Assembly: GCF_013839515.1 (NCBI RefSeq)
Contig: NZ_JACDNQ010000018.1
Coordinates: 10,736-66,349, forward strand
Reading direction: 5' to 3'
Length of the DNA stretch: 55,614 nt
Source of the DNA: Natronomonas salinimetallica
GTDB taxonomy: Archaea > Halobacteriota > Halobacteria > Halobacteriales > Haloarculaceae
In this document: piece after piece, positions 1 to 55,614 of the stretch
How positions within the stretch are numbered: position 1 is the first letter of the stretch
Layout: every line of letters begins with the position of its first letter
Notes under the pieces: model-generated
What the model saw: only the letters and a program-made list of their open reading frames with translations
Database searches by the model: none
What the model was told of the DNA's origin: nothing
Translations under genes and position numbers: made by a program

Positions 1-29
1 CCTTGATCTGTCGCGCGATACAGCTGGTC

Positions 30-1103
30 TCAGTCGTGGTCTGAAGCATCATCGTCGAGTGAAAGTTTGTCGAGTTGCGGTCGGCGTCGATTCTCCATTT
101 TCTGCCGGCGCTCGGCCTTGTCGTAGTGCTTCTCGATCGTCCGCATCGAGGCGTTGACCCGCTCGGAGGTATCCTGGGGATCGAAGCCGCGATCGCGATG
201 GAAAGTGATCGCACCCGTCCGAACAGCGTGCGGCGGCCTCGAGGACGGACACTGGCTCGCGGACTCCGAGGACGTCCACCCGCAGGTCTCTCGACGCTTG
301 TCGTGCGGGCAGGGCTCATCGGTGTGCCAGCAGGGCTGGGTGGCCTGGTACATCCACGAGCGGAACGTGCCCGGGGACGGACGGCCCTGCGTCGAGCGCG
401 TCGTGAACAGCGGCGCACGCCCCTCCTCGTCGTGGCGGTCCCAACGATGCTCCTGGAGGTAGCGATCGAGCGCCTCGGCGACCTCCGGCAGGATCGCGAC
501 GTCTCGCTCCCCGTCGAGCTTGTTCTTGAGCGGCGTCCCCTGTCGCGGCCGATGCCTGAACTCGAGGATCTGAAACTCACTGTCGTAATCGCCGAGGTCG
601 AGCGCACGAACGCCCCCGATTCGAGCGCCCGTATGCCAGATGACCTCGAGGACGGCGTGCCACTTCGTCCCGAAGAGGCCGTTCGACTCGTCGCGAAAGT
701 GCAACAACAGGTCGGTCGCGGCCTCCGTCGTGAGCTTCTCATCGCGAGACTGCTCGTCGGGAGTCGCCCGCGGGACGTGGATCGTCTCGTGGAGGTCCTC
801 GCGAACCGCCCCGATGTCCTCGCAGAACTCGATGAAGCGCTTGAGCAAGCCCATCTGGTTCTCGAGGCTGCTGGGGCTGATCTCCGCCGCCCGGTCGTCT
901 TGGTACAGCTCGAAGTCGAGCCCGGAGAGCTCCGAAACCTGCTCGATCTCCTCGGCATCGCACCACTGGACGAACTGCCGGAGGTCGAGTCGGTAGGTCT
1001 GGACCGTCGAGTCGGCCCTGTCGCGGCGGATCCGCCGGAGGTAGCGTTTGACGGCGTCGGCGACGCTGAGGTCCTCCGCAGCGGAACGACGGTCATCGCT
1101 CAC
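30..1103 (-). CDS. Tyrosine recombinase/integrase (XerC/D-like, haloarchaeal)
   Basis: This 357-aa site-specific recombinase probably integrates and excises the element at tRNA-Val. The N-terminal SAM-like core-binding domain is at about residues 12-110. The catalytic domain carries Arg161 (TGARIGGVR), the His292-x-x-Arg295 pair (PHAVR) and the nucleophile Tyr327 (KHYDKAE). Four cysteines (258, 265, 274, 285) with nearby histidines form a probable zinc-binding insertion just before the HxxR box, as I recall from other haloarchaeal integrases. The GTG start at 1103 is chosen because it overlaps the stop of the upstream gene as GTGA. It is the last gene of a long leftward operon of overlapping small ORFs. 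Confidence 0.93.
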   Translation of the reverse strand: MSDDRRSAAEDLSVADAVKRYLRRIRRDRADSTVQTYRLDLRQFVQWCDAEEIEQVSELSGLDFELYQDDRAAEISPSSLENQMGLLKRFIEFCEDIGAVREDLHETIHVPRATPDEQSRDEKLTTEAATDLLLHFRDESNGLFGTKWHAVLEVIWHTGARIGGVRALDLGDYDSEFQILEFRHRPRQGTPLKNKLDGERDVAILPEVAEALDRYLQEHRWDRHDEEGRAPLFTTRSTQGRPSPGTFRSWMYQATQPCWHTDEPCPHDKRRETCGWTSSESASQCPSSRPPHAVRTGAITFHRDRGFDPQDTSERVNASMRTIEKHYDKAERRQKMENRRRPQLDKLSLDDDASDHD

Positions 1104-1252
1104 CGCTCACCTCCGTCGGTCGCGACCGCCGCCTGGTCGGCGACCGGCTCGATCGGCGCGCACTCCAGACACAGCCACTCGCCCTCGAACGGGCGCGTCG
1201 GTCGGAGGAAGCCGCACTCGGCGCAGCGCCGGACGGGCTGTCCCGGCGGCAT
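1100..1252 (-). CDS. Small CxxC zinc-finger protein
   Basis: This 50-aa protein has two CxxC knuckles (CAEC and CLEC) about 16 residues apart, an arrangement able to hold one zinc ion. The ATG at 1252 overlaps the stop of the preceding gene (TGATG), and its own stop overlaps the integrase start. A longer frame reaching back to 1327 is only the shadow of the neighbouring gene. It may bind DNA or protein as an accessory factor of the element. Nothing in the sequence fixes a function. Confidence 0.65.
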   Translation of the reverse strand: MPPGQPVRRCAECGFLRPTRPFEGEWLCLECAPIEPVADQAAVATDGGER

Positions 1253-1437
1253 CAGTCCTCTCCCTCCGGTTCGTAAAGTGTGATCTCGCGAACCTCTGCC
1301 CGGATTCTCGGGTAGTCGTCTCGCCACTCATCGCGAAGAGCCTCTGCATCGGCCTTGCGCTCGTAGGCGACCTGCGGCTGACCCGCTTCTCCCACGACGA
1401 CGTAGATCTCTCCGGCAGGGCTGACGGAGTCGGCCAT
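1252..1437 (-). CDS. Small hypothetical protein
   Basis: This 61-aa acidic protein has a short beta-rich start (EIYVVVGE), a central helix with alternating charges and an acidic tail. The ATG at 1437 fits the TGATG overlap with the upstream stop; the preceding in-frame TTG is not needed. No family is recognised. Its place inside a fully overlapping operon supports it as a real gene. Confidence 0.6.
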   Translation of the reverse strand: MADSVSPAGEIYVVVGEAGQPQVAYERKADAEALRDEWRDDYPRIRAEVREITLYEPEGED

Positions 1438-1688
1438 CAATCTTCAGCCTCCTGCTCGGCGAGGGTCGTCTGATCGTCCGTGAGCCGATCGACCGTCGTG
1501 TCGTCGGGCTGGATCGCCCGGATCTGCGCAGCCTGCTCCTCGAGGCGCTTCGTCATCGCTTCGCGGCGCGCGTCGAGAGTCTGCAGGTCGTCCGCCTGGA
1601 CGGTCGCCTTCAGCGTGTCTCGGTCGTCGGTCCCGTTCCCGCGCTGGATCTTGACGTCCATCGAGAACGTCGGATCGTCCTCGGTCAT
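1437..1688 (-). CDS. Small acidic, helical hypothetical protein
   Basis: This 83-aa protein has an N-terminal segment of likely beta strands and a long charged helix (about residues 35-80, rich in Glu, Gln, Arg and Leu) that could form a coiled coil. The ATG at 1688 is chosen because it forms an ATGA overlap with the preceding gene's stop. The frame continues open to 1814 but that extension lies wholly inside the preceding gene. No recognised family. Confidence 0.6.
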   Translation of the reverse strand: MTEDDPTFSMDVKIQRGNGTDDRDTLKATVQADDLQTLDARREAMTKRLEEQAAQIRAIQPDDTTVDRLTDDQTTLAEQEAED

Positions 1689-2110
1689 CGCCCGATCAAC
1701 TCCCGAGCGACATCGGGGCCGAACGTCTCTGTGCAACCGTCGTTCGAGCAGGTATAGCGCTCCCTGGGTTCGAGACAGCGAACGCCCGTCGAATAGCAGT
1801 CCTCGCCGGGACACTCCGGCGCGTCGTCGAAGTAGTCCTCGATCCAGGCGGCGACGCGGTCGACCGTTTGCCAGCGCCAGCGCCGGTAGGTCACGCCCGT
1901 CTCACAAACGGAGCGTTCACGCTCAACGCGATCGATCGCGCCGGCCTGATGCAGTTTCTGCAGTTCGCTCTTCGAGAGGTTGGTCTCCTGAAGCGCGAAC
2001 GTCCGCTCGGCATCGGGCAACTTCATCGCCATCTCGCGGTTGTACCGGAGCATGTTCGCGAAGTCCTGCTCGATATGCCTGCCGGGCTCTGTGGAGGTCG
2101 TGCTGCTCAT
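1685..2110 (-). CDS. HTH-like protein with C-terminal zinc finger
   Basis: This 141-aa protein has an N-terminal helical region, a segment at about 43-62 (LSKSELQKLHQAGAIDRV) that resembles a small helix-turn-helix or winged-helix core, and a C-terminal cysteine cluster (C-P-G-E-D-C, then CLEP and C-S-N-D-G-C) likely to bind zinc. This combination suggests a DNA-binding regulator or accessory factor of the element; that is inference. Both ends overlap neighbours by ATGA. Confidence 0.65.
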   Translation of the reverse strand: MSSTTSTEPGRHIEQDFANMLRYNREMAMKLPDAERTFALQETNLSKSELQKLHQAGAIDRVERERSVCETGVTYRRWRWQTVDRVAAWIEDYFDDAPECPGEDCYSTGVRCLEPRERYTCSNDGCTETFGPDVARELIGR

Positions 2111-2850
2111 TCCGACTCCCCCCGCTTGACCGCGACGAGTTCCTCAAACGTTGCAGCGAGATCGGACGAGTAGACGTCGGTGAGCAGCTCTCGAAGCTCT
2201 GCCTCGAACTGGAAACTGAACGATGTGTCGTCTGCGACGCCCTCGGCGAGCTCATCGATGAACGCCGACCGGAGCCACATCTGGATGCCGCCCGCGTGCT
2301 CGGTCGCGTTCTCGACGGGGTACCGAAGCAGGCGGCTCTCGGGGTAGGCGTACGTCTTGGTCGGCGGCGTCAGCTTCTCGCCGTCGGGCAGGAACACGCA
2401 CTGGTAGACCGGCTCGTCGGGCTCCGCGCCGAACATCTCCGCCGTCGCGTCCGAGCGCGTCTGTCGATGCTCGCCGACGGTCTTCGCGGACTTACCGACG
2501 ACCTGGAGCGCCTTCCCACTGGAGAGGTCGACGACAATCGCGCCGGTGCAGATCTCGCCCTCGGCGGCCTCGAGGCGCGGGATCTCTTGGCCGCCATCTG
2601 TTTCGATACTGTCTCCGCGATCGGCACCCTCGGACCGTTCGGTATCCGGCTGTAGTTCGCAGTAGTCCAGCGGGTCCTCTTGGTGAATGAAAAGCACGTC
2701 GCCGGCTAGCGTTGTGTCCGTCCCGACGTACTCCTCGCCGCACTCAGGGCAGGTGTCGTGCTTCTCCTCCGCTTCAGCGGTCAACTTCAGGGACTCGGCG
2801 AGACTCCGAGTTGATGCGGGAGAGCGGCGCTCAGTACCGTCCTCAGGCAT
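2107..2850 (-). CDS. Hypothetical protein with N-terminal CPECG motif
   Basis: This 247-aa protein has a basic N-terminal tail, a CPECG knuckle near residue 34 with a later single Cys near 64, and a mixed alpha/beta body with no family I recognise. A central stretch (GAIVVDLSSGKALQVVG) looks like paired beta strands. It ends with an amphipathic helix and a short basic tail. It is the longest unknown in the integrase operon, overlapping the next gene by ATGA and the previous one by 8 bp. A role in replication or copy control is possible but unsupported. Confidence 0.65.
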   Translation of the reverse strand: MPEDGTERRSPASTRSLAESLKLTAEAEEKHDTCPECGEEYVGTDTTLAGDVLFIHQEDPLDYCELQPDTERSEGADRGDSIETDGGQEIPRLEAAEGEICTGAIVVDLSSGKALQVVGKSAKTVGEHRQTRSDATAEMFGAEPDEPVYQCVFLPDGEKLTPPTKTYAYPESRLLRYPVENATEHAGGIQMWLRSAFIDELAEGVADDTSFSFQFEAELRELLTDVYSSDLAATFEELVAVKRGESE

Positions 2851-3043
2851 CGCGACCGCCTCCGTGCTCGCATCCGCTGATACCGCAGCCGGTCAGTCCA
2901 CAGTCGGGGCACTCCCAACAGTCGTTTCCTGCCGGGATCGGCTCCCCTCCGCAGGTGATACACTCGTCGGGAATCTGGTCAGTGGCGCCCGTAGACTGAT
3001 CAAAACCGCCGTCGGCGACGTGCGTGGAGCCATCGTCCGTCAT
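2843..3043 (-). CDS. Small multi-cysteine zinc-ribbon protein
   Basis: This 66-aa protein has eight cysteines in CxxC-type pairs (CITC, CWECPDCGLTGC, then C-E-H), enough for two zinc sites. The ATG at 3043 overlaps the upstream stop as ATGA; longer readings are antisense or shadow sequence. Such free-standing zinc ribbons are common in haloarchaeal viruses and plasmids and are usually uncharacterised. Confidence 0.65.
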   Translation of the reverse strand: MTDDGSTHVADGGFDQSTGATDQIPDECITCGGEPIPAGNDCWECPDCGLTGCGISGCEHGGGRDA

Positions 3044-3192
3044 CGTCGGAGCCTCCAGCCACAGCCGGGGCAGTGTGTCAGTTCGGCGTCGGTGTCGACG
3101 TGGAACTCGGCCTCTTGCTTCGCGCAGGTGATCGTGACCGGGTCGTCGCGCTCGGCGCCGTCGACCGTGATCGTCTCGGGGGCGGCGCTCAT
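3040..3192 (-). CDS. Small zinc-finger protein
   Basis: This 50-aa protein has a beta-rich body (PVTITCAKQEAEFHVDTD) and a CPGCGW knuckle near the C terminus. Together with the earlier single Cys it could form a rubredoxin-like site. The ATG at 3192 overlaps the preceding stop (TGATG). No specific function can be assigned. Confidence 0.6.
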   Translation of the reverse strand: MSAAPETITVDGAERDDPVTITCAKQEAEFHVDTDAELTHCPGCGWRLRR

Positions 3193-3392
3193 CACGAATC
3201 GGCCTCCTGGAGCTTCCTCGCGAGACACGGGTCTCGCTCGTAGAGGCCGACCTCTTCGGCCGCCCTGGCGGCGGTCGTCCAGCCGACGTCGAGCTCCCGT
3301 GCGCAAGCAGAGATGTTCCCATCAGTGCGATCGAAGACGTCGGCGAGCGCCTCGCGGTCGACGCCGCCTGGGAGGATCTTCTCGGCGCTCAT
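3192..3392 (-). CDS. Small Fis-type helix-turn-helix protein
   Basis: This 66-aa protein is mostly one HTH: residues about 13-50 (ALADVFDRTDGNISACAREL followed by DVGWTTAARAAEEVGLYE) match the pattern of Fis/NtrC-type HTH_8 domains, where a scanning helix precedes a G-N-I-S turn and a recognition helix. It is probably a DNA-binding regulator of the element. Both ends overlap neighbours. Confidence 0.65.
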   Translation of the reverse strand: MSAEKILPGGVDREALADVFDRTDGNISACARELDVGWTTAARAAEEVGLYERDPCLARKLQEADS

Positions 3393-3553
3393 CGGGAATC
3401 ACCATCGGTTGGGATTTCGCCACTCTGAGCCAGATCGTCGAGGTAACTGATGTCCTCGAGGACGAGCACATCGCCGGGGTAGTGAGCCTCTTCGATGGCC
3501 TCGTCGAGCGTTTCGTAGAGATCGCTTCCGACAGCGTACCAGCGCTGGCTCAT
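3389..3553 (-). CDS. Small hypothetical protein
   Basis: This 54-aa acidic protein begins MSQRWYAVG at the ATG at 3553, which overlaps the upstream stop as ATGA. It reads as a strand-helix-strand unit (YAVGSDLYETLDEAIEEA...DVLVLEDISYL). No family recognised. Confidence 0.6.
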   Translation of the reverse strand: MSQRWYAVGSDLYETLDEAIEEAHYPGDVLVLEDISYLDDLAQSGEIPTDGDSR

Positions 3554-4188
3554 CGGAGCACCCCGCTGTCGGCGATCTCGAAGCCGACGTAGGCGATGAT
3601 CGCGGGCATCCAGCCGGGGACGCACTGCGGTTGGTCATCGTCGTCCGGATCGAAGCGCGAGCGGACGACCTCCACGTAGGCGACCTCGGCGGTCTCGTGG
3701 GGATCGTCGACGAACTCGAAGCGGAACTGTCGGGTCGGCGTGCGGACGTGCAGTTCGACGGGGAGCCGCAGGTCGACGGCGACGCGCTCGGGCGCGTCGG
3801 CCATCGCGACGCCGAGCTCGCGCGGGTAGATCGCGAAGCTGGTCGCGTTCGAGGGGCTCGTGCCGATCGGGGCATCGGATCGACGGGTCGGTTGCGTTGC
3901 CATACTCGTGGCGTGTGCTGTTGCTGTCATAGGTCTCTGAGGGGTCTGTCCAGAATGTCCAGTTCTCGCGATTCGCGTCGCGAAGCCACTCTGGGGCTGT
4001 TCTTCGACCGAATCTGGGGTGTCCAGTTCGGTGTCCAGTTCCGCGGTCGCGTCCGGAGTCTTATGCCGGTGGGAGTCGTTCGGGTTCATGTCTGGCGCAA
4101 CGACACCCGGCCGGTGTGCCACCACCGCGCCGGAACCTTTTCCGAAGCCCACGACGCCGAGAGGGCCGGGTGCTGTTGCATTTAGCAC
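3550..4188 (-). CDS. Hypothetical protein, first gene of the integrase operon (start uncertain)
   Basis: The frame is open for 212 aa from a GTG at 4188. The conserved-looking part is the C-terminal 100 residues (VAVDLRLPVELHVRTP, then a beta-rich acidic stretch); the first 100 are low-complexity and rich in Thr, Pro and His. Alternative starts are ATG 4089, ATG 3930 and ATG 3903. The only good TATA element (4206-4212, read leftward) predicts initiation close to 4183, which favours a leaderless or nearly leaderless start at or just after 4188. No family recognised. Confidence 0.5.
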   Translation of the reverse strand: MLNATAPGPLGVVGFGKGSGAVVAHRPGVVAPDMNPNDSHRHKTPDATAELDTELDTPDSVEEQPQSGFATRIARTGHSGQTPQRPMTATAHATSMATQPTRRSDAPIGTSPSNATSFAIYPRELGVAMADAPERVAVDLRLPVELHVRTPTRQFRFEFVDDPHETAEVAYVEVVRSRFDPDDDDQPQCVPGWMPAIIAYVGFEIADSGVLR

Positions 4189-4204
4189 AGTTCTATGGAG
4201 AACA

Positions 4205-4216
4205 CTTATAATTTTG
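4205..4216 (-). promoter_or_regulatory. TATA box for the leftward integrase operon
   Basis: The leftward-read AATTATAAG sits 21-27 bp upstream of the GTG at 4188, in an AT-rich patch of an otherwise GC-rich region. This is the usual spacing for a haloarchaeal promoter with a very short or absent leader. Confidence 0.5.
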
Positions 4217-4301
4217 TGTTGTATAGCACAGATATGAGCCGAATACTGCCAACACCGTGCAGCACCGTTGAAACTAACAAATTGGCCGTTAATTCGAGGG
4301 T

Positions 4302-4601
4302 ATGCGCCCTCGGGTGTCGGGTATGAACGAAGTCGATAACATCGTCTTGGAGTTCTTCGAGAAGCAGGACGATGGGGTATTTTTTAGCCCGGCGCTTGTA
4401 CACTGGAACCTCACGGAGGTTTACGAAGCAACCGATAAAAGCAAAGAAACGGTCGCTCGACGTATGAGGAGTGGTTTAGTCGATCGAGGCCTATTAAAAA
4501 AAGAGAGCGATGCGGGTTACTATCGGATCACTGAGAAGGGCCGAAAGTACCTCTCGGGCGATCTGGCCGCTGAGGATCTGAAGCTGCCGGACGACGAGTA
4601 G
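4302..4601 (+). CDS. PhiH1 repressor-like winged-helix regulator
   Basis: This 99-aa protein matches the pattern of haloarchaeal PhiH1-repressor-like regulators: an M-R-P-x5-M-N opening, an ILEFF-type first helix, a winged-helix core with KETVARRMRSGLVDRGLL as recognition helix, a GYYRITEKGRKYLSGDL wing and an acidic tail. In halovirus phiH1 the related protein represses lytic genes. Here it stands alone, divergent from the integrase operon, so it is a good candidate to control integrase and lysogeny-type genes. The ATG at 4302 is preferred over 4323 because homologues keep the short leader. Confidence 0.8.
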   Translation: MRPRVSGMNEVDNIVLEFFEKQDDGVFFSPALVHWNLTEVYEATDKSKETVARRMRSGLVDRGLLKKESDAGYYRITEKGRKYLSGDLAAEDLKLPDDE

Positions 4602-4603
4602 AT

Positions 4604-4852
4604 CTACTCTTCGTCTTCCTTGCCGAGGGTGAAGTGTTCTGGCTCACCAGACTTCACCAACAGAATATCCCAATAGGTGTTGCCGCTCTCCTCTTCTTTT
4701 AGATGAACGTATAGGTACTTTTTGTTGAACGGAAGTCGGCTGATGACACGTTCGTTGATGTTACAGATCTCGAACTCAGAACGCTCGCTCTTGACTTTCT
4801 TCACTTCGCGCCGATAAGGAGACTCCCCGAGTGGAAAGTTGATATCGGCCAT
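4604..4852 (-). CDS. Hypothetical protein of AT-richer three-gene cassette
   Basis: This 82-aa protein begins MADINFPLGESPYRREVK and is predicted to be largely beta (FEICNINERVISRLP, KYLYVHLKEEESGN, YWDILLVKSG). It is the last of three genes transcribed leftward from 5549, touching its neighbour by a one-base stop/start overlap. It uses noticeably more A/T-ending codons than the surrounding element. No family recognised. Confidence 0.6.
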   Translation of the reverse strand: MADINFPLGESPYRREVKKVKSERSEFEICNINERVISRLPFNKKYLYVHLKEEESGNTYWDILLVKSGEPEHFTLGKEDEE

Positions 4853-5184
4853 TACTCAACGACAACGTAGCTATTGAACCCGGTTTCCGTTCGCTCGATG
4901 ATAAGCTCTGGAGAAACCTTGACGAGCTCACCCACAGAGAGGTCAAGATCAACTGGCTCGCTCTCAGCCATCAACTGCTCGGCTTCCTCTAATCGCTCTT
5001 CTTTCGCCAGAGGCCCACTGCGGTCTGGCTCAGACTCGCCAAGTTCTTCAAGTATCTCCTGTATTCGAGCTTCCTGATCTTTGCTGCGAGGCTCTGGTTG
5101 CTTCTGCTCCGATAGCCGATCAACGTCTATCTTTTGGACACTACTCTCGCCGTCTTTTTCCGGTGGTTTGCTGGTTTGACTCAT
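4852..5184 (-). CDS. Hypothetical acidic protein of the three-gene cassette
   Basis: This 110-aa, strongly charged protein has a disordered, Lys/Glu/Pro-rich first half, a helical acidic middle (QEARIQEILEELGESE) and a C-terminal beta segment (VDLDLSVGELVKVSPELIIE). It is flanked on both sides by one-base overlaps, indicating tight co-translation. The layout of a disordered tether plus a small folded end would suit an adaptor between the proteins encoded on either side; this is speculation. Confidence 0.6.
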   Translation of the reverse strand: MSQTSKPPEKDGESSVQKIDVDRLSEQKQPEPRSKDQEARIQEILEELGESEPDRSGPLAKEERLEEAEQLMAESEPVDLDLSVGELVKVSPELIIERTETGFNSYVVVE

Positions 5185-5549
5185 TATTGTTCAGTCTCCT
5201 CAGCGAGTTGCGTAATCACATCATCGACGTCCTGCTGTGTAACATTTTCCCCCAGAATGCGTGTGAGTATCCACAGCGCAGTCTCGTAGGCCTCCCTCTG
5301 TTCCATCGTCACACCAACCTGATGCTCACGTTCTAAGTGACCATCCATTCGTATTTCGCTCAGCTTACCAGAATCTGGATTGTAGTACTCGGTGTTCGTC
5401 TTGTAGTTATGATCGTATGTGAACTCCATCTTTAGTTCACCCTGTGGCTGGATGCCACCGCTGACGCCGTTTGCAGGGATAAGACGGTAGTTATCCGATT
5501 TCGTGTGCTTCACTTCGATTTCTTCAGTCTCTGACGAAGCATCACTCAT
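5184..5549 (-). CDS. Hypothetical protein, first gene of the three-gene cassette
   Basis: This 121-aa protein has an N-terminal acidic tail, a beta-rich middle (YRLIPANGVSGGIQPQGELK then MEFTYDHNY), the stretch REHQVGVTMEQREAYETALW and a helical C-terminus. It is loosely reminiscent of DUF3467-type proteins, but the match is weak and not relied on. A TATA-like TTAAAC about 27 bp upstream (near 5572-5578, leftward) points to a leaderless start at 5549, so the three genes form their own transcription unit. Confidence 0.6.
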   Translation of the reverse strand: MSDASSETEEIEVKHTKSDNYRLIPANGVSGGIQPQGELKMEFTYDHNYKTNTEYYNPDSGKLSEIRMDGHLEREHQVGVTMEQREAYETALWILTRILGENVTQQDVDDVITQLAEETEQ

Positions 5550-5609
5550 ACTACTATCTTCTCGCTATCAGGTGTTTAAGCCTGTGGTCAGCACACCTAC
5601 TTCACTAAT

Positions 5610-6620
5610 TCACGTCTTCGCCCAGTACTCACGGCCGCGCGCCTCACCCTCGAAGCCGACGGCCTCGTAGTGGGCCATCTTCTTCAGGTAGCGTTTGACG
5701 GTCTTCTTGGTGCGCGGGTTGTCGACCTCGTCGGCGTAGACGTCGTGCAACTCGCTGATGGACCAGCGCTCCTGGTCGCCGTCGCGCATCGCGTAGTACA
5801 GCACGCGCTGGTGGCGGGTGAGCTTCGAGATGACGACCTGGAGCAGCGAGTCGAGCGCGTCGACGTTGGCCTGCTCGACGTCGTCGGATCGGATCTGCCG
5901 ACTCTCCCGATCGGCGCACTTCGCCGCCTCCGCCAAAGTCCGGATCGCGACGCGGGCATCCCCGGCCGCTACTTCGGCGATCTCCTCGAGGACGCCCGCC
6001 TCCAGGGAGCCGCGTTCGAGGGCGATCTCCGCGCGGCGCTGGAGGATTTCGACGAGGACGTCGCGCGAGTAACTATCGAACTCGATGCGCTGGCAGCCCG
6101 ACAGCCGGGAGACGACCCGGCGATCGAGGCCGTCCAGGAGGTCGCGCTCGCGATTGCAGATCAGGATCGTGTAGACGTGGTGCAGCCTGGTGAGCTCGTA
6201 GAGGATGTCCTCGCGACAGTCCAACTGGTCGGCCTCGTCGAGGATCACGACGTAGGGGCGGCCGTCGGCGTCACGGATCCGACGGAGGAGCTCGTCGTGC
6301 GGCGTCGAGTGCTGCTGGACGTCCATCGACTGGCCGATGCCTTCGACCAGCTTCAGCAGCGTCGCGAAGCGACTGGAGTGCTGCCAGCAGTCGATGTACT
6401 GGGTGCGGACGTCGACGAGCGACCGACGGAGCTGCCCGACGGCGTAGCGCGCGCAGGCGGTCTTGCCGGAGCCGGGCGGCCCGACGACCATCGCGTGATC
6501 GCCGCGATAGCCGTCGAGGAGTGGTTCGAGCCCGCTGGAGAGGGCGTTCAGTTCGTTGTTGCGACGGAGGATCTCGGAGGGGACGGCTTCGACGTCCAGC
6601 GCTCGCGCGTCGACGATCAT
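5610..6620 (-). CDS. Orc1/Cdc6-family replication initiator
   Basis: This 336-aa AAA+ protein has Walker A GPPGSGKT at residues 47-54, Walker B VVILDEADQ at 124-132, a sensor-2 region GDARVAIRTLAEAA near 215, and a C-terminal winged-helix DNA-binding domain (about 250-336, with NPRTKKTVKRYLKK). It should bind origin repeats and load or recruit the replicative helicase. At 336 aa it is shorter than the usual chromosomal Orc1 (about 400 aa), as is common for element-borne copies. The adjacent intergenic region with two large palindromes is a candidate element origin or autoregulatory site. A TATA-like CTTAAG about 27 bp upstream suggests a leaderless transcript. Confidence 0.92.
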   Translation of the reverse strand: MIVDARALDVEAVPSEILRRNNELNALSSGLEPLLDGYRGDHAMVVGPPGSGKTACARYAVGQLRRSLVDVRTQYIDCWQHSSRFATLLKLVEGIGQSMDVQQHSTPHDELLRRIRDADGRPYVVILDEADQLDCREDILYELTRLHHVYTILICNRERDLLDGLDRRVVSRLSGCQRIEFDSYSRDVLVEILQRRAEIALERGSLEAGVLEEIAEVAAGDARVAIRTLAEAAKCADRESRQIRSDDVEQANVDALDSLLQVVISKLTRHQRVLYYAMRDGDQERWSISELHDVYADEVDNPRTKKTVKRYLKKMAHYEAVGFEGEARGREYWAKT

Positions 6621-6686
6621 CTACGGGGGCCGTCTCGGCGGGTGCTTAAGAAGGCCGGGAGCGCGTGGTGGAAGTGGAATCCCTCT

Positions 6687-6736
6687 TTTGCATACTATTC
6701 TATGCAAAGAGTTAAGTGCATAGCTTTCTATGCACT
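6687..6736. promoter_or_regulatory. Two TGCATA-N6-TATGCA palindromes (operator or origin element)
   Basis: Two inverted repeats share TGCATA-N6-TATGCA: 6687-6708 (TTTGCATA/TATGCAAA arms) and 6715-6736 (AGTGCATA/TATGCACT arms). Their centres are 28 bp apart, close to three helical turns, on the same face of the helix. They flank the TATA-like GAGTTAAG (6709-6716) that is 27 bp upstream of the ATG at 6741, and lie about 70 bp upstream of orc1/cdc6. Binding of a dimer to both would block the rightward promoter. The AT-rich patch in a GC-rich context would also suit an origin. Confidence 0.7.
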
Positions 6737-6740
6737 AAGT

Positions 6741-7082
6741 ATGATGGAAGCAACTGAGTCCACCACGGCCGCCGCACAGTTCGAAACCCTCGACGAGCGC
6801 ACGCAGGCCGACCTCGAACACGAGGCTTGGTCCGAGGCTGTCGAGGAACTCCGAGCCGAGCAGCCCGACGTCTACGAGCGCCTCGAGGCCGGCGACGCCT
6901 GGGACGACATGGAACTCGAGGTCTACGAAGACGAGCACGGTCGACGCTACTTCCACAAGGTCACGGGCGTCCACTACAGCCCCGGCGACGAGGCCGGCCA
7001 GCGACTCTCCGAGGCCGCTCACGAGTTCCTCAACCAGTTCCGCGACGAACTCGAGAGCCAGGTCCAGTCCCACGAGGAATGA
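6741..7082 (+). CDS. Hypothetical acidic protein, first gene of control operon
   Basis: This 113-aa very acidic protein opens with tandem ATGs at 6741 and 6744. It is mainly helical, with a short beta stretch DEHGRRYFHKVTGVHYSPGD in the middle and a final amphipathic helix. No family recognised. It lies directly downstream of the double palindrome, so it is the first gene controlled there. It overlaps the next gene (ATGA), which encodes an HTH protein. Confidence 0.65.
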   Translation: MMEATESTTAAAQFETLDERTQADLEHEAWSEAVEELRAEQPDVYERLEAGDAWDDMELEVYEDEHGRRYFHKVTGVHYSPGDEAGQRLSEAAHEFLNQFRDELESQVQSHEE

Positions 7083-7402
7083 GCGAGACAGATATCGTCC
7101 AGCGACTGATCGACCAGCGCGAGGGTGATCTCGATTCGGACCTGCTCGAGTACGACCTTCCGCTGTTGACGGATCGGCAGGCCGAGGTCCTGCTCCGGTA
7201 TCATCTGACGACCGACTCGGTCTCGGAGATCGCCGAGAAGCTGGATATCTCGACGTCGCGCGTCTACAACGCGCGTCAGGACGCTGAAGCGAACCTGCGA
7301 GATGCGGACACGACGATCCGGTCGCTACGGACCGCGATGCAGGTCCTCGATGAGATCGAACTCGACGGGCAGGAGCGAGCCGATGGATCCGAACGAGCCT
7401 GA
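7079..7402 (+). CDS. Sigma-70 region 4-like HTH regulator
   Basis: In this 107-aa protein, residues about 30-75 (LTDRQAEVLLRYHLTTDSVS followed by EIAEKLDISTSRVYNARQDA) match the sigma-factor region 4/LuxR-type HTH that haloarchaea often use in Bat-like and small regulators. It overlaps the gene before it by ATGA and the XRE-type gene after it by 20 bp. With two HTH proteins in one three-gene operon behind a double palindrome, one of them is the likely ligand of that operator. Confidence 0.75.
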   Translation: MSETDIVQRLIDQREGDLDSDLLEYDLPLLTDRQAEVLLRYHLTTDSVSEIAEKLDISTSRVYNARQDAEANLRDADTTIRSLRTAMQVLDEIELDGQERADGSERA

Positions 7403-7607
7403 CGTCCCGCTCGGTCGCGAGCTGAAGCGCGCTCGTGAACGCGCTGGGCTGACCCAAGCCGAGCTCGGCGAGCGGGTCGGCGTCTCGCAGGGGACGATTT
7501 GGGGCTGGGAACACGTCCACGTTCCGAATCGGGAGCGGCGACGCGACCTCCGGGAGACGCTCGACGACTTGGGCGTGCTCGAGGCGGATCGCGAAGACGG
7601 GCGTTGA
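7383..7607 (+). CDS. XRE-family helix-turn-helix regulator
   Basis: This 74-aa protein has a Cro/C1-type HTH (GRELKRARERAGLTQAELGE followed by RVGVSQGTIWGWE) covering residues about 10-45, then a short helical tail. It is a probable dimeric repressor. It starts inside the end of the preceding gene (ATG 7383), so it is translationally coupled. The pairing with the sigma-4-like protein resembles phage-style control switches. Confidence 0.82.
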   Translation: MDPNEPDVPLGRELKRARERAGLTQAELGERVGVSQGTIWGWEHVHVPNRERRRDLRETLDDLGVLEADREDGR

Positions 7608-7656
7608 GGGGTTCCGGGAATGGTCGAGTACGGTGCTTCCACGACCGGGAGAGGGG

Positions 7657-7666
7657 TTTTATTATT
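7657..7666 (+). promoter_or_regulatory. TATA box for the Mrr-like gene
   Basis: TTTTATTATT is centred about 27 bp upstream of the ATG at 7690, matching a leaderless haloarchaeal promoter and supporting that start over the upstream in-frame one at 7633. Confidence 0.6.
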
Positions 7667-7689
7667 CAAAGCTCCGACCAGCCGTTCAC

Positions 7690-8745
7690 ATGAGCAAAGG
7701 AGCGACGGAGGACGAAATCCGTAGGAGGTTACAGAACATCGATCCTTACGATTTCGAGTACTTCGTTTCTGACCTATGGGAGTCTCAGGGGTGGGAAACG
7801 GAGGTTTCGCAGGCATCGAACGATATGGGTGTCGATATCATCGGTGAGAAATCCGACGGGCTTGTCGATCAGAAGGTTGCGATTCAGGCGAAGCGCTACA
7901 CCGACGGGAATTCTATCGGACGACCGGATATCCAGCAGTATCTCTCGCTGAGGCAGCAGGATTCAAAGACTGACGCCGTCGTAGTCGTCACGACCTCGTC
8001 GTTCGCCAGTACCGCTGAGGAGTACGCCTCGAATCACAACGTGAATCTGGTTGATGGGGATGATCTCGTCGAGCTGATCCAGGAAGGCCGCGAGCACCTC
8101 CTGGATGAATACGCTCCAGTTCTTGGTGGGGGAGATACCACAGACGATACTATCGACACCAATGAACCGACATCGAACCAGATCGTCCCTGATACGAGAC
8201 GCGATGCGGAAACAGAGTTACCGGGGCCGTTCAATGATGAAGAGAACCGACGGCGAGCTGCGATCGGGTCCAGCGCGATCGGGTTATTCCTGATCATCAA
8301 CCCAACTAACATCGGTGGTCCGATCGGATCGCTCGGTACGATATTCTTAGTTCTTGGTGCGATCGTCTACTTTTATCCCGAGGAGGCGTGGGAAAAGATC
8401 TCCCCGACAGAAGTGCTGATAAAAGAGTTCAGAGAGGGGAAAGTGGTTGAGAAGGGTGGAACGGTGAAATACAAAGGCGATGATGGGGAGAAGGTATTCG
8501 ACAATTTCGAGGATAATCAGCGCAATACACAACAGGCGGTGCTATATGGAGAACTGGTTCGGCAGAACGGTCGTCCGCCAGAGGTTGAGAAAGGAAGGCT
8601 GCCGACTAAAATCGTCTCGTCAGGAGAAACAGAAACGGCTGCCTATCGATTTGCGGTACAGAATGAGCCACCTGAAGAAATCGCTGCTGACATGGATATG
8701 AGCCAACAGGAGATCGTCAACCGGTTGTCCGGATATACTTCCTGA
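7690..8745 (+). CDS. Mrr-type restriction endonuclease fused to membrane helices
   Basis: In this 351-aa protein the N-terminal Mrr_cat-type nuclease domain (about 12-135) has the PD-(D/E)xK signature: Asp49 in GVDII and Gln66-Ala-Lys68 in AIQAKRY, followed by GRPDIQQYLSLRQQ and a VVVVTTSSF strand. A linker leads to two hydrophobic helices (about 191-228, a hairpin), then a 120-residue C-terminal domain ending in an HTH-like segment (AADMDMSQQEIVNRLSG). Mrr-like nucleases act in defence against modified or foreign DNA. Membrane anchoring would place this one at the cell envelope, where incoming DNA arrives. It has its own TATA box. Confidence 0.82.
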   Translation: MSKGATEDEIRRRLQNIDPYDFEYFVSDLWESQGWETEVSQASNDMGVDIIGEKSDGLVDQKVAIQAKRYTDGNSIGRPDIQQYLSLRQQDSKTDAVVVVTTSSFASTAEEYASNHNVNLVDGDDLVELIQEGREHLLDEYAPVLGGGDTTDDTIDTNEPTSNQIVPDTRRDAETELPGPFNDEENRRRAAIGSSAIGLFLIINPTNIGGPIGSLGTIFLVLGAIVYFYPEEAWEKISPTEVLIKEFREGKVVEKGGTVKYKGDDGEKVFDNFEDNQRNTQQAVLYGELVRQNGRPPEVEKGRLPTKIVSSGETETAAYRFAVQNEPPEEIAADMDMSQQEIVNRLSGYTS

Positions 8746-8809
8746 GCCAATTCGTAATTGCTTCACCTGTTCGGGAACGCCAGTTCTCGTACACCCTGTT
8801 CGTAAATGT

Positions 8810-8822
8810 TTTATTTATATAC
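8810..8822 (+). promoter_or_regulatory. TATA box for the serine recombinase gene
   Basis: TTTATTTATATAC lies 16-28 bp upstream of the GTG at 8838, consistent with a leaderless transcript. Upstream, CCTGTTCG occurs twice (near 8766 and 8795) together with GTTCGGGAAC, a perfect short palindrome; this is a possible operator, weakly supported. Confidence 0.55.
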
Positions 8823-8837
8823 TTTGATCCCCTGTAC

Positions 8838-9506
8838 GTGAGCGTAGCCAATTACGTCCGGGTCTCGACAGAGGACCAGTCCCTCAAGCGGCAGCTGCAC
8901 GCGACAATCGAATACGCCGAAGACCTCGGCGTCGATCGATCAGCAATCGAAACGTTCCGCGACAAGTCGACAGGGACGGACACGAACCGTCAGGAGTTTA
9001 CTGAATTGCTTGAGCGCGCTGAGGAGTTTGACGCGATCGTAGTCCATTCAGTTTCGAGAATCGCGCGATCTATCCGTGACTTTGAGGACACTGTCGACCG
9101 GGTCGTCGATGACGCTGGCACAGAGCTGCATATAATCAGCGAAGGATTCGAACTGATACCGGGTGAGAATGATCCATATCAAAAAGCAATGCTACAGATG
9201 CTTGCTGTCTTCGCGGAGCTCGAAGCCGAGATGGCACAAAATCGAACGCGTGAGGGGCTTCGGACGCGAATGCAAAATGACGAGTACCACCACGGCCCAG
9301 CACCGCTGGGCTTTGAGAAGAACGACGGCCGTTTAATAGAGGGAGCGAATTACGACCACGTAGTTGTGATCCTCCAGGAGGTCGTGTCCAACAACCTGAG
9401 TAAGCGGAAGGCTGCGAGCGAACTCGACTGCGCACGGGTGACGATTAATCGAGCTCTCGAGCGGGCAGAGCTGTATGGAATAGAAGCCGAGAGCACGGCC
9501 TCATAG
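8838..9506 (+). CDS. Serine recombinase (resolvase/invertase family)
   Basis: This 222-aa protein has the resolvase catalytic domain at residues about 3-150, with the nucleophile Ser10 in NYVRVSTEDQ, the arginine motif VSRIARS and the long E helix (FAELEAEMAQNRTREGLRTR). A short C-terminal HTH (SKRKAASELDCARVTINRAL) binds DNA. It could resolve dimers or invert a segment of the element, or be a transposition helper. The GTG start at 8838 agrees with the TATA box. The next gene follows two bases later. Confidence 0.9.
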   Translation: MSVANYVRVSTEDQSLKRQLHATIEYAEDLGVDRSAIETFRDKSTGTDTNRQEFTELLERAEEFDAIVVHSVSRIARSIRDFEDTVDRVVDDAGTELHIISEGFELIPGENDPYQKAMLQMLAVFAELEAEMAQNRTREGLRTRMQNDEYHHGPAPLGFEKNDGRLIEGANYDHVVVILQEVVSNNLSKRKAASELDCARVTINRALERAELYGIEAESTAS

Positions 9507-9508
9507 AT

Positions 9509-9778
9509 ATGAAAAAGCCTGACCAAGACCAAATTGAAAAGGCGAAAAAGCAGGCAGACAAGACGTACAACATCCCTGACGGTTCGATGACAAAAGCGCA
9601 GGCGGAGGCTCAGTTGATTTTCACGCAACAGCTGATTGCAGATATCCAAGACAATACTGAAGCCGTCGCGGAATTAGAATCTACGATGGATCGGTACGCT
9701 ACGTGGTCACGGGCGTTGACAATCATACTCGTGATTTTATCGGCTCTCACACTGATAGAAGCTGCCGGAATACTTTAA
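9509..9778 (+). CDS. Small C-terminally membrane-anchored protein
   Basis: In this 89-aa protein the first 65 residues are charged and helical (with KKQADKTYNIPDGS near the start), and the last 22 form one hydrophobic helix (ALTIILVILSALTLIEAAGI), a tail anchor. It starts two bases after the recombinase stop and is probably co-transcribed with it. No family recognised. Confidence 0.65.
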   Translation: MKKPDQDQIEKAKKQADKTYNIPDGSMTKAQAEAQLIFTQQLIADIQDNTEAVAELESTMDRYATWSRALTIILVILSALTLIEAAGIL

Positions 9779-9805
9779 CAGACTCTTACTTCTTTCCCGA
9801 ACCGC

Positions 9806-9970
9806 TCAGAAATGGAACGTGACGGTTCGGTCTTCGCGATCGTACTCAGCGTCGGCCGTGTCGTTGCTGTCGATGTTGAGATCCTCTCGCCATTCGACGG
9901 GGATCACGACGCCTTCGCTGTTGCCGATCTCCTGTACTTCCATGCCGATCTTTCGCGCTCCCTCGAGCAT
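9806..9970 (-). CDS. SpoVT/AbrB-like small DNA-binding protein, frame opened by an in-frame stop
   Basis: Leftward from ATG 9970 the frame gives 54 aa containing an AbrB swapped-hairpin core (ARKIGMEVQEIGNSEGVVIP followed by VEWREDLNID and a VTFHF end). The same frame continues upstream to ATG 10003 (MTYADPR), but a TAA at 9980-9982 interrupts it at codon 8. The AbrB core lies entirely after the stop, so a functional protein from 9970 is possible. The gene may instead be a damaged copy. A rightward frame over the same bases is its shadow. Confidence 0.65.
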   Translation of the reverse strand: MLEGARKIGMEVQEIGNSEGVVIPVEWREDLNIDSNDTADAEYDREDRTVTFHF

Positions 9971-10124
9971 ATCGAGCAGTTACCGCGGGTCGGCATAAGT
10001 CATCGGTCAGTATTTGGTTAGTATCTCGTTAGAACGCCGTTGGTACATTCCGATCTGTTTTGCCGCGAGAGCCACGTTCGGAGCCAAGCCCTCGACGGCG
10101 GGATGTCGACGGGCTGGAGGTGAC

Positions 10125-10253
10125 ATGGAAGATCGAAACGCCCGTACGAACGCGGGATCGGACGCACGTACAGTCTTCACACAGCCGCTCGCACGCGAGT
10201 TCGGAGCGCGTCCGCGGGCAGGAGTGGCGGACGGCGGGGGTGGTCTGTTTTGA
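10125..10253 (+). CDS. Small hypothetical protein, possible first gene of the envelope operon
   Basis: This 42-aa basic protein starts at an ATG with GGAGG four bases upstream, and its TGA overlaps the next start (TTGA). No domain recognised. The Shine-Dalgarno-like motif and the overlap are the only support; the amino-acid composition is unusual (rich in Arg, Ala and Gly). Confidence 0.35.
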   Translation: MEDRNARTNAGSDARTVFTQPLAREFGARPRAGVADGGGGLF

Positions 10254-10453
10254 CACAGTGGGATCCGGACGGCATCGAACTCTCCGAAACGTTTCGAGAG
10301 TACGTCGACGAGCTGCGCGAGACGGCATCGTTTTCTGATTTCGGGTATCGCCACGAGAGCGCGACTGATTCAGTTATGAGAGCACATCGAGCAGAGACGG
10401 CAGTAGCGTTGTTTGGTAAACGACCGTACACCCGCATCCGGGGGGGTCCGTGA
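10250..10453 (+). CDS. Small hypothetical protein preceding the secreted protein gene
   Basis: This 67-aa protein reads from a TTG at 10250 (overlapping the previous stop) to a TGA that overlaps the ATG of the next gene. It contains an acidic amphipathic segment (DGIELSETFREYVDELRETA) and a basic C-terminus. The composition looks like a real haloarchaeal protein, but the TTG start is weak evidence. It could be a cytoplasmic regulator or chaperone of the operon. Confidence 0.4.
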   Translation: MTQWDPDGIELSETFREYVDELRETASFSDFGYRHESATDSVMRAHRAETAVALFGKRPYTRIRGGP

Positions 10454-11946
10454 TGCGGTCGCGGTTGTTCGCAATCTTCGGCGTGGCGCTGTTGCTGTTG
10501 GCCGGGCTGACCGGGCCGGTGGCAGCCGCGCCGGACTTCAACGAAGACGCGGAGGCGGCACAGAATCCGTATATCACGGCGGACGTGACGGTCGACGGCT
10601 TCGATCGCGGCGAAATGTCGGTCGGCGAGTACGAGGACGATAGCGGCGAGATCGTGTCGCTGCCGGCCTCCGTGGTGAAAAGCGAGGACGTCGACGACAT
10701 CGGGACGGGCGAGGTGAATCCGTACACGTTCGTCGCGAGCGACATCAACTTCAGCGACGCGGGGGCGTTCCCGCGGGACAAAGACTCCGTGAGCGCACTC
10801 GATGCGTCGGAGTGGTCGACGGACACGAGCTCGTCGGCGGGCTCGATGTCGGTGTCGGACAGCGAGACGGCGCCGGGCGTTGATGCGGTGTCGATCTCGA
10901 CGTCGTCGCAGACGAGCGGCGACACGGCGGTCGCGACGTTCGGGAACTTCAGCGTGACGTCGGACGTCGAGAAGCGGTATCTGCAGGCGGTCATGGACGT
11001 GAACACGCTGGATTCGGGGACGACGCTCGAGCTTCGAGCGACGGACTCGGACGGCGACTACGTCGTGGCGACGCTGGACTCGGGGGCGACGGCCTCGGAT
11101 GCCGACGTGATCGGCGCGACGACGGGCGAGGGCTTCGTCTTCCAGGAGCAGGTCGGCGGGCTGTCCGTCCAGGGCAGCGGTGACGGTGCGATGGGCGAGA
11201 TTCAGTCGATCGACGTTCACGTTGTCGACGGGAACGCTGACATCGACGTGTCGGCGTTGAACGTCCAGAAGACGTCGGAGTGGTCATTCGGTGCGGAGCG
11301 GGTTGATTCGGACGACGACGACGAGTTCGAGACGAACACGATTCGGGACGTTTCCGAGCCGGGAGCGATCTCGATTCACGACGTCTCGACGATGAGCGGC
11401 GAGTTCGACAGCGCGGAGATCGCAGGGATCACGATGCCGATGGAGTTCGCGGCGTCGGATCTCGATAACGACAGCGATCTCGTGGACGTGACGTTCGACG
11501 AGGCGACGAACTACCCGAGCTTCGAGTGGCGGCAGGAGGCGAACTACCGACTGCAGCTGCCGGACGCCTACGATCTGTCGTACGCGAACGCAGCACTCGA
11601 GCAGGAAGTGTCGGTCCCGGAGAACCGATACAGCGTTGTCGAGATCGCTGAAGGTGCATCCGGGACGGACTTCGAGGACATCGACTCCTGGACGGATAAG
11701 AGCGGGTCGCTGTCGTCCGAGGGGACGACGGTGGAACTCGATTCGACGATCCAGGTCGGCCAGGAGATCGTGGTTCACGAGTCGGTGCTTGTGACCGAGG
11801 ACGAGAAGTCGGCGGTCCAGGCGGTCGGTGGCGTTGGTCAGTTCGGGAGCTCCGGCGGTGGGATTCTCGACATGATTCTCTCCCCGTTCGGCGCGATCGC
11901 GGGCGCCGTGGGTGCGCTGCTCGCTCGGGCTCGAGGAGTGATCTGA
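10453..11946 (+). CDS. Secreted, C-terminally anchored surface protein (spike-like)
   Basis: This 497-aa protein has a Sec signal peptide at residues 1-26 (MRSRLFAIFGVALLLLAGLT, cleavage after AAA), an acidic, cysteine-free, beta-rich ectodomain of about 440 residues, a Gly/Ser linker and one C-terminal hydrophobic helix (ILDMILSPFGAIAGAVGALL) with a short basic tail. This layout equals that of pleolipovirus VP4-type spikes and of S-layer-like surface proteins, though I see no diagnostic motif. It opens the membrane-protein operon, and its ATG overlaps the previous stop (TGATG). It is not a fusexin of the cysteine-rich kind. Confidence 0.75.
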   Translation: MRSRLFAIFGVALLLLAGLTGPVAAAPDFNEDAEAAQNPYITADVTVDGFDRGEMSVGEYEDDSGEIVSLPASVVKSEDVDDIGTGEVNPYTFVASDINFSDAGAFPRDKDSVSALDASEWSTDTSSSAGSMSVSDSETAPGVDAVSISTSSQTSGDTAVATFGNFSVTSDVEKRYLQAVMDVNTLDSGTTLELRATDSDGDYVVATLDSGATASDADVIGATTGEGFVFQEQVGGLSVQGSGDGAMGEIQSIDVHVVDGNADIDVSALNVQKTSEWSFGAERVDSDDDDEFETNTIRDVSEPGAISIHDVSTMSGEFDSAEIAGITMPMEFAASDLDNDSDLVDVTFDEATNYPSFEWRQEANYRLQLPDAYDLSYANAALEQEVSVPENRYSVVEIAEGASGTDFEDIDSWTDKSGSLSSEGTTVELDSTIQVGQEIVVHESVLVTEDEKSAVQAVGGVGQFGSSGGGILDMILSPFGAIAGAVGALLARARGVI

Positions 11947-11950
11947 TCGT

Positions 11951-12385
11951 ATGTCGGCAGCCGATGGAGGTACGGACTGGATCTCGCGGCTTAACGACGT
12001 GTCCGCGATCAACGATCTCGATTCGGCGCTGACGCGGCTGCTGTTCCTCCCGATAGCGGCGTTTTTCGTCCAGTTGGCGAACGCTGTCGAGGCGTTTTCG
12101 CGGATCCTGATCGACCCGGCGTTCGCACTTGCGTCGGGCGTGGTCGGGGTTATCAACGGCCTCGTCGGTGGCGCTGGACGGATAATCGGCGCGGGAGCGG
12201 ACGCATCCGCGGGCGACGTGAGTGTGTTCGGGATCGGTGCGTTTCCGATCGCGATCGGGGTTGCGTTCGTCGGGGCGTTCATCCTGGCGAACTATCTCGA
12301 GCGGCAGGAGACGTCGGACACGCTCCCGTTCACGTTCACGGATATCCCGTTCTTCGGGGTCGAGGAGGAGACGGACGACGATTAA
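11951..12385 (+). CDS. Small multi-pass membrane protein A
   Basis: This 144-aa protein has a short soluble N-terminus, a hydrophobic stretch at about 28-50, a long Gly/Ala-rich segment (AFALASGVVGVINGLVGGAG) and a strong final helix (IAIGVAFVGAFILANYL), then an acidic tail. Its order of elements (WxxxL-N-D start, ...P-A-x-A-x-A-S..., final helix after a G-x-x-F-P motif) recurs in the next protein, suggesting duplication. It probably sits in the cytoplasmic membrane as part of the complex encoded by the operon. Confidence 0.7.
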   Translation: MSAADGGTDWISRLNDVSAINDLDSALTRLLFLPIAAFFVQLANAVEAFSRILIDPAFALASGVVGVINGLVGGAGRIIGAGADASAGDVSVFGIGAFPIAIGVAFVGAFILANYLERQETSDTLPFTFTDIPFFGVEEETDDD

Positions 12386-12389
12386 GGCC

Positions 12390-12443
12390 ATGATCGGGAG
12401 CACCAAACACCAGTCGGCGTTGACGGGGGTCGGAGATGGTTGA
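12390..12443 (+). CDS. Mini-ORF bridging two membrane-protein genes
   Basis: A 17-codon frame starts four bases after the preceding stop and ends eight bases inside the next gene. It may simply keep ribosomes moving across the gap so the next gene is translated by re-initiation. The peptide has no recognisable feature. Confidence 0.2.
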   Translation: MIGSTKHQSALTGVGDG

Positions 12444-12783
12444 CTGGCGTCGGGCGTGGTCGGAGGTCCCGTTTTTGAACGATTCGAGTTCGACGGTCGA
12501 CTGGACCGACGCGGGGTTGACGGCGTTGGGAGTGGTGCTCGTGTCGATCTTCGAGGGGATCGCGGAGTTGGTCGCATCGTTTTTCGATGCGTTTCTGATC
12601 CAGCCGGCGCTGGCGGTGGCGTCGAGTCTCTCGGGGATCGTGTCGGACGGTTCGTCCGCGTTCGCGGGCGCGGTGTCTCCGGACGCGGGCTGGCTCGTCG
12701 AGACGTTCGGCTTCCCCGGCGCGATCGTCGTGATCGCGGTCGGTGCGTACATCGTCGTGTGGACGATCGGGGTGGTTCGATGA
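12436..12783 (+). CDS. Small multi-pass membrane protein B (paralogue of A)
   Basis: This 115-aa protein has two or three hydrophobic helices: about 28-52, about 57-75 (AFLIQPALAVASSLSGIVSD) and a final one (FGFPGAIVVIAVGAYIVVWT). The middle (LIQPALAVASSLSGIV against LIDPAFALASGVVGVI in A) and the G-x-x-F-P lead into the last helix argue for common descent with protein A. The stop overlaps the next ATG. Confidence 0.7.
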   Translation: MVDWRRAWSEVPFLNDSSSTVDWTDAGLTALGVVLVSIFEGIAELVASFFDAFLIQPALAVASSLSGIVSDGSSAFAGAVSPDAGWLVETFGFPGAIVVIAVGAYIVVWTIGVVR

Positions 12784-13286
12784 GTTCAGAGCCGGGGGAG
12801 TTCACCGGCGGCGGTGGCGGCGGCGACGACGACGGAGGCCTCCCCACCTGGATCTTCGATCTTAAGCCGCTGGTTGACTATGTGTCGCTGCTCGTCGATT
12901 TCGCGAGCAGTCCGCTGCGATTCATCCGGCGGCGGCTGATTCCGGTGCTGGTCGGCGGGATCTTCGGATTCGTGTTCGATCTGGCGTCGATAATCAGTCG
13001 TCCGTTCGGCGTGATCGGCGAGTCGCTGGGAGCGGCCGGCGGCGCGCTGTCGACGGGGCTGACGGCGATCCCGGATGCGGTGGCGTCGGGCGTCGTCTCG
13101 AGCGTGGGGTTGCTCGAGGCGGTGACGGCGCCGCTGGGACCGATCCAGCCGTTCGTCCTGGCGGCGGTCGCGATCGTCGCGGGGTACGTCGTGTTCGAGC
13201 TATCGATCCGGGTGGCGCGCGGGCTGGTTTCGGCGCTGCCGGGGCTGTCCTTCGTCGACGGATTCCTCTCGGGTGGTAGCTCATGA
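12780..13286 (+). CDS. Small multi-pass membrane protein C with glycine/acidic N-terminus
   Basis: This 168-aa protein starts with a flexible Gly/Asp-rich tail (EFTGGGGGGDDDGG), followed by hydrophobic or amphipathic helices at about 30-45, 52-75, 80-105 and a strong final helix (FVLAAVAIVAGYVVFELSI). It has the same general order as A and B. The ATGA overlaps on both sides imply equimolar synthesis with its neighbours. No known family recognised. Confidence 0.7.
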   Translation: MSSEPGEFTGGGGGGDDDGGLPTWIFDLKPLVDYVSLLVDFASSPLRFIRRRLIPVLVGGIFGFVFDLASIISRPFGVIGESLGAAGGALSTGLTAIPDAVASGVVSSVGLLEAVTAPLGPIQPFVLAAVAIVAGYVVFELSIRVARGLVSALPGLSFVDGFLSGGSS

Positions 13287-13573
13287 GCGTCCGCGAGGTG
13301 CTGACGGATCCGCTGACGGTGGCGCTATCGTCAGCAGCGGCGTTGCTGCATATGCTGGGGGTCGGCTGGATCGAGGCGGTCGTGGCGGTTGTGTGGACGC
13401 AGCTGCCGACGATCTTCACGATGCTGTCGATCTCGGGATTCACGCTCGCGCCGGAACTCGGATGGTTGCCGGAGGAACCGTTGACGGCGGCGGCGCTGGT
13501 GGTTGCAGGGCTGTACGTTGTGAAATTGAGTGATGATGTGATCGATCAGATACAGGAGCGATTAGATAGATGA
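13283..13573 (+). CDS. Small two-helix membrane protein D
   Basis: This 96-aa protein has hydrophobic helices at about 12-40 (VALSSAAALLHMLGVGW plus IEAVVAVVW), about 42-52 (IFTMLSISGFTLA) and about 66-82 (TAAALVVAGLYVVKL), with a short charged C-terminus (DDVIDQIQERLDR). It overlaps its upstream neighbour by ATGA. Confidence 0.7.
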   Translation: MSVREVLTDPLTVALSSAAALLHMLGVGWIEAVVAVVWTQLPTIFTMLSISGFTLAPELGWLPEEPLTAAALVVAGLYVVKLSDDVIDQIQERLDR

Positions 13574-13641
13574 ACAGAGAGAATCGAGAGCGGATCGAGA
13601 GGCAACGGACGACGTCCAGGAGGCGAGCATGGTCTCAGTAG
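13570..13641 (+). CDS. Mini-ORF encoding a very basic peptide
   Basis: A 23-codon frame starts with an ATGA overlap at the preceding stop and ends 13 bases inside the next gene. The predicted peptide is extremely Arg-rich (about ten Arg residues) in an otherwise acidic proteome. It may act only in translational coupling, but a nucleic-acid-binding or packaging peptide is conceivable. Confidence 0.3.
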   Translation: MNRENRERIERQRTTSRRRAWSQ

Positions 13642-14033
13642 GCGGCCTACTGGGGGCGGTCAGTCTGTGGGGCTTCGGTGTGATAATCGGAGTGATCGGG
13701 CTGTTGACGCTCGTGTACTGGTCCGTCGATGAGTATCGCGAGGCGGACGACGCGAACGAGGCGGTCGAGAACATCGCGGATCGGTCGGGATCGGCGCTCG
13801 TGGTGATCACGGGCGTGATCTTGACGATCGGCGATCAGCTGGCACAGATCGGCGCTGATATCGCGGGGTTGATCGACTCGCCCGTGATCGTCGGCCACCT
13901 GCTCGGGGGCGTCCTGGGGTGGCTCGGCCTTCAGGGGACGATCTCCCAGCGGGACTTTCTGATCTTCTTCGCGATCGTGACGCTGGTCGCGGTCGTATGG
14001 AGGTCGTCACAGTCCAGCGGGAGGGGGACCTAA
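13629..14033 (+). CDS. Multi-pass membrane protein E
   Basis: This 134-aa protein has an N-terminal helix pair (about 5-32, LWGFGVIIGVIGLLTLVYW), a charged loop (DEYREADDANEAVENIADRS), a second hydrophobic region (about 53-100) and a last helix (FLIFFAIVTLVAVVW). GGAGG-like sequence lies about 10 bases before the ATG. It is followed one base later by the 551-aa protein gene. Confidence 0.7.
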   Translation: MVSVGGLLGAVSLWGFGVIIGVIGLLTLVYWSVDEYREADDANEAVENIADRSGSALVVITGVILTIGDQLAQIGADIAGLIDSPVIVGHLLGGVLGWLGLQGTISQRDFLIFFAIVTLVAVVWRSSQSSGRGT

Positions 14034-14034
14034 G

Positions 14035-15690
14035 ATGCGTCGGGGGCTGTTGGTAGCGATCGCGCTCGTCGTGTTGCTTCCGGCGATGCTGGGGCTGCCG
14101 GCGGCCGGCCAGCAGTCCCCGGCGGACGAGTCGGAGTACTCGCTCGAGGAGCTTCGCGAGGGCGGGCGATCGCACGCAGGTGCGCCGCCGTCGATGCGGT
14201 TCCTCGGGCAGTACGGCTCGGCGACGTTGCGGCACGAGCCGGTCGGGTTCGGGACGGACGAGTGGGCGTACGTGAAGCCGGGCGGGGAGACGGTCCAGAA
14301 GAACGAGGTAACGCTTCGGACGATCCGTCTCGGCGATCCGGATTCGGCGCTGACGGTGCGTGTCGTCTCCTGGAACGAGGGCGAGCGGACGATTCAGACG
14401 GAGAACGGCACGCGGACGGAGCCGGTGGCGCGGAACGTCTCCGAGCAGGTGATCGAGGCGGAGGCGGGTCGCGGCTACGATAACAGCACGATCGCGCTGC
14501 CGGCGAGTTTCGAGGAGCAACAGCACATTACGATGTGGGTCGAGGAGTACCCGGAGGCGCGCTGGCACTTCACGCATCGGAGTGTCGGGACGACGCGACC
14601 GATCGATATCTCGTCGTGGGGAGATTTCCTCTCGGCGCTGTTTTGGAAGATCGGCGTGTGGGCGATCCCGGCGCTGTTGATCGGTGGTGCGCTGGGGCGT
14701 CGGCATCGCGAGCGCGCGATTGTGGGTCCCCAATGGGGGCTCGCGAAATGGGGGATCGCGCTGTCGATTCCGATCGGGTTGCTATCGACGTACTTCGCGT
14801 TCCAGGGGTCGATCCTGGCGACACGGATCCCGCAGGGGATCGCGTTGATCACGGGGATCCTGGGGTACGCGCTGGTGCTCGAGGCGGGCGACATGAGTCT
14901 CGAGAAGTTCCTGTTCCGTCGCCAGGAGCTCGAGTCGGCGACGACGCCGCGGGGCGAGGAGTCGCACGATTCGCGGTTCGTCGATCACGCGATCAAGAAG
15001 GGCGTTCGTCGCGAGCGGAACCAGGAGCTCGTGTTGATCGAGCCGGGGCTGTCGGCGTACATCGGCCGGTTGCGCGGGCAGGTAGCGGCGCTGGACGTGT
15101 CGGATCTGGTGACGCACAAGAAGGGCCAGGACAGTCCGTTCGCGATGGAGATAGAGCTCGATCCGGAGTTCGATTTCCGTGATGCGCTGATCCACAAGCC
15201 GCCGACGATCTCCCGGAAGCCGTTGATGTCGAAGGCGGAGCTGCCGCTGGTGGGTGAGACGGAGATCCCGAACCTGGGGGTCGTGGTGCCGCTGGGTGCG
15301 GGCGTCGGGCTGGGGTGGCTGCTCGCGGATCAGACGCTCGGGCTGCCGGGCGTGGGCGCGGTCGTGGGCGTGATCGTGGCGCTGCCGTTCATCCACGAGG
15401 CGACGGACGGCGGCGCGGAGACGGAGCCGGCGCCGTATCACTTCACGCAGGCGGAGGCGTCGTTGAGTTTCGAGGCGGAGGAGTACTCGGACTCGAAGCT
15501 TCTCGACGAGTATCGGCGGATCGCGTGGACGGAGCGGATGAAGACGCCGCTGGACGCGAAGCGGCAGTCGACGCAGTTCGACGAGACGGTCTCGCGTGAG
15601 CTGTCGGAGACGACGCTCGGCGATCTCGGGATCGAGGAGGACGTCGACGGGAGCGATCAGTCCGGAGGTGTCGCGAGTGGCGACGATTGA
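14035..15690 (+). CDS. Large membrane protein with ectodomain and five membrane helices
   Basis: This 551-aa protein has a signal peptide at about 1-25, then an ectodomain (26-197) with three N-glycosylation sequons (Asn124, Asn134, Asn150). Three membrane helices at about 201-221, 238-258 and 265-285 follow, then a charged cytoplasmic domain (about 288-405), two further helices (about 408-452) and an acidic C-terminal cytoplasmic tail. The layout would let it join an outside beta domain to a cytoplasmic NTPase. It is co-transcribed with the NTPase gene and likely forms the core of the envelope complex. No family recognised. Confidence 0.72.
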   Translation: MRRGLLVAIALVVLLPAMLGLPAAGQQSPADESEYSLEELREGGRSHAGAPPSMRFLGQYGSATLRHEPVGFGTDEWAYVKPGGETVQKNEVTLRTIRLGDPDSALTVRVVSWNEGERTIQTENGTRTEPVARNVSEQVIEAEAGRGYDNSTIALPASFEEQQHITMWVEEYPEARWHFTHRSVGTTRPIDISSWGDFLSALFWKIGVWAIPALLIGGALGRRHRERAIVGPQWGLAKWGIALSIPIGLLSTYFAFQGSILATRIPQGIALITGILGYALVLEAGDMSLEKFLFRRQELESATTPRGEESHDSRFVDHAIKKGVRRERNQELVLIEPGLSAYIGRLRGQVAALDVSDLVTHKKGQDSPFAMEIELDPEFDFRDALIHKPPTISRKPLMSKAELPLVGETEIPNLGVVVPLGAGVGLGWLLADQTLGLPGVGAVVGVIVALPFIHEATDGGAETEPAPYHFTQAEASLSFEAEEYSDSKLLDEYRRIAWTERMKTPLDAKRQSTQFDETVSRELSETTLGDLGIEEDVDGSDQSGGVASGDD

Positions 15691-16519
15691 CGATCCCGAG
15701 TCGATGCTGCCGGACAACGAGGAGGACGTCGACGATCGGCGGCCGTCGGCGACGGCGTTCCCGGTGCGGCCGGCGCTCGAGGTCCTGCAGTTGGATCAGC
15801 GCGAGTTGATCGATGTGTCGGATCCGCGCCTCGAGGAGCGGCCGACGCCGGAGTGGGATCTGCGTCGCGGGGTGCCGCATCGTCGGGCGTTGATCGAGTG
15901 GTATCAGCGGGCGACTGTGCGGACGCTGGGGCGGTTTGCTGACTCGGTGCCGCCGGAGAGCCTGCTTCGGGACGACGTCTTCGTGGCGTCGCTGACGGGC
16001 GCGAGCGAGCACGCGAAGCAGTATCGCGGGCGGCTCGAGGACGACAAGTTGATCCCAGCGACGACGGCGGCGTACGATGAGCTCCGCGGCGGTGCGGGCG
16101 AGTACATCGAGGTGTTCGAGGACGACAGCGATTTCAGTCCGATGGATTTCGACCCGGAGCGGCAGGCGAACGTGGCGATGCGGCCGGGGTTCAGTTACAT
16201 CGATCGGATTCAGCAGTCGGCGCTGTCGGCGTTGTGGGGTGGCTTCGAGGATCGGGATGCGCTGCGGGACTGGTTGCACGATCTCTCGAGGGCGACGAAC
16301 GGGCAGCACGAGTCGGAGCTCTCGAAGCGGGTGATGGGGGACGCGAACGCGGTCGCGTGTCTGACCAACCGCGTGTCGGACGAGCACGGGCGCGGGTTTC
16401 GCGAGCGGTTCGCGATCAAGAAGTTGCTGCCGTCGTTCGCGGCGGCCGTCGAGTCGATGGAGACGGGCGAGTTGGCGAAGCGGCGGAAGACGACAGCGCA
16501 GACCTATCAGTTTGGATAA
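15677..16519 (+). CDS. Soluble hypothetical protein coupled to the NTPase gene
   Basis: This 280-aa charged, helical protein has no membrane segment. The GTG at 15677 is chosen because GGAGGTG lies seven bases upstream and the gene overlaps the previous stop by 14 bp; the open frame extends further but only as a shadow. Segments such as HRRALIEWYQRATVRTLGRF and DRDALRDWLHDLSRATNGQH suggest an alpha-helical bundle. Its position between the large membrane protein and the NTPase suggests a cytoplasmic adaptor. Confidence 0.68.
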   Translation: MATIDDPESMLPDNEEDVDDRRPSATAFPVRPALEVLQLDQRELIDVSDPRLEERPTPEWDLRRGVPHRRALIEWYQRATVRTLGRFADSVPPESLLRDDVFVASLTGASEHAKQYRGRLEDDKLIPATTAAYDELRGGAGEYIEVFEDDSDFSPMDFDPERQANVAMRPGFSYIDRIQQSALSALWGGFEDRDALRDWLHDLSRATNGQHESELSKRVMGDANAVACLTNRVSDEHGRGFRERFAIKKLLPSFAAAVESMETGELAKRRKTTAQTYQFG

Positions 16520-16521
16520 TC

Positions 16522-17847
16522 ATGAGCACACAGGAATCCACGGACAGCGAGCAGGAGAGCAGTCCCCGCGAGGAGCTTCGGGAGACGATTCGAGCGGCGT
16601 TCGACCCGTACATGAGGAGCCGGCAGGCCCTCGATGCGAAGGGGATCCCGCCGGACGAGCGCGGGTACAACGACCGGAATCGGCACAACGACGGCGCGGA
16701 GATCTACCAGCAGGTGGGGCTCGCGCCGTTCATCAAGGAGCTCGAGCGCGCCGAGCGGCGTGATCACGAGGTGTCGTCGCATCCGCAGGCACTCGCGCAT
16801 TTGGTCTGTCATATCTCGGACTGGGAGCGGCATCAACTCGGCGAGGAGGAGCCGGATTTCTCGGAGATGGGTCGGCTTCGGAAGCCGGTGCTCGAGTGGC
16901 TGGCGGACGAGGACGATCGGCTGCAGCGACTCCGTCCAGGCGGGACGGAGATCCTGATCCACGGCGAGCAGGGGACGACGAAGACGACGGCGATGTACTG
17001 GTTGATCGCGTTGATCATGCAGCTGAAGCAACGGGAGAACGTCCTTTGGTTGTCGTCGCTGGACGATACGGAGTGGACGGCGCTGGCGCCGTTCGCGACG
17101 GTCGCGCTGCCGGCGGGTGAGCGGGTGAAGGTCCAGGCGAACCCGTACACGCGGGAGCTTCGCGGCGAGATGGTGGATCTGACCATCGACGACGTCGCTC
17201 GGGACGTGATCCGGTACGAGGATCCGCGCGATCTCCTCGAGCAGCTGGACCGGCGGACGTCGGGGCAGTTCTACGTTCTGTATCCGGATCCGAACTTCCG
17301 AGCCTGCGAGGAGATCACGGGGCGATCGTACGCGGGGATCCGAGACGAGGAGGTCGACAAGCTCGGCGACGCGGCGACGATCCACCATTGGTGGTTTGCG
17401 CTCGTCGAGGAGCTCGCGCACGGGACGCAGTATCGCGAGTGGACGACGATCGTCGCTGACGAGGCGCACAAGTGGCTGAAGGCGGGGAAAAGCGACGACG
17501 AACACGACTGGTGGCACAAGATCGACGACTTCTCGTCGACGTGGGCGGACGCTCGGAAGAAGCGGCTGTCGGGGATCTTCGCGACGCACATTTGGCACGA
17601 GATCCCGGATCGCGTCCGTCGGAAGGTGCGCTGGGGAGCGACAATGAACGGCGAGCCGTTTCCGTCGAAGGCGCCGCTGGACGGTCGGAACCGGAATCAG
17701 GATCTCGGAGATACCTGTGTCTGGACGCCGCTGGCGTGGAATTTCGTCGGGTACCCGAATGTACCGCGAAAGGCCGGGACGACGGTGCCGGCGGAGATCT
17801 CGGTGTCGTTTCCTGACTGGGAGGCAGCAAAAAATGATCTCACATAG
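16522..17847 (+). CDS. P-loop NTPase with atypical Walker A (assembly, packaging or export motor)
   Basis: This 441-aa protein has its P-loop at residues 148-155, GEQGTTKT. It has the spacing of Walker A but Thr instead of Gly before the catalytic Lys154. Walker B is TIVADEAHKW with Asp313-Glu314. A helical domain of about 135 residues precedes the NTPase core, and a Trp-rich region (HHWWFAL, EHDWWHKIDDF) surrounds Walker B. The size and position beside membrane proteins recall pleolipovirus VP8-type or VirB4/HerA-type motors, but it is too short for a full VirB4 and lacks a clear HerA signature. It probably powers DNA or protein movement through the complex. Confidence 0.75.
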   Translation: MSTQESTDSEQESSPREELRETIRAAFDPYMRSRQALDAKGIPPDERGYNDRNRHNDGAEIYQQVGLAPFIKELERAERRDHEVSSHPQALAHLVCHISDWERHQLGEEEPDFSEMGRLRKPVLEWLADEDDRLQRLRPGGTEILIHGEQGTTKTTAMYWLIALIMQLKQRENVLWLSSLDDTEWTALAPFATVALPAGERVKVQANPYTRELRGEMVDLTIDDVARDVIRYEDPRDLLEQLDRRTSGQFYVLYPDPNFRACEEITGRSYAGIRDEEVDKLGDAATIHHWWFALVEELAHGTQYREWTTIVADEAHKWLKAGKSDDEHDWWHKIDDFSSTWADARKKRLSGIFATHIWHEIPDRVRRKVRWGATMNGEPFPSKAPLDGRNRNQDLGDTCVWTPLAWNFVGYPNVPRKAGTTVPAEISVSFPDWEAAKNDLT

Positions 17848-17848
17848 C

Positions 17849-18082
17849 ATGAACGACGCGATTTCGAGAGGTAGCGAGTCTGAGGCGCGAATCGGGTCGA
17901 GCGTTTCCGGTGTCGATCAGACCGGGAATCTCGCGACCGGATTACACGCGCGCGTTATGAGGACGGGTGGGGGGACCCTCGCGTCCGCGATACAAGTCGG
18001 CGCGCGGGCAGTCGCGCGTGAACTACGCGAGCGAGCACGCGGTCGGACTTCACACGCGACCGCGGGGGGCGCGGATGTCTGA
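17849..18082 (+). CDS. Small hypothetical protein between NTPase and propeller protein
   Basis: This 77-aa protein reads from ATG 17849 (ATG 17834 is an alternative that overlaps the NTPase end) to a stop inside the start of the next gene. It has a Ser/Gly-rich first half and a basic helical second half (QVGARAVARELRERARGRTS). The frame is open and overlaps both neighbours, but composition is the only other support. Confidence 0.45.
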   Translation: MNDAISRGSESEARIGSSVSGVDQTGNLATGLHARVMRTGGGTLASAIQVGARAVARELRERARGRTSHATAGGADV

Positions 18083-21000
18083 GCGCGAGCGAGCGGTCGG
18101 GCGAGCGGTCGCGATCGTGTTGGTGCTCGCGCTGGCGGTGGCGCCGATCGCGCCGTTCGTGATCGCGCCGAGCTCGGCGCAGTCGGCGCCGTCGGGGATG
18201 GTCGGCGTGTCGGACAGCCAGATCTCCGACATCCGAGCCGAGCAGGGCGCGGGCGGCCTTGAGGCGAGCGAGCTGACCGTCTATACCAGCGAGCACGCGG
18301 AGACGACGTCGGTGTCGATCGTGACGGCGGAGCAGGCCGACGAGATCGCCGCGGGGACGGCGCTGCCGGACGTCGCGAACCAGCGGGTGTGTTCGACGCC
18401 GGCCGGGGACAAGAACCCGAACGCGGACTGTGAGACGACCCCGTCGCTGGTGATCTCCGACGAGGAGCACTCGGCGGGGCGAGAGGTGGCGGTGCGGGCG
18501 GATCCTCTCGAGGACGCGCTGGGGTACACGCCGTCGTTTCTGACGGTTCGGAACTCCGAGTCCGGCGAGGAGTGGCAGTACCCGACGCGGATCGAGGACG
18601 GCTGGTTGATCGTCGATGTCGAGCACTTCTCGAGTAACACGGTCGAGTTCCAGGGGACGGCGGAGATCGACGCGACAGCGACGGACGGGTCGCAGTTCAC
18701 ATACGGGCTGGAGGCGACTGATTCGGTTGAGAACTTCACGATCGACGTGACGGGTCAGATAGCGACGCAGTCCGAGACAGCGACGTTGAGCGGTGCATCG
18801 GATGGGGATACTGTCTCGTACGACATCGGCGGGAATATCGCTCCGGGCGGGCCGTCAGCGACCGACGAGCCGACAGTGACGTTCGAGGGGAACGCTGGGG
18901 ATCCGGACATGGCGTTTACCGACTCGAATTCTAATCTGAAGTTCGTGGATGCAGACGGGAATGTCGGCGATACGGGCGTCACAGCGGACGATGTCGGCGG
19001 CGTCGCGGACTTCGATGACGACGGCGATCAGGAGATCGCGTTTGTCGGATCGAACGGCGTCGAGTTTGTCGATGCGAGCGGATCAACGACGACGATGGAT
19101 ACAGCAGCCAACGATATTGGAGGGGTTGGAGATCCTGACGAGGACGGGGATCCAGAGGTTGCATACATGGACGGTACTAACCTGCAGTTTGTCGACGGAG
19201 CAGGGAATATCGACGATCTCGGCAGAAGTGTCAACGGCGTCGGAGGGATCGGTGATGTTGACGACGATGGGAGTCCGGAGATCGTCGCTGAAGGATATAC
19301 GTATGACTATTTGACATATTATCAGCCGGATGGGACCGAGGATGCGTCTTTCGACACGACGCCGCTGTATGATGCAGGGACGGTTGGCGATATAGATGGC
19401 GACGGAGCTGTCGAAGCGATGTACAAGAACCAAAACAATAATCTCGGATATGCAGATGCGAACGGGCAAGAGGGGACGCTGGCGTCGGGAATTGATTTCG
19501 TTGGTGGGGCTGGCGATATAGATGGGGATGGTGAGGTAGAGGTGTCGTATGATGCTACGGGGCTGAAGTATGTTGATGGATCCGGATCTGTGGAATCGAC
19601 AGGATTAGATATAACACGAGCAGGCGGGATTGCTGATATCGACGGTGATGTGACGACGGATCCGGCGGTCGATATCGATGGAGATGGGACAGACGAGACG
19701 TCGGTGTCGGGGGAGGTCAGCGGTGGTGAGACGGTGACGAAAGAGATCGCGTCGCTGTCGCGATCGGATAGTTCGGCGACGGTGTCGGTCAGCGGCGGCT
19801 CGGTCGACGTGTCGATCGAGTACGACGAGCGGACGGAGACGGTCGATCCAGCGGTGTCGGTGAATGGGAATACAGTTGATCACACGGGAACGCTGGCAGA
19901 GGGCGACACAGTTTCGTTATCGACGGACGCGAGTTGGTTAAGCGACAGCAACACAGTCGATGTCTCGATGTCGGCGCCCGCATCCGGGCCGGCGCCGAAG
20001 GTCGGGCTGGATTACGATCACACGGCGACTGACCAGATCTCGACGTCGTATCAGGCGACGAAATTCGAGGAGCGATACAACGTCTCCCGAACGTTCGCGG
20101 ACGAGACGGCCGACGTCCAGGTGACGATCCCGTTCGACAGCTCGCGGATGGTGTCGATCGGGTCCGTCGAGTACAGCGTCGACGGGGGCTCCTGGCAGTC
20201 GGTGCCGGACGAGCACTACGCACTCGATGGAACGACGCTGACGGCGAATCTCTCGGATGCGAACGGTGGCGCGTTCCCATCGGGATCGACGATCGAGGTA
20301 AACGCCCGTGGTCGGAAGATCCAGGTCGATAACGGCGACGTGACGGTGACAGATCCGTCGGGCATCGACGAGGAACTCGATACGGAGATCCGCGTCGACG
20401 ATCGCGCGCCGGACTTCCGGATGGACGTCGGGCCGACCGAATCGGGCGATCGCGTCCACTACGCGGACTCGAATGAGTATCCGACGGAGGATTACTCGAT
20501 TATCAAGGGCGACGGCACGCAGTACGTCTACCTTCCGAACGCGGGCAACGGCGATCGGTTCCGGATGCGGCATCTCGAGACCCAGGTGTCGATCAACGAC
20601 ACGGGCGACGTCCGCCTCGAGGTGCTCGAAGCCGGCGAGGAGCCGGAGATCGACGTCTCGCCGGGACCGGGCGGCGAGGGCGACGAGGTGACGGTGCGGT
20701 ACTATCAAACCGAGACGGGGCTGAAGTACGTCCTCTCGAGTATCCAGGACAAGATCGTGATCGACAGCGACGTCGCGGAGTCCCCGGCGATCTTCACGAC
20801 GACGGACTCGGAGGACACCTGGACGATCCTCGAGGAGGCGGCGGGGACGGCCTCGTCGTCGACGGGCGGCGTTGCGCAGTTCTCCCAGCGCGCGAGCGGG
20901 CTCTTTAGCTCAATCCCCGGCGGCGGGCTGGGGCTGGTCGCGATCGTGGCGCTGGCGGGCGGCGGGTGGACGCTGCTCCGACGGCGGAGTCCCGACACGG

Positions 21001-21470
21001 CGGGGGCGGTCTCGTCGACGGCGGAGTCGACGGGCAGCGGTATCCTCGGCGTCCTCGAGCGAGTGCTCGGGTACGTCGGCTCGCTGGTGGAGACGCTGCT
21101 CGGGAACCGGAACGCGACGATCGCGCTGGCGGTCGGCGCGGCGCTCGTGGGCGCTCGGTTCGGCTTCTTCCAGCTGCCGGAAGGGACGGCGATCCTGTTG
21201 GTCGTGGCGTCGGTGCCGATCGGGTCGTACGTCGTCCTGCGTCGGACGGGCGTGGTGTCCCAGCGGGTGTGGCTGGCGTCGACGGTCGTCGCGACGATCC
21301 TGGGGCTGGAGTTCGTCGCGCCGGGGACGGTCCAGACGGCGATCGAGCAGCTGACGTCGGAGAACGTCGCGCCGCTGTTGATCCTGGCGGCGGCTGGGGC
21401 CGTCTACCTGTGGTATCGGTCGCGGCAGTCGGATCAGCCGCGGATCGTGATCGGCAGCGGGGAGGACTGA
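18075..21470 (+). CDS. Giant surface protein: FG-GAP beta-propeller with C-terminal membrane helices
   Basis: This 1131-aa protein has a signal peptide at about 1-36 (VAIVLVLALAVAPIAPFVIA). An N-terminal beta domain (40-270) is followed by about seven repeats of roughly 45 residues (about 275-545). Each repeat carries a G-G-x-x-D-x-D-x-D-G calcium loop and a ...EVxY...LxFVDxxG strand pair (for example VGGVADFDDDGDQEIAF, VGGAGDIDGDGEVEVSY): an integrin-like FG-GAP/VCBS propeller. A second beta-rich region (545-910) and a linker lead to four or five hydrophobic helices (about 952-1115). The propeller part is visibly richer in A/T than the rest. The likely role is contact with a host or partner surface. 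Confidence 0.82.
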   Translation: MSERERAVGRAVAIVLVLALAVAPIAPFVIAPSSAQSAPSGMVGVSDSQISDIRAEQGAGGLEASELTVYTSEHAETTSVSIVTAEQADEIAAGTALPDVANQRVCSTPAGDKNPNADCETTPSLVISDEEHSAGREVAVRADPLEDALGYTPSFLTVRNSESGEEWQYPTRIEDGWLIVDVEHFSSNTVEFQGTAEIDATATDGSQFTYGLEATDSVENFTIDVTGQIATQSETATLSGASDGDTVSYDIGGNIAPGGPSATDEPTVTFEGNAGDPDMAFTDSNSNLKFVDADGNVGDTGVTADDVGGVADFDDDGDQEIAFVGSNGVEFVDASGSTTTMDTAANDIGGVGDPDEDGDPEVAYMDGTNLQFVDGAGNIDDLGRSVNGVGGIGDVDDDGSPEIVAEGYTYDYLTYYQPDGTEDASFDTTPLYDAGTVGDIDGDGAVEAMYKNQNNNLGYADANGQEGTLASGIDFVGGAGDIDGDGEVEVSYDATGLKYVDGSGSVESTGLDITRAGGIADIDGDVTTDPAVDIDGDGTDETSVSGEVSGGETVTKEIASLSRSDSSATVSVSGGSVDVSIEYDERTETVDPAVSVNGNTVDHTGTLAEGDTVSLSTDASWLSDSNTVDVSMSAPASGPAPKVGLDYDHTATDQISTSYQATKFEERYNVSRTFADETADVQVTIPFDSSRMVSIGSVEYSVDGGSWQSVPDEHYALDGTTLTANLSDANGGAFPSGSTIEVNARGRKIQVDNGDVTVTDPSGIDEELDTEIRVDDRAPDFRMDVGPTESGDRVHYADSNEYPTEDYSIIKGDGTQYVYLPNAGNGDRFRMRHLETQVSINDTGDVRLEVLEAGEEPEIDVSPGPGGEGDEVTVRYYQTETGLKYVLSSIQDKIVIDSDVAESPAIFTTTDSEDTWTILEEAAGTASSSTGGVAQFSQRASGLFSSIPGGGLGLVAIVALAGGGWTLLRRRSPDTAGAVSSTAESTGSGILGVLERVLGYVGSLVETLLGNRNATIALAVGAALVGARFGFFQLPEGTAILLVVASVPIGSYVVLRRTGVVSQRVWLASTVVATILGLEFVAPGTVQTAIEQLTSENVAPLLILAAAGAVYLWYRSRQSDQPRIVIGSGED

Positions 21471-21477
21471 TCGAGCG

Positions 21478-21777
21478 ATGTTCGGGCTCGTGTCGGAATT
21501 GATCGGTGGGCTGGGGCTGGGCGGGCAGGTGACGACAGCGGTGATCGTGGCGGGGGCTGGGTGGTATCTGTGGCGCGTCGGGGCGGTGGCGTCGGCGCTC
21601 GCGTCGATCCTGTCGTCGGCGCAGGCGATCGGGATCTCCGTCGCGATCGCGCTGGCGGTCGCGATCGCGTTGGGGTGGATCGATCTGTCGATCGCGTCGA
21701 TCACGTCGGACGTCGCGACGGCGGCCTCGAAAGTGCCAGGGGTCTTTCGAGATTTATTCGGAGGGGTGTTGCCGTGA
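21478..21777 (+). CDS. Small two-helix membrane protein F
   Basis: This 99-aa protein has hydrophobic helices at about 4-32 and 36-68 (AIGISVAIALAVAIALGW), then an amphipathic C-terminus. It resembles proteins A-E in size and composition. It lies seven bases after the propeller protein and overlaps the next gene as GTGA. Confidence 0.68.
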   Translation: MFGLVSELIGGLGLGGQVTTAVIVAGAGWYLWRVGAVASALASILSSAQAIGISVAIALAVAIALGWIDLSIASITSDVATAASKVPGVFRDLFGGVLP

Positions 21778-22043
21778 GCATCTTTCCCGATCTGTTGCAC
21801 GAGGAGTACGACGTCGAGGGTGATCTCATCCTCTTCCGCTGTCGGGAGTGCGGCCAAACGTCGATGAGTCTCGGGGCGCTTCACGGTCACTGTGAAAAGC
21901 ACCGCGGCTACACACGGTGGGGAATCAGTCTCCCGTTCACAGAATCGTCACCGGGAAACTTCGATCAGCTGATGGAGTTGACCGAGGTCCTTCGTGTCGA
22001 GGAGACGGCAGAGATCGACCTCGAGGACGTCGACGGTCTGTAG
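21774..22043 (+). CDS. C2H2 zinc-finger protein ending the envelope operon
   Basis: This 89-aa protein contains a classical C2H2 finger: C-R-E-C, twelve residues, H-C-E-K-H (residues about 22-42). C2H2 fingers are frequent in archaeal viruses and plasmids, where they act as DNA-binding regulators. GTG 21774 overlaps the preceding stop as GTGA, with GGAGG about nine bases upstream. It is the last rightward gene of the element. Confidence 0.78.
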   Translation: MSIFPDLLHEEYDVEGDLILFRCRECGQTSMSLGALHGHCEKHRGYTRWGISLPFTESSPGNFDQLMELTEVLRVEETAEIDLEDVDGL

Positions 22044-22100
22044 AGCGGCAACCTTCGTTTCGACTGTTTCATCTCGAACGCTCGGCCGAACAGGGACCCC

Positions 22101-22139
22101 TTATTTTTCTGCCCCGGAGGGGCAGTGCCCTTTAGGCAC
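22101..22139. terminator. Hairpin pair after the envelope operon
   Basis: The T-rich TTATTTTTCT is followed by a perfect 7-bp stem with 3-base loop (CTGCCCC-GGA-GGGGCAG, 22109-22125). A second 5-bp stem (GTGCC-CTTTA-GGCAC, 22125-22139) shares a base with the first. Placed between convergent operons, this is a probable transcription end for the rightward operon. The T-run precedes the stems, so termination at the T-tract itself is also possible. Confidence 0.5.
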
Positions 22140-22260
22140 ACTCGCTAAGGGGATCTTTGCGGCGGCCACAAATCAGCCGGCCGAGAGATCGGCTGCTCGA
22201 AGCCGTCCAGATGAAACACACCCCGAAAACAGGACCCATCAGCGCTGGCGCGCGGACGGG

Positions 22261-22268
22261 TTTATAAA
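22261..22268. promoter_or_regulatory. Orphan palindromic TATA box in convergent intergenic region
   Basis: TTTATAAA is a near-ideal TATA element, symmetrical, inside an otherwise GC-rich 267-bp gap between convergent operons (22044-22310). No gene starts downstream of it on either strand: rightward transcription would run antisense into the 566-aa gene, leftward into the hairpins. It may drive a small or antisense RNA. Confidence 0.4.
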
Positions 22269-22310
22269 GAATAGAACCGAGCGATAGTGTTGCCACTCAC
22301 CTGTCGCGAC

Positions 22311-24011
22311 TCAGTGGATGATCTCAGCCTGCTCGCGAGCGTAGAGATCGTCCAAGAGCGCCTTCGCCTTCGTGGTCTCGTAGCCACCACCCGGCGTCGC
22401 GAACTCGACAGTCGCGTTGCGGAACTCGCGCTCGTTGCCACCCGAGCCGATCCAGGCGTCGAGGGCCTCGTCGATCACCTCGGGAGCCCACGGCGAACTC
22501 GAAGAGCGGTAGCGACTGAGAACAGACTCGATCTTGATTCGGACGTCGCCGGAGGCGTCGTCGACGACGTCAGCGGCGTAGCGTGAGAGCCACTTCTGCA
22601 TCGCGCCGCTCATCTTCTCCAGGAGGCGCTCGTCGAGATCGAGCAGACCGGCCGTCGCCTTGAACGCGGCGTCGAGATGCTGCTCGGTCGTCCGAAGGAC
22701 GTCACGGATCTCCTCAGCGACCTTCCGAGAGCGGAAGCGGATGAGGCCGTTGCTGTTCTCGAGGATGCCGTCGAGTTCGTCCAGGGCGCGGTAGATCGTC
22801 GAAATGTCGCGGCCCGAGCCGTCGGCGACGCGCTGGTAGTGCGTCTCGCCGTTGTCGGCGATCTCCTCGAGGACGTCCATGTCGGCCTCGGAGAGCTCCC
22901 GAAAGGAACGGACGATGACGGACTCCTGCTCGGCCTCGATCTCCGGCGTCGGGTCGGGATGGAGCGCGATCGAGCGCTCGGAGGTCTGAGCCTGGAAGTG
23001 ATCGTCGGGGACGAACGCGACCTCGGCGTCGGTGGGCACGCCGGCGTGCTCGAGGCAGTTGATGACGGTCTCCTCGAGTTCCTGTGTCAACTCGTCGCGA
23101 TCGTTCCAGGCGACGCCCTGCTGGTTGAGCGTGATCGAGTCGTTGTTCGGAGCCTGCCCCTTCTTGAACAGGGCAGCGAACTTCGGATGATAGAGCGGGT
23201 CATCGGTCTGCTGCTTGCGAGGGTGCTGGGGGTGGTAGTGTTTCAGCTGCTTCCCGAGCCGCTGGCCGGGGAGCTTCCGGGCCGTTCCCGCGGGATAGTT
23301 CAGGCGATGATTGTAGCCGACGACCTTCTCGTTGTCGACTTTGTAGGTCACCTTCCGGCCTTTCTCGGAGCCAAGCAGGTACATCAGCCGCCAGAAGTAG
23401 CCGCCCTCGTGCGTGAGCGTCTGGGCGTAGTTCCGCGTGAGGCGGACGTAGCGTTCGAACTGGCTGATACTACTGTGTTCGCCGTCGATGTGCCGCGGAT
23501 CGAGATGCGCGTCGTTGAAGCGCTGGGAAGCCTCCTCGCAGATGGCGTCGACGACCGTCCGGAAGTGCTTGGGAACGGCATCGGGCTCGATGTTCGAACT
23601 GTTGACGTCGACGTCGATGCCTTCGGGATCGGCGTGGGGGTCGGCCTCGAGGTCGTCCCAGACGTCCTCCCACGGCGTCGAGATGTTCATGCCAGCGAAG
23701 CGAGGGCGGACGTGAAAGCTGAGTTTCTCGCGGCCGGGGCCGCGGCCTTTGATCCGCCACTCGTACATCGAGTCGGTCTCGAGGTCGAAGCGGCTGGCGG
23801 GCTCGATCGCACCCTGCTGGTAGTAGATCTCGAACTCGAAGATGTCGACGCCGTCGTCGCGACGGATGGGGATCTCGAGTTCGGTGCTGCCCTCGAAGGG
23901 CGGGCCGAGCAACGCGCCGGAGAGTGCCCAGTAGGGGGCGAGCGTGCCGGGGTACCAGAGTGTCGCCCGGAGTTCGTGCGGCGCCGTCGCGACGTGGTCA
24001 CCCTCAGTCAT
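22311..24011 (-). CDS. Large haloarchaeal-element protein with winged helix (DUF7845-like)
   Basis: This 566-aa soluble protein ends the rightmost leftward operon. Its N-terminal half opens with an HELRATLWYPGTLAPYWALS segment and contains a beta-rich domain with a VRPRFAGMNI strand. A winged helix lies near 390-450 (LSEADMDVLEEIADNGETHY followed by RDISTIYRALDEL). It resembles long proteins I recall as DUF7845 from haloarchaeal viruses and plasmids; that name is from memory and unverified. The conserved size and DNA-binding domain suggest a role in replication or control of the element. Confidence 0.65.
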   Translation of the reverse strand: MTEGDHVATAPHELRATLWYPGTLAPYWALSGALLGPPFEGSTELEIPIRRDDGVDIFEFEIYYQQGAIEPASRFDLETDSMYEWRIKGRGPGREKLSFHVRPRFAGMNISTPWEDVWDDLEADPHADPEGIDVDVNSSNIEPDAVPKHFRTVVDAICEEASQRFNDAHLDPRHIDGEHSSISQFERYVRLTRNYAQTLTHEGGYFWRLMYLLGSEKGRKVTYKVDNEKVVGYNHRLNYPAGTARKLPGQRLGKQLKHYHPQHPRKQQTDDPLYHPKFAALFKKGQAPNNDSITLNQQGVAWNDRDELTQELEETVINCLEHAGVPTDAEVAFVPDDHFQAQTSERSIALHPDPTPEIEAEQESVIVRSFRELSEADMDVLEEIADNGETHYQRVADGSGRDISTIYRALDELDGILENSNGLIRFRSRKVAEEIRDVLRTTEQHLDAAFKATAGLLDLDERLLEKMSGAMQKWLSRYAADVVDDASGDVRIKIESVLSRYRSSSSPWAPEVIDEALDAWIGSGGNEREFRNATVEFATPGGGYETTKAKALLDDLYAREQAEIIH

Positions 24012-24376
24012 CGCGACCCACCGTCGGCGGCGATCTCGGCAGCGCTCTCGTCGACCGCAGCGTCAGCGTCGGCGTCGGCCTCCTGGAGGAAGCCGTCGCG
24101 ATCGTGCGTGATCGCGCGGCGTCGCTCGTCGAGCTTCCGGATGACGTGCTCGCGGTTGCGACAGCGTCGTTCGACCTGGAACCAGTAGGCGAGCTCCTCG
24201 GGATCGTCGATGCCTTTGACGATCGCCATCGCGGTCGCGAGCTCCGGTGTCTGGCCCTGGCCCGTATCGAGGCCGGACTGCGAGCGCGTGTGCAGCCAGA
24301 CCGCGGGGTTGTACCCGATGGCGTCGACGACGTCCGGGAACCGCGGGTAGTCGCCGGCGTTGGTCTGCCCGCGCAT
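24008..24376 (-). CDS. Small hypothetical protein
   Basis: This 122-aa protein has a conserved-looking core (YPRFPDVVDAIGYNPAVWLH, then LATAMAIVKGIDDPEELAYW) that is mostly helical, with a basic helix (RRCRNREHVIRKLDERRR) and an acidic Ala/Asp tail. Both ends overlap neighbours. The constant pairing with the larger gene after it suggests joint function. No family name can be given with confidence. Confidence 0.65.
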   Translation of the reverse strand: MRGQTNAGDYPRFPDVVDAIGYNPAVWLHTRSQSGLDTGQGQTPELATAMAIVKGIDDPEELAYWFQVERRCRNREHVIRKLDERRRAITHDRDGFLQEADADADAAVDESAAEIAADGGSR

Positions 24377-24990
24377 CAGGCATCGCCTCCATCAGTCGCG
24401 TACTGTTTGAGATCGGACTGCCCGGGCGGCTGGTAGTCCTCGAGGCGCTGGTTGAGCACGCGCATCTGATCACCGATACCGACGGTGTCCTCGAAGGGTC
24501 GATCCACGACACGGAACCGCTCGAAGACGCCGTCATCGATGTGTTCGAGATACGCCTGGCCGGCGAGCAGAACGACCGTCCCGTAGGGATTGTAGAAGGA
24601 AAATCGCGTCTTGAGCCCGCGAGAGACTTGGACACTCCAGCGGCCAGCCTCGTAGTCACCAATGTAGACATCGCTCGAGGGATCCAGCGAAGCATCGTAG
24701 GGCTTGATCTCGTCACCGGGCGAGAGGACGCCATGTTCGGCACTGATGATCCACCAGGCGTCGCAGCGCTGTTGACAGTACTCGCGCTTCTTCCTGAAAT
24801 AGGTCGAGTCGTAGAGGTCTGCAGCTGGGACTGGCTCGTCGGTATCGATTTTCGAGGAGCCACAGCCGACGACACCTAACCGAGGGGTGCCGATACAGTC
24901 GTGGCAGTACTGTCGGTCTTCGTCCGGGTCGCGTGAGTCGATCCCACCGCCCGGCGGAAGCCGTGTCTCGCAGTAGTAACAGCGGCTCAA
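24376..24990 (-). CDS. DUF6884-like protein with N-terminal zinc knuckles
   Basis: In this 204-aa protein the first 35 residues hold CYYC and CHDC, a treble-clef-like zinc site. The body matches the DUF6884 pattern: LGVVGCGSSKIDTDEPVPA, then A-x-x-LY-x-S/T-x-x-FRKKREYC, then WWIISAEHGVLSPGDEIKPY. DUF6884 proteins occur in phages and archaea, and I recall some beside DNA-base-modification (DpdA-like) genes. The reaction is unknown. The HTH-free, enzyme-like architecture suggests a nucleotide- or nucleic-acid-acting enzyme. Confidence 0.75.
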   Translation of the reverse strand: MSRCYYCETRLPPGGGIDSRDPDEDRQYCHDCIGTPRLGVVGCGSSKIDTDEPVPAADLYDSTYFRKKREYCQQRCDAWWIISAEHGVLSPGDEIKPYDASLDPSSDVYIGDYEAGRWSVQVSRGLKTRFSFYNPYGTVVLLAGQAYLEHIDDGVFERFRVVDRPFEDTVGIGDQMRVLNQRLEDYQPPGQSDLKQYATDGGDA

Positions 24991-25490
24991 CGTCCGTCAC
25001 CCCCAAAGTCACTGAAGCGATCCTCGACCTCGACCCAGCAGCGGCGGTCGTCGACGTGGTCGACCCAGCCCTCGAGGCCGACGTGGGCGGGGACGTCGTA
25101 GGCGTCGATGAACTGCAGGCGGGAGTCGACGGTGATCACGCGATCGCCGTCTCCCTCGAGGCGACCGTCGACGTAGTAGTGAGCGAGCCCGCGGTGATCG
25201 ACACCGATGCGGCGGTAGGTCAGATCGCGCTCGAGCTTCGGCGGCGCAGCGTCGAGGAACAGGAAGCGATCGTCGGCAGCGAGCCGTTGGATGCCGAGCT
25301 CCTGGAGCGTTGTCCAGTCGCCTTTCGTGTCGGCCCACAGGGCGAGATGGAAGTCACAGAAGCGGAAGCCGCCGAGGACGTTGAGGACGTTCGGCGAGGG
25401 GACGGTCGCGACGGCGTCGCGCTCGCAGTGGCTGGGGTGATCGCAGTCGGCGGGCTCGTCGACCGGCCCGTAGTCGGTGACGATCGCCAT
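24987..25490 (-). CDS. Hypothetical protein
   Basis: This 167-aa protein has a CDHPSHC cluster near the start and a single FCDFH motif, possibly a zinc site. It continues with a beta-rich region (VITVDSRLQFIDAYDVPAHV) and an acidic end. ATG 25490 is preferred over GTG 25493 because it makes a TGATG overlap with the upstream stop. No family recognised. Confidence 0.62.
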   Translation of the reverse strand: MAIVTDYGPVDEPADCDHPSHCERDAVATVPSPNVLNVLGGFRFCDFHLALWADTKGDWTTLQELGIQRLAADDRFLFLDAAPPKLERDLTYRRIGVDHRGLAHYYVDGRLEGDGDRVITVDSRLQFIDAYDVPAHVGLEGWVDHVDDRRCWVEVEDRFSDFGGDGR

Positions 25491-25804
25491 CACGCATCCC
25501 CTCCGAAGTACTGCAGGCCGGTCTGGATCGGCCGATCGTTCTCAAGGTCGTCTTCGTCGTCGGCCTCCTGGTCGCGATCGCGACGGAACTTGTGGAACGC
25601 ATCGCAGGCCCACGACCAACACGGTCCGTACGACCGGAGTTCGCCGCCGTAGATGCCGATCGCGGTCGACTCGCCGCAGTCGGGGCACTCGACGGTCGTC
25701 CGCTCGCCGAAGGGGATCTCGTGGACGTGGTCGACGCGTTCCTCACGACGCTGCTGAAGGAGCTCGCGGTTCGATGTGGAGCCGACGGTCGTCGGATCCG
25801 TCAT
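25490..25804 (-). CDS. Zinc-ribbon protein
   Basis: In this 104-aa protein a ribbon with CPDCG and, about 25 residues later, CWSWAC provides four cysteines at about residues 38-67. The N-terminus is basic and the C-terminus acidic. It is part of the overlapping leftward operon and probably binds nucleic acid or protein. Function unknown. Confidence 0.65.
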   Translation of the reverse strand: MTDPTTVGSTSNRELLQQRREERVDHVHEIPFGERTTVECPDCGESTAIGIYGGELRSYGPCWSWACDAFHKFRRDRDQEADDEDDLENDRPIQTGLQYFGGDA

Positions 25805-26232
25805 CGGCGATCACCGTCCTCGGGGATCTCGAAGCCCTGCAGCCGCGCGAGGTCGGCCCGAATCTCCCCGATAGCCTCTCGCGTCCACTCGTTGTCTTCC
25901 TTTGCGAGCGCGATCTCGAGGAGATCGCCGGCTTCGTCAAGGTAGTATTCAGCAGGCCGCCCGCCGTCGGTTTCGATGCCCTCGCCGCGGTCGACGTCGT
26001 CGTCCTCGCCGAAGCACTTGGGATTCTGACAGAGCCGCCAGCGGTTAAACGGCAGATGACTCGGGATGTGAACGTCGGTGAACTCACAGCGGTTGATATC
26101 GCCCTCGCGACAGGCCGGATTCGGGTCGTCGCTGTCGTCGTCGCGATGGATCGCTTCGGCCATCCCCGAGGAGCTGCGGACGCCGTAGGTGGGGACGTCC
26201 TGTTGCTGTGGCTCCTGAAGTTCGGAGCTCAC
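25801..26232 (-). CDS. Hypothetical protein with cysteine cluster
   Basis: This 143-aa protein has Cys in PACREGDINRCEF and CQNPKCF, a possible zinc site, followed by an acidic helical C-terminus (YLDEAGDLLEIALAKEDNEW). GTG 26232 is chosen because it forms the GTGA overlap typical of this operon; GTG 26241 is the alternative. No family recognised. Confidence 0.6.
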   Translation of the reverse strand: MSSELQEPQQQDVPTYGVRSSSGMAEAIHRDDDSDDPNPACREGDINRCEFTDVHIPSHLPFNRWRLCQNPKCFGEDDDVDRGEGIETDGGRPAEYYLDEAGDLLEIALAKEDNEWTREAIGEIRADLARLQGFEIPEDGDRR

Positions 26233-26357
26233 GGGCGACACCTCCCGTCAGCGAGGGCCGGACAGCGCTGGTCGGCCTCGGTGATGTAGGTGCCGCAGTA
26301 CTCGCAGATTTTGGGTTCGACGGTGGCGGTGTCACCGCCCGTTTCGGGGCGGCTCAT
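26229..26357 (-). CDS. Mini zinc-ribbon protein, first gene of the rightmost operon
   Basis: This 42-aa protein has CEYC and two later cysteines (CPALADGRC). The ATG at 26357 and stop at 26229-26231 were read directly, and the stop overlaps the next GTG. A TATA-like ATTAAAATT (26411-26419, leftward) lies about 55 bp upstream, between gene and tRNA, so transcription of the operon probably begins at the edge of the element with a leader of about 30 bases. Confidence 0.6.
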   Translation of the reverse strand: MSRPETGGDTATVEPKICEYCGTYITEADQRCPALADGRCRP

Positions 26358-26424
26358 CGGGTCTCACCGCCGGAAGGTACTTCAGGCTGCTTACCTGAGG
26401 TACCGAAAGTATTAAAATTGTTAT

Positions 26425-26498
26425 GGGTTCGGGCAGATTTGAACTGCCGGCCTCCTCCATGTCAAGGAGGTGTCATAACCAGCCTAGACCACGAACCC
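26425..26498 (-). tRNA. tRNA-Val (anticodon GAC), element integration target
   Basis: Read leftward, the 74 bases fold as a tRNA: acceptor GGGTTCG/CGAACCC, anticodon stem CCTCC/GGAGG around a TTGACAT loop with anticodon GAC (Val), and T-arm GGCAG-TTCAAAT-CTGCC. CCA is not encoded. The 3' end faces the mobile element and the 5' end faces trpD. The gene is intact, so integration restored it. Confidence 0.95.
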
Positions 26499-26643
26499 TC
26501 GCTGGCGTTTGTCTGCACTCATTCGTATCCGGGTAACGTAATTGAACCTTTCGGAATAGCTCCCTCCTGTGATTCGAAAACACGGCGCGGGGAGAGGGGG
26601 ACGACTCCGGCGTCCGGAGTGTGCCGTCGGGCACCAACGATAC

Positions 26644-26671
26644 GCTTATAAGCATGTACTGATTTGTACAT
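26644..26671 (+). promoter_or_regulatory. trp promoter with TGTAC palindrome
   Basis: A TATA element (CTTATAAG, near 26645) predicts initiation near 26672. Between TATA and start lies ATGTAC-TGATTT-GTACAT (26654-26671), a perfect 6-bp palindrome with 6-bp spacer. A repressor bound there would cover the initiation site. TGTACA is the TRP-box consensus bound by TrpY in Methanothermobacter, so tryptophan-responsive repression is a reasonable inference. trpD starts 32 bases downstream. Confidence 0.55.
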
Positions 26672-26702
26672 CGTAACGCAGTATTGGTCATTAGTGATCA
26701 TC

Positions 26703-27704
26703 ATGAAAGAGTACATTCGACAGGCTACCGACGGTGAAGACCTCACACAGGCGGACGCCCGGGCGGCGGCCGAGCTCGCCTTCGAGGACGCGACGGAGGC
26801 ACAGATCGGGGCGCTCCTGGCCGGGCTCCGCGCGAAAGGCGAAACCGAAGGCGAAATCGCGGGGTTCGCCGAGGGGATGCGCGATGCGGCCCGGACGATC
26901 GATCCCGGCCGGGAACCGCTGGTCGATACCTGCGGGACCGGGGGAGACGGCCACGATACGATCAACGTCTCGACGACCAGCGCGTTCGTCGCCGCCGGGG
27001 CCGGCGTTCCGGTCGCAAAGCACGGCAACTACTCCGTCTCCTCCTCGTCGGGCAGCGCCGACGTCCTGGAGGAACTCGGCGTCACGATCGACGCCGAGCC
27101 GCCGGCGGTCGAGGGCTGCATCGAATCGATCGGGATGGGGTTCATGCTCGCGCCCGTGTTCCACCCGGCGATGAAGGCCGTCATCGGCCCGCGGAAGGAA
27201 CTCGGAATGCGGACGATCTTCAACGTTCTCGGCCCGTTGACGAACCCCGCGGGCGCGGACGCCCAGGTCGTCGGCGTCTACGATCCCGAGTTGGTCCCGG
27301 TGTTGGCCGACGCGCTCTCGCGGATGGCCGTCGACCGGGCGCTCGTCGTCCACGGGGCGGGGCTAGACGAGATCGGCGTCCACGGGGAATCGACGATCGC
27401 CGAGGTCCAAGGCGATACCGTCGAGGAGTATACGCTCGAACCGGCCGATATCGGCCTCGATCGCTACGACCTCCCGGCGGTCGCCGGCGGATCGCCAACG
27501 GAAAACGCGGCGGACATGCGCGGGATCCTCGAGGGATCGATCGGCGGCGCGAAACGGGCGATCATCCTCGCGAACGCGGGTGCGGCGATCTACGTCTCCG
27601 GGACGGCCGGGAGCATTGCCGAGGGCGTCGATGCGGCGCGCGAGGCGATCGACTCCGGGGCGGCGGCCGACCAGTTGGCATCGCTGCGCGAGTTCGAGCC
27701 ATGA
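26703..27704 (+). CDS. trpD: Anthranilate phosphoribosyltransferase
   Basis: This 333-aa enzyme transfers phosphoribose from PRPP to anthranilate, the second step of tryptophan synthesis. The PRPP-binding glycine-rich loop DTCGTGGDGHDTINVST and the anthranilate-site KHGN are present, and length fits the family. ATG 26703 is chosen because the family begins with a helix directly after it (MKEYIRQATDGEDL); an open frame extends upstream to 26664 into the promoter. It is first of four overlapping trp genes. Confidence 0.96.
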   Translation: MKEYIRQATDGEDLTQADARAAAELAFEDATEAQIGALLAGLRAKGETEGEIAGFAEGMRDAARTIDPGREPLVDTCGTGGDGHDTINVSTTSAFVAAGAGVPVAKHGNYSVSSSSGSADVLEELGVTIDAEPPAVEGCIESIGMGFMLAPVFHPAMKAVIGPRKELGMRTIFNVLGPLTNPAGADAQVVGVYDPELVPVLADALSRMAVDRALVVHGAGLDEIGVHGESTIAEVQGDTVEEYTLEPADIGLDRYDLPAVAGGSPTENAADMRGILEGSIGGAKRAIILANAGAAIYVSGTAGSIAEGVDAAREAIDSGAAADQLASLREFEP

Positions 27705-28327
27705 CGCGCGTGAAGATCTGTGGCGTGACCGTCACCGAGGACCTCGAGACCGTCGTCGAGATGGGTGCCGACGCCGTCGGCTTGACCGTCGACGTCGCGG
27801 TCGAGACGCCACGGGCGATCGACCCGGAACGCGCAGTCGCCCTCGCGAGGGCGGCACCGCCGTTCGTCACGACGGTGCTCGTGACGATGCCCGAGACGCC
27901 CGAGAGGGCGATCGAGGTATCCGAGCGGATCGAACCGGACGCCATCCAGCTCCACGGCGGTCTGTCCCCCGACGACGTCGCCTCCGTCTCGAACGGGGTC
28001 GCCGCCGACGTGGTCGTGGCTGTCTCACCCGTCGACGCCCCACGGTACGATCGGGCTGCCGACGCGTTGCTCGTCGACTCGCTCGACGAATCCGGGGCTG
28101 GCGGGACGGGGGCGACACACGACTGGGCGCGGACGCGCGGGCTCGTCGAGGAGCTGTCCTCGCCCGTCGTCCTGGCCGGTGGATTGACGCCGACGAACGT
28201 CGCGGAGGCGGTCGAGACTGTCGATCCGTTCGCGGTCGACGTCGCGAGCGGCGTCGAGTCCCAACCGGGGCGCAAAGACCCCGAAGCCGTCGGGTCATTT
28301 ATTCGGCGTGCGGGTGGTCGCCCGTGA
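27701..28327 (+). CDS. trpF: Phosphoribosylanthranilate isomerase
   Basis: This 208-aa TIM-barrel enzyme performs the Amadori rearrangement of phosphoribosylanthranilate. The family start RVKICGVT with the catalytic Cys7 is present, Asp near DAIQLHG is in place, and the phosphate-binding region LAGGLTPTNV and DVASGVE near the C-terminus agree. ATGA overlap with trpD and GTGA overlap with trpE. Confidence 0.95.
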   Translation: MTRVKICGVTVTEDLETVVEMGADAVGLTVDVAVETPRAIDPERAVALARAAPPFVTTVLVTMPETPERAIEVSERIEPDAIQLHGGLSPDDVASVSNGVAADVVVAVSPVDAPRYDRAADALLVDSLDESGAGGTGATHDWARTRGLVEELSSPVVLAGGLTPTNVAEAVETVDPFAVDVASGVESQPGRKDPEAVGSFIRRAGGRP

Positions 28328-29961
28328 TCTCCGAGTCGAGATTCGTCGAGTTGGCAGCGGAGGGGCCGGCGGTGATCCGTACCGTCGCCGAGTTGGACAC
28401 CGACGCGGAGCCACTCGGGGCGTACGCCGCCCTGACCGGGCGAACGACCGACGTCGATCCGGCCGGCCACACGTTCCTCTTGGAGAGCGCACAGAAAGTC
28501 GCCTCCAGCGACCCCGACGGTGCGTTCAGAGCCGGTGACGGGGCGGATCGACACGCCCGGTACTCGTTCGTCGGCTACGATCCGGCCGCGGTCGTGACCG
28601 TCGACGGTGACGCCAACGGTTTCGTCGACGTCCTCGACGATCGATACGAGGGACTGTTCGATCTGAACGGCGGTGACACGCTCGCGACGCTCCGGGAGGC
28701 GCTCCCGGACGTGCCGCTTCGGAACTTCCCGGAAACCGAGCGCCAGCGGCTCCAGGGCGGGCTCGTCGGATTTCTTTCCTACGATGCGGTGTACGATCTC
28801 TGGCTCGAAGAGGTCGGACTGGACCGCCCCGACTCCCGCGTGCCGAACGCCCAGTTCGTCCTCACGACGACGACGCTGGTGTTTGACGACGCCGCCGGGA
28901 CGGTCTCGTTGGTATTTACGCCGCTGGTTCGCCCCGACGAGGACGCCGAACGGATCTACGCCGACATCGACGCGGAGCGCGCGCGTATCCAGTCGCTGCT
29001 CGCGGACCACGAGGCGCTCGAAACCGACGGGTTCCGCCCGATCGCAGAGCGCGCCGGGACCAAAGCGACGTACGAGGACGCCGTCCGACGGGCCAAAGAA
29101 CACGTCCTCGACGGCGATATCTACCAGGGCGTCATCTCGCGGACGCGCGAACTGGACGGCGAGATCGACCCGCTGGGACTTTATAAATCCCTTCGGGAGA
29201 TCAATCCCTCGCCGTACATGTACGTCCTCGATTACGACGGCCTCGCGGTGGTCGGAGCCTCGCCCGAGACGCTCGTTTCCGTCCGCGGCCAGGAGGTCAT
29301 GAGCAACCCGATCGCCGGGACGTGCCCACGGGGGACGAGTCCGGTCGAGGACCGGCGTCTGGCCGGGGAGATGCTCGCCGACGGCAAGGAACGTTCCGAG
29401 CACACGATGTTGGTCGATCTCGCCCGTAACGACGTTCGCCGCGTCAGCGAAGCCGGCAGCGTCCGCGTCGAGGAGTTCATGAACGTTCTGAAATACAGCC
29501 ACGTCCAGCACATCGAATCGACGGTGACCGGCGTCCTCGACGACGACTGTGACGCCTTCGACGCGACGCGTGCGTCGTTCCCGGCCGGGACGCTGTCGGG
29601 CGCGCCGAAGATCCGCGCGATGGAGATCATCGACGAACTCGAAGAGCGCCCGCGCGGCGTCTACGGCGGCGGCGTCGGCTACTACTCCTGGAGCGGCGAC
29701 GCCGACTTCGCGATCGTCATCCGGACCGCGACGGTCGAACGGGGCGGGGGTACCGAGGGGTCCGACCGGGTAACCGTCCAGGCCGGTGCCGGGATCGTCG
29801 CCGATTCCGACCCCGAGGCCGAATACGACGAGACCGAACAGAAGATGGACGGGGTCATCGATGCCCTGCGCGATATCGAACTCGGAGCCGAGCGTGAGGC
29901 CGGCGTCGAATCCGGGACCGAACGGCCCGAAGACGGGACCGACACGACGGAGGCCCCATGA
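28324..29961 (+). CDS. trpE: Anthranilate synthase component I
   Basis: This 545-aa enzyme converts chorismate and ammonia to anthranilate. The chorismate-binding core is clear: NPIAGTCPRGTSPVEDRRLA, ERSEHTMLVDLARNDVRRVS, KYSHVQHIESTVTG and FPAGTLSGAPKIRAMEIIDE, plus a final GAGIVADSDPEAEY. GTG 28324 overlaps the trpF stop; an upstream open frame is a shadow. The N-terminal region holds the usual feedback site area (LLESA). The last 40 residues are an acidic extension. Confidence 0.96.
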   Translation: MISESRFVELAAEGPAVIRTVAELDTDAEPLGAYAALTGRTTDVDPAGHTFLLESAQKVASSDPDGAFRAGDGADRHARYSFVGYDPAAVVTVDGDANGFVDVLDDRYEGLFDLNGGDTLATLREALPDVPLRNFPETERQRLQGGLVGFLSYDAVYDLWLEEVGLDRPDSRVPNAQFVLTTTTLVFDDAAGTVSLVFTPLVRPDEDAERIYADIDAERARIQSLLADHEALETDGFRPIAERAGTKATYEDAVRRAKEHVLDGDIYQGVISRTRELDGEIDPLGLYKSLREINPSPYMYVLDYDGLAVVGASPETLVSVRGQEVMSNPIAGTCPRGTSPVEDRRLAGEMLADGKERSEHTMLVDLARNDVRRVSEAGSVRVEEFMNVLKYSHVQHIESTVTGVLDDDCDAFDATRASFPAGTLSGAPKIRAMEIIDELEERPRGVYGGGVGYYSWSGDADFAIVIRTATVERGGGTEGSDRVTVQAGAGIVADSDPEAEYDETEQKMDGVIDALRDIELGAEREAGVESGTERPEDGTDTTEAP

Positions 29962-30545
29962 CGACGAACGTACTCTTCGTCGACAACTTCGATTCGTTCA
30001 CCTACAACCTCGTCGAGTACGTCAGCCAACACGGCGACACCGAGGTCGATGTGTTCCGAAACACCGCCGACCTGGAGACGATCCGCGCCGCCGCCCCCGA
30101 CGCGATCGTCATCTCCCCGGGCCCCGGCCATCCCAAAAACGACCGCGACGTGGGTGTAACGATGGACGTACTCCGGGACGTCAGTCCCGAGACACCGACA
30201 CTCGGCGTCTGTCTCGGCCTCGAGGCGGCCGTCTACGAGTACGGCGGGACAGTCGACCGAGCCCCGGAACCCATACACGGCAAGGCGTTCCCGGTCGACC
30301 ACGACGGAAAGGGCGTCTACCGGGGCCTCGAACAGGGGTTTCAGGGGGGACGATACCACTCCCTCGTCGCGCTCGACGTCCCCGACTGTTTCGAGGTGAC
30401 CGCGACGACGGACCACGACGGCGTCGAGTTGGTGATGGGGGTCCGCCACCGCGAGTACCCGATCGAATGTGTCCAGTTCCACCCCGAATCGGTCCTCACC
30501 GCCGTCGGACACGATGTCGTCGAGAACTTTCTTCGATCGGTCTGA
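29958..30545 (+). CDS. trpG: Anthranilate synthase component II (glutamine amidotransferase)
   Basis: This 195-aa class-I amidotransferase supplies ammonia to TrpE. Motifs are FVDNFDSFTYNLVEY, SPGPGHPKN, the nucleophile Cys in GVCLGLEA and the HPE pair in QFHPESV. The usual H-Q after LG in the nucleophile elbow is L-E here, a small departure. ATGA overlap with trpE. trpC, trpB and trpA are not in the window. Confidence 0.95.
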   Translation: MTTNVLFVDNFDSFTYNLVEYVSQHGDTEVDVFRNTADLETIRAAAPDAIVISPGPGHPKNDRDVGVTMDVLRDVSPETPTLGVCLGLEAAVYEYGGTVDRAPEPIHGKAFPVDHDGKGVYRGLEQGFQGGRYHSLVALDVPDCFEVTATTDHDGVELVMGVRHREYPIECVQFHPESVLTAVGHDVVENFLRSV

Positions 30546-30598
30546 TGCTACCGGACGGGCCTGCGGGACGCGTCCCGCATCGGGCTACGGGGATCATA

Positions 30599-30752
30599 CT
30601 ATAGTAGACATCGCAACTATGTAGACATCGCAACTATGTAGACATCGCAACTATGTAGACATCGCAACTATGTAGACATCGCAACTATGTAGACATCGAT
30701 CGCACTGCCGCCGTGCGATCGAGTGTGTATTGTCTTCCGATCTCTACTATAG
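30599..30752. repeat. MITE-like repeat with terminal inverted repeats and 17-bp tandem units
   Basis: The element is bounded by CTATAGTAGACATCG (30599-30613) and, inverted, CGATCTCTACTATAG (30738-30752). Inside are five perfect tandem copies of the 17-bp unit GTAGACATCGCAACTAT (30604-30688) plus a partial sixth, then a stem-loop (CGATCGCAC ... GTGCGATCG, 7-base loop). The right 65 bases recur inverted at 49118-49182 with four differences. No coding capacity is seen. Confidence 0.75.
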
Positions 30753-31263
30753 GAGAGCATGGATATCCCATCGAACATCTCCGACGGCGTGACCCCTCGA
30801 TCGGGGGCGGCCCGCTGCTCCGACCACCGGCGGTAGACGATCGTCCGGTTCGACCCGGTCCTCCCGCGTATACGTGATTTTTCGCTCGTATCAAATGGTT
30901 GTTAATACGTCGCGCCGATCCCGAAAGCATGTCCCATTGCTATTGCATCTCCCACCGTCGCTCGACGCGTCTCCGCCCCCGAATCGCTCGCCGGACTCGC
31001 GCTACTCCCCCTCCACATCCCCCGCTTCTTTCCGGTAGAGATCGCGCCGCAGTATGTGGGTTTCCCGGCCGAGATTTCACTTTCACTGCGGAGAGGGAAC
31101 GCTTATTTGTACGCGGTTAGTTTGCTACGTTCGTACGCGTGGGGCACCCGTCTTTCAGGATCGAACACAGCGCCGCGTGCCCTCATGGAAACGTCGAAGC
31201 AACGATATATTCCCCGATGCCAAGGGTTATCCGGCATGCAACAGTACGCAGACTCCATCACAC
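30753..31263. other. Long non-coding stretch upstream of nrdJ
   Basis: No gene with haloarchaeal composition is seen on either strand. Two TATA-like elements face rightward: GCTTATTTGT (near 31102-31111) and ATATATT (31205-31211). The second predicts initiation near 31233, just before a short upstream ORF (ATG 31236, 16 codons). A pyrimidine-rich tract (about 30980-31040) is notable but not a recognised signal. Confidence 0.4.
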
Positions 31264-31338
31264 ATGACCCACACAGCATACGTTGACCGCAGCGAAAAGA
31301 CGAAAATACGAGCCGTACCGGCCCGGAGGGCCGAGTGA
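31264..31338 (+). CDS. Short leader ORF overlapping the nrdJ start
   Basis: A 24-codon frame (begins MTHTAYVDRSEKTK) ends with a TGA whose last base is the first base of the nrdJ ATG (TGATG). This arrangement would couple nrdJ translation to the leader. The peptide is basic and has no domain. It may be a regulatory leader, or simply chance in an otherwise gene-free stretch. Confidence 0.3.
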   Translation: MTHTAYVDRSEKTKIRAVPARRAE

Positions 31339-34300
31339 TGTCCGGGGCAGACCCGTCCGCGGACGAACTCACTCTCCCGATCAAACGAACGACGGGTGAG
31401 ACCATGGCGGACCGACTCACGGGAAACGCCTATCACAACATCCTCCCCGCCCGGTATCTGCGGAAGGACGCCGACGGCGAACCCATCGAACAACAGGAGG
31501 AACTCTTCGAGCGTGTCGCCCGGAACGTCGCGCTGGCCGAGGCGGTCTTCGAGGCCGGGCGACGGGGCGTCGACATCACCGTCACGCCGGACCAACTCAA
31601 GCCGGACCACCCCCGGCGTGACGCACTCGCCGCCGAGGTCTTCGGAGCGGGCGTCACGACCGACGCCGACGCGGAGACGACGCTTTCGGTATACAACGTC
31701 AACAAGTTCGCCTACGAGACGCTCGTACCGGAACTCCCCGAGGCGATCCGGTCACACGTCGAGGAGACCGCCGACGCCTTCCGCGAACAGATGGAACGGC
31801 TCTCGTTTATGCCGAACTCGCCGACGCTCATGAACGCCGGCGACGAACTCCAACAGCTCTCGGCGTGTTTCGTCGATTCGCCCGAGGACGACATCGACGA
31901 CATCCACCAGACCGCCAAAGAGGCCGCGGAGGTGTTCCAGTGTCTCACGGCCGAAACGTCCGTCCACGTCGAACAAAAAGGCGTCACCTCGATCGCCGAC
32001 GTCGAGCCGGGCGACGAGATCGTCCAGCGCGACGGGGGCGACCACCGGTCGCGGCGTGTCGAGGAAATCCACGCCTACGACGACGCGCCGACGATGACGA
32101 TCACGACCGAGGGGGGGATCGACGTTCGCGGGACGCCGAACCACCGCCTTCTCGTCGACGGCGACTGGAAACGGCTGGACGAGATTCGGGCGGGCGATAC
32201 CGTTTCGGTCCGTCTCGGGTGGCTCCCCGAGGAGGCGGGCGCGGTCGAGCTCGAACCCGTCGAAGCAGGCCCACAGTGGGCCGCGGAACGGACTGTCTCG
32301 AACGAGTCCGTCGTCGAGCTTCACGCACAGGGACTCTGCGATTACGCGATCGCCGACCGGCTCGATTCGTCGCCGTCGACGATCCAGCGCCGCCGGGCCG
32401 ACGAACTCGACCTGCCGGCCAACGGGTCCGGCGGACGCGACGGCGGGCCGACGTTCGACGAAGAGCGGTTCCGCGAACTACACGCGGACGGCCACACGGA
32501 TTCCGAGATCGCCGACGCCCTCGGCGTCCACAGTACGACGGTCCGGAACGCGCGGATGGCCCAGTCGCTGTCGGCGAGCGGCCAGGCCGTAAAGTCCGTC
32601 TCACAGCCGGAGACGTTGAGCACGGATCTCGCCGAGCTCCTCGGCCTCTGGATCGGTGACGGGTCGGTTCACGAGGACGGAATCCGCTTCCACGTCTCCC
32701 GCGAGGAGACGCTCGAACACGTCGACCGTCTGGCGCGCCGAAGTTTCGATACGGGTGCCGATTGGACGTGGGCCGACGGGTGCTACGAGGTCGTCATCTA
32801 CAGCCACGAGATCAAACGGTTTTGGCTGCGGAACTTCGGCGACGCGAAGCCGTCCTCGAGTGAGGCGACGGTCCCGGAACCGGTTCTCGGTTCGGACCGC
32901 GATCGCGTGTACGCGTTCCTTCGTGGACTGTTTTCCGCCGACGGAACGCTCTCACAGAACCGGTATCCGCGGCTGTACAGCGCCTCCGAGGAACTCGTCG
33001 ACGGCGTCCATCAGCTCCTTCTCGGCGTCGGTATCCCGTCGACGATCTGGGCGTGGGATGACGACGAGCGCGACTACTACAGCGTCGCTCCGACCGACGA
33101 ACGCGGCCTCTCCGAGTTCGCCTCCCACGTCGGTTTCGTCGACGACCGTTCTGAGACGATGACCGCCTCCATCGCCGACGCCGAGTTGGAGCCGACGACG
33201 TGTGGGACGGTCCGCGACGCCGAGTGGACACAGGAAATCGTCGCCATCGAGGAGAGCGATCCGGCGACGGTGTACGACGTCACAGTCGAGGGGAACCACG
33301 AGTACGTCGCGAACTCGGTCGTCTCGCACAACAGCGGGGGCGGGATGGGGTATGCCTTCTGGCGACTCCGCCCCTACGGCGACGCTGTCGGCTCGACCGG
33401 CGGGATCGCGTCGGGGCCGATCACGTTCATGCGGACGTACGACCAGATGTGCGAGACGATCGCTCAGGGCGGCGCCCGTCGCGGCGCACAGATGGGCGTC
33501 ATGCGCATCTCACACCCCGACGTCATCCAGTTCATCCACGCGAAGAACAAGGACGTCTCCCTGGCCGAGACGCTCCGTCTGAACGACCCGGACGACTTCA
33601 CCCACAACTCCTTCGAGGAGGCCCTAGCGGAGGCCCGCGAACTCATCGACGACGAGGGGAAGGTCCCCGAGCACCTCCGGAACGCGGTCGAGGGCCACCT
33701 CTCGAATTTCAACATCTCCGTCGGCGTCACCGACGGGTTCATGGAGGCGCTGAAAGCCGGCGAGGAGTACACGTTCACCAACCCCCGGACGGGCGAACCA
33801 CACGTCGCAACGCCCGAGACGAAGGAGCTCTACGACATGTTCGGCCTCGGCGAGCACGTCGACGTCGGCGAGACGCTGTCGGTCCCCGCCGAGAAGCTCT
33901 GGGAGCACGTCCTCGAGGGAGCCCACGAGAACGGCGAACCCGGCGTCGTCTACCTCGAACGGATCAACAAAGAACACTCCTTCGACGTGGAGGAACATCC
34001 GGACCACCGAATTTTGGCGACCAATCCCTGCTTGACAGGTGATATGGAGGTACAGTTGTCCGATGGGACGACACGGCAGATCGGCGAATTGGCCGACGAG
34101 GAGTGCCGTATCACGGTTCGTACCCTCGATGATGGCGGCGTTACCTCCAGTCCGGCAACTGCATTTAAAACAAAAAAAGACGCCGACGTTGTTCGGATCG
34201 AGACCGAATCCGGTCCTACTATCCGCACGACCCCGGATCACAAGATTAGGTCGGCAGACGGGACTTGGGTCAAGGCTCAAGATCTCGATACTGGTGACGA

Positions 34301-36305
34301 CATTGTCGGACTCTCACAACTGCGGGCGACACCGCAGGGGCCGGTTCAAGAAACGGCGACCGAGACCGTCGTAGAGGTCGGGTTTGATGGGACCGAGGAC
34401 GTGTACGACATGAGAGTCGAGGGGACGCACAACTTTTTCGCAAGCGAATCTGGCAAAAAAGGTATCAATGTTCATAACTGTGGTGAGCAACCGTTGGAAG
34501 AATACGAGGCCTGCAACCTCGGCCACATCAACCTCTCGACGCTTGCGGACCTCGACGCGCCGGACTGGCGGGTCTGGTACGACGACCACGGCGAGGCGTA
34601 CGCCGACCTCGAGGCCGCCGTCGACGCCTTCCTCGAGGAGGCGCTCGACTTCGAGGCGTTCGACGAGCGCATCGAACTCGGCACGCGCTTTCTCGAGAAC
34701 GTCGTCACGATGTCGGACTTCCCGGTGCCGGAGATCGAACAGAAGGTCAGAGAGATGCGGAAGATCGGCCTCGGCGTGATGGGGCTGGCGCAGTTGTACA
34801 TCCAACTCGGCATCGAGTACGGCTCCGAGGAGGGCAACGAGGTGGCCCGCCAGATGATGCGCCACATCAACCACGGCTCGAAGTGGGCCTCCCACGAACT
34901 CGCCGAGGAGCGCGGCGTCTTCGAGGAGTGGGACAACTCGAAGTACGCCGATCCCACCGAGTACCGCGAGTGGTTCGAGAAACAGACCGGTCTCGACGCC
35001 GACGAGTGGGAAGACGGGTTCGCGATACGGAACCACAACACGACCACAATCGCCCCGACCGGGACGACCTCGATGATCGGCAACACGACCGGCGGCTGTG
35101 AGCCCATCTACAACGTCGCCTACTACAAGAACGTCTCCGACGACGTTCAGGGCGACGAGATGCTCGTCGAGTTCGACGACTACTTCCTCCGCGCCCTGGA
35201 GGAGAACGGCCTCGACGTCGAGGCCGTCAAACAGGAGGCCCAAGAGCAGATGGCCGCGAACGAGTTCGACGGTATCGACGGGCTCTCGACGGTCCCCGAC
35301 GCGATCGGCGAGCTGTTCGTGACAACGGGCGCTCTCTCGGCGAAGGAACACGCCGGCGTCCAAGTCGCCTGTCAGGAGGGTGTCGACTCGGCGATCTCGA
35401 AGACGGTCAATGCGCCGAACGACTCGACGATCGAGGACGCAAAGGAGGTCTTCGAGTACATTTACGACCACGGCGGCAAGGGCGTTACCTACTACCGCGA
35501 CGGGACCCGATCGAAGCAGGTACTCACGACGCGGGCGAAAAACACGGAGTTCGCCGACGAGGCGGAGGCCGCCGAGGCCATCGTCGAGGACATCGAGGAG
35601 ATCTTCGGCGGCATCGAAGGGTTCCTCGACAGCGAGGAGGTCGCGGCGGTCCTCGACGGGGACGTCCGCGAGTTGCTCGACGTCTCGCCTCCCGAACTCG
35701 GGACGAAGCAGGCCCGCCCCGACGTGCTCCACGGCGTCACCCAACGAATCGACACCGGCTACGGAAAGCTTTACGTCAACATCAACGAGAACCCCGAGAA
35801 CGGCCGTCCGTTCGAGCTGTTCGCGAACATCGGCAATTCGGGCGGGTTCACCGCCTCCTTCACCGAGGCGCTCGCGAAGACGATCTCGACGGCGCTTCGA
35901 TCGGGCGTCGATCCCCGGGAGATCGCCGACGAACTCCAGGGCATCCGCTCGCCGAAGGTCGCCTGGGACAAAGGCGAACAGATCAACTCGATCCCGGACG
36001 CGATCGGGACGGCGATGCGCCGATACCTCGACGGCGAGGTCGACAAGGCGTACCCCCAACAACAGAGCCTCTCTGAGATCGCCGAGGAGGAGACGGAGCA
36101 GTCCGCGGTCCCCCCGGAGACCGACGGCGGCGCAGTCTCGGACTCGGGCATCGGATCGCCGGCATCGCCGAACGACGACACCGACGCCGCACGGTCGCTC
36201 ATCGACGCGGGCGAATCCCCGGAGTGTCCCGAGTGCGGAAGCATGACGCTGTATTACTCCGAGGGCTGTAAGACGTGCGAGAGCTGCGGCTGGTCGGAGT
36301 GTTGA
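31338..36305 (+). CDS. nrdJ: Adenosylcobalamin-dependent (class II) ribonucleotide reductase with two inteins
   Basis: The 1655-codon gene gives a mature enzyme of about 1041 aa after removal of two inteins (codons 202-665 and 898-1047). Extein sequence includes MPNSPTLMNAG, the insertion site EVFQ/SGGGMGYAFWRLRP, the active-site block NP/CGEQPLEEYEACNLG with the catalytic Cys directly after intein 2, and NTTTIAPTGTTSMIGNTTGG. A C-terminal zinc-ribbon-like CPECGSM...CKTCESCGW carries the redox cysteines. It reduces ribonucleotides for DNA synthesis using B12. ATG 31338 is favoured by the family-typical LPIKRTTGET opening, with GGAGGG about eight bases upstream. Confidence 0.95.
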   Translation: MSGADPSADELTLPIKRTTGETMADRLTGNAYHNILPARYLRKDADGEPIEQQEELFERVARNVALAEAVFEAGRRGVDITVTPDQLKPDHPRRDALAAEVFGAGVTTDADAETTLSVYNVNKFAYETLVPELPEAIRSHVEETADAFREQMERLSFMPNSPTLMNAGDELQQLSACFVDSPEDDIDDIHQTAKEAAEVFQCLTAETSVHVEQKGVTSIADVEPGDEIVQRDGGDHRSRRVEEIHAYDDAPTMTITTEGGIDVRGTPNHRLLVDGDWKRLDEIRAGDTVSVRLGWLPEEAGAVELEPVEAGPQWAAERTVSNESVVELHAQGLCDYAIADRLDSSPSTIQRRRADELDLPANGSGGRDGGPTFDEERFRELHADGHTDSEIADALGVHSTTVRNARMAQSLSASGQAVKSVSQPETLSTDLAELLGLWIGDGSVHEDGIRFHVSREETLEHVDRLARRSFDTGADWTWADGCYEVVIYSHEIKRFWLRNFGDAKPSSSEATVPEPVLGSDRDRVYAFLRGLFSADGTLSQNRYPRLYSASEELVDGVHQLLLGVGIPSTIWAWDDDERDYYSVAPTDERGLSEFASHVGFVDDRSETMTASIADAELEPTTCGTVRDAEWTQEIVAIEESDPATVYDVTVEGNHEYVANSVVSHNSGGGMGYAFWRLRPYGDAVGSTGGIASGPITFMRTYDQMCETIAQGGARRGAQMGVMRISHPDVIQFIHAKNKDVSLAETLRLNDPDDFTHNSFEEALAEARELIDDEGKVPEHLRNAVEGHLSNFNISVGVTDGFMEALKAGEEYTFTNPRTGEPHVATPETKELYDMFGLGEHVDVGETLSVPAEKLWEHVLEGAHENGEPGVVYLERINKEHSFDVEEHPDHRILATNPCLTGDMEVQLSDGTTRQIGELADEECRITVRTLDDGGVTSSPATAFKTKKDADVVRIETESGPTIRTTPDHKIRSADGTWVKAQDLDTGDDIVGLSQLRATPQGPVQETATETVVEVGFDGTEDVYDMRVEGTHNFFASESGKKGINVHNCGEQPLEEYEACNLGHINLSTLADLDAPDWRVWYDDHGEAYADLEAAVDAFLEEALDFEAFDERIELGTRFLENVVTMSDFPVPEIEQKVREMRKIGLGVMGLAQLYIQLGIEYGSEEGNEVARQMMRHINHGSKWASHELAEERGVFEEWDNSKYADPTEYREWFEKQTGLDADEWEDGFAIRNHNTTTIAPTGTTSMIGNTTGGCEPIYNVAYYKNVSDDVQGDEMLVEFDDYFLRALEENGLDVEAVKQEAQEQMAANEFDGIDGLSTVPDAIGELFVTTGALSAKEHAGVQVACQEGVDSAISKTVNAPNDSTIEDAKEVFEYIYDHGGKGVTYYRDGTRSKQVLTTRAKNTEFADEAEAAEAIVEDIEEIFGGIEGFLDSEEVAAVLDGDVRELLDVSPPELGTKQARPDVLHGVTQRIDTGYGKLYVNINENPENGRPFELFANIGNSGGFTASFTEALAKTISTALRSGVDPREIADELQGIRSPKVAWDKGEQINSIPDAIGTAMRRYLDGEVDKAYPQQQSLSEIAEEETEQSAVPPETDGGAVSDSGIGSPASPNDDTDAARSLIDAGESPECPECGSMTLYYSEGCKTCESCGWSEC
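31941..33332 (+). other. NrdJ intein 1 (464 aa, LAGLIDADG homing endonuclease, HTH insert)
   Basis: It starts at Cys202 (CLTAETSVHVEQKG) and ends VVSHN before Ser666. Splicing blocks A (TAETSV), B (TEGGIDVRGTPNHRLL) and the C-terminal HEYVANSVVSHN are intact. The homing endonuclease has both LAGLIDADG-like motifs (LLGLWIGDGSV and LRGLFSADGTL). Unusually, two HTH units (nucleotides about 32301-32415 and 32455-32571) lie between the splicing and endonuclease parts. Base composition matches the host. Confidence 0.93.
34029..34478 (+). other. NrdJ intein 2 (150-aa mini-intein)
   Basis: It starts at Cys898 (CLTGDMEVQLSDG), ends KGINVHN and is followed by the catalytic-site Cys of the extein (CGEQPLEEYEACN). 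Block B (IRTTPDHKIRSADG) and block F (DVYDMRVEGTHNFFASE) are present; no endonuclease is present. Its bases are clearly richer in A/T (with A-runs such as those near 34168) than the flanking gene. It looks like a recent arrival that has lost or never had its homing nuclease. Confidence 0.93.
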
Positions 36306-36426
36306 TACCCGTCGCGGACGCACGGCCGGCGGAATGAATCGGCGGTGACGGATCGGTATCCGACCGCGCGGGAACCGAGCCCGTACGCCCCGGTGGCTTT
36401 TTGTTCGTCTCGCCCTCCCGGTCCGT

Positions 36427-36552
36427 ATGGACGAGAAGTCGGGCGGCCGACCCTGCCCGATGTGTGGGACACAGATGTACAAACGACACTGCAAGTACGT
36501 CTGTCCGCAGCACGGGGTCGTCGTCGACTGTAGTGACCCGTTCGTCTTCTGA
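36427..36552 (+). CDS. 41-aa zinc-finger protein (CPMCG type)
   Basis: It reads MDEKSGGRPCPMCGTQMYKR, then H-C and a second pair C-P-Q-H near 26-29, and one more Cys at 35. The C-P-x-C-G family of tiny zinc proteins is common in haloarchaea, where several affect growth or biofilm traits. A TATA-like CTTTTTGT lies about 27 bp upstream, so the transcript is probably leaderless. It is too short for most gene callers. Confidence 0.75.
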   Translation: MDEKSGGRPCPMCGTQMYKRHCKYVCPQHGVVVDCSDPFVF

Positions 36553-36633
36553 TACTGCCGGCGATAAGATCACGGGGCCTCTCGCCCCACGGGGACGGAT
36601 CGCGTACGATACGTCTGCGAGAATCCCCGCCGT

Positions 36634-37290
36634 TCACGCCGCGCTGACGCCGTTCGAGAACCGCCGGTAGGCCGGCCGCGACAGCGCCAACAGGAGCGCA
36701 AGCGCGAGTGTCGTCCCGATCAAAAGCGGGCTCGCCGAGAGCCCGTCGGTCGTGAGCTGTCCCATCGAAGCGCCGAACAGGACGGCCGTCCCGACCCAGG
36801 GTGTCTCGCCCAGTGCGGTCCCGAGCACGTACGGGCGGAGGGGGACGCCGGCGAGTCCGGCGGCGTAGGAGACCGGATCGGTCGGAAGCGGCGCGAGCCT
36901 GACGGCGATCACCCCCCGAAGCGTGCCGGTCGTCCGTCTGAGGGCCGCCCCGGCCTCGCCGATCCGGGACAGCACCCCGGCGTCGTGGCCGAGCGCACGC
37001 GCGAGTAGATACGCCGGCAGCGCCGTGACGACGGCACCTGCGAGCGCGAGCGGGATCGCCATCGGGCCGAACAGATACCCCAGGAGGATCGACAGCGCGC
37101 TGATCGGCCACGCGAGAAGCGGTCTGAGGAGGTACGTGAAGACGAGTGCGACCGCGAGCAACACCGGGCGGTCGGCGAGGACGTCGAAGGTGCCGAGGAT
37201 CGCATCCGGGGACGTCGAGAGCGCGGCCACCGCCGCGATCGTGGCGAGGACGCCGACACCGAACAGCTGACGGACGGTCGCACGATGCAC
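36634..37290 (-). CDS. TVP38/TMEM64 (SNARE-associated, DedA-like) membrane protein
   Basis: This 218-aa protein has about five hydrophobic helices with the VTT-domain pattern: a WPISALSILLGYLFGP re-entrant segment, ALAGAVVTALPAYLLAR, the RLAPLPTDPVSYAAGLAGV signature and ALGETPWVGTAVLFGAS. Family members are thought to be lipid scramblases or transporters of the cell membrane. GTG 37290 is preferred over a TTG at 37317, because sequence before it is not membrane-like. Confidence 0.82.
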   Translation of the reverse strand: MHRATVRQLFGVGVLATIAAVAALSTSPDAILGTFDVLADRPVLLAVALVFTYLLRPLLAWPISALSILLGYLFGPMAIPLALAGAVVTALPAYLLARALGHDAGVLSRIGEAGAALRRTTGTLRGVIAVRLAPLPTDPVSYAAGLAGVPLRPYVLGTALGETPWVGTAVLFGASMGQLTTDGLSASPLLIGTTLALALLLALSRPAYRRFSNGVSAA

Positions 37291-37378
37291 GGCCGAAGGA
37301 ATCGTCCGCGGCGACAAACCTCTTGTGGTTACCGGCCCGGATCCGTGCCTCTATCGGCGACCCCCGCCTAACGCCCGT

Positions 37379-37741
37379 GTGGCGCGAGAGGACGATCCCG
37401 TCGAACTCGGCGTACAGCTGCTCGCCCGCCTCGAACACGCGGAGCTGTCGCTCCCGGCGGTCATAGATCGGATCGAGACCATCAGTACCCACCCGGAGAC
37501 GACGCGGGCGATCCTAGAGGAGGCCGAACGCCGCGGACACGTACGCCGCGATGGAGACACGGTAAAACCCGTTTCGGGCCGGTTTCTCAGCTTCGAAAGC
37601 GAGGTCGTCTCCCGGGAGGGCGACTTCGAGTGTCGCCGCTGTGGTACGTCGATCTCGACGGGCTATTTCATGAAGCTCGATGCCGGTGAGCACGGCCCGT
37701 TCGGCTCTTCGTGTATCCGAAAGGTGACGGGTCGGGAGTGA
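37379..37741 (+). CDS. DUF5830-like small zinc protein
   Basis: This 120-aa protein has an N-terminal helical part (DDPVELGVQLLARLEHAELS followed by LPAVIDRIETI), a winged-helix-like centre and a C-terminal treble clef: CRRCG, then GYFMKLDAGEHGPFGSSC. It resembles conserved haloarchaeal proteins that I recall as DUF5830; the name is unverified. GTG 37379 is chosen from the family-like V-A-R-E-D-D-P start. Role unknown. Confidence 0.7.
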   Translation: MAREDDPVELGVQLLARLEHAELSLPAVIDRIETISTHPETTRAILEEAERRGHVRRDGDTVKPVSGRFLSFESEVVSREGDFECRRCGTSISTGYFMKLDAGEHGPFGSSCIRKVTGRE

Positions 37742-37758
37742 GCGCTTTCGCGCCCCGA

Positions 37759-38787
37759 TCACCGGCCGCGCCGGAGTTCGTCGACGAGTTGCTCGAGGAG
37801 TTCCTGTTGGGATTCGATGCGTTCGGTCTGTCGTTCGATTCGCTCGGAGAGGGCGTCGACGCGCTCCTCGAGCGTCCCGATATCCTCGCTCAGAGCGGCT
37901 GCCGGTTCGTCCGTCCGTCCGGCCCCCTCGGCGTCGCCGTCCGATCCGGAGGCAGCCGGCGTTTGGGAGCCCCCCGTTCCCTGCTGGTACACCGATCCGG
38001 CCGGATCGCGGTCCGCCGGGGGTGACCAGCCGGCAGCGGCGTCGTCTCCGCCGGTCGGGTCGCGTTCGGTATCGGAGCTGTCCGCCCCGGATCGTCCGTC
38101 GCGGTCGCCCTTCGTCCGGGAGGCGGCTTGGTCGCCGTCCTCGTCTGCGTCGGCGTGTTCGGCCCGGAACGCTTCGATCGACGCGACGTCGTGAAACTCG
38201 AGGATGGCTGTTTGGATCCTCCGGCGGACCGTCCCGGCGTGCTCGTTCGGCACCTTGACCCGACGCCGTCGGTCGCCGGTCTCGAGAACGACCTGCGTCG
38301 CGACGCTGCCGCGCTCGAAATCGAGACCGACCAGGTCCGCGTAGTCGACGGTCTCGAACTCCCCGCCCCAGACCGCGCTGCCGACGTGTTCGAAGAGACG
38401 CCGATCGGTGACGACGACCGTGAGTTCGCTGAACCGAAACAGCGCCAACAGCTCCTCGTCAGGGGCGACGACGCCGGTCGTCAGGAGGACGCCTTCCATC
38501 ATCGCTTCGACGACGGTATCGACGATGTCCGACGGGACGGTGAACGCCGCCTCGCTGTCCATCGTCTCGAGTTCGATCGAGCTCTTTCGGCGTTTCGTCC
38601 GGACCGAGAGCCGATCGACCGCGTGATCGAACGTTTCGACGGACTCGTCTCTCAACAGCCCCTCCGAACGGTAGAGATAGGTCGCTTCGGTCGTCACGGC
38701 GATCGCATCGCCACCGCCGACGTCGACGGTGTCGATGACCGTCCCCTCACCGACAGCGTCCGAGAGTAGCGCTGGGAGTTCGCTCAT
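37759..38787 (-). CDS. Haloarchaeal hypothetical protein with PH-like domain and coiled coil
   Basis: This 342-aa protein has two tandem beta-rich segments (about 20-95 and 100-200). The second contains ELTVVVTDRRLFEH and FETVDYADLVGLDF, which resemble bacterial PH-like (bPH) domains used for membrane or protein contact. A long disordered, acidic Gly/Ser linker (205-300) and a C-terminal coiled coil (ERVDALSERIERQTERIESQ) follow. ATG 38787 starts MSELPALLSD. Function unknown. Confidence 0.65.
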   Translation of the reverse strand: MSELPALLSDAVGEGTVIDTVDVGGGDAIAVTTEATYLYRSEGLLRDESVETFDHAVDRLSVRTKRRKSSIELETMDSEAAFTVPSDIVDTVVEAMMEGVLLTTGVVAPDEELLALFRFSELTVVVTDRRLFEHVGSAVWGGEFETVDYADLVGLDFERGSVATQVVLETGDRRRRVKVPNEHAGTVRRRIQTAILEFHDVASIEAFRAEHADADEDGDQAASRTKGDRDGRSGADSSDTERDPTGGDDAAAGWSPPADRDPAGSVYQQGTGGSQTPAASGSDGDAEGAGRTDEPAAALSEDIGTLEERVDALSERIERQTERIESQQELLEQLVDELRRGR

Positions 38788-38905
38788 ACCTGTGGTGTAC
38801 CCGCACCGCGGCATAAAATGGGGTGATCGTGCGGGGCGGTGACACCTCGAATCGACCGAGGGAGATAGGAACCTTGAAGGGCGACAGCGAGTAATCTGGA
38901 AACGA

Positions 38906-39037
38906 GCCCGGGTGGCTTAGCTGGACATAGCGCCGCACTCATAGGGTACGAGGCGGTAGCCGTCATGTCCTGAGACGTTGCCTGCGTCTCGTTCCTGGGA
39001 CATGCGGAGATCGAGGGTTCGGAGCCCTCCCCGGGCA
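38906..39037 (+). tRNA. Elongator tRNA-Met (CAT) with intron
   Basis: Acceptor GCCCGGG pairs with CCCGGGC (39030-39036, discriminator A). The anticodon stem CCGCA/TGCGG is split by an intron of about 58 bases (about 38944-39001) after the position following anticodon CAT. The spliced tRNA is about 74 bases. Introns at this position in haloarchaeal elongator tRNA-Met are known and are removed by the bulge-helix-bulge endonuclease. Confidence 0.9.
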
Positions 39038-39183
39038 CTCTTCAAGAAGGGTTCGACACCCTTTCGCGGTCTGATCGGATCCGGAGAGGTATTCCTGTCC
39101 AAATCAGAATCACTGCGGCGTTTGGGGCCCGTGCGTGGGAGTGGGGACCGGTATTTATCGGCGGTCAAGGCGGATACCCCGAT

Positions 39184-40230
39184 ATGAGTAACAGTTCGCT
39201 CGGGCAACGGCGCGATTTCCGGGCTTTGTTCGACCAACTTGATGATGTTGCGCTGTGGACAGCCACAGAGCCCGGTAAGTTCGACTATATCAGTGCCGGC
39301 TTCGAGGACATCTGGGGGTTCCCCCCCGAAGAGGTCAAAGGTGATATCTCCCGGCTGATCGACGCCATCCACCCCGAGGACCGCGACCGTGTACGGGCGA
39401 ACATCGAAGCATCCGCCCAGGGGCTCCGTGACGAAGCGTACGAGGGCCGCGTCGTGCAGCCGGATGGATCGGTTCGGTGGGTGCTCACGCGGCAAGTCCT
39501 CCTTCGGGACGACGACGGCGAGGTGTCCGAGGTCGTCGGTATCTGTACGGATATTACGGAACAAAAACGCCGCGAACGAGAGCTCGAACTGCTGAACCGG
39601 GTCGTCCGCCACGACATTCGCAACGACATGGCAGTCGTGCTCGGCTGGGTAGAGATGCTCGACGAACACGTCGACGCCGAAGGGAGAGCGTACGTACAAC
39701 AGATCCTCACTAGCGGCGAACATATCGTCGAACTGACCGAGGCGGCACGCGACTACGTCGAGGTGGCCGTATCGGACGAAGAGCCCACCGTGGAGCCGAC
39801 GCCACTTCGCCCGGTTCTCGAGGCTGAGCTGTCGCTTCGCGAGGAATCCTTCCCGGAGGCGGCGTTCGTTGTCGAGGGCTCCCTCCCGGACGTGGCGGTG
39901 ACCGCCGACAGCATGCTCACGTCGGTGTTTCGGAATCTCCTGAACAACGCCGTCCAACACAACGACAGGGATACGCCTGTCGTCGAGGTTTCCTGTGAGG
40001 TCCGAGACGACGATGTCGAAGTTCGGATTGCCGACAACGGGCCGGGGATTCCGGACGAGCAAAAAGAGCGGATCTTCGGGAAGGGCGAGATCGGCCTGGA
40101 GAGTTCCGGTTCCGGAATCGGCCTGTATCTGGTCCACACCTTGACCGACCAGTTCGGGGGCGAGATACGGGTCGAGGACAACGATCCGAGGGGGTCCGTC
40201 TTTATTATCGAACTTCCGAAGGCGGATTGA
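39184..40230 (+). CDS. PAS-domain histidine kinase
   Basis: This 348-aa soluble protein has a PAS fold at about 12-128 (LFDQLDDVALWTATEPGKFD ... DGSVRWVLTRQ ... EVVGICTDITEQ), HisKA with phospho-acceptor His143 in VVRHDIRND, and a HATPase domain with N-box NLLNNAVQHND and G-boxes DNGPGIP and GSGIGLYLV. It lacks a membrane segment and receiver, so it senses a cytoplasmic signal and passes phosphate to an unlinked regulator. A stand-alone gene, downstream of tRNA-Met. Confidence 0.92.
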   Translation: MSNSSLGQRRDFRALFDQLDDVALWTATEPGKFDYISAGFEDIWGFPPEEVKGDISRLIDAIHPEDRDRVRANIEASAQGLRDEAYEGRVVQPDGSVRWVLTRQVLLRDDDGEVSEVVGICTDITEQKRRERELELLNRVVRHDIRNDMAVVLGWVEMLDEHVDAEGRAYVQQILTSGEHIVELTEAARDYVEVAVSDEEPTVEPTPLRPVLEAELSLREESFPEAAFVVEGSLPDVAVTADSMLTSVFRNLLNNAVQHNDRDTPVVEVSCEVRDDDVEVRIADNGPGIPDEQKERIFGKGEIGLESSGSGIGLYLVHTLTDQFGGEIRVEDNDPRGSVFIIELPKAD

Positions 40231-40371
40231 AACAGTCGCTGGAGCGCGACCGACCGCTGTGAAACGGTGGCCTCGGTGTCCGCGTCGATACTCGAGCCCG
40301 TACAGGATACGGCACAACCGATCCAACACGCGAGGACCAACGAAACCGAACGGCTCGACGCCGGCACTCGC

Positions 40372-42048
40372 TCAGCTAGTAAGCGCGTCGATGTCCTCGT
40401 CACTTCCTACGACGAGGATACGGTCACCGTCCCGGATCCCGAAGTTCGACGCGACGTCGGTGATGAGCGCTCCCCCGCGTTCGACCGCGACGACGGCACA
40501 GTCCGACTCCCCCAGGTCCGTCTCCCCAAGCGCCCGTCCCGCGAACGGTTCGGCGTCTATCCGGATCGCCTTGAGCTGTCGGCTATACGAGAGGACGTCC
40601 TCGTGTAGTACCTCCTGTGCGAGCACCCGTCCGCTCATCTCCGGGAGGCTAAGGACGTAATCGGCCCCGGCGCGTCGGGCTTTCATCTCGTTCGTATCGT
40701 GGTTCAACCGGACGATGATATCCGTATCCGCCGCGAGTTCGTTGGCCAGAAGCGTCGAGAGGATCGCCTCGTCGTCGTCACTTATCGTCACGACGAACAC
40801 GGTCGACTCGTCGATGGACACCCGCTCTAGCGTCCCCTCTTCGGTTACGTCCCCCACGACGGTCACGTTCTCGCCGGCCTCGATGTCGACGACGAGACAG
40901 TCGGCCGTCGACCGTTCGAGGCCTTGTCTCACCGTCGAACCGACGACGCCGTCGCCGGCGATCACCACGGTGGGTTCGATCTCGCGCCCCCGGTACGTCT
41001 CCGTCTCCAGCCGTCGTACCTCCTGTTCCCGCCCGGCGGCGAGCAACACCGTATCCTCGTCCACGGTCGTCTCCCCGGGGGGCGATTCGAGGAACCGCCC
41101 GTCCTTCCACAGTCCGATGACGGTGACTGTCTGCCCGGCCGTCGCCTCGATTTCCCCGAGCGATTCGCCGTGGATCGGACTCTCCTCGAAGACGGTCAAT
41201 TCGACGATCGAGAGGTCCTCACCCAGGCGGACGCTATCGCTGCGCGTCGGTGTGATCTCCGTGGAGATGCGTTCGGCGATCCGCCGGCCGAGTAGGTGAC
41301 GCGGCGTCAGGACCCGATCGGCACCGGCGTATCGCAAGTGGCGTTCGCGTTCTAAGTTGTCGACCAACACGACGGTCCGAACGGTCTCATCGATCGCTCT
41401 GATGGCGAGGAGCGCGCTCACCGACTGGCTGTCCTCCGTATCGATGACGACCGCCCGCGCGTCGTCGATGCACGCCTGCCGATGTGTCTCGGCCGACGTC
41501 GGATCGCCGTAGATGACGGGGACGTCCGCCTCCATCAGGTCGATGGTCTCGTCTTCGGTCTCCGCGACGACGACGTAGTCTACGTCCTGGGATTCGAACT
41601 CCTCGATGAGCCGCGTTCCCTGTTGGGCGATGCCACAGACGATCACGTGATCCGATCTGTCGATCGAGGTGGGGACCACCGGCGACAGCGCGCTCTCGAG
41701 GACGGGACGGAACACGTACGGAACGACGATGAAAAGCACCAGAAACGTCGAGAGGTCCATAATCGAGACGAACGTGTTCGCGATGGAGGACTCCCAGGGG
41801 GCGTCCGATCCGTATCCGGTTCCCGTGTACGTCTCGATCACCACCTGCAGGGAGTGGCTGTACGTCGGTGACCGCCCCTCGAAGGTGATCATCACGTAGT
41901 GATAGAGGACGGACGAAGCGAGGAGCAAGGCAGTAACAGCGAGGATCGTGTTGAGGGCTCGCCGCTGCCACAGCGCCAGTTGTGACCACGCAGACGTCAC
42001 ACGGGAGGGGGCAATCCACCGTCCGAGTTCGGCCAGAGAGCGTCCCAT
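40372..42048 (-). CDS. Potassium-channel-like membrane protein with two RCK/TrkA domains
   Basis: This 558-aa protein has helices at about 30-52 and 88-112 that flank a pore-like segment with the filter TYTGTGYG (73-80). The cytoplasmic part has two TrkA-N/TrkA-C units. The first begins HVIVCGIAQQGTRLIEEF (degenerate nucleotide loop); the second, near 353, begins VVIAGDGVVGSTVRQGL (GxGxxG intact). The whole is like a two-helix potassium channel with fused gating ring. The convergent neighbour is the histidine kinase. Confidence 0.88.
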   Translation of the reverse strand: MGRSLAELGRWIAPSRVTSAWSQLALWQRRALNTILAVTALLLASSVLYHYVMITFEGRSPTYSHSLQVVIETYTGTGYGSDAPWESSIANTFVSIMDLSTFLVLFIVVPYVFRPVLESALSPVVPTSIDRSDHVIVCGIAQQGTRLIEEFESQDVDYVVVAETEDETIDLMEADVPVIYGDPTSAETHRQACIDDARAVVIDTEDSQSVSALLAIRAIDETVRTVVLVDNLERERHLRYAGADRVLTPRHLLGRRIAERISTEITPTRSDSVRLGEDLSIVELTVFEESPIHGESLGEIEATAGQTVTVIGLWKDGRFLESPPGETTVDEDTVLLAAGREQEVRRLETETYRGREIEPTVVIAGDGVVGSTVRQGLERSTADCLVVDIEAGENVTVVGDVTEEGTLERVSIDESTVFVVTISDDDEAILSTLLANELAADTDIIVRLNHDTNEMKARRAGADYVLSLPEMSGRVLAQEVLHEDVLSYSRQLKAIRIDAEPFAGRALGETDLGESDCAVVAVERGGALITDVASNFGIRDGDRILVVGSDEDIDALTS

Positions 42049-42164
42049 CTACTCGGAGGCAACGTTTCGGCCGGACGTATTAGTATACCCCGGTTCACGT
42101 CATTCCGTGACGCGTCCCCGCCCCCGTGATACGGGGAATTTCGGTAGCGGTCGATCCGACAGCG

Positions 42165-43379
42165 TCAGGCGAACGTCTTCGAGACTTCGTCGGCGTCCTC
42201 TTCGGTCTGTTTGATCTTCCGCCAGGCCCCTTCGAAGTCCTCGGTGGTGACCTCGACTCGGTCGTCGCGGATCGCGTACATGCCGGCTTCCGTACAGATC
42301 GCCTTGATGTCGGCACCGGAAGCGCCGGCTGCGAGGTCTGCAAGCTCCGCGAAGTCGACGTCGTCGTCGACGTTCATTCCGCGGGTATGGATCTCGAAGA
42401 TCATCTCCCTGCCCTCGAAGTCGGGCTTTGGGACCTCGATGAGTCGGTCGAAGCGCCCTGGACGGAGGATGGCGCGGTCGAGCATGTCAAAGCGGTTCGT
42501 CGCCGCGATGATCGAGATCTGTCCGCGGTCCTCGAAGCCGTCCATCTCCGCGAGCAACTGCATCATCGTCCGCTGGACTTCGGCGTCGCCGGAGGTCTTC
42601 GACTCGGTCCGCTTGGCCGCGATGGCGTCGATCTCGTCGATGAAGACGACGGCGGGTTCCTGCTGGCGGGCGAGTTCGAACAGATCCCGGACGAGTTTCG
42701 CGCCCTCGCCGATGAACTTATGAACGAGTTCGGAGCCGGCCATCTTGATGAACGTCGCGTTCGTCTGGTTGGCGACGGCCTTCGCGAGCATCGTTTTGCC
42801 CGTTCCGGGCGGACCGTGTAACAGCACGCCCGAGGGCGGATCGATACCGACTTCGTCGAACATCTCCGGGCTCTCGATCGGCATCTCGACGGTCTCTCGG
42901 ACCTCCTCCATCTGCTCGTCGATGCCACCGATGTCCCCGTAGGAGACCTCTGGCGATTGGTCGACCTGCATCACCCGTGCACGGACGTCAGTCTCGCTGT
43001 CGAGCTGTTTGACGATCGAGAGGGAGTTGTTCACCGCGACACGGGCGTCGGGTGAGAGCTCCTCGCGCATCTCGTCGGTGACCTCGGTGAGCGCCTCCTG
43101 GTTGTTCCCGTGTTGTTTGATAATGACGCCCTCGTCGGTGAGCTCTTGGACCGTAGCGACGAAAAGCGGCGACTGCTTGAGCTTTTTGTTCTCGTGGGTC
43201 AGCCGCTCGAGCTTCTGTTGGTATTTGTTGTTCTCCGCGTTGGCGTCGAGGAGTTTGTCCCGCATCTCGTCGTTCTGCTGTTCGAGAATCTCCAGACGCT
43301 CCTCGAGCGTCTCCAGTTTTTGCTGCTGTGACGCGCCGTCCTCGTACGGAAGGTCGACGTCGTCAACAGTATCGGTCAT
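42165..43379 (-). CDS. pan: Proteasome-activating nucleotidase
   Basis: This 404-aa AAA+ unfoldase forms a hexamer that feeds proteins into the 20S proteasome. It has an N-terminal coiled coil (about 18-75), an OB-fold, Walker A GPPGTGKT near 190, Walker B VVFIDEID, and second region of homology ATNRFDMLDRAILRPGRFDR. The C-terminus ends KTFA rather than a textbook hydrophobic-Tyr-X motif, so docking may use a Phe variant. ATG 43379 is the family start (MTDTVDDVDLPYE); the longer open frame is untranslated. Confidence 0.95.
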   Translation of the reverse strand: MTDTVDDVDLPYEDGASQQQKLETLEERLEILEQQNDEMRDKLLDANAENNKYQQKLERLTHENKKLKQSPLFVATVQELTDEGVIIKQHGNNQEALTEVTDEMREELSPDARVAVNNSLSIVKQLDSETDVRARVMQVDQSPEVSYGDIGGIDEQMEEVRETVEMPIESPEMFDEVGIDPPSGVLLHGPPGTGKTMLAKAVANQTNATFIKMAGSELVHKFIGEGAKLVRDLFELARQQEPAVVFIDEIDAIAAKRTESKTSGDAEVQRTMMQLLAEMDGFEDRGQISIIAATNRFDMLDRAILRPGRFDRLIEVPKPDFEGREMIFEIHTRGMNVDDDVDFAELADLAAGASGADIKAICTEAGMYAIRDDRVEVTTEDFEGAWRKIKQTEEDADEVSKTFA

Positions 43380-43608
43380 TACCGGGTTTGTAGCGCCTGT
43401 ACTCATAAGAGGTTTCGGGTCATACCACGCGTTGTGCGGCTTCGAGCCGAGCCGATCATGCGGTACAGCGCCGGCTTCGTTTCGATCTATCGGGCCTTCG
43501 AGCGTCGCCCCACGGGATGTCGGCTTCCCCGGTACGTCGCATCGGCAGCAGGTTTTATGATCTGGGGTAATCGTACTGTATAGCAACTATTATTACCTGT
43601 CATGAGGT

Positions 43609-43887
43609 ATGTCAGGTACGATGAGCGCAACCGAACTCGATGGGGAGTCCCCTGCCCCCGGCTGGGACGCCGTTACTGACCTTCCGCCGAGCGCCAAACT
43701 GGTCGCAAAGGTACTCGAGTACAACGATCGGCTTACACAGAGCCAACTGGCAGCCGAAACGATGCTGCCGTCCCGAACGGTCCGATACGCGATCACCCGG
43801 CTCGAGGAAGTCGACGTAGTCGAGTCACGCTTTTCGTTCACCGACGCCCGAAAGCGCGTGTACGCACTCAGTATCGGCCAGGAGTGA
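43609..43887 (+). CDS. MarR/TrmB-like winged-helix regulator
   Basis: This 92-aa protein has a winged helix with recognition helix SRTVRYAITRLEEVDVVESR at about 54-73 and a short wing (DARKRVYAL). GAGG directly precedes ATG 43609, and an AT-rich TATA-like patch lies about 25 bp upstream. It is divergent from pan. The last codons and the stop lie inside a 38-bp tandem repeat. It may regulate pan or the downstream mre11-rad50 genes. Confidence 0.8.
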   Translation: MSGTMSATELDGESPAPGWDAVTDLPPSAKLVAKVLEYNDRLTQSQLAAETMLPSRTVRYAITRLEEVDVVESRFSFTDARKRVYALSIGQE

Positions 43888-43951
43888 CTGTCCGGACCAG
43901 GGGTGCCCGTCCAAGCCAGGAGTGACTGTCCGGACCAGGGGTGCCCGTCCA
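43877..43951. repeat. 38-bp tandem duplication over the HTH gene stop codon
   Basis: The sequence from 43877 to 43914 is repeated from 43915 to 43951 with no difference over 37 bases. The first copy contains the TGA of the preceding gene and the second repeats it downstream. This looks like a recent slippage or unequal-recombination event; each copy also holds short GTCCGGAC and GGGGTGCCC palindromes. Confidence 0.85.
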
Positions 43952-44000
43952 CCGAATCGGATCGACGTTACGCTGCCCCAACGGCACGGATTTTTATATC

Positions 44001-44357
44001 ATGAGGGTGGCATCCGTCGTTGTGGTGGCCGAACCGACCCCGGAACCGGAACGGGTGAAGGCGTCACTGAGACGCCTCGCCGGACCGAGCGAGGCGACCG
44101 TGATCGGGAGAGCGTCCGAAGCGACCGGGAGTATCGACGCCGCGTCCCGGTTCGTCGAATCGGTCGGGCTCGACCGCCTCGAGACGGCAATCGCCGTGAC
44201 CGACGATCCGGACCTCGAAACGCGGGGGCGGGACGCCCTCGGGGCGTTCCGCCGGTTCCGACGCGCGGCGGCCGGTGAGCCCCACCCGGACGGCGATCAC
44301 TTTCACCGCGGTCACGGAACCGATTTAAGACGCGACGGCGAACGGTTCTCCCAATGA
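44001..44357 (+). CDS. Conserved-position hypothetical protein upstream of mre11
   Basis: This 118-aa protein is alpha/beta in appearance (VASVVVVAEPTPEPERVKAS) with a His-rich C-terminal end. It overlaps mre11 by ATGA. A strong TATA (TTTTTATAT, 43991-43999) sits immediately before ATG 44001, so initiation near 44021 would make a leaderless start at the in-frame GTG 44022 more likely. Function unknown. Confidence 0.6.
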   Translation: MRVASVVVVAEPTPEPERVKASLRRLAGPSEATVIGRASEATGSIDAASRFVESVGLDRLETAIAVTDDPDLETRGRDALGAFRRFRRAAAGEPHPDGDHFHRGHGTDLRRDGERFSQ

Positions 44358-45583
44358 CACGGGTGCTTCACACCGCGGACACCCACCTCGGGTACCGGCA
44401 GTATCACAGCCCGAAGCGGCGGAGTGACTTCCTCGAGGCGTTCCGTCGGGTGATTACCGATGCGGTCGACGACGATGTCGACGCGGTCATCCATGCCGGC
44501 GATCTCTTTCACGACCGCAGACCCGGACTTTCCGACCTCCTCGGGACGCGAGATGTACTCGAAACGCTCTCGGACGCCGGAATCCCGTTTCTCGCCGTCG
44601 TCGGGAACCACGAAGCGAAACGGTCCGCACAGTGGCTCGACCTCTTCGAGGCGATGGGACTCGCGAGGCGACTCGATGACGATCCGACCGTGATCGGAGA
44701 CACCGCCTTTTACGGACTCGATTTCGTCCCCAGCGCCCAGCGCGACGATCTCGAGTACGAATTTACCCCACACGACGCCGACCACGCGGCGCTCGTCTCA
44801 CACGGCCGTTTCGAGCCACTCGTCCCCGATTACGGCAACGTCGAGTGGGACCTCGAATCGGTGTTGGCGTCCGCCTCTATCGGGTTCGACGCCGTGCTGT
44901 TGGGCGACGAGCACGCCCCGACAACACGGGAGGTCGGAGACACGTGGGCGACCTATCCCGGATCGACCGAGCGAGCGAGCGCGAGCGAGCGCGAGGACCG
45001 CGGCTACAACCTCGTCGAGTTCGACGGCGACGTCCGGATCTCCCGCCGGGGGATCGAGACGCGGCCGTTCGTCTTCGTCGACCTCGATCTCGGCGAACAC
45101 GAGGGGGTCGAACGCGTCCGCGATCGGCTCCGCGAGTACGACCTCGACGGCGCGGTCGTCCACGTCACGCTCGACGGCGACGGGGCGTCCGTCTCGCCGG
45201 CCCGGATCGAGTCGTTTGCGACGGAGGAAGGGGCGTTGGTCGCACGGGTGAAAGACCGCCGGGAGATCGACGACGACGGGGGAGACCTCGACGTCTCGTT
45301 CGGCGACCCCGACGAGGCCGTGGAGGAACGCGTCCGCGACCTCGGTCTCAGCGAGGCGGCTCGCGACCTCGATGAGACGATCCGGGCGAGTGCGGTCGCG
45401 GATTCGAACGTGACCGACGAGGTCGAACGCCGCGTCGGCGAGTTTCTCGAGCGGCCCGACGTCTTCGGCCCCACTACGGACTCGGAGGCGGCGGACGGTC
45501 CCGAGTCCGGAACGACGGACCCCGCCGGATCCGAAGCCGCGACCGACGGCGACGGGCAAGCGTCCATGGAGGAGTATCTGTGA
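44354..45583 (+). CDS. mre11: DNA repair exonuclease Mre11
   Basis: This 409-aa calcineurin-like nuclease carries out end resection in double-strand break repair together with Rad50. Metal-site motifs are Asp9-x-His11 (TADTHLG), Asp50 (HAGDLFHD), Asn85-His86 (GNHE), His in ALVSHGR and GDEHAP. An acidic, low-complexity tail (about 370-405) ends QASMEEYL, a haloarchaeal feature. ATGA overlap upstream and GTGA overlap with rad50. Confidence 0.95.
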   Translation: MTRVLHTADTHLGYRQYHSPKRRSDFLEAFRRVITDAVDDDVDAVIHAGDLFHDRRPGLSDLLGTRDVLETLSDAGIPFLAVVGNHEAKRSAQWLDLFEAMGLARRLDDDPTVIGDTAFYGLDFVPSAQRDDLEYEFTPHDADHAALVSHGRFEPLVPDYGNVEWDLESVLASASIGFDAVLLGDEHAPTTREVGDTWATYPGSTERASASEREDRGYNLVEFDGDVRISRRGIETRPFVFVDLDLGEHEGVERVRDRLREYDLDGAVVHVTLDGDGASVSPARIESFATEEGALVARVKDRREIDDDGGDLDVSFGDPDEAVEERVRDLGLSEAARDLDETIRASAVADSNVTDEVERRVGEFLERPDVFGPTTDSEAADGPESGTTDPAGSEAATDGDGQASMEEYL

Positions 45584-48243
45584 AGTTCGAGCGCGTCCGT
45601 CTCCGGAACTTCAAGTGCTATGCCGACAGCGAGTTGACCCTCCGGTCGGGCGTTACGGTCATCCACGGCGTCAACGGTAGCGGTAAGTCGTCGCTCCTCG
45701 AGGCATGTTTCTTCGCGCTCTACGGGTCGGACGCGATCGACGGAACGCTGGACGACGCCATCTCGAACGATGCGGAGGCGATGACTGTCGAACTCTGGTT
45801 TAGCCACAACGGGGCGGACTACCACGTCGAGCGGGAAGTCAAGATACGCGGGGAGACCGCTCAGACGACCACCTGTGTGATGGACACGCCGGACGGAACC
45901 GTAGAACAGGTGACCGACGTCGAGGCATGCATCGAGCGGCTGCTCCGGATGGACGCCTCGGCGTTCGTCAACTGCGCGTACGTGCGCCAAGGGGAGGTAA
46001 ACAAGCTCATCAACGCCTCCCCGGAGGAGCGCCAGGACATGATAGACGACCTCCTGCAGTTGGGGAAACTCGAAGCCTACCGCGAGCGGGCGAGCAAGGC
46101 CCGTCTCGGCGTCAAACACGTCCTGGACGACAAGCGGGGCGCTCTCTCGCAGATCGACGAACAGATCGACGAGAAGGAGACGAAAGACCTCCACGGCCGG
46201 CTCAACGCGATGGAGGACGATCTCGCCGACGTCAACGCCGACATCGAAAAAAAAGAGACGGCCCGCGAGGAGGCCCGCGAGACGCTCCAGTCGGCGCGAA
46301 GCGTCATCGAGGAGTACGAAGAGAAACGCGAGGAGATCTCCGACCTCGCGGACGAGATCGAGGATCTCACATCGAGCATCTCCGAGACGGAACGCGAACG
46401 CGAAACGCTCGGCGATCGGATCCGCGACCTTCGAGAAAACACGGAAACAGTACGCGATCGGATCGACGAGACGCTCGCGGAGACCGATCTCGGGTCGGCC
46501 GATCGGGACACCGTCGAGGAACGACTCGAAGCGCTGGACGAGAAGGCCGAGGAGGTGCGCGACGGGATCGAAGAGCGGCGACTCGACGCACAGGAACACG
46601 CGGCGGCGGCCGAGACGAAACGCGAGCGGGCCGCGGAACTCCGTGAGGCGGCCGCCGATGCCCACGAGCGGGCTACCGAACTCGACGCCGAGATCGAGGA
46701 CGACCGTACCCGACTGGACGAACGGCGCACGCAACTCGAGGCGCTGGCCGACGAGTCGGAGGCGACCCGGGAGACGCTCGCGGAGGCCCCGGTGGACCCC
46801 GAGGCAGTCGATGCCCACCGCCAGTCGGTCGCAGACGAGTTGACCACGGCGCGGGAGACGGTCGCCGAACTGCGTGCGGATCTGAAGAACGCCCGCGAGA
46901 CCGTCGCGGAAGCGGAGACACTCCTGGAGGAGGGAAAGTGTCCGGAGTGTGGACAGCCTGTCGACGGGTCGCCACACGTCGAGGGGATCGACGAGGACAG
47001 AGCGCGCGTCGAAACGCTCCGATCGGAGCTCGAGACGGCAACGGCCCGCGTCGAGCAACTGCAATCGAAACACGAACGCGCCGAGACCTTCGTCGACGCG
47101 GCCGCGAAGCTCGAACGCCTCGAGGACCGCCGTGCGAACCTCGAATCGCTCCTCGACGAAAAGACGGAGGCGATCGAGGCGAAAGCCGATCGGGCGGAAA
47201 CACTCCGCGAGGAGGCCGAAGCGGCTCGGGCGGACGCCGAAGCGGCGGCGAAGGATGCCGAGAGCGCCGAGGAAGACGCCGAAACGGCCCGAAACGCTAT
47301 CGGCGAGCTGAACGGAAAGAAGGCCCGTATCGACGAGCGCCGTCGTCGGCTCGAGCGGATCGAGACGCTGTTGGACGACGCCGAGGAGAACGAACGCGAC
47401 GTCGAGCGACTCCGGGAGCGTCGATCGAACAAGGCCGATCAAAACGACCTCCGGCGCGAACGGCTCGAGGACAAACGCGAACGGAGGCGCGAACTCGAGG
47501 CGACGTTCGATGAGAAAGCGCTGAAAGAGGCCAACGCCGACGAGCGGAAGGCACGAAAGTACCTCGAAGACGTCGAGGCGTATCTCGAACAGCGACGCGA
47601 GAGACGCGATGAGCTCCAGAACGCCATCGGGGCCATCGAGAACGAACTGGACGAACTCGACCGGCTGCGTGCGCGTCGCGGGACGCTGCGCGAGACGGTC
47701 GACCGATTGGAGTCGCTGTACGAGGAGGCGTTCGACCTCCAAGAGATGTACGTCGACCTCCGGGCGGAACTCCGGCAACGGAACGTCGCTCGGCTCGAGA
47801 CGATGCTCAACGAGACGTTCGATCTCGTCTATCAGAACGACGCCTACGCACGGATCGAACTCGACGGTGCGTACGAACTGACGGTGTATCAAAAGGACGG
47901 TACACCGCTCGATCCGGACCAACTCTCCGGCGGTGAGCGGGCGCTTTTCAACCTCTCGCTCCGATGTGCGATCTACCGGCTGCTCTCCGCGGGGATCGAC
48001 GGGCAAGCGCCGACGCCGCCGCTCATCCTCGACGAGCCGACGGTGTTTCTCGACTCCGGGCACGTTTCGAAGCTGGTCGAGTTGATCGAATCGATGACCG
48101 ACCACGGTGTTGCCCAGATCGTCGTCGTGAGCCACGACGAGGAGCTAGTCGGCGCCGCCGACGACCTGATCGCGGTCCGAAAGGACCCGACGACGAACCG
48201 ATCGAGCGTCGAGCGTTCAGCGGGTACCGAGGCGCTACCGTAG
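45580..48243 (+). CDS. rad50: DNA double-strand break repair ATPase Rad50
   Basis: This 887-aa SMC-like ATPase has Walker A GVNGSGKSS (residues 30-38) and Q-loop YVRQGEVNKLI. Two long coiled coils (about 160-440 and 470-730) flank the zinc hook CPECGQPV (Cys453, Cys456), and the signature LSGGERALFNLSLR (about 780) and Walker B PLILDEPTVFLD follow. It tethers DNA ends and controls Mre11. GTG 45580 overlaps the mre11 stop. The 3' end overlaps the convergent HTH gene by 9 bp. Confidence 0.96.
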   Translation: MKFERVRLRNFKCYADSELTLRSGVTVIHGVNGSGKSSLLEACFFALYGSDAIDGTLDDAISNDAEAMTVELWFSHNGADYHVEREVKIRGETAQTTTCVMDTPDGTVEQVTDVEACIERLLRMDASAFVNCAYVRQGEVNKLINASPEERQDMIDDLLQLGKLEAYRERASKARLGVKHVLDDKRGALSQIDEQIDEKETKDLHGRLNAMEDDLADVNADIEKKETAREEARETLQSARSVIEEYEEKREEISDLADEIEDLTSSISETERERETLGDRIRDLRENTETVRDRIDETLAETDLGSADRDTVEERLEALDEKAEEVRDGIEERRLDAQEHAAAAETKRERAAELREAAADAHERATELDAEIEDDRTRLDERRTQLEALADESEATRETLAEAPVDPEAVDAHRQSVADELTTARETVAELRADLKNARETVAEAETLLEEGKCPECGQPVDGSPHVEGIDEDRARVETLRSELETATARVEQLQSKHERAETFVDAAAKLERLEDRRANLESLLDEKTEAIEAKADRAETLREEAEAARADAEAAAKDAESAEEDAETARNAIGELNGKKARIDERRRRLERIETLLDDAEENERDVERLRERRSNKADQNDLRRERLEDKRERRRELEATFDEKALKEANADERKARKYLEDVEAYLEQRRERRDELQNAIGAIENELDELDRLRARRGTLRETVDRLESLYEEAFDLQEMYVDLRAELRQRNVARLETMLNETFDLVYQNDAYARIELDGAYELTVYQKDGTPLDPDQLSGGERALFNLSLRCAIYRLLSAGIDGQAPTPPLILDEPTVFLDSGHVSKLVELIESMTDHGVAQIVVVSHDEELVGAADDLIAVRKDPTTNRSSVERSAGTEALP

Positions 48244-48648
48244 TGCGGTAAGTCCCCGGCCCGCGAGTTCAGTCGTCGCGTAGCCCCGTTCGCCGCCGGT
48301 GTCGGCCTCGCGGACGAGCCCCGCCGCCCGAAGCTCCCCGATCCGTCCGTGGAGATCGGACTCACAGAGATCGTACCGTCCGAGAATGTCACGGACCGAA
48401 AGCGGCCCGCGGTCCTCCAACTCGACCAGGAGTCCCAGCATCCGTTCGGAGTGGACAGCAGTGAGTATCCGACGCTGTGGCTCGGGAACGGCTCCCGCGG
48501 CGACGGCTAGCGGCGAGTCGCCGGTCACGTCCAACTCGTCGTTCGGGAGATAGCGCTCGTCGCCGGTTTCGGGATCCCGCACGAGACTCGAATCGCCGGA
48601 CCGTTTCACGAGGAGATAGCGGTCGCCGTGGTGCTCTACGGTTCTCAT
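48235..48648 (-). CDS. Winged-helix regulator convergent with rad50
   Basis: In this 137-aa protein the first 50 residues form a beta-rich unit (HHGDRYLLVKRSGDSSLVRD), and the rest is a winged helix (RILTAVHSERMLGLLVELED ... SDLHGRIGELRAAGLV ... GERGYATTELAGRG). Its place next to rad50 seems conserved in haloarchaea as I recall. Its start overlaps the stop of the membrane-protein gene upstream (ATGA), so the two are one operon. Confidence 0.75.
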   Translation of the reverse strand: MRTVEHHGDRYLLVKRSGDSSLVRDPETGDERYLPNDELDVTGDSPLAVAAGAVPEPQRRILTAVHSERMLGLLVELEDRGPLSVRDILGRYDLCESDLHGRIGELRAAGLVREADTGGERGYATTELAGRGLTALR

Positions 48649-49079
48649 CGAGTGCCCCCGTCGGCCGAACGGCCGTTTCCGCCGGCCTCGTCCCCGGCTT
48701 CGCCCGTTCGGTCTTCGCTTTTTTCCCCGCTTCCCGTGGGGCTATCGTCGGCGTATTGGCCGGTCTTGAACCGCCAGTAGTACCGCGCCGTCGCCAGCGC
48801 GGCGACGGCTCCGATGAACAGCGCGGGGCCGCCGCCCGCGTAGTTGCCGCGGAAGTAAACGAGCATCGCTCCGATCGAGAGGGCCGCCAGTGCGACGTTC
48901 AACAGGAGGACGGACGCCCAAAAGGCACGGAAAAGGTCCTCGGAGACGTCTTCGGTCGCCCCCAGTGATTCACGGAGCGTCCGTGTCGAATCGGGCGGAT
49001 CGGGGCCGAGACTGTCGGGCTCGAACTCGTCGGGCTCGTCCGGCCACGCTTCCTCCTCCTCCTCTTCGATCGGGTTCAC
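48645..49079 (-). CDS. Two-helix membrane protein with acidic N-terminus
   Basis: In this 144-aa protein a Glu/Asp/Pro-rich soluble N-terminus (about 1-50) is followed by helices at about 56-78 (LFRAFWASVLLLNVALAALS) and 84-103 (ALFIGAVAALATARYYW), then a hydrophilic Gly-rich tail. GTG 49079 (VNPIEEEEEE) is chosen over the open extension to 49106. Function unknown; tight coupling to the winged-helix gene. Confidence 0.68.
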   Translation of the reverse strand: MNPIEEEEEEAWPDEPDEFEPDSLGPDPPDSTRTLRESLGATEDVSEDLFRAFWASVLLLNVALAALSIGAMLVYFRGNYAGGGPALFIGAVAALATARYYWRFKTGQYADDSPTGSGEKSEDRTGEAGDEAGGNGRSADGGTR

Positions 49080-49117
49080 GGTCGGAGCGACGGCCCCCGG
49101 GAGCAAAAATCACGCGA

Positions 49118-49202
49118 CTATAGTAGAGATCGGAAGACAAGACACACTCGACCGCACGGCTGCAGTGCGATCGATGTGTACACCGTTCCGATGTCAATAT
49201 AG
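49118..49202. repeat. Second, inverted copy of the MITE-like repeat
   Basis: CTATAGTAGAGATCG (49118-49132) opens the element and the degenerate inverted end CGATGTCAATATAG (49189-49202) closes it. 49118-49182 equals the reverse complement of 30688-30752 at 61 of 65 positions. The internal stem (CGACCGCAC/GTGCGATCG) has one mismatch. This copy lacks the 17-bp tandem array. It lies between polB and its divergent neighbour. Confidence 0.75.
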
Positions 49203-49333
49203 CCCGAGCGCAACGGCGCGGTCGGTCCGCACCCACGGGGACGTGATCACGGACGCTTTCGTGTGGCACCGGGCGGCGTACGTTCGACGGGGAACGCCGG
49301 GGTTTTTATCGCCGAGAGCCAAGGAACGAATCC

Positions 49334-52300
49334 ATGGAGCAGGGAACCCTCGGGGAGTTCGCCAGTCCGGAAGCCGCAAGCGGCGATCGTCCGAAAGCGG
49401 AGGCCGCCGCCATCGCCGGGGGCGACGACAGCGGCAGCGGCGAGGTCACGGTCGTCGAACTCTCAGAGCAGGCGTTCCCCGATGCGGACGGCCACGTCGA
49501 ATTCGCCGTCACGCAGGTAAACTATACCATCGAAGGCCGTGGCGACGACGAGCACGCCGTGTTGCACGTCTTCGGTCGGGTTCCCACCGACGACGAGAAC
49601 GAGGCCGATCGCGTCGCACACGCCCGCGTCCACGGCTTCCGTCCGTATTTTTATACCCCGCTCTCGGATCTCGATCTCGCCGCCGAGGCGGAGGCCCCGC
49701 TCACCGAGGCCGACGTCGTCGATTCGCGGCTCGACCACGACCGGCTGACCGGGGTCGAAACCCACGGCGACCGGACGGCGGCGGGCACCGACGTCGGCGA
49801 TCACGCCGACGCGGAACTGGTCGTCTACGAATCGATTCGGGGTGAATCCCTGGTCAAAGTATTCGGCCAGACGCCACGCGACGTGGGGCAGCTACGCGAC
49901 CGGTTCGACCACTACGAGGCCGACATCCTGTTTCCGAACCGATTACTCATCGACAAGGACGTCACCAGCGGCGTCCGGGTACCGACCCGGCGACTCGACG
50001 ACGGGAGCCTGAAGATCCACCACACCGAAATCGAACCGGTCGACGTGGAGGCCGAAAGCCGCGTACACACGCTGGATATCGAGGTCGAAGACCGGCACGG
50101 GTTCCCGGAGGACGGCGAACAGCCGATCATTTCGTTGACCGCCCACGACTCCTATCGCGACGAGTACGTCATCTGGCTCTACGAGGACTCGGATGGCGCT
50201 GCCGCACCCGACGCCGTGCCGGGCTACGATCCCATCGGCGAGAGCGCCCTCGACGTCGGCGTTCGAGCCTTCGCCGAGGAGGCGGAGATGCTCGTCGACT
50301 ACCTGGAGTACCTCGAGGAGACCGACGCCGATTACCTGACTGGCTGGAACTTCGACGACTTCGACGCGCCGTATCTCATCGACCGGATCGACCGCCTCTC
50401 TGGCCGACACGACCGGCTGGATTCGGATCGGCTCTCGCGGATAGACGAGGTCTGGGACTCCGGGTGGGGCGGTCCGAACATCAAAGGACGGGTCGTCTTC
50501 GATCTCCTCTATGCCTACCAGCGGACGCAGTTCTCCGAACTCGACTCCTACCGGCTCGATGCCGTCGGCGAGGAGGAGTTAGGCATCGGCAAGGAGCGCT
50601 ATCCGGGCGACATCGGGGACCTGTGGGGCGACGACCCCGAACGGCTGCTCGAGTACAACCTCCGGGACGTCGAACTGTGCGTCGAGTTGGACCGCAAACA
50701 GGAGATCATCCCCTTCTGGGAGGAGGTCGCCTCCTTCGTCGGCTGCAAACTGGAGGACGCGACGACCCCCGGTGACGCGGTCGACATGTACGTCCTCCAC
50801 GAGATCCACGGCGAGTTCGCGCTGCCGTCGAAGGGCCACCAGGAGAGCGAGGAGTACGAGGGCGGGGCCGTCTTCGACCCGATCTCGGGGGTCAAAGAGA
50901 TGGTAAGTGTACTCGATTTGAAGTGCTTCAGCGGCGATACCGACGTGGCGACGCCGGACGGGGTGCGAAACATCGAGGACGTCGAGGTCGGCGATCCGGT
51001 GTACACGCTGAACCCGGAGACGTTCGAGTGCGAAATAAAGCCGGTCATCGACACGCAGTCGTATCAAAACCGGTACGGGGAGCTACACCACGTGGCCGGA
51101 AACACGCACGATCTCAAAGTGACGGAAAACCACCAGTTTCTGCTCTCGAAGACGCGGGGATGGGACGGCCTCGATTCCTCGGAGTACGAGTTCGACGCGT
51201 ACCGGGATATCCCCGACGCGGAGCGGTTTGCGTTCCCGAACCACGAGCCGATGTCAGGAGCGACTCGCGAACGATTCAGCCCCGTGGACGACCTCGACGA
51301 CGGGCACGTCGTCGTCTACGCACACGAAGGGCTGACCTCGTTCCGTGCTGCGATGCCCGAGGGTATCGAATCGGAGCTCGATTGGGCGAACGGGACTTCG
51401 AAGCTAGCAGCGACGGAAGACAAGTGTGGGAAGTATCTGATACCGATAGATGTCTACCTCGACCACCGCTCGACGATCGAAGACGAAGCCGACGAGGTCT
51501 TGTTGAAATACGATCGAGGCCACGCCGAAATGCCGACAGCGTTCGACATGGACGACTGGCTCGAACTAGTCGGCTGGTTCGTCACCGAGGGAAGCTTCAT
51601 CAGGGAATCACCCGGAATCGTGTTGCACCAACAGGATGCGGACGGACGCGAGTCGATCCGTGCACTGTTAGAGCGGATGGACGTACAGTACAACGCCAAA
51701 ACCAACCGTTTCAACGTCTCGAATCGTCACCTGCACGATTGGTTTATAAATCACTGCGGCGATGGATACGCCGAAAAACACCTCCCCGAGTGGGTGTTCG
51801 GGCTTGATTCGAGTCATCTGCGTGTGCTTTTGGAGACGCTTATCGACGGCGACGGAAGCCGTACCGAAAGCGGGCTCCGGAAGTTCTGGACGAAGAGCGA
51901 CCGACTGAAGGAGGACATCGTTCGGCTCGCAGTCCGATGCGGCGAGAAGCCGACCGTCTCGAAACAGTCGGACGGAACGTGGTATGTCTCGATCGGGAAA
52001 CGAGGGTCGATGAAGAAGGCGAACGCGTCAGTCGAGGAACACGACGGACGGGTTCACTGTCTCACCGCGAAGGACAACCACGTCGTCCTCGCGGGGCGTA
52101 ACGGTCGCTTCCAGTGGGTCGGACAGTCGCTCTATCCGATGTGCATGGTGACTGTTAACGCATCTCCCGAGACAAAAGTCGATCCCGACGCCTACGGCGG
52201 CGAGACCTACGTCGCGCCCAACGGGACGCACTTTCGGAAGGAGCCCGACGGGATGATTCGGGAGATGGTCGACGAGCTGCTCGAAGAGCGCGAACAAAAA

Positions 52301-54433
52301 AAGTCACTACGGAACGAAAACGCTCCCGGCACCGACGCCTACGAGACCTACGACCGACAGCAGGCGGCCGTCAAGGTGATCATGAACTGTTTCACCCCGG
52401 ACACCGACGTGTTGACGCCGGGCGGCGTCCGTGGAATCCGGGAGCTATCGGTCGGCGACGAGGTGTACTCGCTGGACCCCGAAACGATGGAGATGGAGAT
52501 CAAGCCGGTCGTCGAGACCCACGAGTACCCCGACTACCGCGGCGAGTTGGTCGACATCGAGACGAGCAAGATCGACTTCAGCGTGACCCCGAACCACCGG
52601 ATGCTCGTCAGGAAGAACGACAAAAACGGGATTACTGAGGACGGGTGGGACTTCGTCGAGGCGGGAGAACTGTATGACTATTGCCATTATGAGCTGCCTC
52701 ATGGGTGGACGTTTGATCACGAAGATAGCCTCCCCAACTTCGTCGATATTACCGAAATGCTCGAAGAATACACCGACGTCCAGTATACTGTTACGGACGG
52801 AAGTGGGAAAGTTGCCGCTAAATATGGAGTACCGAACGTACAACGTCGGGTTCCTGTGAACGATTTTCTCGAACTATTGGCCTGGTATATAACTGAAGGC
52901 AACGTCTATGAAGCAAAGACGGGAAATCACCGAGTGAAAATAGCACAGGAACCGTCCGAAGAACGAGCGGATATAGAGGACCTGGTTGACCCGATAGCCG
53001 ACTACTATTATGTTAACGAACAGAGTGTGAGCTTCTCGAGTCGTCCAATCGGAACACTACTGGAGGAGTTGTGTGGACGTGGTAGCGGAAACAAACGGAT
53101 ACCGGAATTGGTATTTGAAGGATCGAGGGAACAAAAAGAGCTGTTTCTCGAGATACTTATCGCGGGTGACGGGGACGGACAGACGAACTCTTGGAGATAC
53201 AGTACCACAAGCGAGCAACTCAGAGACGATGTGTTACGATTATGTACACACCTCGGACTGACAGCCACATATAATTCCGATAGCACAGACAGCGATGTCT
53301 GGCGGATCTACTGCACTGAAGATGGGGAAAATTCGTTCAGGATGTACCGCGACGGCTCACAGCGTACCGCAGAAAACGGTGTGTATTGTGTCACAGTTCA
53401 AGACAATAATACACTCATCGCTGGTCGAAATGGGAAGATGCATAACGTGTCAAACTCCTTATATGGAGTTCTTGGGTGGGACCGATTCCGGCTGTACGAC
53501 GAGGAAATGGGCGCTGCAGTGACTGCGACTGGACGGGACGTGATCGAGTTCACCGAGGGTGCTGCGAACGAAATTGATAAAGAAGTTATATACGGAGATA
53601 CGGACTCCATCATGTTAGATCTCGGACACGATGTCGACAAGGACGAAGCCATAGAGCAGTCCTTCGAGATCGAGTCCCACATCAACGACGCCTACGACGA
53701 GTTCGCAGAGCGGTTGAACGCCACCACACACCGCTTTGAGATCGAGTTCGAGAAGCTCTACCGGCGGTTCTTCCAGGCGGGCAAGAAAAAGCGCTACGCC
53801 GGTCACATAATCTGGAGCGAGGGAAAGGACGTCGACGACATCGACATCACGGGCTTCGAGTACAAGCGCTCGGACATCGCGCCGATCACGAAGGAGGTGC
53901 AAAAGGAGGTCCTCGAGATGATCGTCACGGGTACCGAGCGCGAGGAGATCAAATCCTACGTCGGCGACGTCATAGAGCGCGTACAGGCGGGCGAGGTGAG
54001 CCTCGATGAGATCGGGATCCCGGGTGGCATCGGAAAGAAACTCGACAACTACGAGACGGACACCGCCCAGGTCCGAGGGGCGAAGTACGCGAACCTCCTC
54101 TTCGGGACGAACTTCTCGAGCGGCTCGAAGCCCAAGCGACTCTACATCGAAAAGGTCCACCCGTCGTTCTTCAGGGAGGTCGAAGCCGAAAAGGACCTCG
54201 ACCCGTCGGTCGACCAACTGTACGGGGAGTTCAAACGCGAAGCCGAGAGCGGCGAGACGGTCATCTGCTTCGAGTTCGAAGACCAGGTACCCGACGCGTT
54301 CAACGTCGATTACGAGAAGATGCTCGATAAGACGCTCAAGGGCCCGATCGCTCGGATCCTCGAGGCGCTCGATATCTCCTGGGACGAGGTCGAGAGCGGA
54401 CAAGAGCAGACGGGACTCGGGAGCTTCATGTAA
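49334..54433 (+). CDS. polB: B-family DNA polymerase with two inteins
   Basis: The 1699-codon gene has exteins of about 942 aa. The 3'-5' exonuclease has Exo I HTLDIEVED, Exo II GWNFDDFDAPYL and Exo III-like YNLRDVELC. Polymerase motif A (LDLK/SLYPMC) is split by intein A, motif B (KVIMN/SLYGVLGW) by intein B, and motif C YGDTDSIMLD is uninterrupted. It is the replicative or repair polymerase of haloarchaea. A TATA box (TTTTTATCG, 49301-49309) 27 bp upstream implies a leaderless start at 49334. Sequence shortly after intein B is unusually A/T-rich. Confidence 0.96.
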   Translation: MEQGTLGEFASPEAASGDRPKAEAAAIAGGDDSGSGEVTVVELSEQAFPDADGHVEFAVTQVNYTIEGRGDDEHAVLHVFGRVPTDDENEADRVAHARVHGFRPYFYTPLSDLDLAAEAEAPLTEADVVDSRLDHDRLTGVETHGDRTAAGTDVGDHADAELVVYESIRGESLVKVFGQTPRDVGQLRDRFDHYEADILFPNRLLIDKDVTSGVRVPTRRLDDGSLKIHHTEIEPVDVEAESRVHTLDIEVEDRHGFPEDGEQPIISLTAHDSYRDEYVIWLYEDSDGAAAPDAVPGYDPIGESALDVGVRAFAEEAEMLVDYLEYLEETDADYLTGWNFDDFDAPYLIDRIDRLSGRHDRLDSDRLSRIDEVWDSGWGGPNIKGRVVFDLLYAYQRTQFSELDSYRLDAVGEEELGIGKERYPGDIGDLWGDDPERLLEYNLRDVELCVELDRKQEIIPFWEEVASFVGCKLEDATTPGDAVDMYVLHEIHGEFALPSKGHQESEEYEGGAVFDPISGVKEMVSVLDLKCFSGDTDVATPDGVRNIEDVEVGDPVYTLNPETFECEIKPVIDTQSYQNRYGELHHVAGNTHDLKVTENHQFLLSKTRGWDGLDSSEYEFDAYRDIPDAERFAFPNHEPMSGATRERFSPVDDLDDGHVVVYAHEGLTSFRAAMPEGIESELDWANGTSKLAATEDKCGKYLIPIDVYLDHRSTIEDEADEVLLKYDRGHAEMPTAFDMDDWLELVGWFVTEGSFIRESPGIVLHQQDADGRESIRALLERMDVQYNAKTNRFNVSNRHLHDWFINHCGDGYAEKHLPEWVFGLDSSHLRVLLETLIDGDGSRTESGLRKFWTKSDRLKEDIVRLAVRCGEKPTVSKQSDGTWYVSIGKRGSMKKANASVEEHDGRVHCLTAKDNHVVLAGRNGRFQWVGQSLYPMCMVTVNASPETKVDPDAYGGETYVAPNGTHFRKEPDGMIREMVDELLEEREQKKSLRNENAPGTDAYETYDRQQAAVKVIMNCFTPDTDVLTPGGVRGIRELSVGDEVYSLDPETMEMEIKPVVETHEYPDYRGELVDIETSKIDFSVTPNHRMLVRKNDKNGITEDGWDFVEAGELYDYCHYELPHGWTFDHEDSLPNFVDITEMLEEYTDVQYTVTDGSGKVAAKYGVPNVQRRVPVNDFLELLAWYITEGNVYEAKTGNHRVKIAQEPSEERADIEDLVDPIADYYYVNEQSVSFSSRPIGTLLEELCGRGSGNKRIPELVFEGSREQKELFLEILIAGDGDGQTNSWRYSTTSEQLRDDVLRLCTHLGLTATYNSDSTDSDVWRIYCTEDGENSFRMYRDGSQRTAENGVYCVTVQDNNTLIAGRNGKMHNVSNSLYGVLGWDRFRLYDEEMGAAVTATGRDVIEFTEGAANEIDKEVIYGDTDSIMLDLGHDVDKDEAIEQSFEIESHINDAYDEFAERLNATTHRFEIEFEKLYRRFFQAGKKKRYAGHIIWSEGKDVDDIDITGFEYKRSDIAPITKEVQKEVLEMIVTGTEREEIKSYVGDVIERVQAGEVSLDEIGIPGGIGKKLDNYETDTAQVRGAKYANLLFGTNFSSGSKPKRLYIEKVHPSFFREVEAEKDLDPSVDQLYGEFKREAESGETVICFEFEDQVPDAFNVDYEKMLDKTLKGPIARILEALDISWDEVESGQEQTGLGSFM
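50924..52126 (+). other. PolB intein A (401 aa, motif A, pol-a site; ends in Gln)
   Basis: It starts with Cys531 (CFSGDTDVATPDGVRN) and ends FQWVGQ before Ser932 of SLYPMC. The endonuclease motifs are LVGWFVTEGSF and LLETLIDGDGSR. Block B (GNTHDLKVTENHQFLL) is intact. The last residues are G-Q rather than H-N, so splicing must use a C-terminal Gln, a documented but uncommon variant. The gene is otherwise open through this region, so the intein is presumably active. Confidence 0.9.
52388..53455 (+). other. PolB intein B (356 aa, motif B, pol-b site; mosaic composition)
   Basis: It starts with Cys1019 (CFTPDTDVLTPGGVRG) and ends KMHNVSN before Ser1375 of SLYGVLGW. The endonuclease motifs are LLAWYITEGNV and FLEILIAGDGDG. 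The first about 280 bases match host GC, whereas from about 52665 to the end the sequence is A/T-rich with unlike codon use. This suggests the endonuclease and C-terminal part came from a different source. Confidence 0.92.
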
Positions 54434-54557
54434 CCGATACCCGAGTGTCGTGTTAGCTTCCAGCAAAGAAAAATATTTTTTCGAATCAAGAAGGCAAATC
54501 ACGCTGAACCCGAAACTATTATGCGCATCACGATACCACGTTAGGGTAGACGACATC

Positions 54558-55469
54558 ATGGCTACGTTAGAGATCAAAGACCTGCACGCGTCAGTTGCCG
54601 AGGACGGCGGCGAAACCATCCTTCGCGGTGTCGACCTCGAAGTCAACTCCGGAGAGATTCACGCCCTCATGGGTCCGAACGGCTCCGGGAAGTCGACGAC
54701 GGCGAAGGTCATCGCCGGGCATCCCGCCTACGAGGTAACCGACGGCAAGGTTCTGTTGCACATCGAGGAAGGGGAGTTCGAGGGCGTCGACATCGACGAG
54801 GATCAACTCACGTGGAACCTGCTCGACCTCGAGCCCAACGAGCGCGCCGCGCTCGGGATCTTCCTCGGCTTCCAGTATCCGGCCGAGATCGAGGGCGTCA
54901 CGATGGTCAACTTCCTCCGAACGGCGCTGAACGCCAAACTCGAGGAGCGCGAAGAGCTCTTCGAGGGTGAAGAAGACGAGGAGGAGGCCGAAGACGAAGA
55001 GGCAGGCTACGACACCTCCCCGATGGAGGGCAATATCGACGAGGGCGAAGTCGGCGTCGCGGAGTTCCAGGAGATTCTCCAAGAGAAGATGGAGGTCCTC
55101 GACATGGACGAATCCTTCGCACAGCGGTATCTCAACGCCGGCTTCTCCGGCGGCGAAAAGAAACAAAACGAGGTGCTTCAGGCCGCCATCCTCGAACCGT
55201 CGATCGCGGTGCTCGACGAGATCGACTCCGGGCTCGACATCGACCGACTCCAGGACGTCTCCGACGGGATCAACGCCCTCCGCGACGAGCAGGGGACCGG
55301 GATCCTCCAGATCACGCACTACCAGCGAATCCTCGACTACGTCGAACCCGACCACGTCCACGTGATGCTCGACGGACAGATCGCCAAGAGCGGCGATGCC
55401 GAACTCGCCGAGAAACTCGAGGACAAAGGGTACGACTGGGTCCGCGAGGAAGTCTACGAGACCGCCTAA
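54558..55469 (+). CDS. sufC: SUF system ATPase SufC
   Basis: This 303-aa ABC ATPase works with SufB/SufD in iron-sulfur cluster assembly. It has Walker A GPNGSGKST (about 39-47), signature FSGGEKKQNE and Walker B AVLDEIDSGLD. An acidic insertion (about 137-152, Glu-rich) in the helical domain lengthens it over bacterial SufC (about 250 aa), a salt adaptation. It is followed 49 bases later by sufB. Confidence 0.96.
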   Translation: MATLEIKDLHASVAEDGGETILRGVDLEVNSGEIHALMGPNGSGKSTTAKVIAGHPAYEVTDGKVLLHIEEGEFEGVDIDEDQLTWNLLDLEPNERAALGIFLGFQYPAEIEGVTMVNFLRTALNAKLEEREELFEGEEDEEEAEDEEAGYDTSPMEGNIDEGEVGVAEFQEILQEKMEVLDMDESFAQRYLNAGFSGGEKKQNEVLQAAILEPSIAVLDEIDSGLDIDRLQDVSDGINALRDEQGTGILQITHYQRILDYVEPDHVHVMLDGQIAKSGDAELAEKLEDKGYDWVREEVYETA

Positions 55470-55518
55470 CTCAGCGGTCACGCACGAACACATAACGATA
55501 CAAACGTAATTACAACCC

Positions 55519-55614
55519 ATGAGTTCCGAAGAACACCTACAAGAGACCGACACCGAAGCCCGCTTCGAGTTCAAAAAGGAGGAGTCCTCCGCCTTTCAGA
55601 CCGAAAAGGGCCTC
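55519..55614 (+). CDS. sufB: Start of sufB (truncated by window end)
   Basis: The 32 codons seen begin MSSEEHLQETDTEARFEFKK. The acidic start and position straight after sufC fit SufB, the scaffold protein of the SufBCD complex. The frame runs off the window. Assignment rests mainly on context. Confidence 0.7.
   Translation, partial: MSSEEHLQETDTEARFEFKKEESSAFQTEKGL

What the first reader, a model, noticed from the sequence alone, without database searches (positions are those of the whole stretch)
10125..22043. Candidate undescribed envelope-spanning machine in an integrated element
One rightward operon encodes two signal-peptide proteins (497 and 1131 aa), a 551-aa ectodomain plus five-helix protein, six small multi-pass proteins, a soluble partner, an NTPase and a C2H2 finger, almost all with overlapping starts and stops. 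It matches no standard tailed-virus set (no terminase, portal or capsid seen) and no complete VirB/D4 conjugation set. Comparators known to me are pleolipovirus structural/NTPase clusters, plasmid-vesicle element pR1SE of Halorubrum lacusprofundi, and haloarchaeal integrated elements with T4SS-like genes. It could form vesicles, virions or a DNA-export channel.
Basis: partly seen in the sequence, partly recalled or inferred. Interest (0 to 1): 0.88.

Follow-up and report, generated by a model that had tools for sequence, protein, structure and literature searches.

The report
Haloarchaeal integrated element with undescribed envelope module
A 26.5-kb mobile element inserted in a tRNA gene of a salt-loving archaeon combines replication and integration genes known from a pleomorphic virus with a set of about eleven surface and membrane genes that has no described counterpart, yet sits in the same order in roughly one in seven haloarchaeal genomes, and probably makes membrane-bound particles that carry the element's DNA out of the cell.

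Summary
In detail: 10453-21777 is one compact rightward operon of surface, membrane and NTPase proteins with almost no database match. It is a conserved module. NTPase, G551 and A497 homologues occur in 61, 60 and 53 of 392 genomes of the order, each in 23 of 95 genera. The 59 loci read keep, with few exceptions, the order A497-B-C-D-E-F-G551-H283-NTPase-S1131-J. The window's copy lies in a 26.5-kb element bounded by 13-bp att repeats in tRNA-Val; a congener has the empty site. The chassis is that of pleolipovirus SNJ2: integrase (37% to SNJ2, 49% to lemon-shaped virus LSV-48N), Orc1 (32%), a convergent Rep-Arvir (DUF7845) rolling-circle Rep, and the origin hairpin. The module occupies the slot of the pleolipovirus structural genes but lacks their membrane protein and spike, the pR1SE set, the pT26-2 core and any VirB4/VirD4. 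Only the NTPase links outward (pTN2 ATPase 99%; pleolipovirus and inovirus pI ATPases weakly). Best reading: a non-lytic envelope module making membrane particles (virions or plasmid vesicles), with A497 a glycan-binding-like spike and S1131 the fast-evolving surface protein. A contact-dependent DNA channel is the main rival. No particle has been observed.

The parts
26424..26436 (-). attR, TGGGTTCGGGCAG, in the 3' end of tRNA-Val(GAC) at 26424-26498; attL is the identical 13-mer 105 bp left of the window start (contig C10:10630-10642)
   Evidence: flank-junction alignment to congener G295
30..1103 (-). tyrosine integrase, SNJ2 type, left end of the element
   Evidence: 49% to LSV-48N integrase, 37% to SNJ2 integrase; Phage_int_SAM and Phage_integrase domains
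4323..4601 (+). winged-helix regulator
   Evidence: 39% to SNJ2 gp04
5610..6620 (-). Orc1/Cdc6-like protein
   Evidence: Pfam Cdc6_lid and AAA; 32% to SNJ2 Orc1 over its length
10453..11946 (+). A497: signal peptide, all-beta ectodomain with a jelly roll like carbohydrate-binding modules, C-terminal TM helix
   Evidence: model pLDDT 81.5; fold matches to CBM11 and HFTV1 turret; 53/392 genomes of the order
11951..12385 (+). B144: small membrane protein, paralogue of the next gene
   Evidence: profile comparison 98.3% over 98 columns; controls below 10%
12436..12783 (+). C115: small two-TM protein, paralogue of B144
12780..13286 (+). D168: small membrane protein, weakly related to C115
13283..13573 (+). 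E96: small two-TM protein
13629..14033 (+). F134: small multi-pass protein; followed in many loci by one to three further small membrane genes
14035..15690 (+). G551: signal peptide, beta ectodomain, helical membrane block, cytosolic domain, two more TM helices, helical tail
   Evidence: model pLDDT 70, pTM 0.47; 60/392 genomes
15668..16519 (+). H283: soluble partner protein between G551 and the NTPase
16522..17847 (+). N442: P-loop NTPase (Walker A GEQGTTKTT, Walker B DE)
   Evidence: pTN2 ATPase 99% over 266 columns; pleolipovirus NTPase 61-67%, inovirus pI 45% around Walker B; 61/392 genomes
18075..21470 (+). S1131: large secreted protein with beta repeats and C-terminal TM helices; fastest evolving of the five proteins tested
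   Evidence: FG-GAP trace E 0.0076; haloarchaeal surface-glycoprotein signal in a homologue; dN/dS 0.38-0.53
21478..21777 (+). J99: small membrane protein closing the conserved set
22117..22152 (-). predicted rolling-circle origin hairpin, CCCCTTAGCGAGTGTGCCTAAAGGGCACTGCC, about 170 nt after the rep stop
   Evidence: same motif at the same distance in SNJ2, HHPV3, HRPV3, HGPV1, Harhisp1 and LSV-48N; chance rate 0.6% per stretch
22311..24011 (-). Rep-Arvir (DUF7845) rolling-circle replication initiator, convergent with the operon
   Evidence: Pfam DUF7845 E 1.4e-75; PHROG 3288; profile match to pleolipovirus Reps E 4e-79; catalytic Tyr and adjacent Lys kept in 51/51
24008..26241 (-). right-end small genes co-oriented with rep, running in from attR (include a DUF6884 protein)
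   Evidence: layout as in SNJ2 (PMC13107129)

Best explanation
The operon is the morphogenesis (envelope) module of a temperate, non-lytic mobile element with an SNJ2-type chassis. Shown here: the element is integrated at tRNA-Val, carries its own integrase, an Orc1-like protein, a rolling-circle Rep and the matching origin hairpin, and the module is kept as a unit across haloarchaea. Inferred: on excision the integrase operon joins the rep operon, as in SNJ2, and starts rolling-circle replication. The module then assembles at the cytoplasmic membrane: small membrane proteins (tandem paralogues B and C, with D, E, F, J) form the particle's membrane protein layer; G551 with H283 forms the docking platform for the NTPase; the NTPase drives DNA into budding particles; A497 (glycan-binding-like, anchored) and the fast-evolving S1131 sit outside and bind the host S-layer. 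The product would be an enveloped virion or plasmid vesicle released without lysis.
For: Same genomic slot and layout as the SNJ2 structural module, between the chassis genes and a convergent rep. Two virus types with particles use this chassis: pleomorphic SNJ2 and lemon-shaped LSV-48N (PMC13107129, PMC12714723). Conserved co-occurrence. A497 fold resembles carbohydrate-binding modules and the HFTV1 capsid turret. S1131 evolves about twice as fast as NTPase and G551 between neighbouring elements, as receptor-facing proteins do. One NTPase only, weakly like pleolipovirus and inovirus assembly ATPases. No relaxase, VirB4 or VirD4, and no lysis gene recognised. Purifying selection on all five proteins tested.
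Against: No protein matches any known virion membrane or spike protein. None of the IMG/VR pattern scans that ran, all with the NTPase, found a relative, nor did the phage records; both argue against abundant free virions. Divergent versions sit on stable plasmids (pNG300, Halosegnis plasmid). The G551 model is of modest confidence. The NTPase link to pleolipovirus and inovirus ATPases rests on one motif region.
Confidence: 0.57

Rival explanations
1. A contact-dependent DNA-transfer channel of an integrative element: Rep nicks and doubles as relaxase, the NTPase pumps DNA, G551/H283 and the small membrane proteins form the channel, and A497/S1131 are mating adhesins.
For: Membrane-rich set with one NTPase; two external proteins; Rep-Arvir is a distant relative of Rep_trans, a family that includes the ICEBs1 relaxase NicK, and DUF7845 proteins also occur in elements the authors class as integrative and conjugative (PMC13107129). 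Divergent versions on large plasmids. The related pTN2 ATPase is a plasmid protein.
Against: No VirB4, VirD4 or known relaxase family in the module; replacement of the virus structural slot is unexplained; fast evolution of S1131 and the turret-like A497 fit host recognition by a particle better.
Confidence: 0.23
2. A surface structure that serves the host (adhesion, biofilm, competition between microbes), carried as cargo and unrelated to DNA transfer.
For: Secreted, anchored, sugar-binding-like proteins; survives in integrated form with open reading frames.
Against: Linked to the element's chassis in most loci (rep present in most loci read, integrase or tRNA often); patchy within genera (absent from the ten congeners searched).
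Confidence: 0.1
3. A defective or domesticated remnant of one of the above, with no present function in transfer.
For: Rep in the window has Ala where SNJ2 has essential Glu303 (alignment there is not certain).
Against: Frames intact; dN/dS about 0.17-0.53 in all five proteins tested; att sites, integrase, origin hairpin and catalytic Tyr all present.
Confidence: 0.1

Closest known systems
Betapleolipovirus SNJ2 and relatives (Pleolipoviridae)
   Same: Integrase family, Orc1-like protein, wHTH regulator, Rep-Arvir, origin hairpin about 170 nt after rep, overall layout with convergent rep, NTPase in the rightward module
   Different: No match to the VP1/VP3-type four-TM membrane protein, spike, ORF p190 or p270; different number and order of structural genes; 26.5 kb against about 9-17 kb
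Haloferax lemon-shaped virus LSV-48N
   Same: Closest integrase (49%), Rep and origin; a secreted protein with a beta-sandwich domain like a cellulosome protein is reported for LSV-48N (PMC12714723)
   Different: Structural proteins not related at profile level; LSV-48N encodes a DnaA-like ATPase
pR1SE-like plasmids (apHPVs)
   Same: Membrane and secreted proteins next to an NTPase; MCM and HhH genes near some loci; integrated and free forms
   Different: No S8 protease, no ORF6-9 cluster, NTPase unrelated at profile level (0.35%)
Thermococcus plasmid pTN2
   Same: NTPase homologous along 266 columns
   Different: Rest of pTN2 not matched; different replication genes
Haloarcula marismortui plasmid pNG300
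   Same: Carries a divergent copy: B/D, E, G551 (E 1.5e-130), H283, NTPase in order
   Different: A497, S1131 and rep not found in the 15.5 kb read; MCM inserted before the NTPase

Membership tests
SNJ2-type integrative chassis | SNJ2-family tyrosine integrase at one end next to att site in a tRNA gene | tested here: met
SNJ2-type integrative chassis | Rep-Arvir with catalytic Tyr in K-x-Y motif and downstream origin hairpin | tested here: met
   Glu303 equivalent reads Ala in the window
Pleolipoviridae | VP3-type internal membrane protein with four TM segments | tested here: not met
   no profile match of any module family
Pleolipoviridae | VP4-type spike | tested here: not met
   A497 profile 1.7% to spikes; fold search gave no pleolipovirus spike
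Pleolipoviridae | NTPase of the VP8 type | tested here: inconclusive
   61-67% over the Walker B region only
Pleolipoviridae | pleomorphic enveloped virions | not testable with these tools
   needs microscopy
pR1SE-like plasmids (apHPV) | ORF6-9 cluster with S8 protease | tested here: not met
   absent in the window; no profile match of module families to pHTUR05/pHALXA03 proteins (S1131 not profiled)
pR1SE-like plasmids (apHPV) | ORF25 VirB4/HerA-like ATPase | tested here: not met
   0.35%
pT26-2 plasmid family | seven core genes | tested here: not met
   no pMEFER01 protein matched except a weak ATPase motif
Lemon-shaped viruses (LSV-48N, His1) | homologous coat and tail proteins | tested here: not met
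   single-sequence targets, so low sensitivity for small membrane proteins
Conjugative elements (T4SS) | VirB4 and VirD4 ATPases and a relaxase | tested here: not met
   Rep acting as relaxase not tested
Tailed viruses | terminase, portal, HK97 capsid | tested here: not met

The most novel reading that the evidence does not exclude
A new family of enveloped archaeal viruses (or infectious vesicle plasmids), common across haloarchaea, whose particle module has no homologue in any described virus and has been swapped onto the same replication and integration chassis as pleomorphic and lemon-shaped viruses: three unrelated particle types on one chassis.
Probability: 0.45. Interest if true: 0.88.

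Novelty: new variant of a known kind. Interest (0 to 1): 0.76.

Why it matters
About 15% of sampled haloarchaeal genomes (61 of 392) carry a surface/membrane/NTPase machine that has no annotation, including cultured type strains. If it makes DNA-carrying particles it is a large hidden class of haloarchaeal virus or vesicle element, and shows that one replication-integration chassis has been fitted with at least three unrelated dispersal modules. If it is a DNA channel it would be a transfer system in haloarchaea with no T4SS core ATPase recognised. Either outcome is testable with strains on the shelf.

Tried and rejected
G551 'hits' to pleolipovirus p190 and apHPV ORF23 (79%) were opened and are signal peptides only; rejected. 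N442 hits to the LSV-48N 336-aa protein and His1 ORF16 are Walker A only; rejected. PDB hits of the NTPase profile to Lon are a helical/P-loop trace; not used. IMG/VR scans: four ran, all with the NTPase, and gave no relative; a scan with A497 could not run for lack of a conserved stretch, so the virome test rests on the NTPase alone. pT26-2 accession NC_014116 and pR1SE KX687704 were not held; relatives pMEFER01, pHTUR05 and pHALXA03 were used instead. NC_009884 was fetched by mistake for PAV1 (it is AFV2) and not used. The 2018 paper on SNJ2 integrases is not held and the supplementary tables of PMC13107129 could not be read, so some of these elements may already be listed there as integrative elements. 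The viral fold search of G551 gave nothing significant. S1131 was not run in the profile-profile comparison (time).
Full report
Observation. Between 10453 and 22043 lie twelve rightward genes with coding statistics typical of the genome and touching or overlapping ends. Two have signal peptides and large ectodomains (497 and 1131 aa), one has a signal peptide, an ectodomain and a membrane block (551 aa), six are small membrane proteins, one is soluble (~283 aa), one is a P-loop NTPase (~441 aa) and one a C2H2 finger. Pfam, PHROGs and NCBIfam name almost nothing in the set; the NTPase meets PHROG 22963 (unknown function, E 1e-10).

Conservation. A protein search with the NTPase over 392 genomes of the order found matches in 61 genomes and 23 of 95 genera. 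I fetched 38 of these loci blind and ran iterative profile searches. With the Halosegnis plasmid locus, the families were found in nearly all, and gene maps showed one order: A497, B, C, D, E, F (then up to three variable small membrane genes), G551, H283, NTPase, S1131, J. In two loci (L045, L049) S1131 sits before G551, and in a Haloarcula group its place is taken by another protein, with a carboxypeptidase-regulatory-like domain in the one scanned. A scan of named genomes gave 21 loci from Halobellus, Halosimplex, Haloarcula/Halomicroarcula, Halorubrum, Halorussus, Natronoglomus, Halovivax and a Halobacteriales MAG with the same order; some of these are the same places as loci fetched earlier. 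Independent searches with A497 and G551 gave 53/392 and 60/392 genomes, in 23 genera each. Over 393 genomes of the phylum, A497 was found only in members of the same order.

The element. A 13-bp repeat, TGGGTTCGGGCAG, lies at the 3' end of tRNA-Val (26424-26436) and again 105 bp left of the window start, just behind the stop codon of a tyrosine integrase (30-1103, minus). Twelve-base matches are expected about once in such a search, so the repeat alone is weak. Joining the two host flanks at the repeat gives a sequence that aligns to a congener through the junction, over 545 bp. The element is about 26.5 kb. A 10-N scaffold gap lies at the window's left edge, with the same integrase-end sequence on both sides, which supports adjacency. 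Many other loci have a tRNA gene at the same end and 19 loci show a short integrase within the stretch read.

The chassis. The integrase is 49% identical to that of lemon-shaped virus LSV-48N and 37% to that of pleolipovirus SNJ2. The Orc1-like protein is 32% identical to SNJ2 Orc1 and a wHTH protein 39% to SNJ2 gp04. The 566-aa 'regulator' at 22311-24011 is a DUF7845 protein. This family was shown in 2026 to be a rolling-circle replication initiator, Rep-Arvir, in SNJ2 (PMC13107129). Its profile matches pleolipovirus Reps at E 4e-79; the catalytic Tyr and the neighbouring Lys are kept in 51 of 51 sequences, while the position of SNJ2 Glu303 reads Ala in the window. About 170 nt after the rep stop lies the hairpin TTAG-N-GTGTGCCTAAAGGGCAC, at the same distance as in SNJ2, HHPV3, HRPV3, HGPV1, Harhisp1 and LSV-48N; the core motif has a 0.6% chance rate per stretch. 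In the window, as in SNJ2, excision would join the integrase operon to the rep operon. That a replication operon forms this way is shown for SNJ2 in that paper and inferred here.

What the module is not. Profile comparison of the module families (S1131 not included) with 86 reference proteins or groups (pleolipovirus sets, pHTUR05/pHALXA03 as pR1SE-like plasmids, pMEFER01 as pT26-2 family, pTN2, LSV-48N, His1) gave real matches only for Rep and for the NTPase. The NTPase matches the pTN2 ATPase along 266 columns (99%, E 3e-18). Around Walker B it also resembles the pleolipovirus NTPase (61-67%) and inovirus pI assembly ATPases (45%), a shared DE...RK...S...H pattern, and two family members touch Pfam Zot, the family of inovirus pI (that Zot and pI are one family is from general knowledge). 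G551 matches were signal peptides only. S1131 has no PDB match.

What the parts look like. A497 models well (pLDDT 81.5, pTM 0.76): an all-beta ectodomain with a jelly roll like carbohydrate-binding modules (CBM11, TM 0.60 by target) and like the turret of haloarchaeal virus HFTV1, then a C-terminal helix. G551 models as beta ectodomain, helical membrane block, cytosolic domain, two more TM helices and a helical tail, with modest confidence and no fold match. B144 and C115 are tandem paralogues (98.3% over 98 columns, controls below 10%); D168 is weakly related. One S1131 homologue has the haloarchaeal surface-glycoprotein signal. Between neighbouring elements the NTPase is 74-81% identical and S1131 only 45-53%; dN/dS is roughly 0.18-0.36 for NTPase and G551, 0.28-0.47 for A497, 0.20-0.42 for H283 and 0.38-0.53 for S1131. 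These are the marks of a working machine with a variable outer face.

Mechanism. The module takes the place that the structural genes hold in SNJ2, on a chassis that two virus types with observed particles use. It has one assembly-like NTPase, no conjugation ATPase pair, no recognised lysis gene, a turret-like glycan-binding candidate and a diversifying outer protein. I therefore favour a non-lytic membrane particle, virion or plasmid vesicle (0.57). A contact-dependent channel (0.23) is not excluded: Rep_trans relatives include relaxases, and large plasmids carry the set. Absence of known capsid homologues does not count against particles; LSV-48N also had none at sequence level (PMC12714723). 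Absence from IMG/VR (NTPase searched) and from phage records does count somewhat against abundant virions.

Novelty. Literature searches found no description of this gene set. The 2026 Rep-Arvir paper mentions integrative and conjugative elements in a supplement I could not read, and the 2018 SNJ2-integrase paper is not held, so single loci may have been listed before. I class it as a new variant of a known kind: known chassis, undescribed dispersal module.

Noticed in passing
G000:C23:39914-49934 (L060) and G000:C25:9066-15978 (L061): The same genome carries two further, diverged copies of the module (NTPase 33% and 36% to the window's), so three such elements coexist.
   Followed up: partly
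L133:5257-15479 (pNG300 of Haloarcula marismortui ATCC 43049): A well-known 39.5-kb circular plasmid of a laboratory strain carries a divergent copy (B/D, E, G551, H283, NTPase with an MCM inserted).
   Followed up: partly
L085:3362-4039, L086:3881-4408, L087 (Halorubrum halophilum, lipolyticum, sodomense): A497 is replaced by a short two-TM protein; in L085 and L086 it matches the G551 profile, as if the G551 ectodomain had been copied into the A497 slot.
   Followed up: no
L060, L073, L075, L133 and L007: An MCM helicase gene (629-649 aa where whole) is inserted inside or next to the module; in Halosegnis marinus it appears as two open frames.
   Followed up: partly
7690-8745 and 8838-9506: Mrr-type restriction endonuclease with a TM segment next to a serine resolvase, between the Orc1 gene and the module: possible defence or cargo region.
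   Followed up: no
24376-24990: DUF6884 protein (YaaA-like trace) in the rep operon; a DUF6884 gene also sits on apHPV plasmid pHALXA03 (L109:38206-38715).
   Followed up: no
window 1 / contig C10:10726-10735: Ten-N scaffold gap with the same integrase-end sequence on both sides, a sign of an overlap not merged by the assembler.
   Followed up: partly
22311-24011: Position equivalent to SNJ2 Rep Glu303 (essential there) reads Ala; 33 of 51 aligned homologues have Glu and 17 Gly, so the active site may vary or the alignment may slip.
   Followed up: partly

Follow-up and report, generated by a model that had tools for sequence, protein, structure and literature searches.

Does an AT-rich island inside a gene record the single recent import of one domain, or can it mark a position at which domains are exchanged? 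The question was raised by the gene of a giant surface protein (1131 aa, P0001; 18075..21470, forward strand) in the window, by which we mean the whole stretch of DNA that was analysed (55,614 nucleotides). The initial annotation had taken the middle of this gene for a propeller of foreign composition that looked like a swapped receptor-binding module. Comparison with homologues indicated that such an island need not mean a single recent import; here it marks the exchangeable position.

The gene is an open frame that starts with the ATG at 18075 and has homologues order-wide. Its product is a modular spike, built in order from a signal peptide, an N domain, repeats, a head, Ig-like repeats, a C domain and a membrane tail, all encoded on the forward strand. 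The signal peptide region (aa ~1-36, 18075..18182) is hydrophobic from aa 5 to 36, and the homologue in genome G067 matched TIGR04207 halo_sig_pep (8e-11). The N domain and the N-side stalk repeat together cover aa 122-260 (18438..18854; profile N, E 2e-51). The exchangeable head with FG-GAP-like repeats occupies aa ~261-525 (18855..19649), as indicated by its repeats, its similarity to the G067 head and the GC3 minimum. Ig-like stalk repeats follow at aa 526-616 (19650..19922; profile Ig), and the conserved C domain at aa 641-920 (19995..20834; profile C, E 4e-108), which was the best-predicted portion of the AlphaFold2 model of the protein. The membrane tail (aa ~942-1120, 20898..21434) contains several hydrophobic helices according to both hydropathy and the model. 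The signal peptide and the several C-terminal hydrophobic segments suggest that the protein is displayed on the surface.

Five intact calcium-loop motifs were found in the head, which for this count was set at aa 261-530; they start at aa 312, 353, 394, 439 and 481 (19008..19532, forward strand). These exact D-x-[DN]-x-D-G loops were spaced by 41, 41, 45 and 42 residues; shuffled head residues gave a mean of 0.34 loops, and five were reached in about 1 of 10,000 shuffles. The head also has two imperfect repeats, the first being degenerate and the last truncated. A sixth motif (D-x-D-x-D-G, aa 533) is located in the first Ig-like repeat, outside the head. As this loop belongs to the stalk, the earlier count of about seven calcium-loop repeats at aa ~275-545 was too high. 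The repeats themselves are regular. D-I-D-G-D motifs are encoded by stalk repeats and propeller alike, with resemblance at the DNA level (repeat family D2); this shared DNA may conceivably have served as an entry point for the propeller.

Pfam FG-GAP_3 matched the window protein below the cut-off (E 0.0076 for the whole protein and 0.0012 for the head alone), and the head, with 19.9 bits against a curated cut-off of 26.9, failed the FG-GAP / FG-GAP_3 threshold. The similar head of G067 passed Pfam FG-GAP (5e-25, 87.3 against a cut-off of 22.1) with seven repeats. A profile made from the window head and five relatives matched PDB chains of CRTAC1, PL11 lyase and ITFG2. The head resembles FG-GAP / integrin-type beta-propellers in its calcium-loop repeats at 41-45 aa and differs from them in remaining under the Pfam cut-off; we describe it as FG-GAP-like, a likely propeller of this type judging from its sequence. 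In the AlphaFold2 model of the whole protein (six-row alignment) the pLDDT of the head was mostly below 50. Fold searches with this low-confidence model gave pilus-subunit PDB matches, which were not used.

The composition of the gene changes in the same region. GC dips from 0.62-0.73 to 0.52 at 19150-19600. Across aa 275-545 the GC3 was 0.56, against 0.85 expected for the same residues from the codon choice of the flanks; amino-acid composition as the cause was ruled out by this per-residue control. The best single low-GC3 segment extended from aa 331 to 539 (19065-19691) and scored 17.5, compared with 2.7 or less in 200 shuffles. GC3 of the remaining operon genes in the window was 0.84-0.88. 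Codon usage is therefore non-uniform along the gene, with its minimum at aa 331-539, and the AT-richer propeller DNA between GC-rich flanks had been correctly described.

Homologues were sought across the order. The C domain was present in 57 of 392 genomes and was also found on plasmids of Haloarcula and Halosegnis. The window's own genome has three copies of the giant gene with three different heads. We excised 62 distinct homologous loci and annotated them with profiles built in this analysis, and 59 heads could be scored. The 59 exclude two loci that duplicate others (plasmids represented in both of two collections) and three whose head was missing or very short; weak C-domain matches in G255 and G192 were not fetched for the set. 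Genes of Salinigranum and of G067:C2, both without a C domain, and of Halorubrum sp. SD626R stand outside the 62 loci.

The 59 members have a common layout of N domain, one to four N-side repeats, head, one to eight Ig-like repeats, C domain and tail. The numbers of repeats on the N side and the C side rise together (Spearman 0.92, n=59), as would be expected of a head atop paired repeats. This suggests that the chain goes up one side of the stalk, makes the head and comes down the other side. An iterated profile captured 42 of the 59 heads in a class that we call jelly-roll-like from our reading of the sequence pattern. FG-GAP heads were present in two of the 62 loci, those of the window and G067. 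The head of locus L127 resembles YVTN-type propellers, with a sub-cut-off match to Pfam Lactonase (9e-4), and the other 14 of the 59 heads fall in no assigned class. In L154 (G252:C7) and L144 (G311:C5) the giant gene is broken into more than one frame.

IMG/VR scans with the protein, a five-member alignment and the head gave no relative, phage records gave no match to the giant protein, head, ATPase or 498-aa protein, and plasmid records gave none to the window head. Nothing recognisable as this family was found in the open-licence literature; a description outside that scope is possible.

In all 59 members the head had a lower GC3 than the remainder of its gene (mean -0.22), also with amino acids held fixed, and median GC3 was 0.54 for heads and 0.83 for C domains. 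The fact that the head is AT-rich in every member, whatever its class, indicates that the composition marks the exchangeable position and not the propeller of the window. The initial annotation had implied that the propeller had come recently, in one transfer, from a low-GC donor, the rest of the family being ordinary. The strong local GC3 drop with its sharp right edge near aa 540 would fit such a transfer, as would the similar propellers in secreted and pilin-type proteins outside the family, but we consider it highly improbable. Heads that are not propellers drop alike, the window ranks merely 16th of 59 in GC3 deficit, and the nearest propellers outside the family, in eight FG-GAP proteins found by blastp, had GC3 of 0.58-0.93, differing from their own genes by about -0.11 to +0.10. 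A unique import of the window propeller is disfavoured, since every scorable head is AT-rich; low GC3 as a property of propeller DNA itself was ruled out, the eight non-family propellers not being consistently AT-richer.

The AT-rich codons could also have originated in place, in a fast-evolving head, through relaxed codon optimisation or through selection of slow codons for folding, and their composition would then need no import. A valley that is universal in the family and centred on its variable domain agrees with this, and uniformly low GC3 could arise without exchange. However, the GC3 of the head was unrelated to that of its carrier: the correlation with the C domain of the same gene was r=0.03 for the head, 0.72 for the N domain and 0.70 for the tail (n=58-59), and 0.55 for the Ig-like repeats, all from genes that are kin, so that the points are not independent and P values are too small. 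A fixed slow-codon optimum could still yield such independence of the carrier. The low-GC3 shoulders also argue against an origin in place, as they extend into conserved repeats and fade within ~60-100 aa on either side of the head, the same range over which the sequence transitions occur. Operon genes across the loci had normal GC3, which followed the C domain (r 0.47-0.69) without a head-like dip, and FG-GAP domains of other proteins show no consistent AT-richness. On these grounds we regard an origin in place as unlikely, though it retains a real share of the probability.

Exchange of heads was evident when near-identical scaffolds were compared. In G067 and G093, which belong to the same genus, DNA that is 93-97% identical flanks segments of the gene without a match, 1661 and 1328 bp long. 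G067 carries the FG-GAP propeller and G093 a jelly-roll-like head on these scaffolds, and the replaced stretch takes in the N domain too. In the two copies of genome G072 (contigs C21 and C22), scaffold DNA is 90-92% identical and the heads are diverged homologues, 32% identical over 198 aa, not unrelated domains. These copies (L046 and L047) are two 8.2-kb contigs of one genome with nearly the same operon end and different heads. In 14 pairs the C domains had an identity of 0.80 or more; head identity was 0.19-0.34 in 12 of these (shuffled background: median 0.23, 95% 0.28), and the head was kept in two (0.81 and 0.91). The 14 pairs overlap; in our grouping they make up eight clusters, seven of them with exchanged heads. 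Sequence transitions were mostly located 30-100 aa beyond the head, within the flanking repeats.

The nearest relatives of the window gene have C domains ~52-60% identical, and no near-identical sister was found. The arrival of its own propeller was therefore not caught, and the case for exchange rests on the other pairs. The nearest scaffold relative identified, in Halorubrum sp. SD626R (L175), retains the C domain and membrane tail and has as its head an unrelated ~160-aa domain without calcium loops; the propeller is thus not as conserved as its flanks. The head closest to that of the window is that of G067, yet the C domains of the two are only 35% identical, which indicates separate histories of heads and scaffolds. 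Taken together, the comparisons give good support to replacement of heads while scaffolds stay constant. Of the swapped module originally proposed, the swap held for the family, and low GC as a mark of the propeller did not, being found in all 59 heads.

The giant protein is probably the spike-like surface protein of a family of haloarchaeal integrative elements and plasmids, with a constant scaffold and an exchangeable head at its tip. The scaffold (signal peptide, N domain, flanking repeats, C domain and tail) would hold one replaceable head, and replacement would proceed by homologous recombination between elements, via the repeats. The heads may be drawn from a common pool and change carriers faster than they become adapted to any of them. 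The location and variability of the head suggest that it binds a partner on the cell surface, and exchange would then alter which cells are bound. The archaeal element family thereby gains a candidate specificity determinant. As the main differences within natural pairs are in and around the head, the binding partner of the head is a directly testable question. Exchangeable tips are known from phage tail fibres, in which the shaft is constant and the receptor-binding end is replaced; the giant protein differs in being a single membrane-anchored chain with a mid-chain head, from an archaeal element in which no tail genes were recognised.

More tentatively, the heads may constitute a gene pool of their own, whose unrelated folds move too fast, or are too isolated from homologous pairing, to adapt. 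The GC3 valley could then serve as an intragenic clock of exchange, and it may be the sharper because non-homologous heads escape a GC-biased gene conversion by which the flanks are kept GC-rich; we hold this to be possible, though short of an even chance. A shufflon or local cassette reservoir was rejected: head-like frames outside the gene were not found in the 62 loci, apart from two broken gene copies, and a search of the window's genome for further copies of the window head returned only the one. As no silent head cassettes were found, switching within a genome is unlikely. A serine resolvase-type recombinase is encoded in the element (window 8838-9506), and no invertible head cassettes were seen.

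The giant gene is carried by an integrated element. A tyrosine integrase (30..1103, reverse strand) adjoins the left attachment site, and tRNA-Val(gac) (26424..26498, reverse strand) was the integration target. The right attachment repeat of 13 bp (26424..26436) is identical to G000:C10:10630-10642, which is situated 94-106 bases left of the window, matches the 3' end of the tRNA and adjoins the integrase. The integrase, tRNA-Val and 13-bp direct repeat define an element of ~26.5 kb, beginning ~105 bases left of the window and ending at 26436; an integrase and a tRNA 3'-end repeat at both borders are what a tRNA-gene integrative element should have. To its left is a formate-dehydrogenase cluster, identified by reading the sequences, and to its right are tRNA-Val and trpD, which adjoin each other in 6 of the 11 genus relatives. 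In those relatives in which both were found, trpD and the formate-dehydrogenase neighbour are separate, and an empty site was not seen. Possible defence cargo on the element consists of an Mrr-type nuclease and a PDC-M57A/DpdC-like protein (window 7690-8745 and 24376-24990).

The giant gene is the last of an operon whose order is repeated in related loci. It follows, on the same strand, genes for a conserved secreted or anchored protein of 498 aa without a GC3 valley (10450..11946), small membrane proteins, a conserved membrane protein of 551 aa (14035..15690), a conserved protein of 280 aa (15677..16519) and a P-loop ATPase with Walker A motif GEQGTTKT (16522..17847; phrog_22963, 1e-10). As far as the fetched sequence extended, the ATPase was near the giant gene in 56 of 59 loci. 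This linkage, together with the location on plasmids and an integrated element, suggests that the giant gene functions for the element and speaks against a host-benefit adhesin (for biofilm or mating) merely riding on it. Such an adhesin would be in keeping with FG-GAP propellers in non-family secreted proteins, one of them with Pilin_N (L174), but we judge it unlikely. The L174 protein (G296:C2, 2918-5503) combines Pilin_N, PKD and malectin domains with an FG-GAP-like end resembling the window head. Still less likely is a surface-exclusion or kin-recognition factor, in which the variety of heads would separate self from non-self and not choose targets. The three heads in the window's genome and the two in G072 would suit this role; no immunity partner was recognised, and the likeness of the heads to generic beta domains does not discriminate it from adhesion.

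Among published systems, ORF6 of pR1SE comes closest. It is the largest protein of a haloarchaeal plasmid transferred in vesicles and according to PMC10818511 has a conserved C-terminal part and variable N-terminal domains, with a WD40 propeller in ~56%; an ATPase, ORF25, is present in the same pR1SE/apHPV elements (PMC10818511). The giant protein likewise combines a conserved C-terminal part with exchangeable domains. It differs from ORF6, as described there, in that its head is internal with repeats on both sides. Profiles of the window families had no significant match among the ORFs of pHTUR05, a pR1SE-like plasmid with a large gene followed by an S8 protease that was picked for comparison, and homologues of the apHPV core ORFs 6, 8, 17, 21, 23 and 24 were not found in this comparison; in the element of the window no S8 protease could be recognised. 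As no sequence relation to the pR1SE-like plasmid was found, the giant-protein family was not filed there.

Pleolipovirus spikes (HRPV/HHPV) have a similar role and are likewise secreted and C-terminally anchored, and in PMC10599561 their variable N2 domain is proposed to recognise the host S-layer. The giant, 498-, 551- and 280-aa proteins showed no similarity to the HHPV4/Harhisp1 spikes, and the ATPase gave short matches only. Five window families had no significant match to the Pleolipoviridae core (VP3-like protein, spike, ORF6/7 and NTPase) of Harhisp1 and HHPV4. Membership in the apHPVs or pleolipoviruses was rejected on the lack of matches to pHTUR05 and to the structural genes of Harhisp1/HHPV4. 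Among the genes compared, pleolipoviruses share with the window's element only the DUF7845 regulator (22311..24011, reverse strand), which is also found in virus LSV-48N.

The chromosomal part of the window contains an open frame of 1656 aa (31335-36305) and a family-B DNA polymerase (49334-54433) with an intein-type Hint domain in two stretches and a LAGLIDADG domain.

Follow-up and report, generated by a model that had tools for sequence, protein, structure and literature searches.

An 86-bp near-palindromic haloarchaeal MITE with IS630-like ends and, in some copies, a tandem array of its own left end

Described small repeats and the two copies in the window

The closest described systems come from both bacteria and archaea. 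RUP of Streptococcus pneumoniae is a non-coding MITE of about 107 bp that occurs in many copies, has ends like those of IS630-Spn1, and shows a target duplication (PMC3049150). In Porphyromonas gingivalis, BrickBuilt is a minisatellite with a 23-bp unit that lies within an intergenic MITE with small inverted ends (PMC4596501). Among haloarchaea, the SMRs of Haloquadratum walsbyi are multicopy repeats of 80-110 bp with prominent inverted ends and no transposase (PMC3119063), and the MITE ISH2 of Halobacterium is 531 bp long, related to ISH8, and associated with a 10-bp duplication (PMC10264941).

We analyzed a 55,614-nt stretch of the Natronomonas salinimetallica genome (the window), which contains two copies of a short repeat (Table 1). 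The initial annotation, made from the letters of the window, described copy 1 as inverted ends enclosing five perfect 17-bp repeats and a stem-loop, and this description was exact: the ends (30599-30616 and 30735-30752) are 18-nt imperfect inverted repeats with 89% complementarity, GTAGACATCGCAACTAT recurs perfectly at 30604, 30621, 30638, 30655, and 30672, and the arms of the stem-loop (30696-30708 and 30710-30722) are 92% complementary. Read in the CTATG register, the array has four full units starting at 30617; TRF gave a period of 17, 5.9 copies, 98% matches, and a score of 193. The second copy noted by the annotation was likewise found at 49118-49202, inverted relative to copy 1, identical to it at 61 of 65 bases, and lacking the array. 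The 65-bp core used in that comparison is a real sequence match but is part of something larger, an 86-bp near-palindrome that ends in the inverted repeats.

Both copies are intergenic. Copy 1 starts 53 bp past the stop of the 195-aa ORF and copy 2 lies between divergent genes. By eye, genes adjoining both copies (31335-36305 and 49334-54433) look intein-containing, and elsewhere in the window, at 43877-43951, there is a perfect two-copy 38-bp tandem repeat with a sub-period of 19 bp.

Table 1. Element copies, their parts, and neighboring ORFs (positions within the window)
Feature	Position	Strand	Remarks
Copy 1 including array	30599..30752	+	154 bp; sequence analysis
Copy 1, element proper	30602-30749	+	TA at 30600-30601 and 30750-30751 taken as target duplication; boundaries inferred from empty sites of other copies
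Left terminal repeat	30599..30616	+	CTATAGTAGACATCGCAA; also the first (18-bp) array unit
Right terminal repeat	30735..30752	-	CTATAGTAGAGATCGGAA, read from outside in
17-bp tandem array	30604..30698	+	GTAGACATCGCAACTAT x5, then partial unit GTAGACATCG
Apical stem-loop	30696..30722	none	Center of the element's palindrome; pairing conserved across haloarchaea
Copy 2	49118..49202	-	85 bp; no array; single hairpin; fold z -3.9 as DNA
ORF upstream of copy 1	29958..30545	+	195 aa; reads by eye as anthranilate synthase component II
ORF downstream of copy 1	31335..36305	+	1656 aa; reads by eye as intein-containing B12-dependent ribonucleotide reductase
ORF beside copy 2	49334..54433	+	1699 aa; reads by eye as intein-containing family B DNA polymerase
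ORF on the other side of copy 2	48645-49106	-	

Copies, target sites, and related insertion sequences

The genome-wide search suggested by the initial annotation yielded about 60 copies of the 86-bp near-palindromic element in the host genome, whole or partial and with duplicates removed, rather than two. The right-end 18-bp pattern TTCCGATCTCTACTATAG, with up to three mismatches allowed, matched 106 times in the genome vs 0 for a reversed-pattern control, and the palindromic core matched 69 times per strand (controls, 0 and 1). Full-length host copies (44) had a mean identity of 93.5% to the consensus CTATAGTAGACATCGCAACTATGTACACATCGATCGCACTGCCGCCGTGCGATCGAGTGTGTATTGTCTTCCGATCTCTACTATAG, and a second subfamily (...AACAATTGAAGCGATTTACACACCG...) is represented by two copies in the same genome. 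Counting as family members 86-bp elements at about 75-100% identity to either subfamily consensus, we found relatives in 141 of 391 haloarchaeal genomes and 36 of 86 genera, with numerous candidate loci in many of these genomes. They also occur on plasmids of Haloarcula, Halomicrobium, Natrialba, Natrinema, and others, and on annotated haloarchaeal plasmids nearly all matches fell where no feature is listed. One closed genome (G003) carries many MITE ends paired 86 bp apart and one insertion sequence (IS) with related ends. The phage records searched held no element, and the viral contigs searched for the exact core held none. The annotation had named an outcome that would have pointed to a simple duplication, namely just two copies and no IS sharing the terminal inverted repeat (TIR); instead there were about 60 copies and an IS with related ends, and the copy number together with the empty sites described below rules out segmental duplication.

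The element inserts at TA and duplicates it. This is the target-site duplication that the annotation had proposed looking for, and it was read from two reconstructed empty sites, at both of which the filled and empty forms differ by the element and one TA. For the copy at L081 the empty site is TTCAAGCTATTCGCG, and the uninterrupted form, ATTTCAAGCTATTCGCGCGACGGTGACGCGATAGC, is present in L077 (35 of 35 nt); for the copy at L006, element-free homologous sites occur in other genomes, one of which (L101) aligns without gaps at 82% over 96 nt. L101 comes from G008, a genome of the host's genus, and shares 3,414 identical bases with a Natronomonas aquatica contig (L211), in keeping with a Natronomonas host. 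Between copies the outer bases vary, with TATAG...CTATA constant. The MITE is preceded by C at 38 of 50 ends and followed by G at 36 of 53. At about 70 ends of the IS630 elements considered next, C precedes in 58 and G follows in 57, a C-TA-G target preference common to IS and MITE. IS and MITE insertions nested inside element copies show the TA duplication too.

A search with DDE_3 (PF13358) identified IS630-family loci in two genomes (G003 and G008) that are flanked by TATAGTA...TACTATA and whose relatives carry annotations of the ISNpe3 and ISNamo16 type. From 80 loci collected by protein similarity and four others, we assembled 73 IS630-family copies with TATAGTA ends; their modal length was 1,059 bp and their end consensuses were TATAGTAACCGTTAGAACTTTCTGCTCAG (left) and TATAGTAGACATTAGAAATAATTGCTCAC (right). 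When the comparison was limited to positions 8-30, beyond TATAGTA, the right ends of five MITE subfamilies fit the IS right-end profile (random p from <0.00005 to 0.0011) and fit the IS left-end profile less well. Identities between MITE ends and the corresponding IS ends were 17-23 of 30, with the Halomicrobium type at 23. Neither a pattern search of five relatives nor the set of 80 IS630 loci yielded an IS whose termini are exactly those of the MITE; the host genome, a 30-contig draft, contained no DDE_3 (IS630) transposase, and the sole IS with TATAGTA ends in G003 has related ends, not the MITE's own. A degenerate IS630 in another genome (L122 in G013) was considered as the parent for its right end, GTATAGTAACCATCAGAAGTAATTACCCAC, which is close to the G003 MITE left end, but was rejected as a pseudogene whose other end was not found; this locus may be what is left of the true parent.

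The TIR-sharing IS that the initial annotation proposed looking for exists in the form of IS630-family members with related ends, none of them identical. Its failure to match the repeat to any named family holds for the element itself in the open-access papers searched, but the IS relative does have names. In comparisons that used one genome per species, the roughly 60 copies, the TA duplication, and the related IS ends support its reading of the repeat as MITE-like, mobile, and non-coding. The MITE and this IS630 group agree in target duplication and target preference, and the ends of both are related and similarly asymmetric; on these grounds the element is most likely moved in trans by an ISNpe3/ISNamo16-like IS630 transposase or by a close, perhaps lost, sister.

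Several variants were observed along with the ordinary copies. In L077 (G000:C23:234703-234867), two nearly identical elements stand head to tail with one CTATAG in common, and a solitary left-end unit, CTATAGTAGACATCGCAACTATAG, with no element attached, lies at 737-761 of L080. Extra DNA occurs at the hairpin tip in L218, L219 (Natronococcus sp. CG52), and L220 (Natrialba magadii); in L220 it includes a tandem of longer units, a site of growth that differs from the left-end array. The host genome also carries a second non-coding repeat family of 108 bp (TACTGACGGACAAAAGAATG...TTTCGTCCACCAGTA; MITE2) with apparent 3-bp TNA duplications. Its copies (L071, L014, L015, L031, L033, L079, L080, L088, L090, and L222) are mostly 97-100% identical, and several are inserted into or beside the 86-bp MITE. 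We initially read MITE2 as a TA-targeting IS630 relative and dropped this reading on the 3-bp TNA duplications seen in its flanks.

Origin of the array and conservation of the hairpin

The array is built of units of the left end of the element itself, bearing out the view of the initial annotation that the array is TIR-derived with units containing most of the terminal repeat. In ordinary host copies, the left-end repeats GTAGACATCG and GTACACATCG are identical at 9 of 10 positions at +17, as compared with 4 of 10 in the other subfamily. Five of the approximately 60 host copies are expanded: two carry 17-bp arrays with different hybrid units, the window copy (CTATGTAGACATCGCAA) and C26 (CTATGTACACATCGCAA), and 18-bp arrays occur at three places (C23, C25, and C5). 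Because the expanded copies carry different units, the expansions appear to be independent events. Outside the host, the 18-bp tandem pattern is rare among the 391 haloarchaeal genomes, and those occurrences that we read were one IS nested in a copy, one nested MITE, and one two-unit tandem; the 17-bp pattern was seen only in the host among 26 genomes searched. Judged from these sequences, the 17-bp hybrid units and the rarity of such tandems outside the host make slippage the likeliest cause of the array, and some of the 18-bp arrays may have started from a nested insertion that later collapsed.

Taken as a whole, we favor with good confidence an 86-bp non-coding, near-palindromic MITE that inserts at TA, is mobilized in trans by IS630, and has had its left end expanded by slippage or exchange in some copies. 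The element, 86 bp with its CTATAG ends counted, inserts at TA, preferably within C-TA-G, and duplicates the TA, as the empty sites show; most likely an ISNpe3/ISNamo16-like IS630 transposase or a close, perhaps lost, sister would cut and paste it in trans. In the ordinary host element the left end is already repeated imperfectly in direct orientation, CTATAGTAGACATCGCAA preceding CTATGTACACATCG, and strand slippage or unequal exchange between the left end and this internal repeat could generate array units: a slip or exchange within GTA or ACATCG would give 17-bp units and one within CTAT 18-bp units. These are the lengths seen in the arrays, the window copy being a 17-bp case. Weighing against this account are an IS end identity of just 17-23 of 30, the absence of an IS with exact termini from those searched, the lack of a DDE_3 gene in the draft host genome, and a constancy of the hairpin, described next, that goes beyond the needs of a passive MITE.

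The hairpin itself is strikingly constant. A set of 57 elements from many genera aligns over 86 columns with almost no indels, and 95.6% of pair cells are paired. At 11 of the 31 pairs both sides have changed (70 cells vs 18.7 in shuffles), a value that no shuffle reached in a test that relatedness inflates, and five of these double-changed pairs belong to the inner helix, further in than most of the IS-like end sequence. When the partner was shifted by one column, pairing fell to 21-24%, and the RNA fold z was -7.8. Mismatches are conserved as well: the two ends are also kept different. A search of Rfam returned no family above threshold. These patterns leave selection for hairpin structure as a possibility, with template switching perhaps explaining part of the agreement between arms.

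How the array began admits a second answer, possible but distinctly less probable, in which nested transposition gave rise to it: insertion of a MITE or IS at the internal C-TA-G/T site, which lies exactly 18 bp from the terminal TA, would come first, recombination between inner and outer direct repeats would leave one extra left end, and repetition and slippage would add units. In Natrialba magadii, ISNamo16 interrupts an element copy at the TA that lies 18 bp in from the terminal one, and excising the IS with one TA restores an 85-bp element; an IS630 occupies the same internal TA in Natrarchaeobius chitinivorans, a whole MITE in the same orientation does so in L229, and MITE2 does so in the host genome (L071). 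A collapsed two-unit product is present in Natrialba (L230), and the two units of the array copy L005 are different alleles, which nested insertion explains better than slippage does. However, nested transposition predicts 18-bp units starting CTATAG, and the hybrid units of the window and C26 arrays are 17 bp long (CTATG...) and call for slippage or exchange; nor was a full MITE-in-MITE nest seen in the host genome. It is very improbable that the array is a functional iteron, a CRISPR-like or regulatory array, or a simple segmental duplication. Regular 17-bp units between two genes would suit such a reading, but the roughly 60 dispersed copies have TA duplications and mostly no array, and an iteron or CRISPR reading was rejected since the units are spacerless and are fragments of the transposon's end.

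What keeps and moves the hairpin can also be read differently. The 86-nt hairpin may spread as a MITE and yet be retained for a host role as RNA or DNA cruciform, at a transcript end, processing site, or protein-binding site, a reading that we consider rather unlikely. The near-absence of indels over 86 columns, the compensatory pairs reaching into the inner helix, and the fold score speak for it; against it, quasi-palindrome template switching can make arms agree without selection, relatedness among the sequences inflates the shuffle test, no Rfam family reaches its threshold, and high copy number with absence from sister species suits a parasite. Equally doubtful in our estimate is the broader proposal that the hairpin is a mobile structural element across haloarchaea, retained for its role in folded single-strand transposition or in RNA or nucleoid function, and not a passive IS deletion derivative, although the fixed length and compensatory pairing throughout the class exceed what a passive MITE needs. 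Movement by an unknown non-IS630 enzyme, as for the Haloquadratum SMRs, or by a single-strand enzyme of the IS200/IS605 type working on the palindrome, is improbable. The size and prominent inverted ends do resemble SMRs (PMC3119063), no exact IS parent was found, and the host assembly has no IS630 gene; the TA duplication and IS630-like ends are nevertheless unlike SMRs, and IS605-type elements lack the terminal inverted repeats present here. IS605-derived PATEs are likewise defined by near-terminal palindromes without terminal inverted repeats or target duplication, whereas this element has both inverted repeats and a TA duplication. What is surprising about the element is that, throughout an archaeal class, its 86-nt hairpin stays the same length while compensatory changes preserve its pairing.

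Comparison with known systems

If the IS630-mobilized MITE reading is correct, annotation has missed a class-wide family of tiny transposons, and haloarchaea have a counterpart of pneumococcal RUP with a testable enzyme, the IS630 transposase. The array would be a natural case of a transposon end becoming a minisatellite, in which an internal copy of the end, lying in registers of 17 and 18 bp, also serves as a site for insertion. With its covarying hairpin, the family also lets one ask if prokaryotic MITEs are kept by transposition alone or also by structure.

The element has the features expected of a MITE: it is short and non-coding (86 bp in ordinary copies, 154 bp in the window copy), has terminal inverted repeats and a TA duplication, occurs in multiple dispersed copies, and has ends related to an autonomous transposon (IS630 profile, 17-23 of 30 identities). 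As for derivation from IS630, the TA duplication, C-TA-G preference, and TATAGTA ends were all found, and an autonomous IS with the same ends in the same genome was not. ISNpe3 and ISNamo16 (IS630, Tc1/mariner, haloarchaea) resemble it in their TATAGTA ends, in end sequence that is left- or right-specific to about position 30, and in TA duplication and C-TA-G preference; they differ in being 1,059-bp ISs with a DDE transposase and without the 86-bp palindromic core, and their ends depart from those of the MITE at 7-13 of the first 30 positions.

Like RUP, the element is a non-coding multicopy MITE with IS630-like terminal repeats and a target duplication; unlike it, RUP is bacterial, AT-rich, and, as described, confined to pneumococcus and presented with no TIR-derived array (PMC3049150), and the likeness is one of kind. 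In BrickBuilt the array makes up the body of the element (PMC4596501), whereas here about 5 copies in 60 have one, and it is built from units of the terminal repeat. SMRs, as described, make no target duplication, and their ends have no relatives among transposons (PMC3119063), in contrast to the TA duplication and IS630-like ends of this element. ISH2, too, is a haloarchaeal MITE, and an IS with related ends moves it in trans, but it is 531 bp long, ISH8-related, and has a 10-bp duplication (PMC10264941), as opposed to 86 bp, IS630-like ends, and TA. The open-access papers, searched for the terminal sequences and for haloarchaeal MITEs, with ISfinder outside this search, gave no description of the family. 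Together, these comparisons place the element as an apparently undescribed MITE family of a known kind, with an array that is well accounted for and an unusual hairpin that is class-wide.
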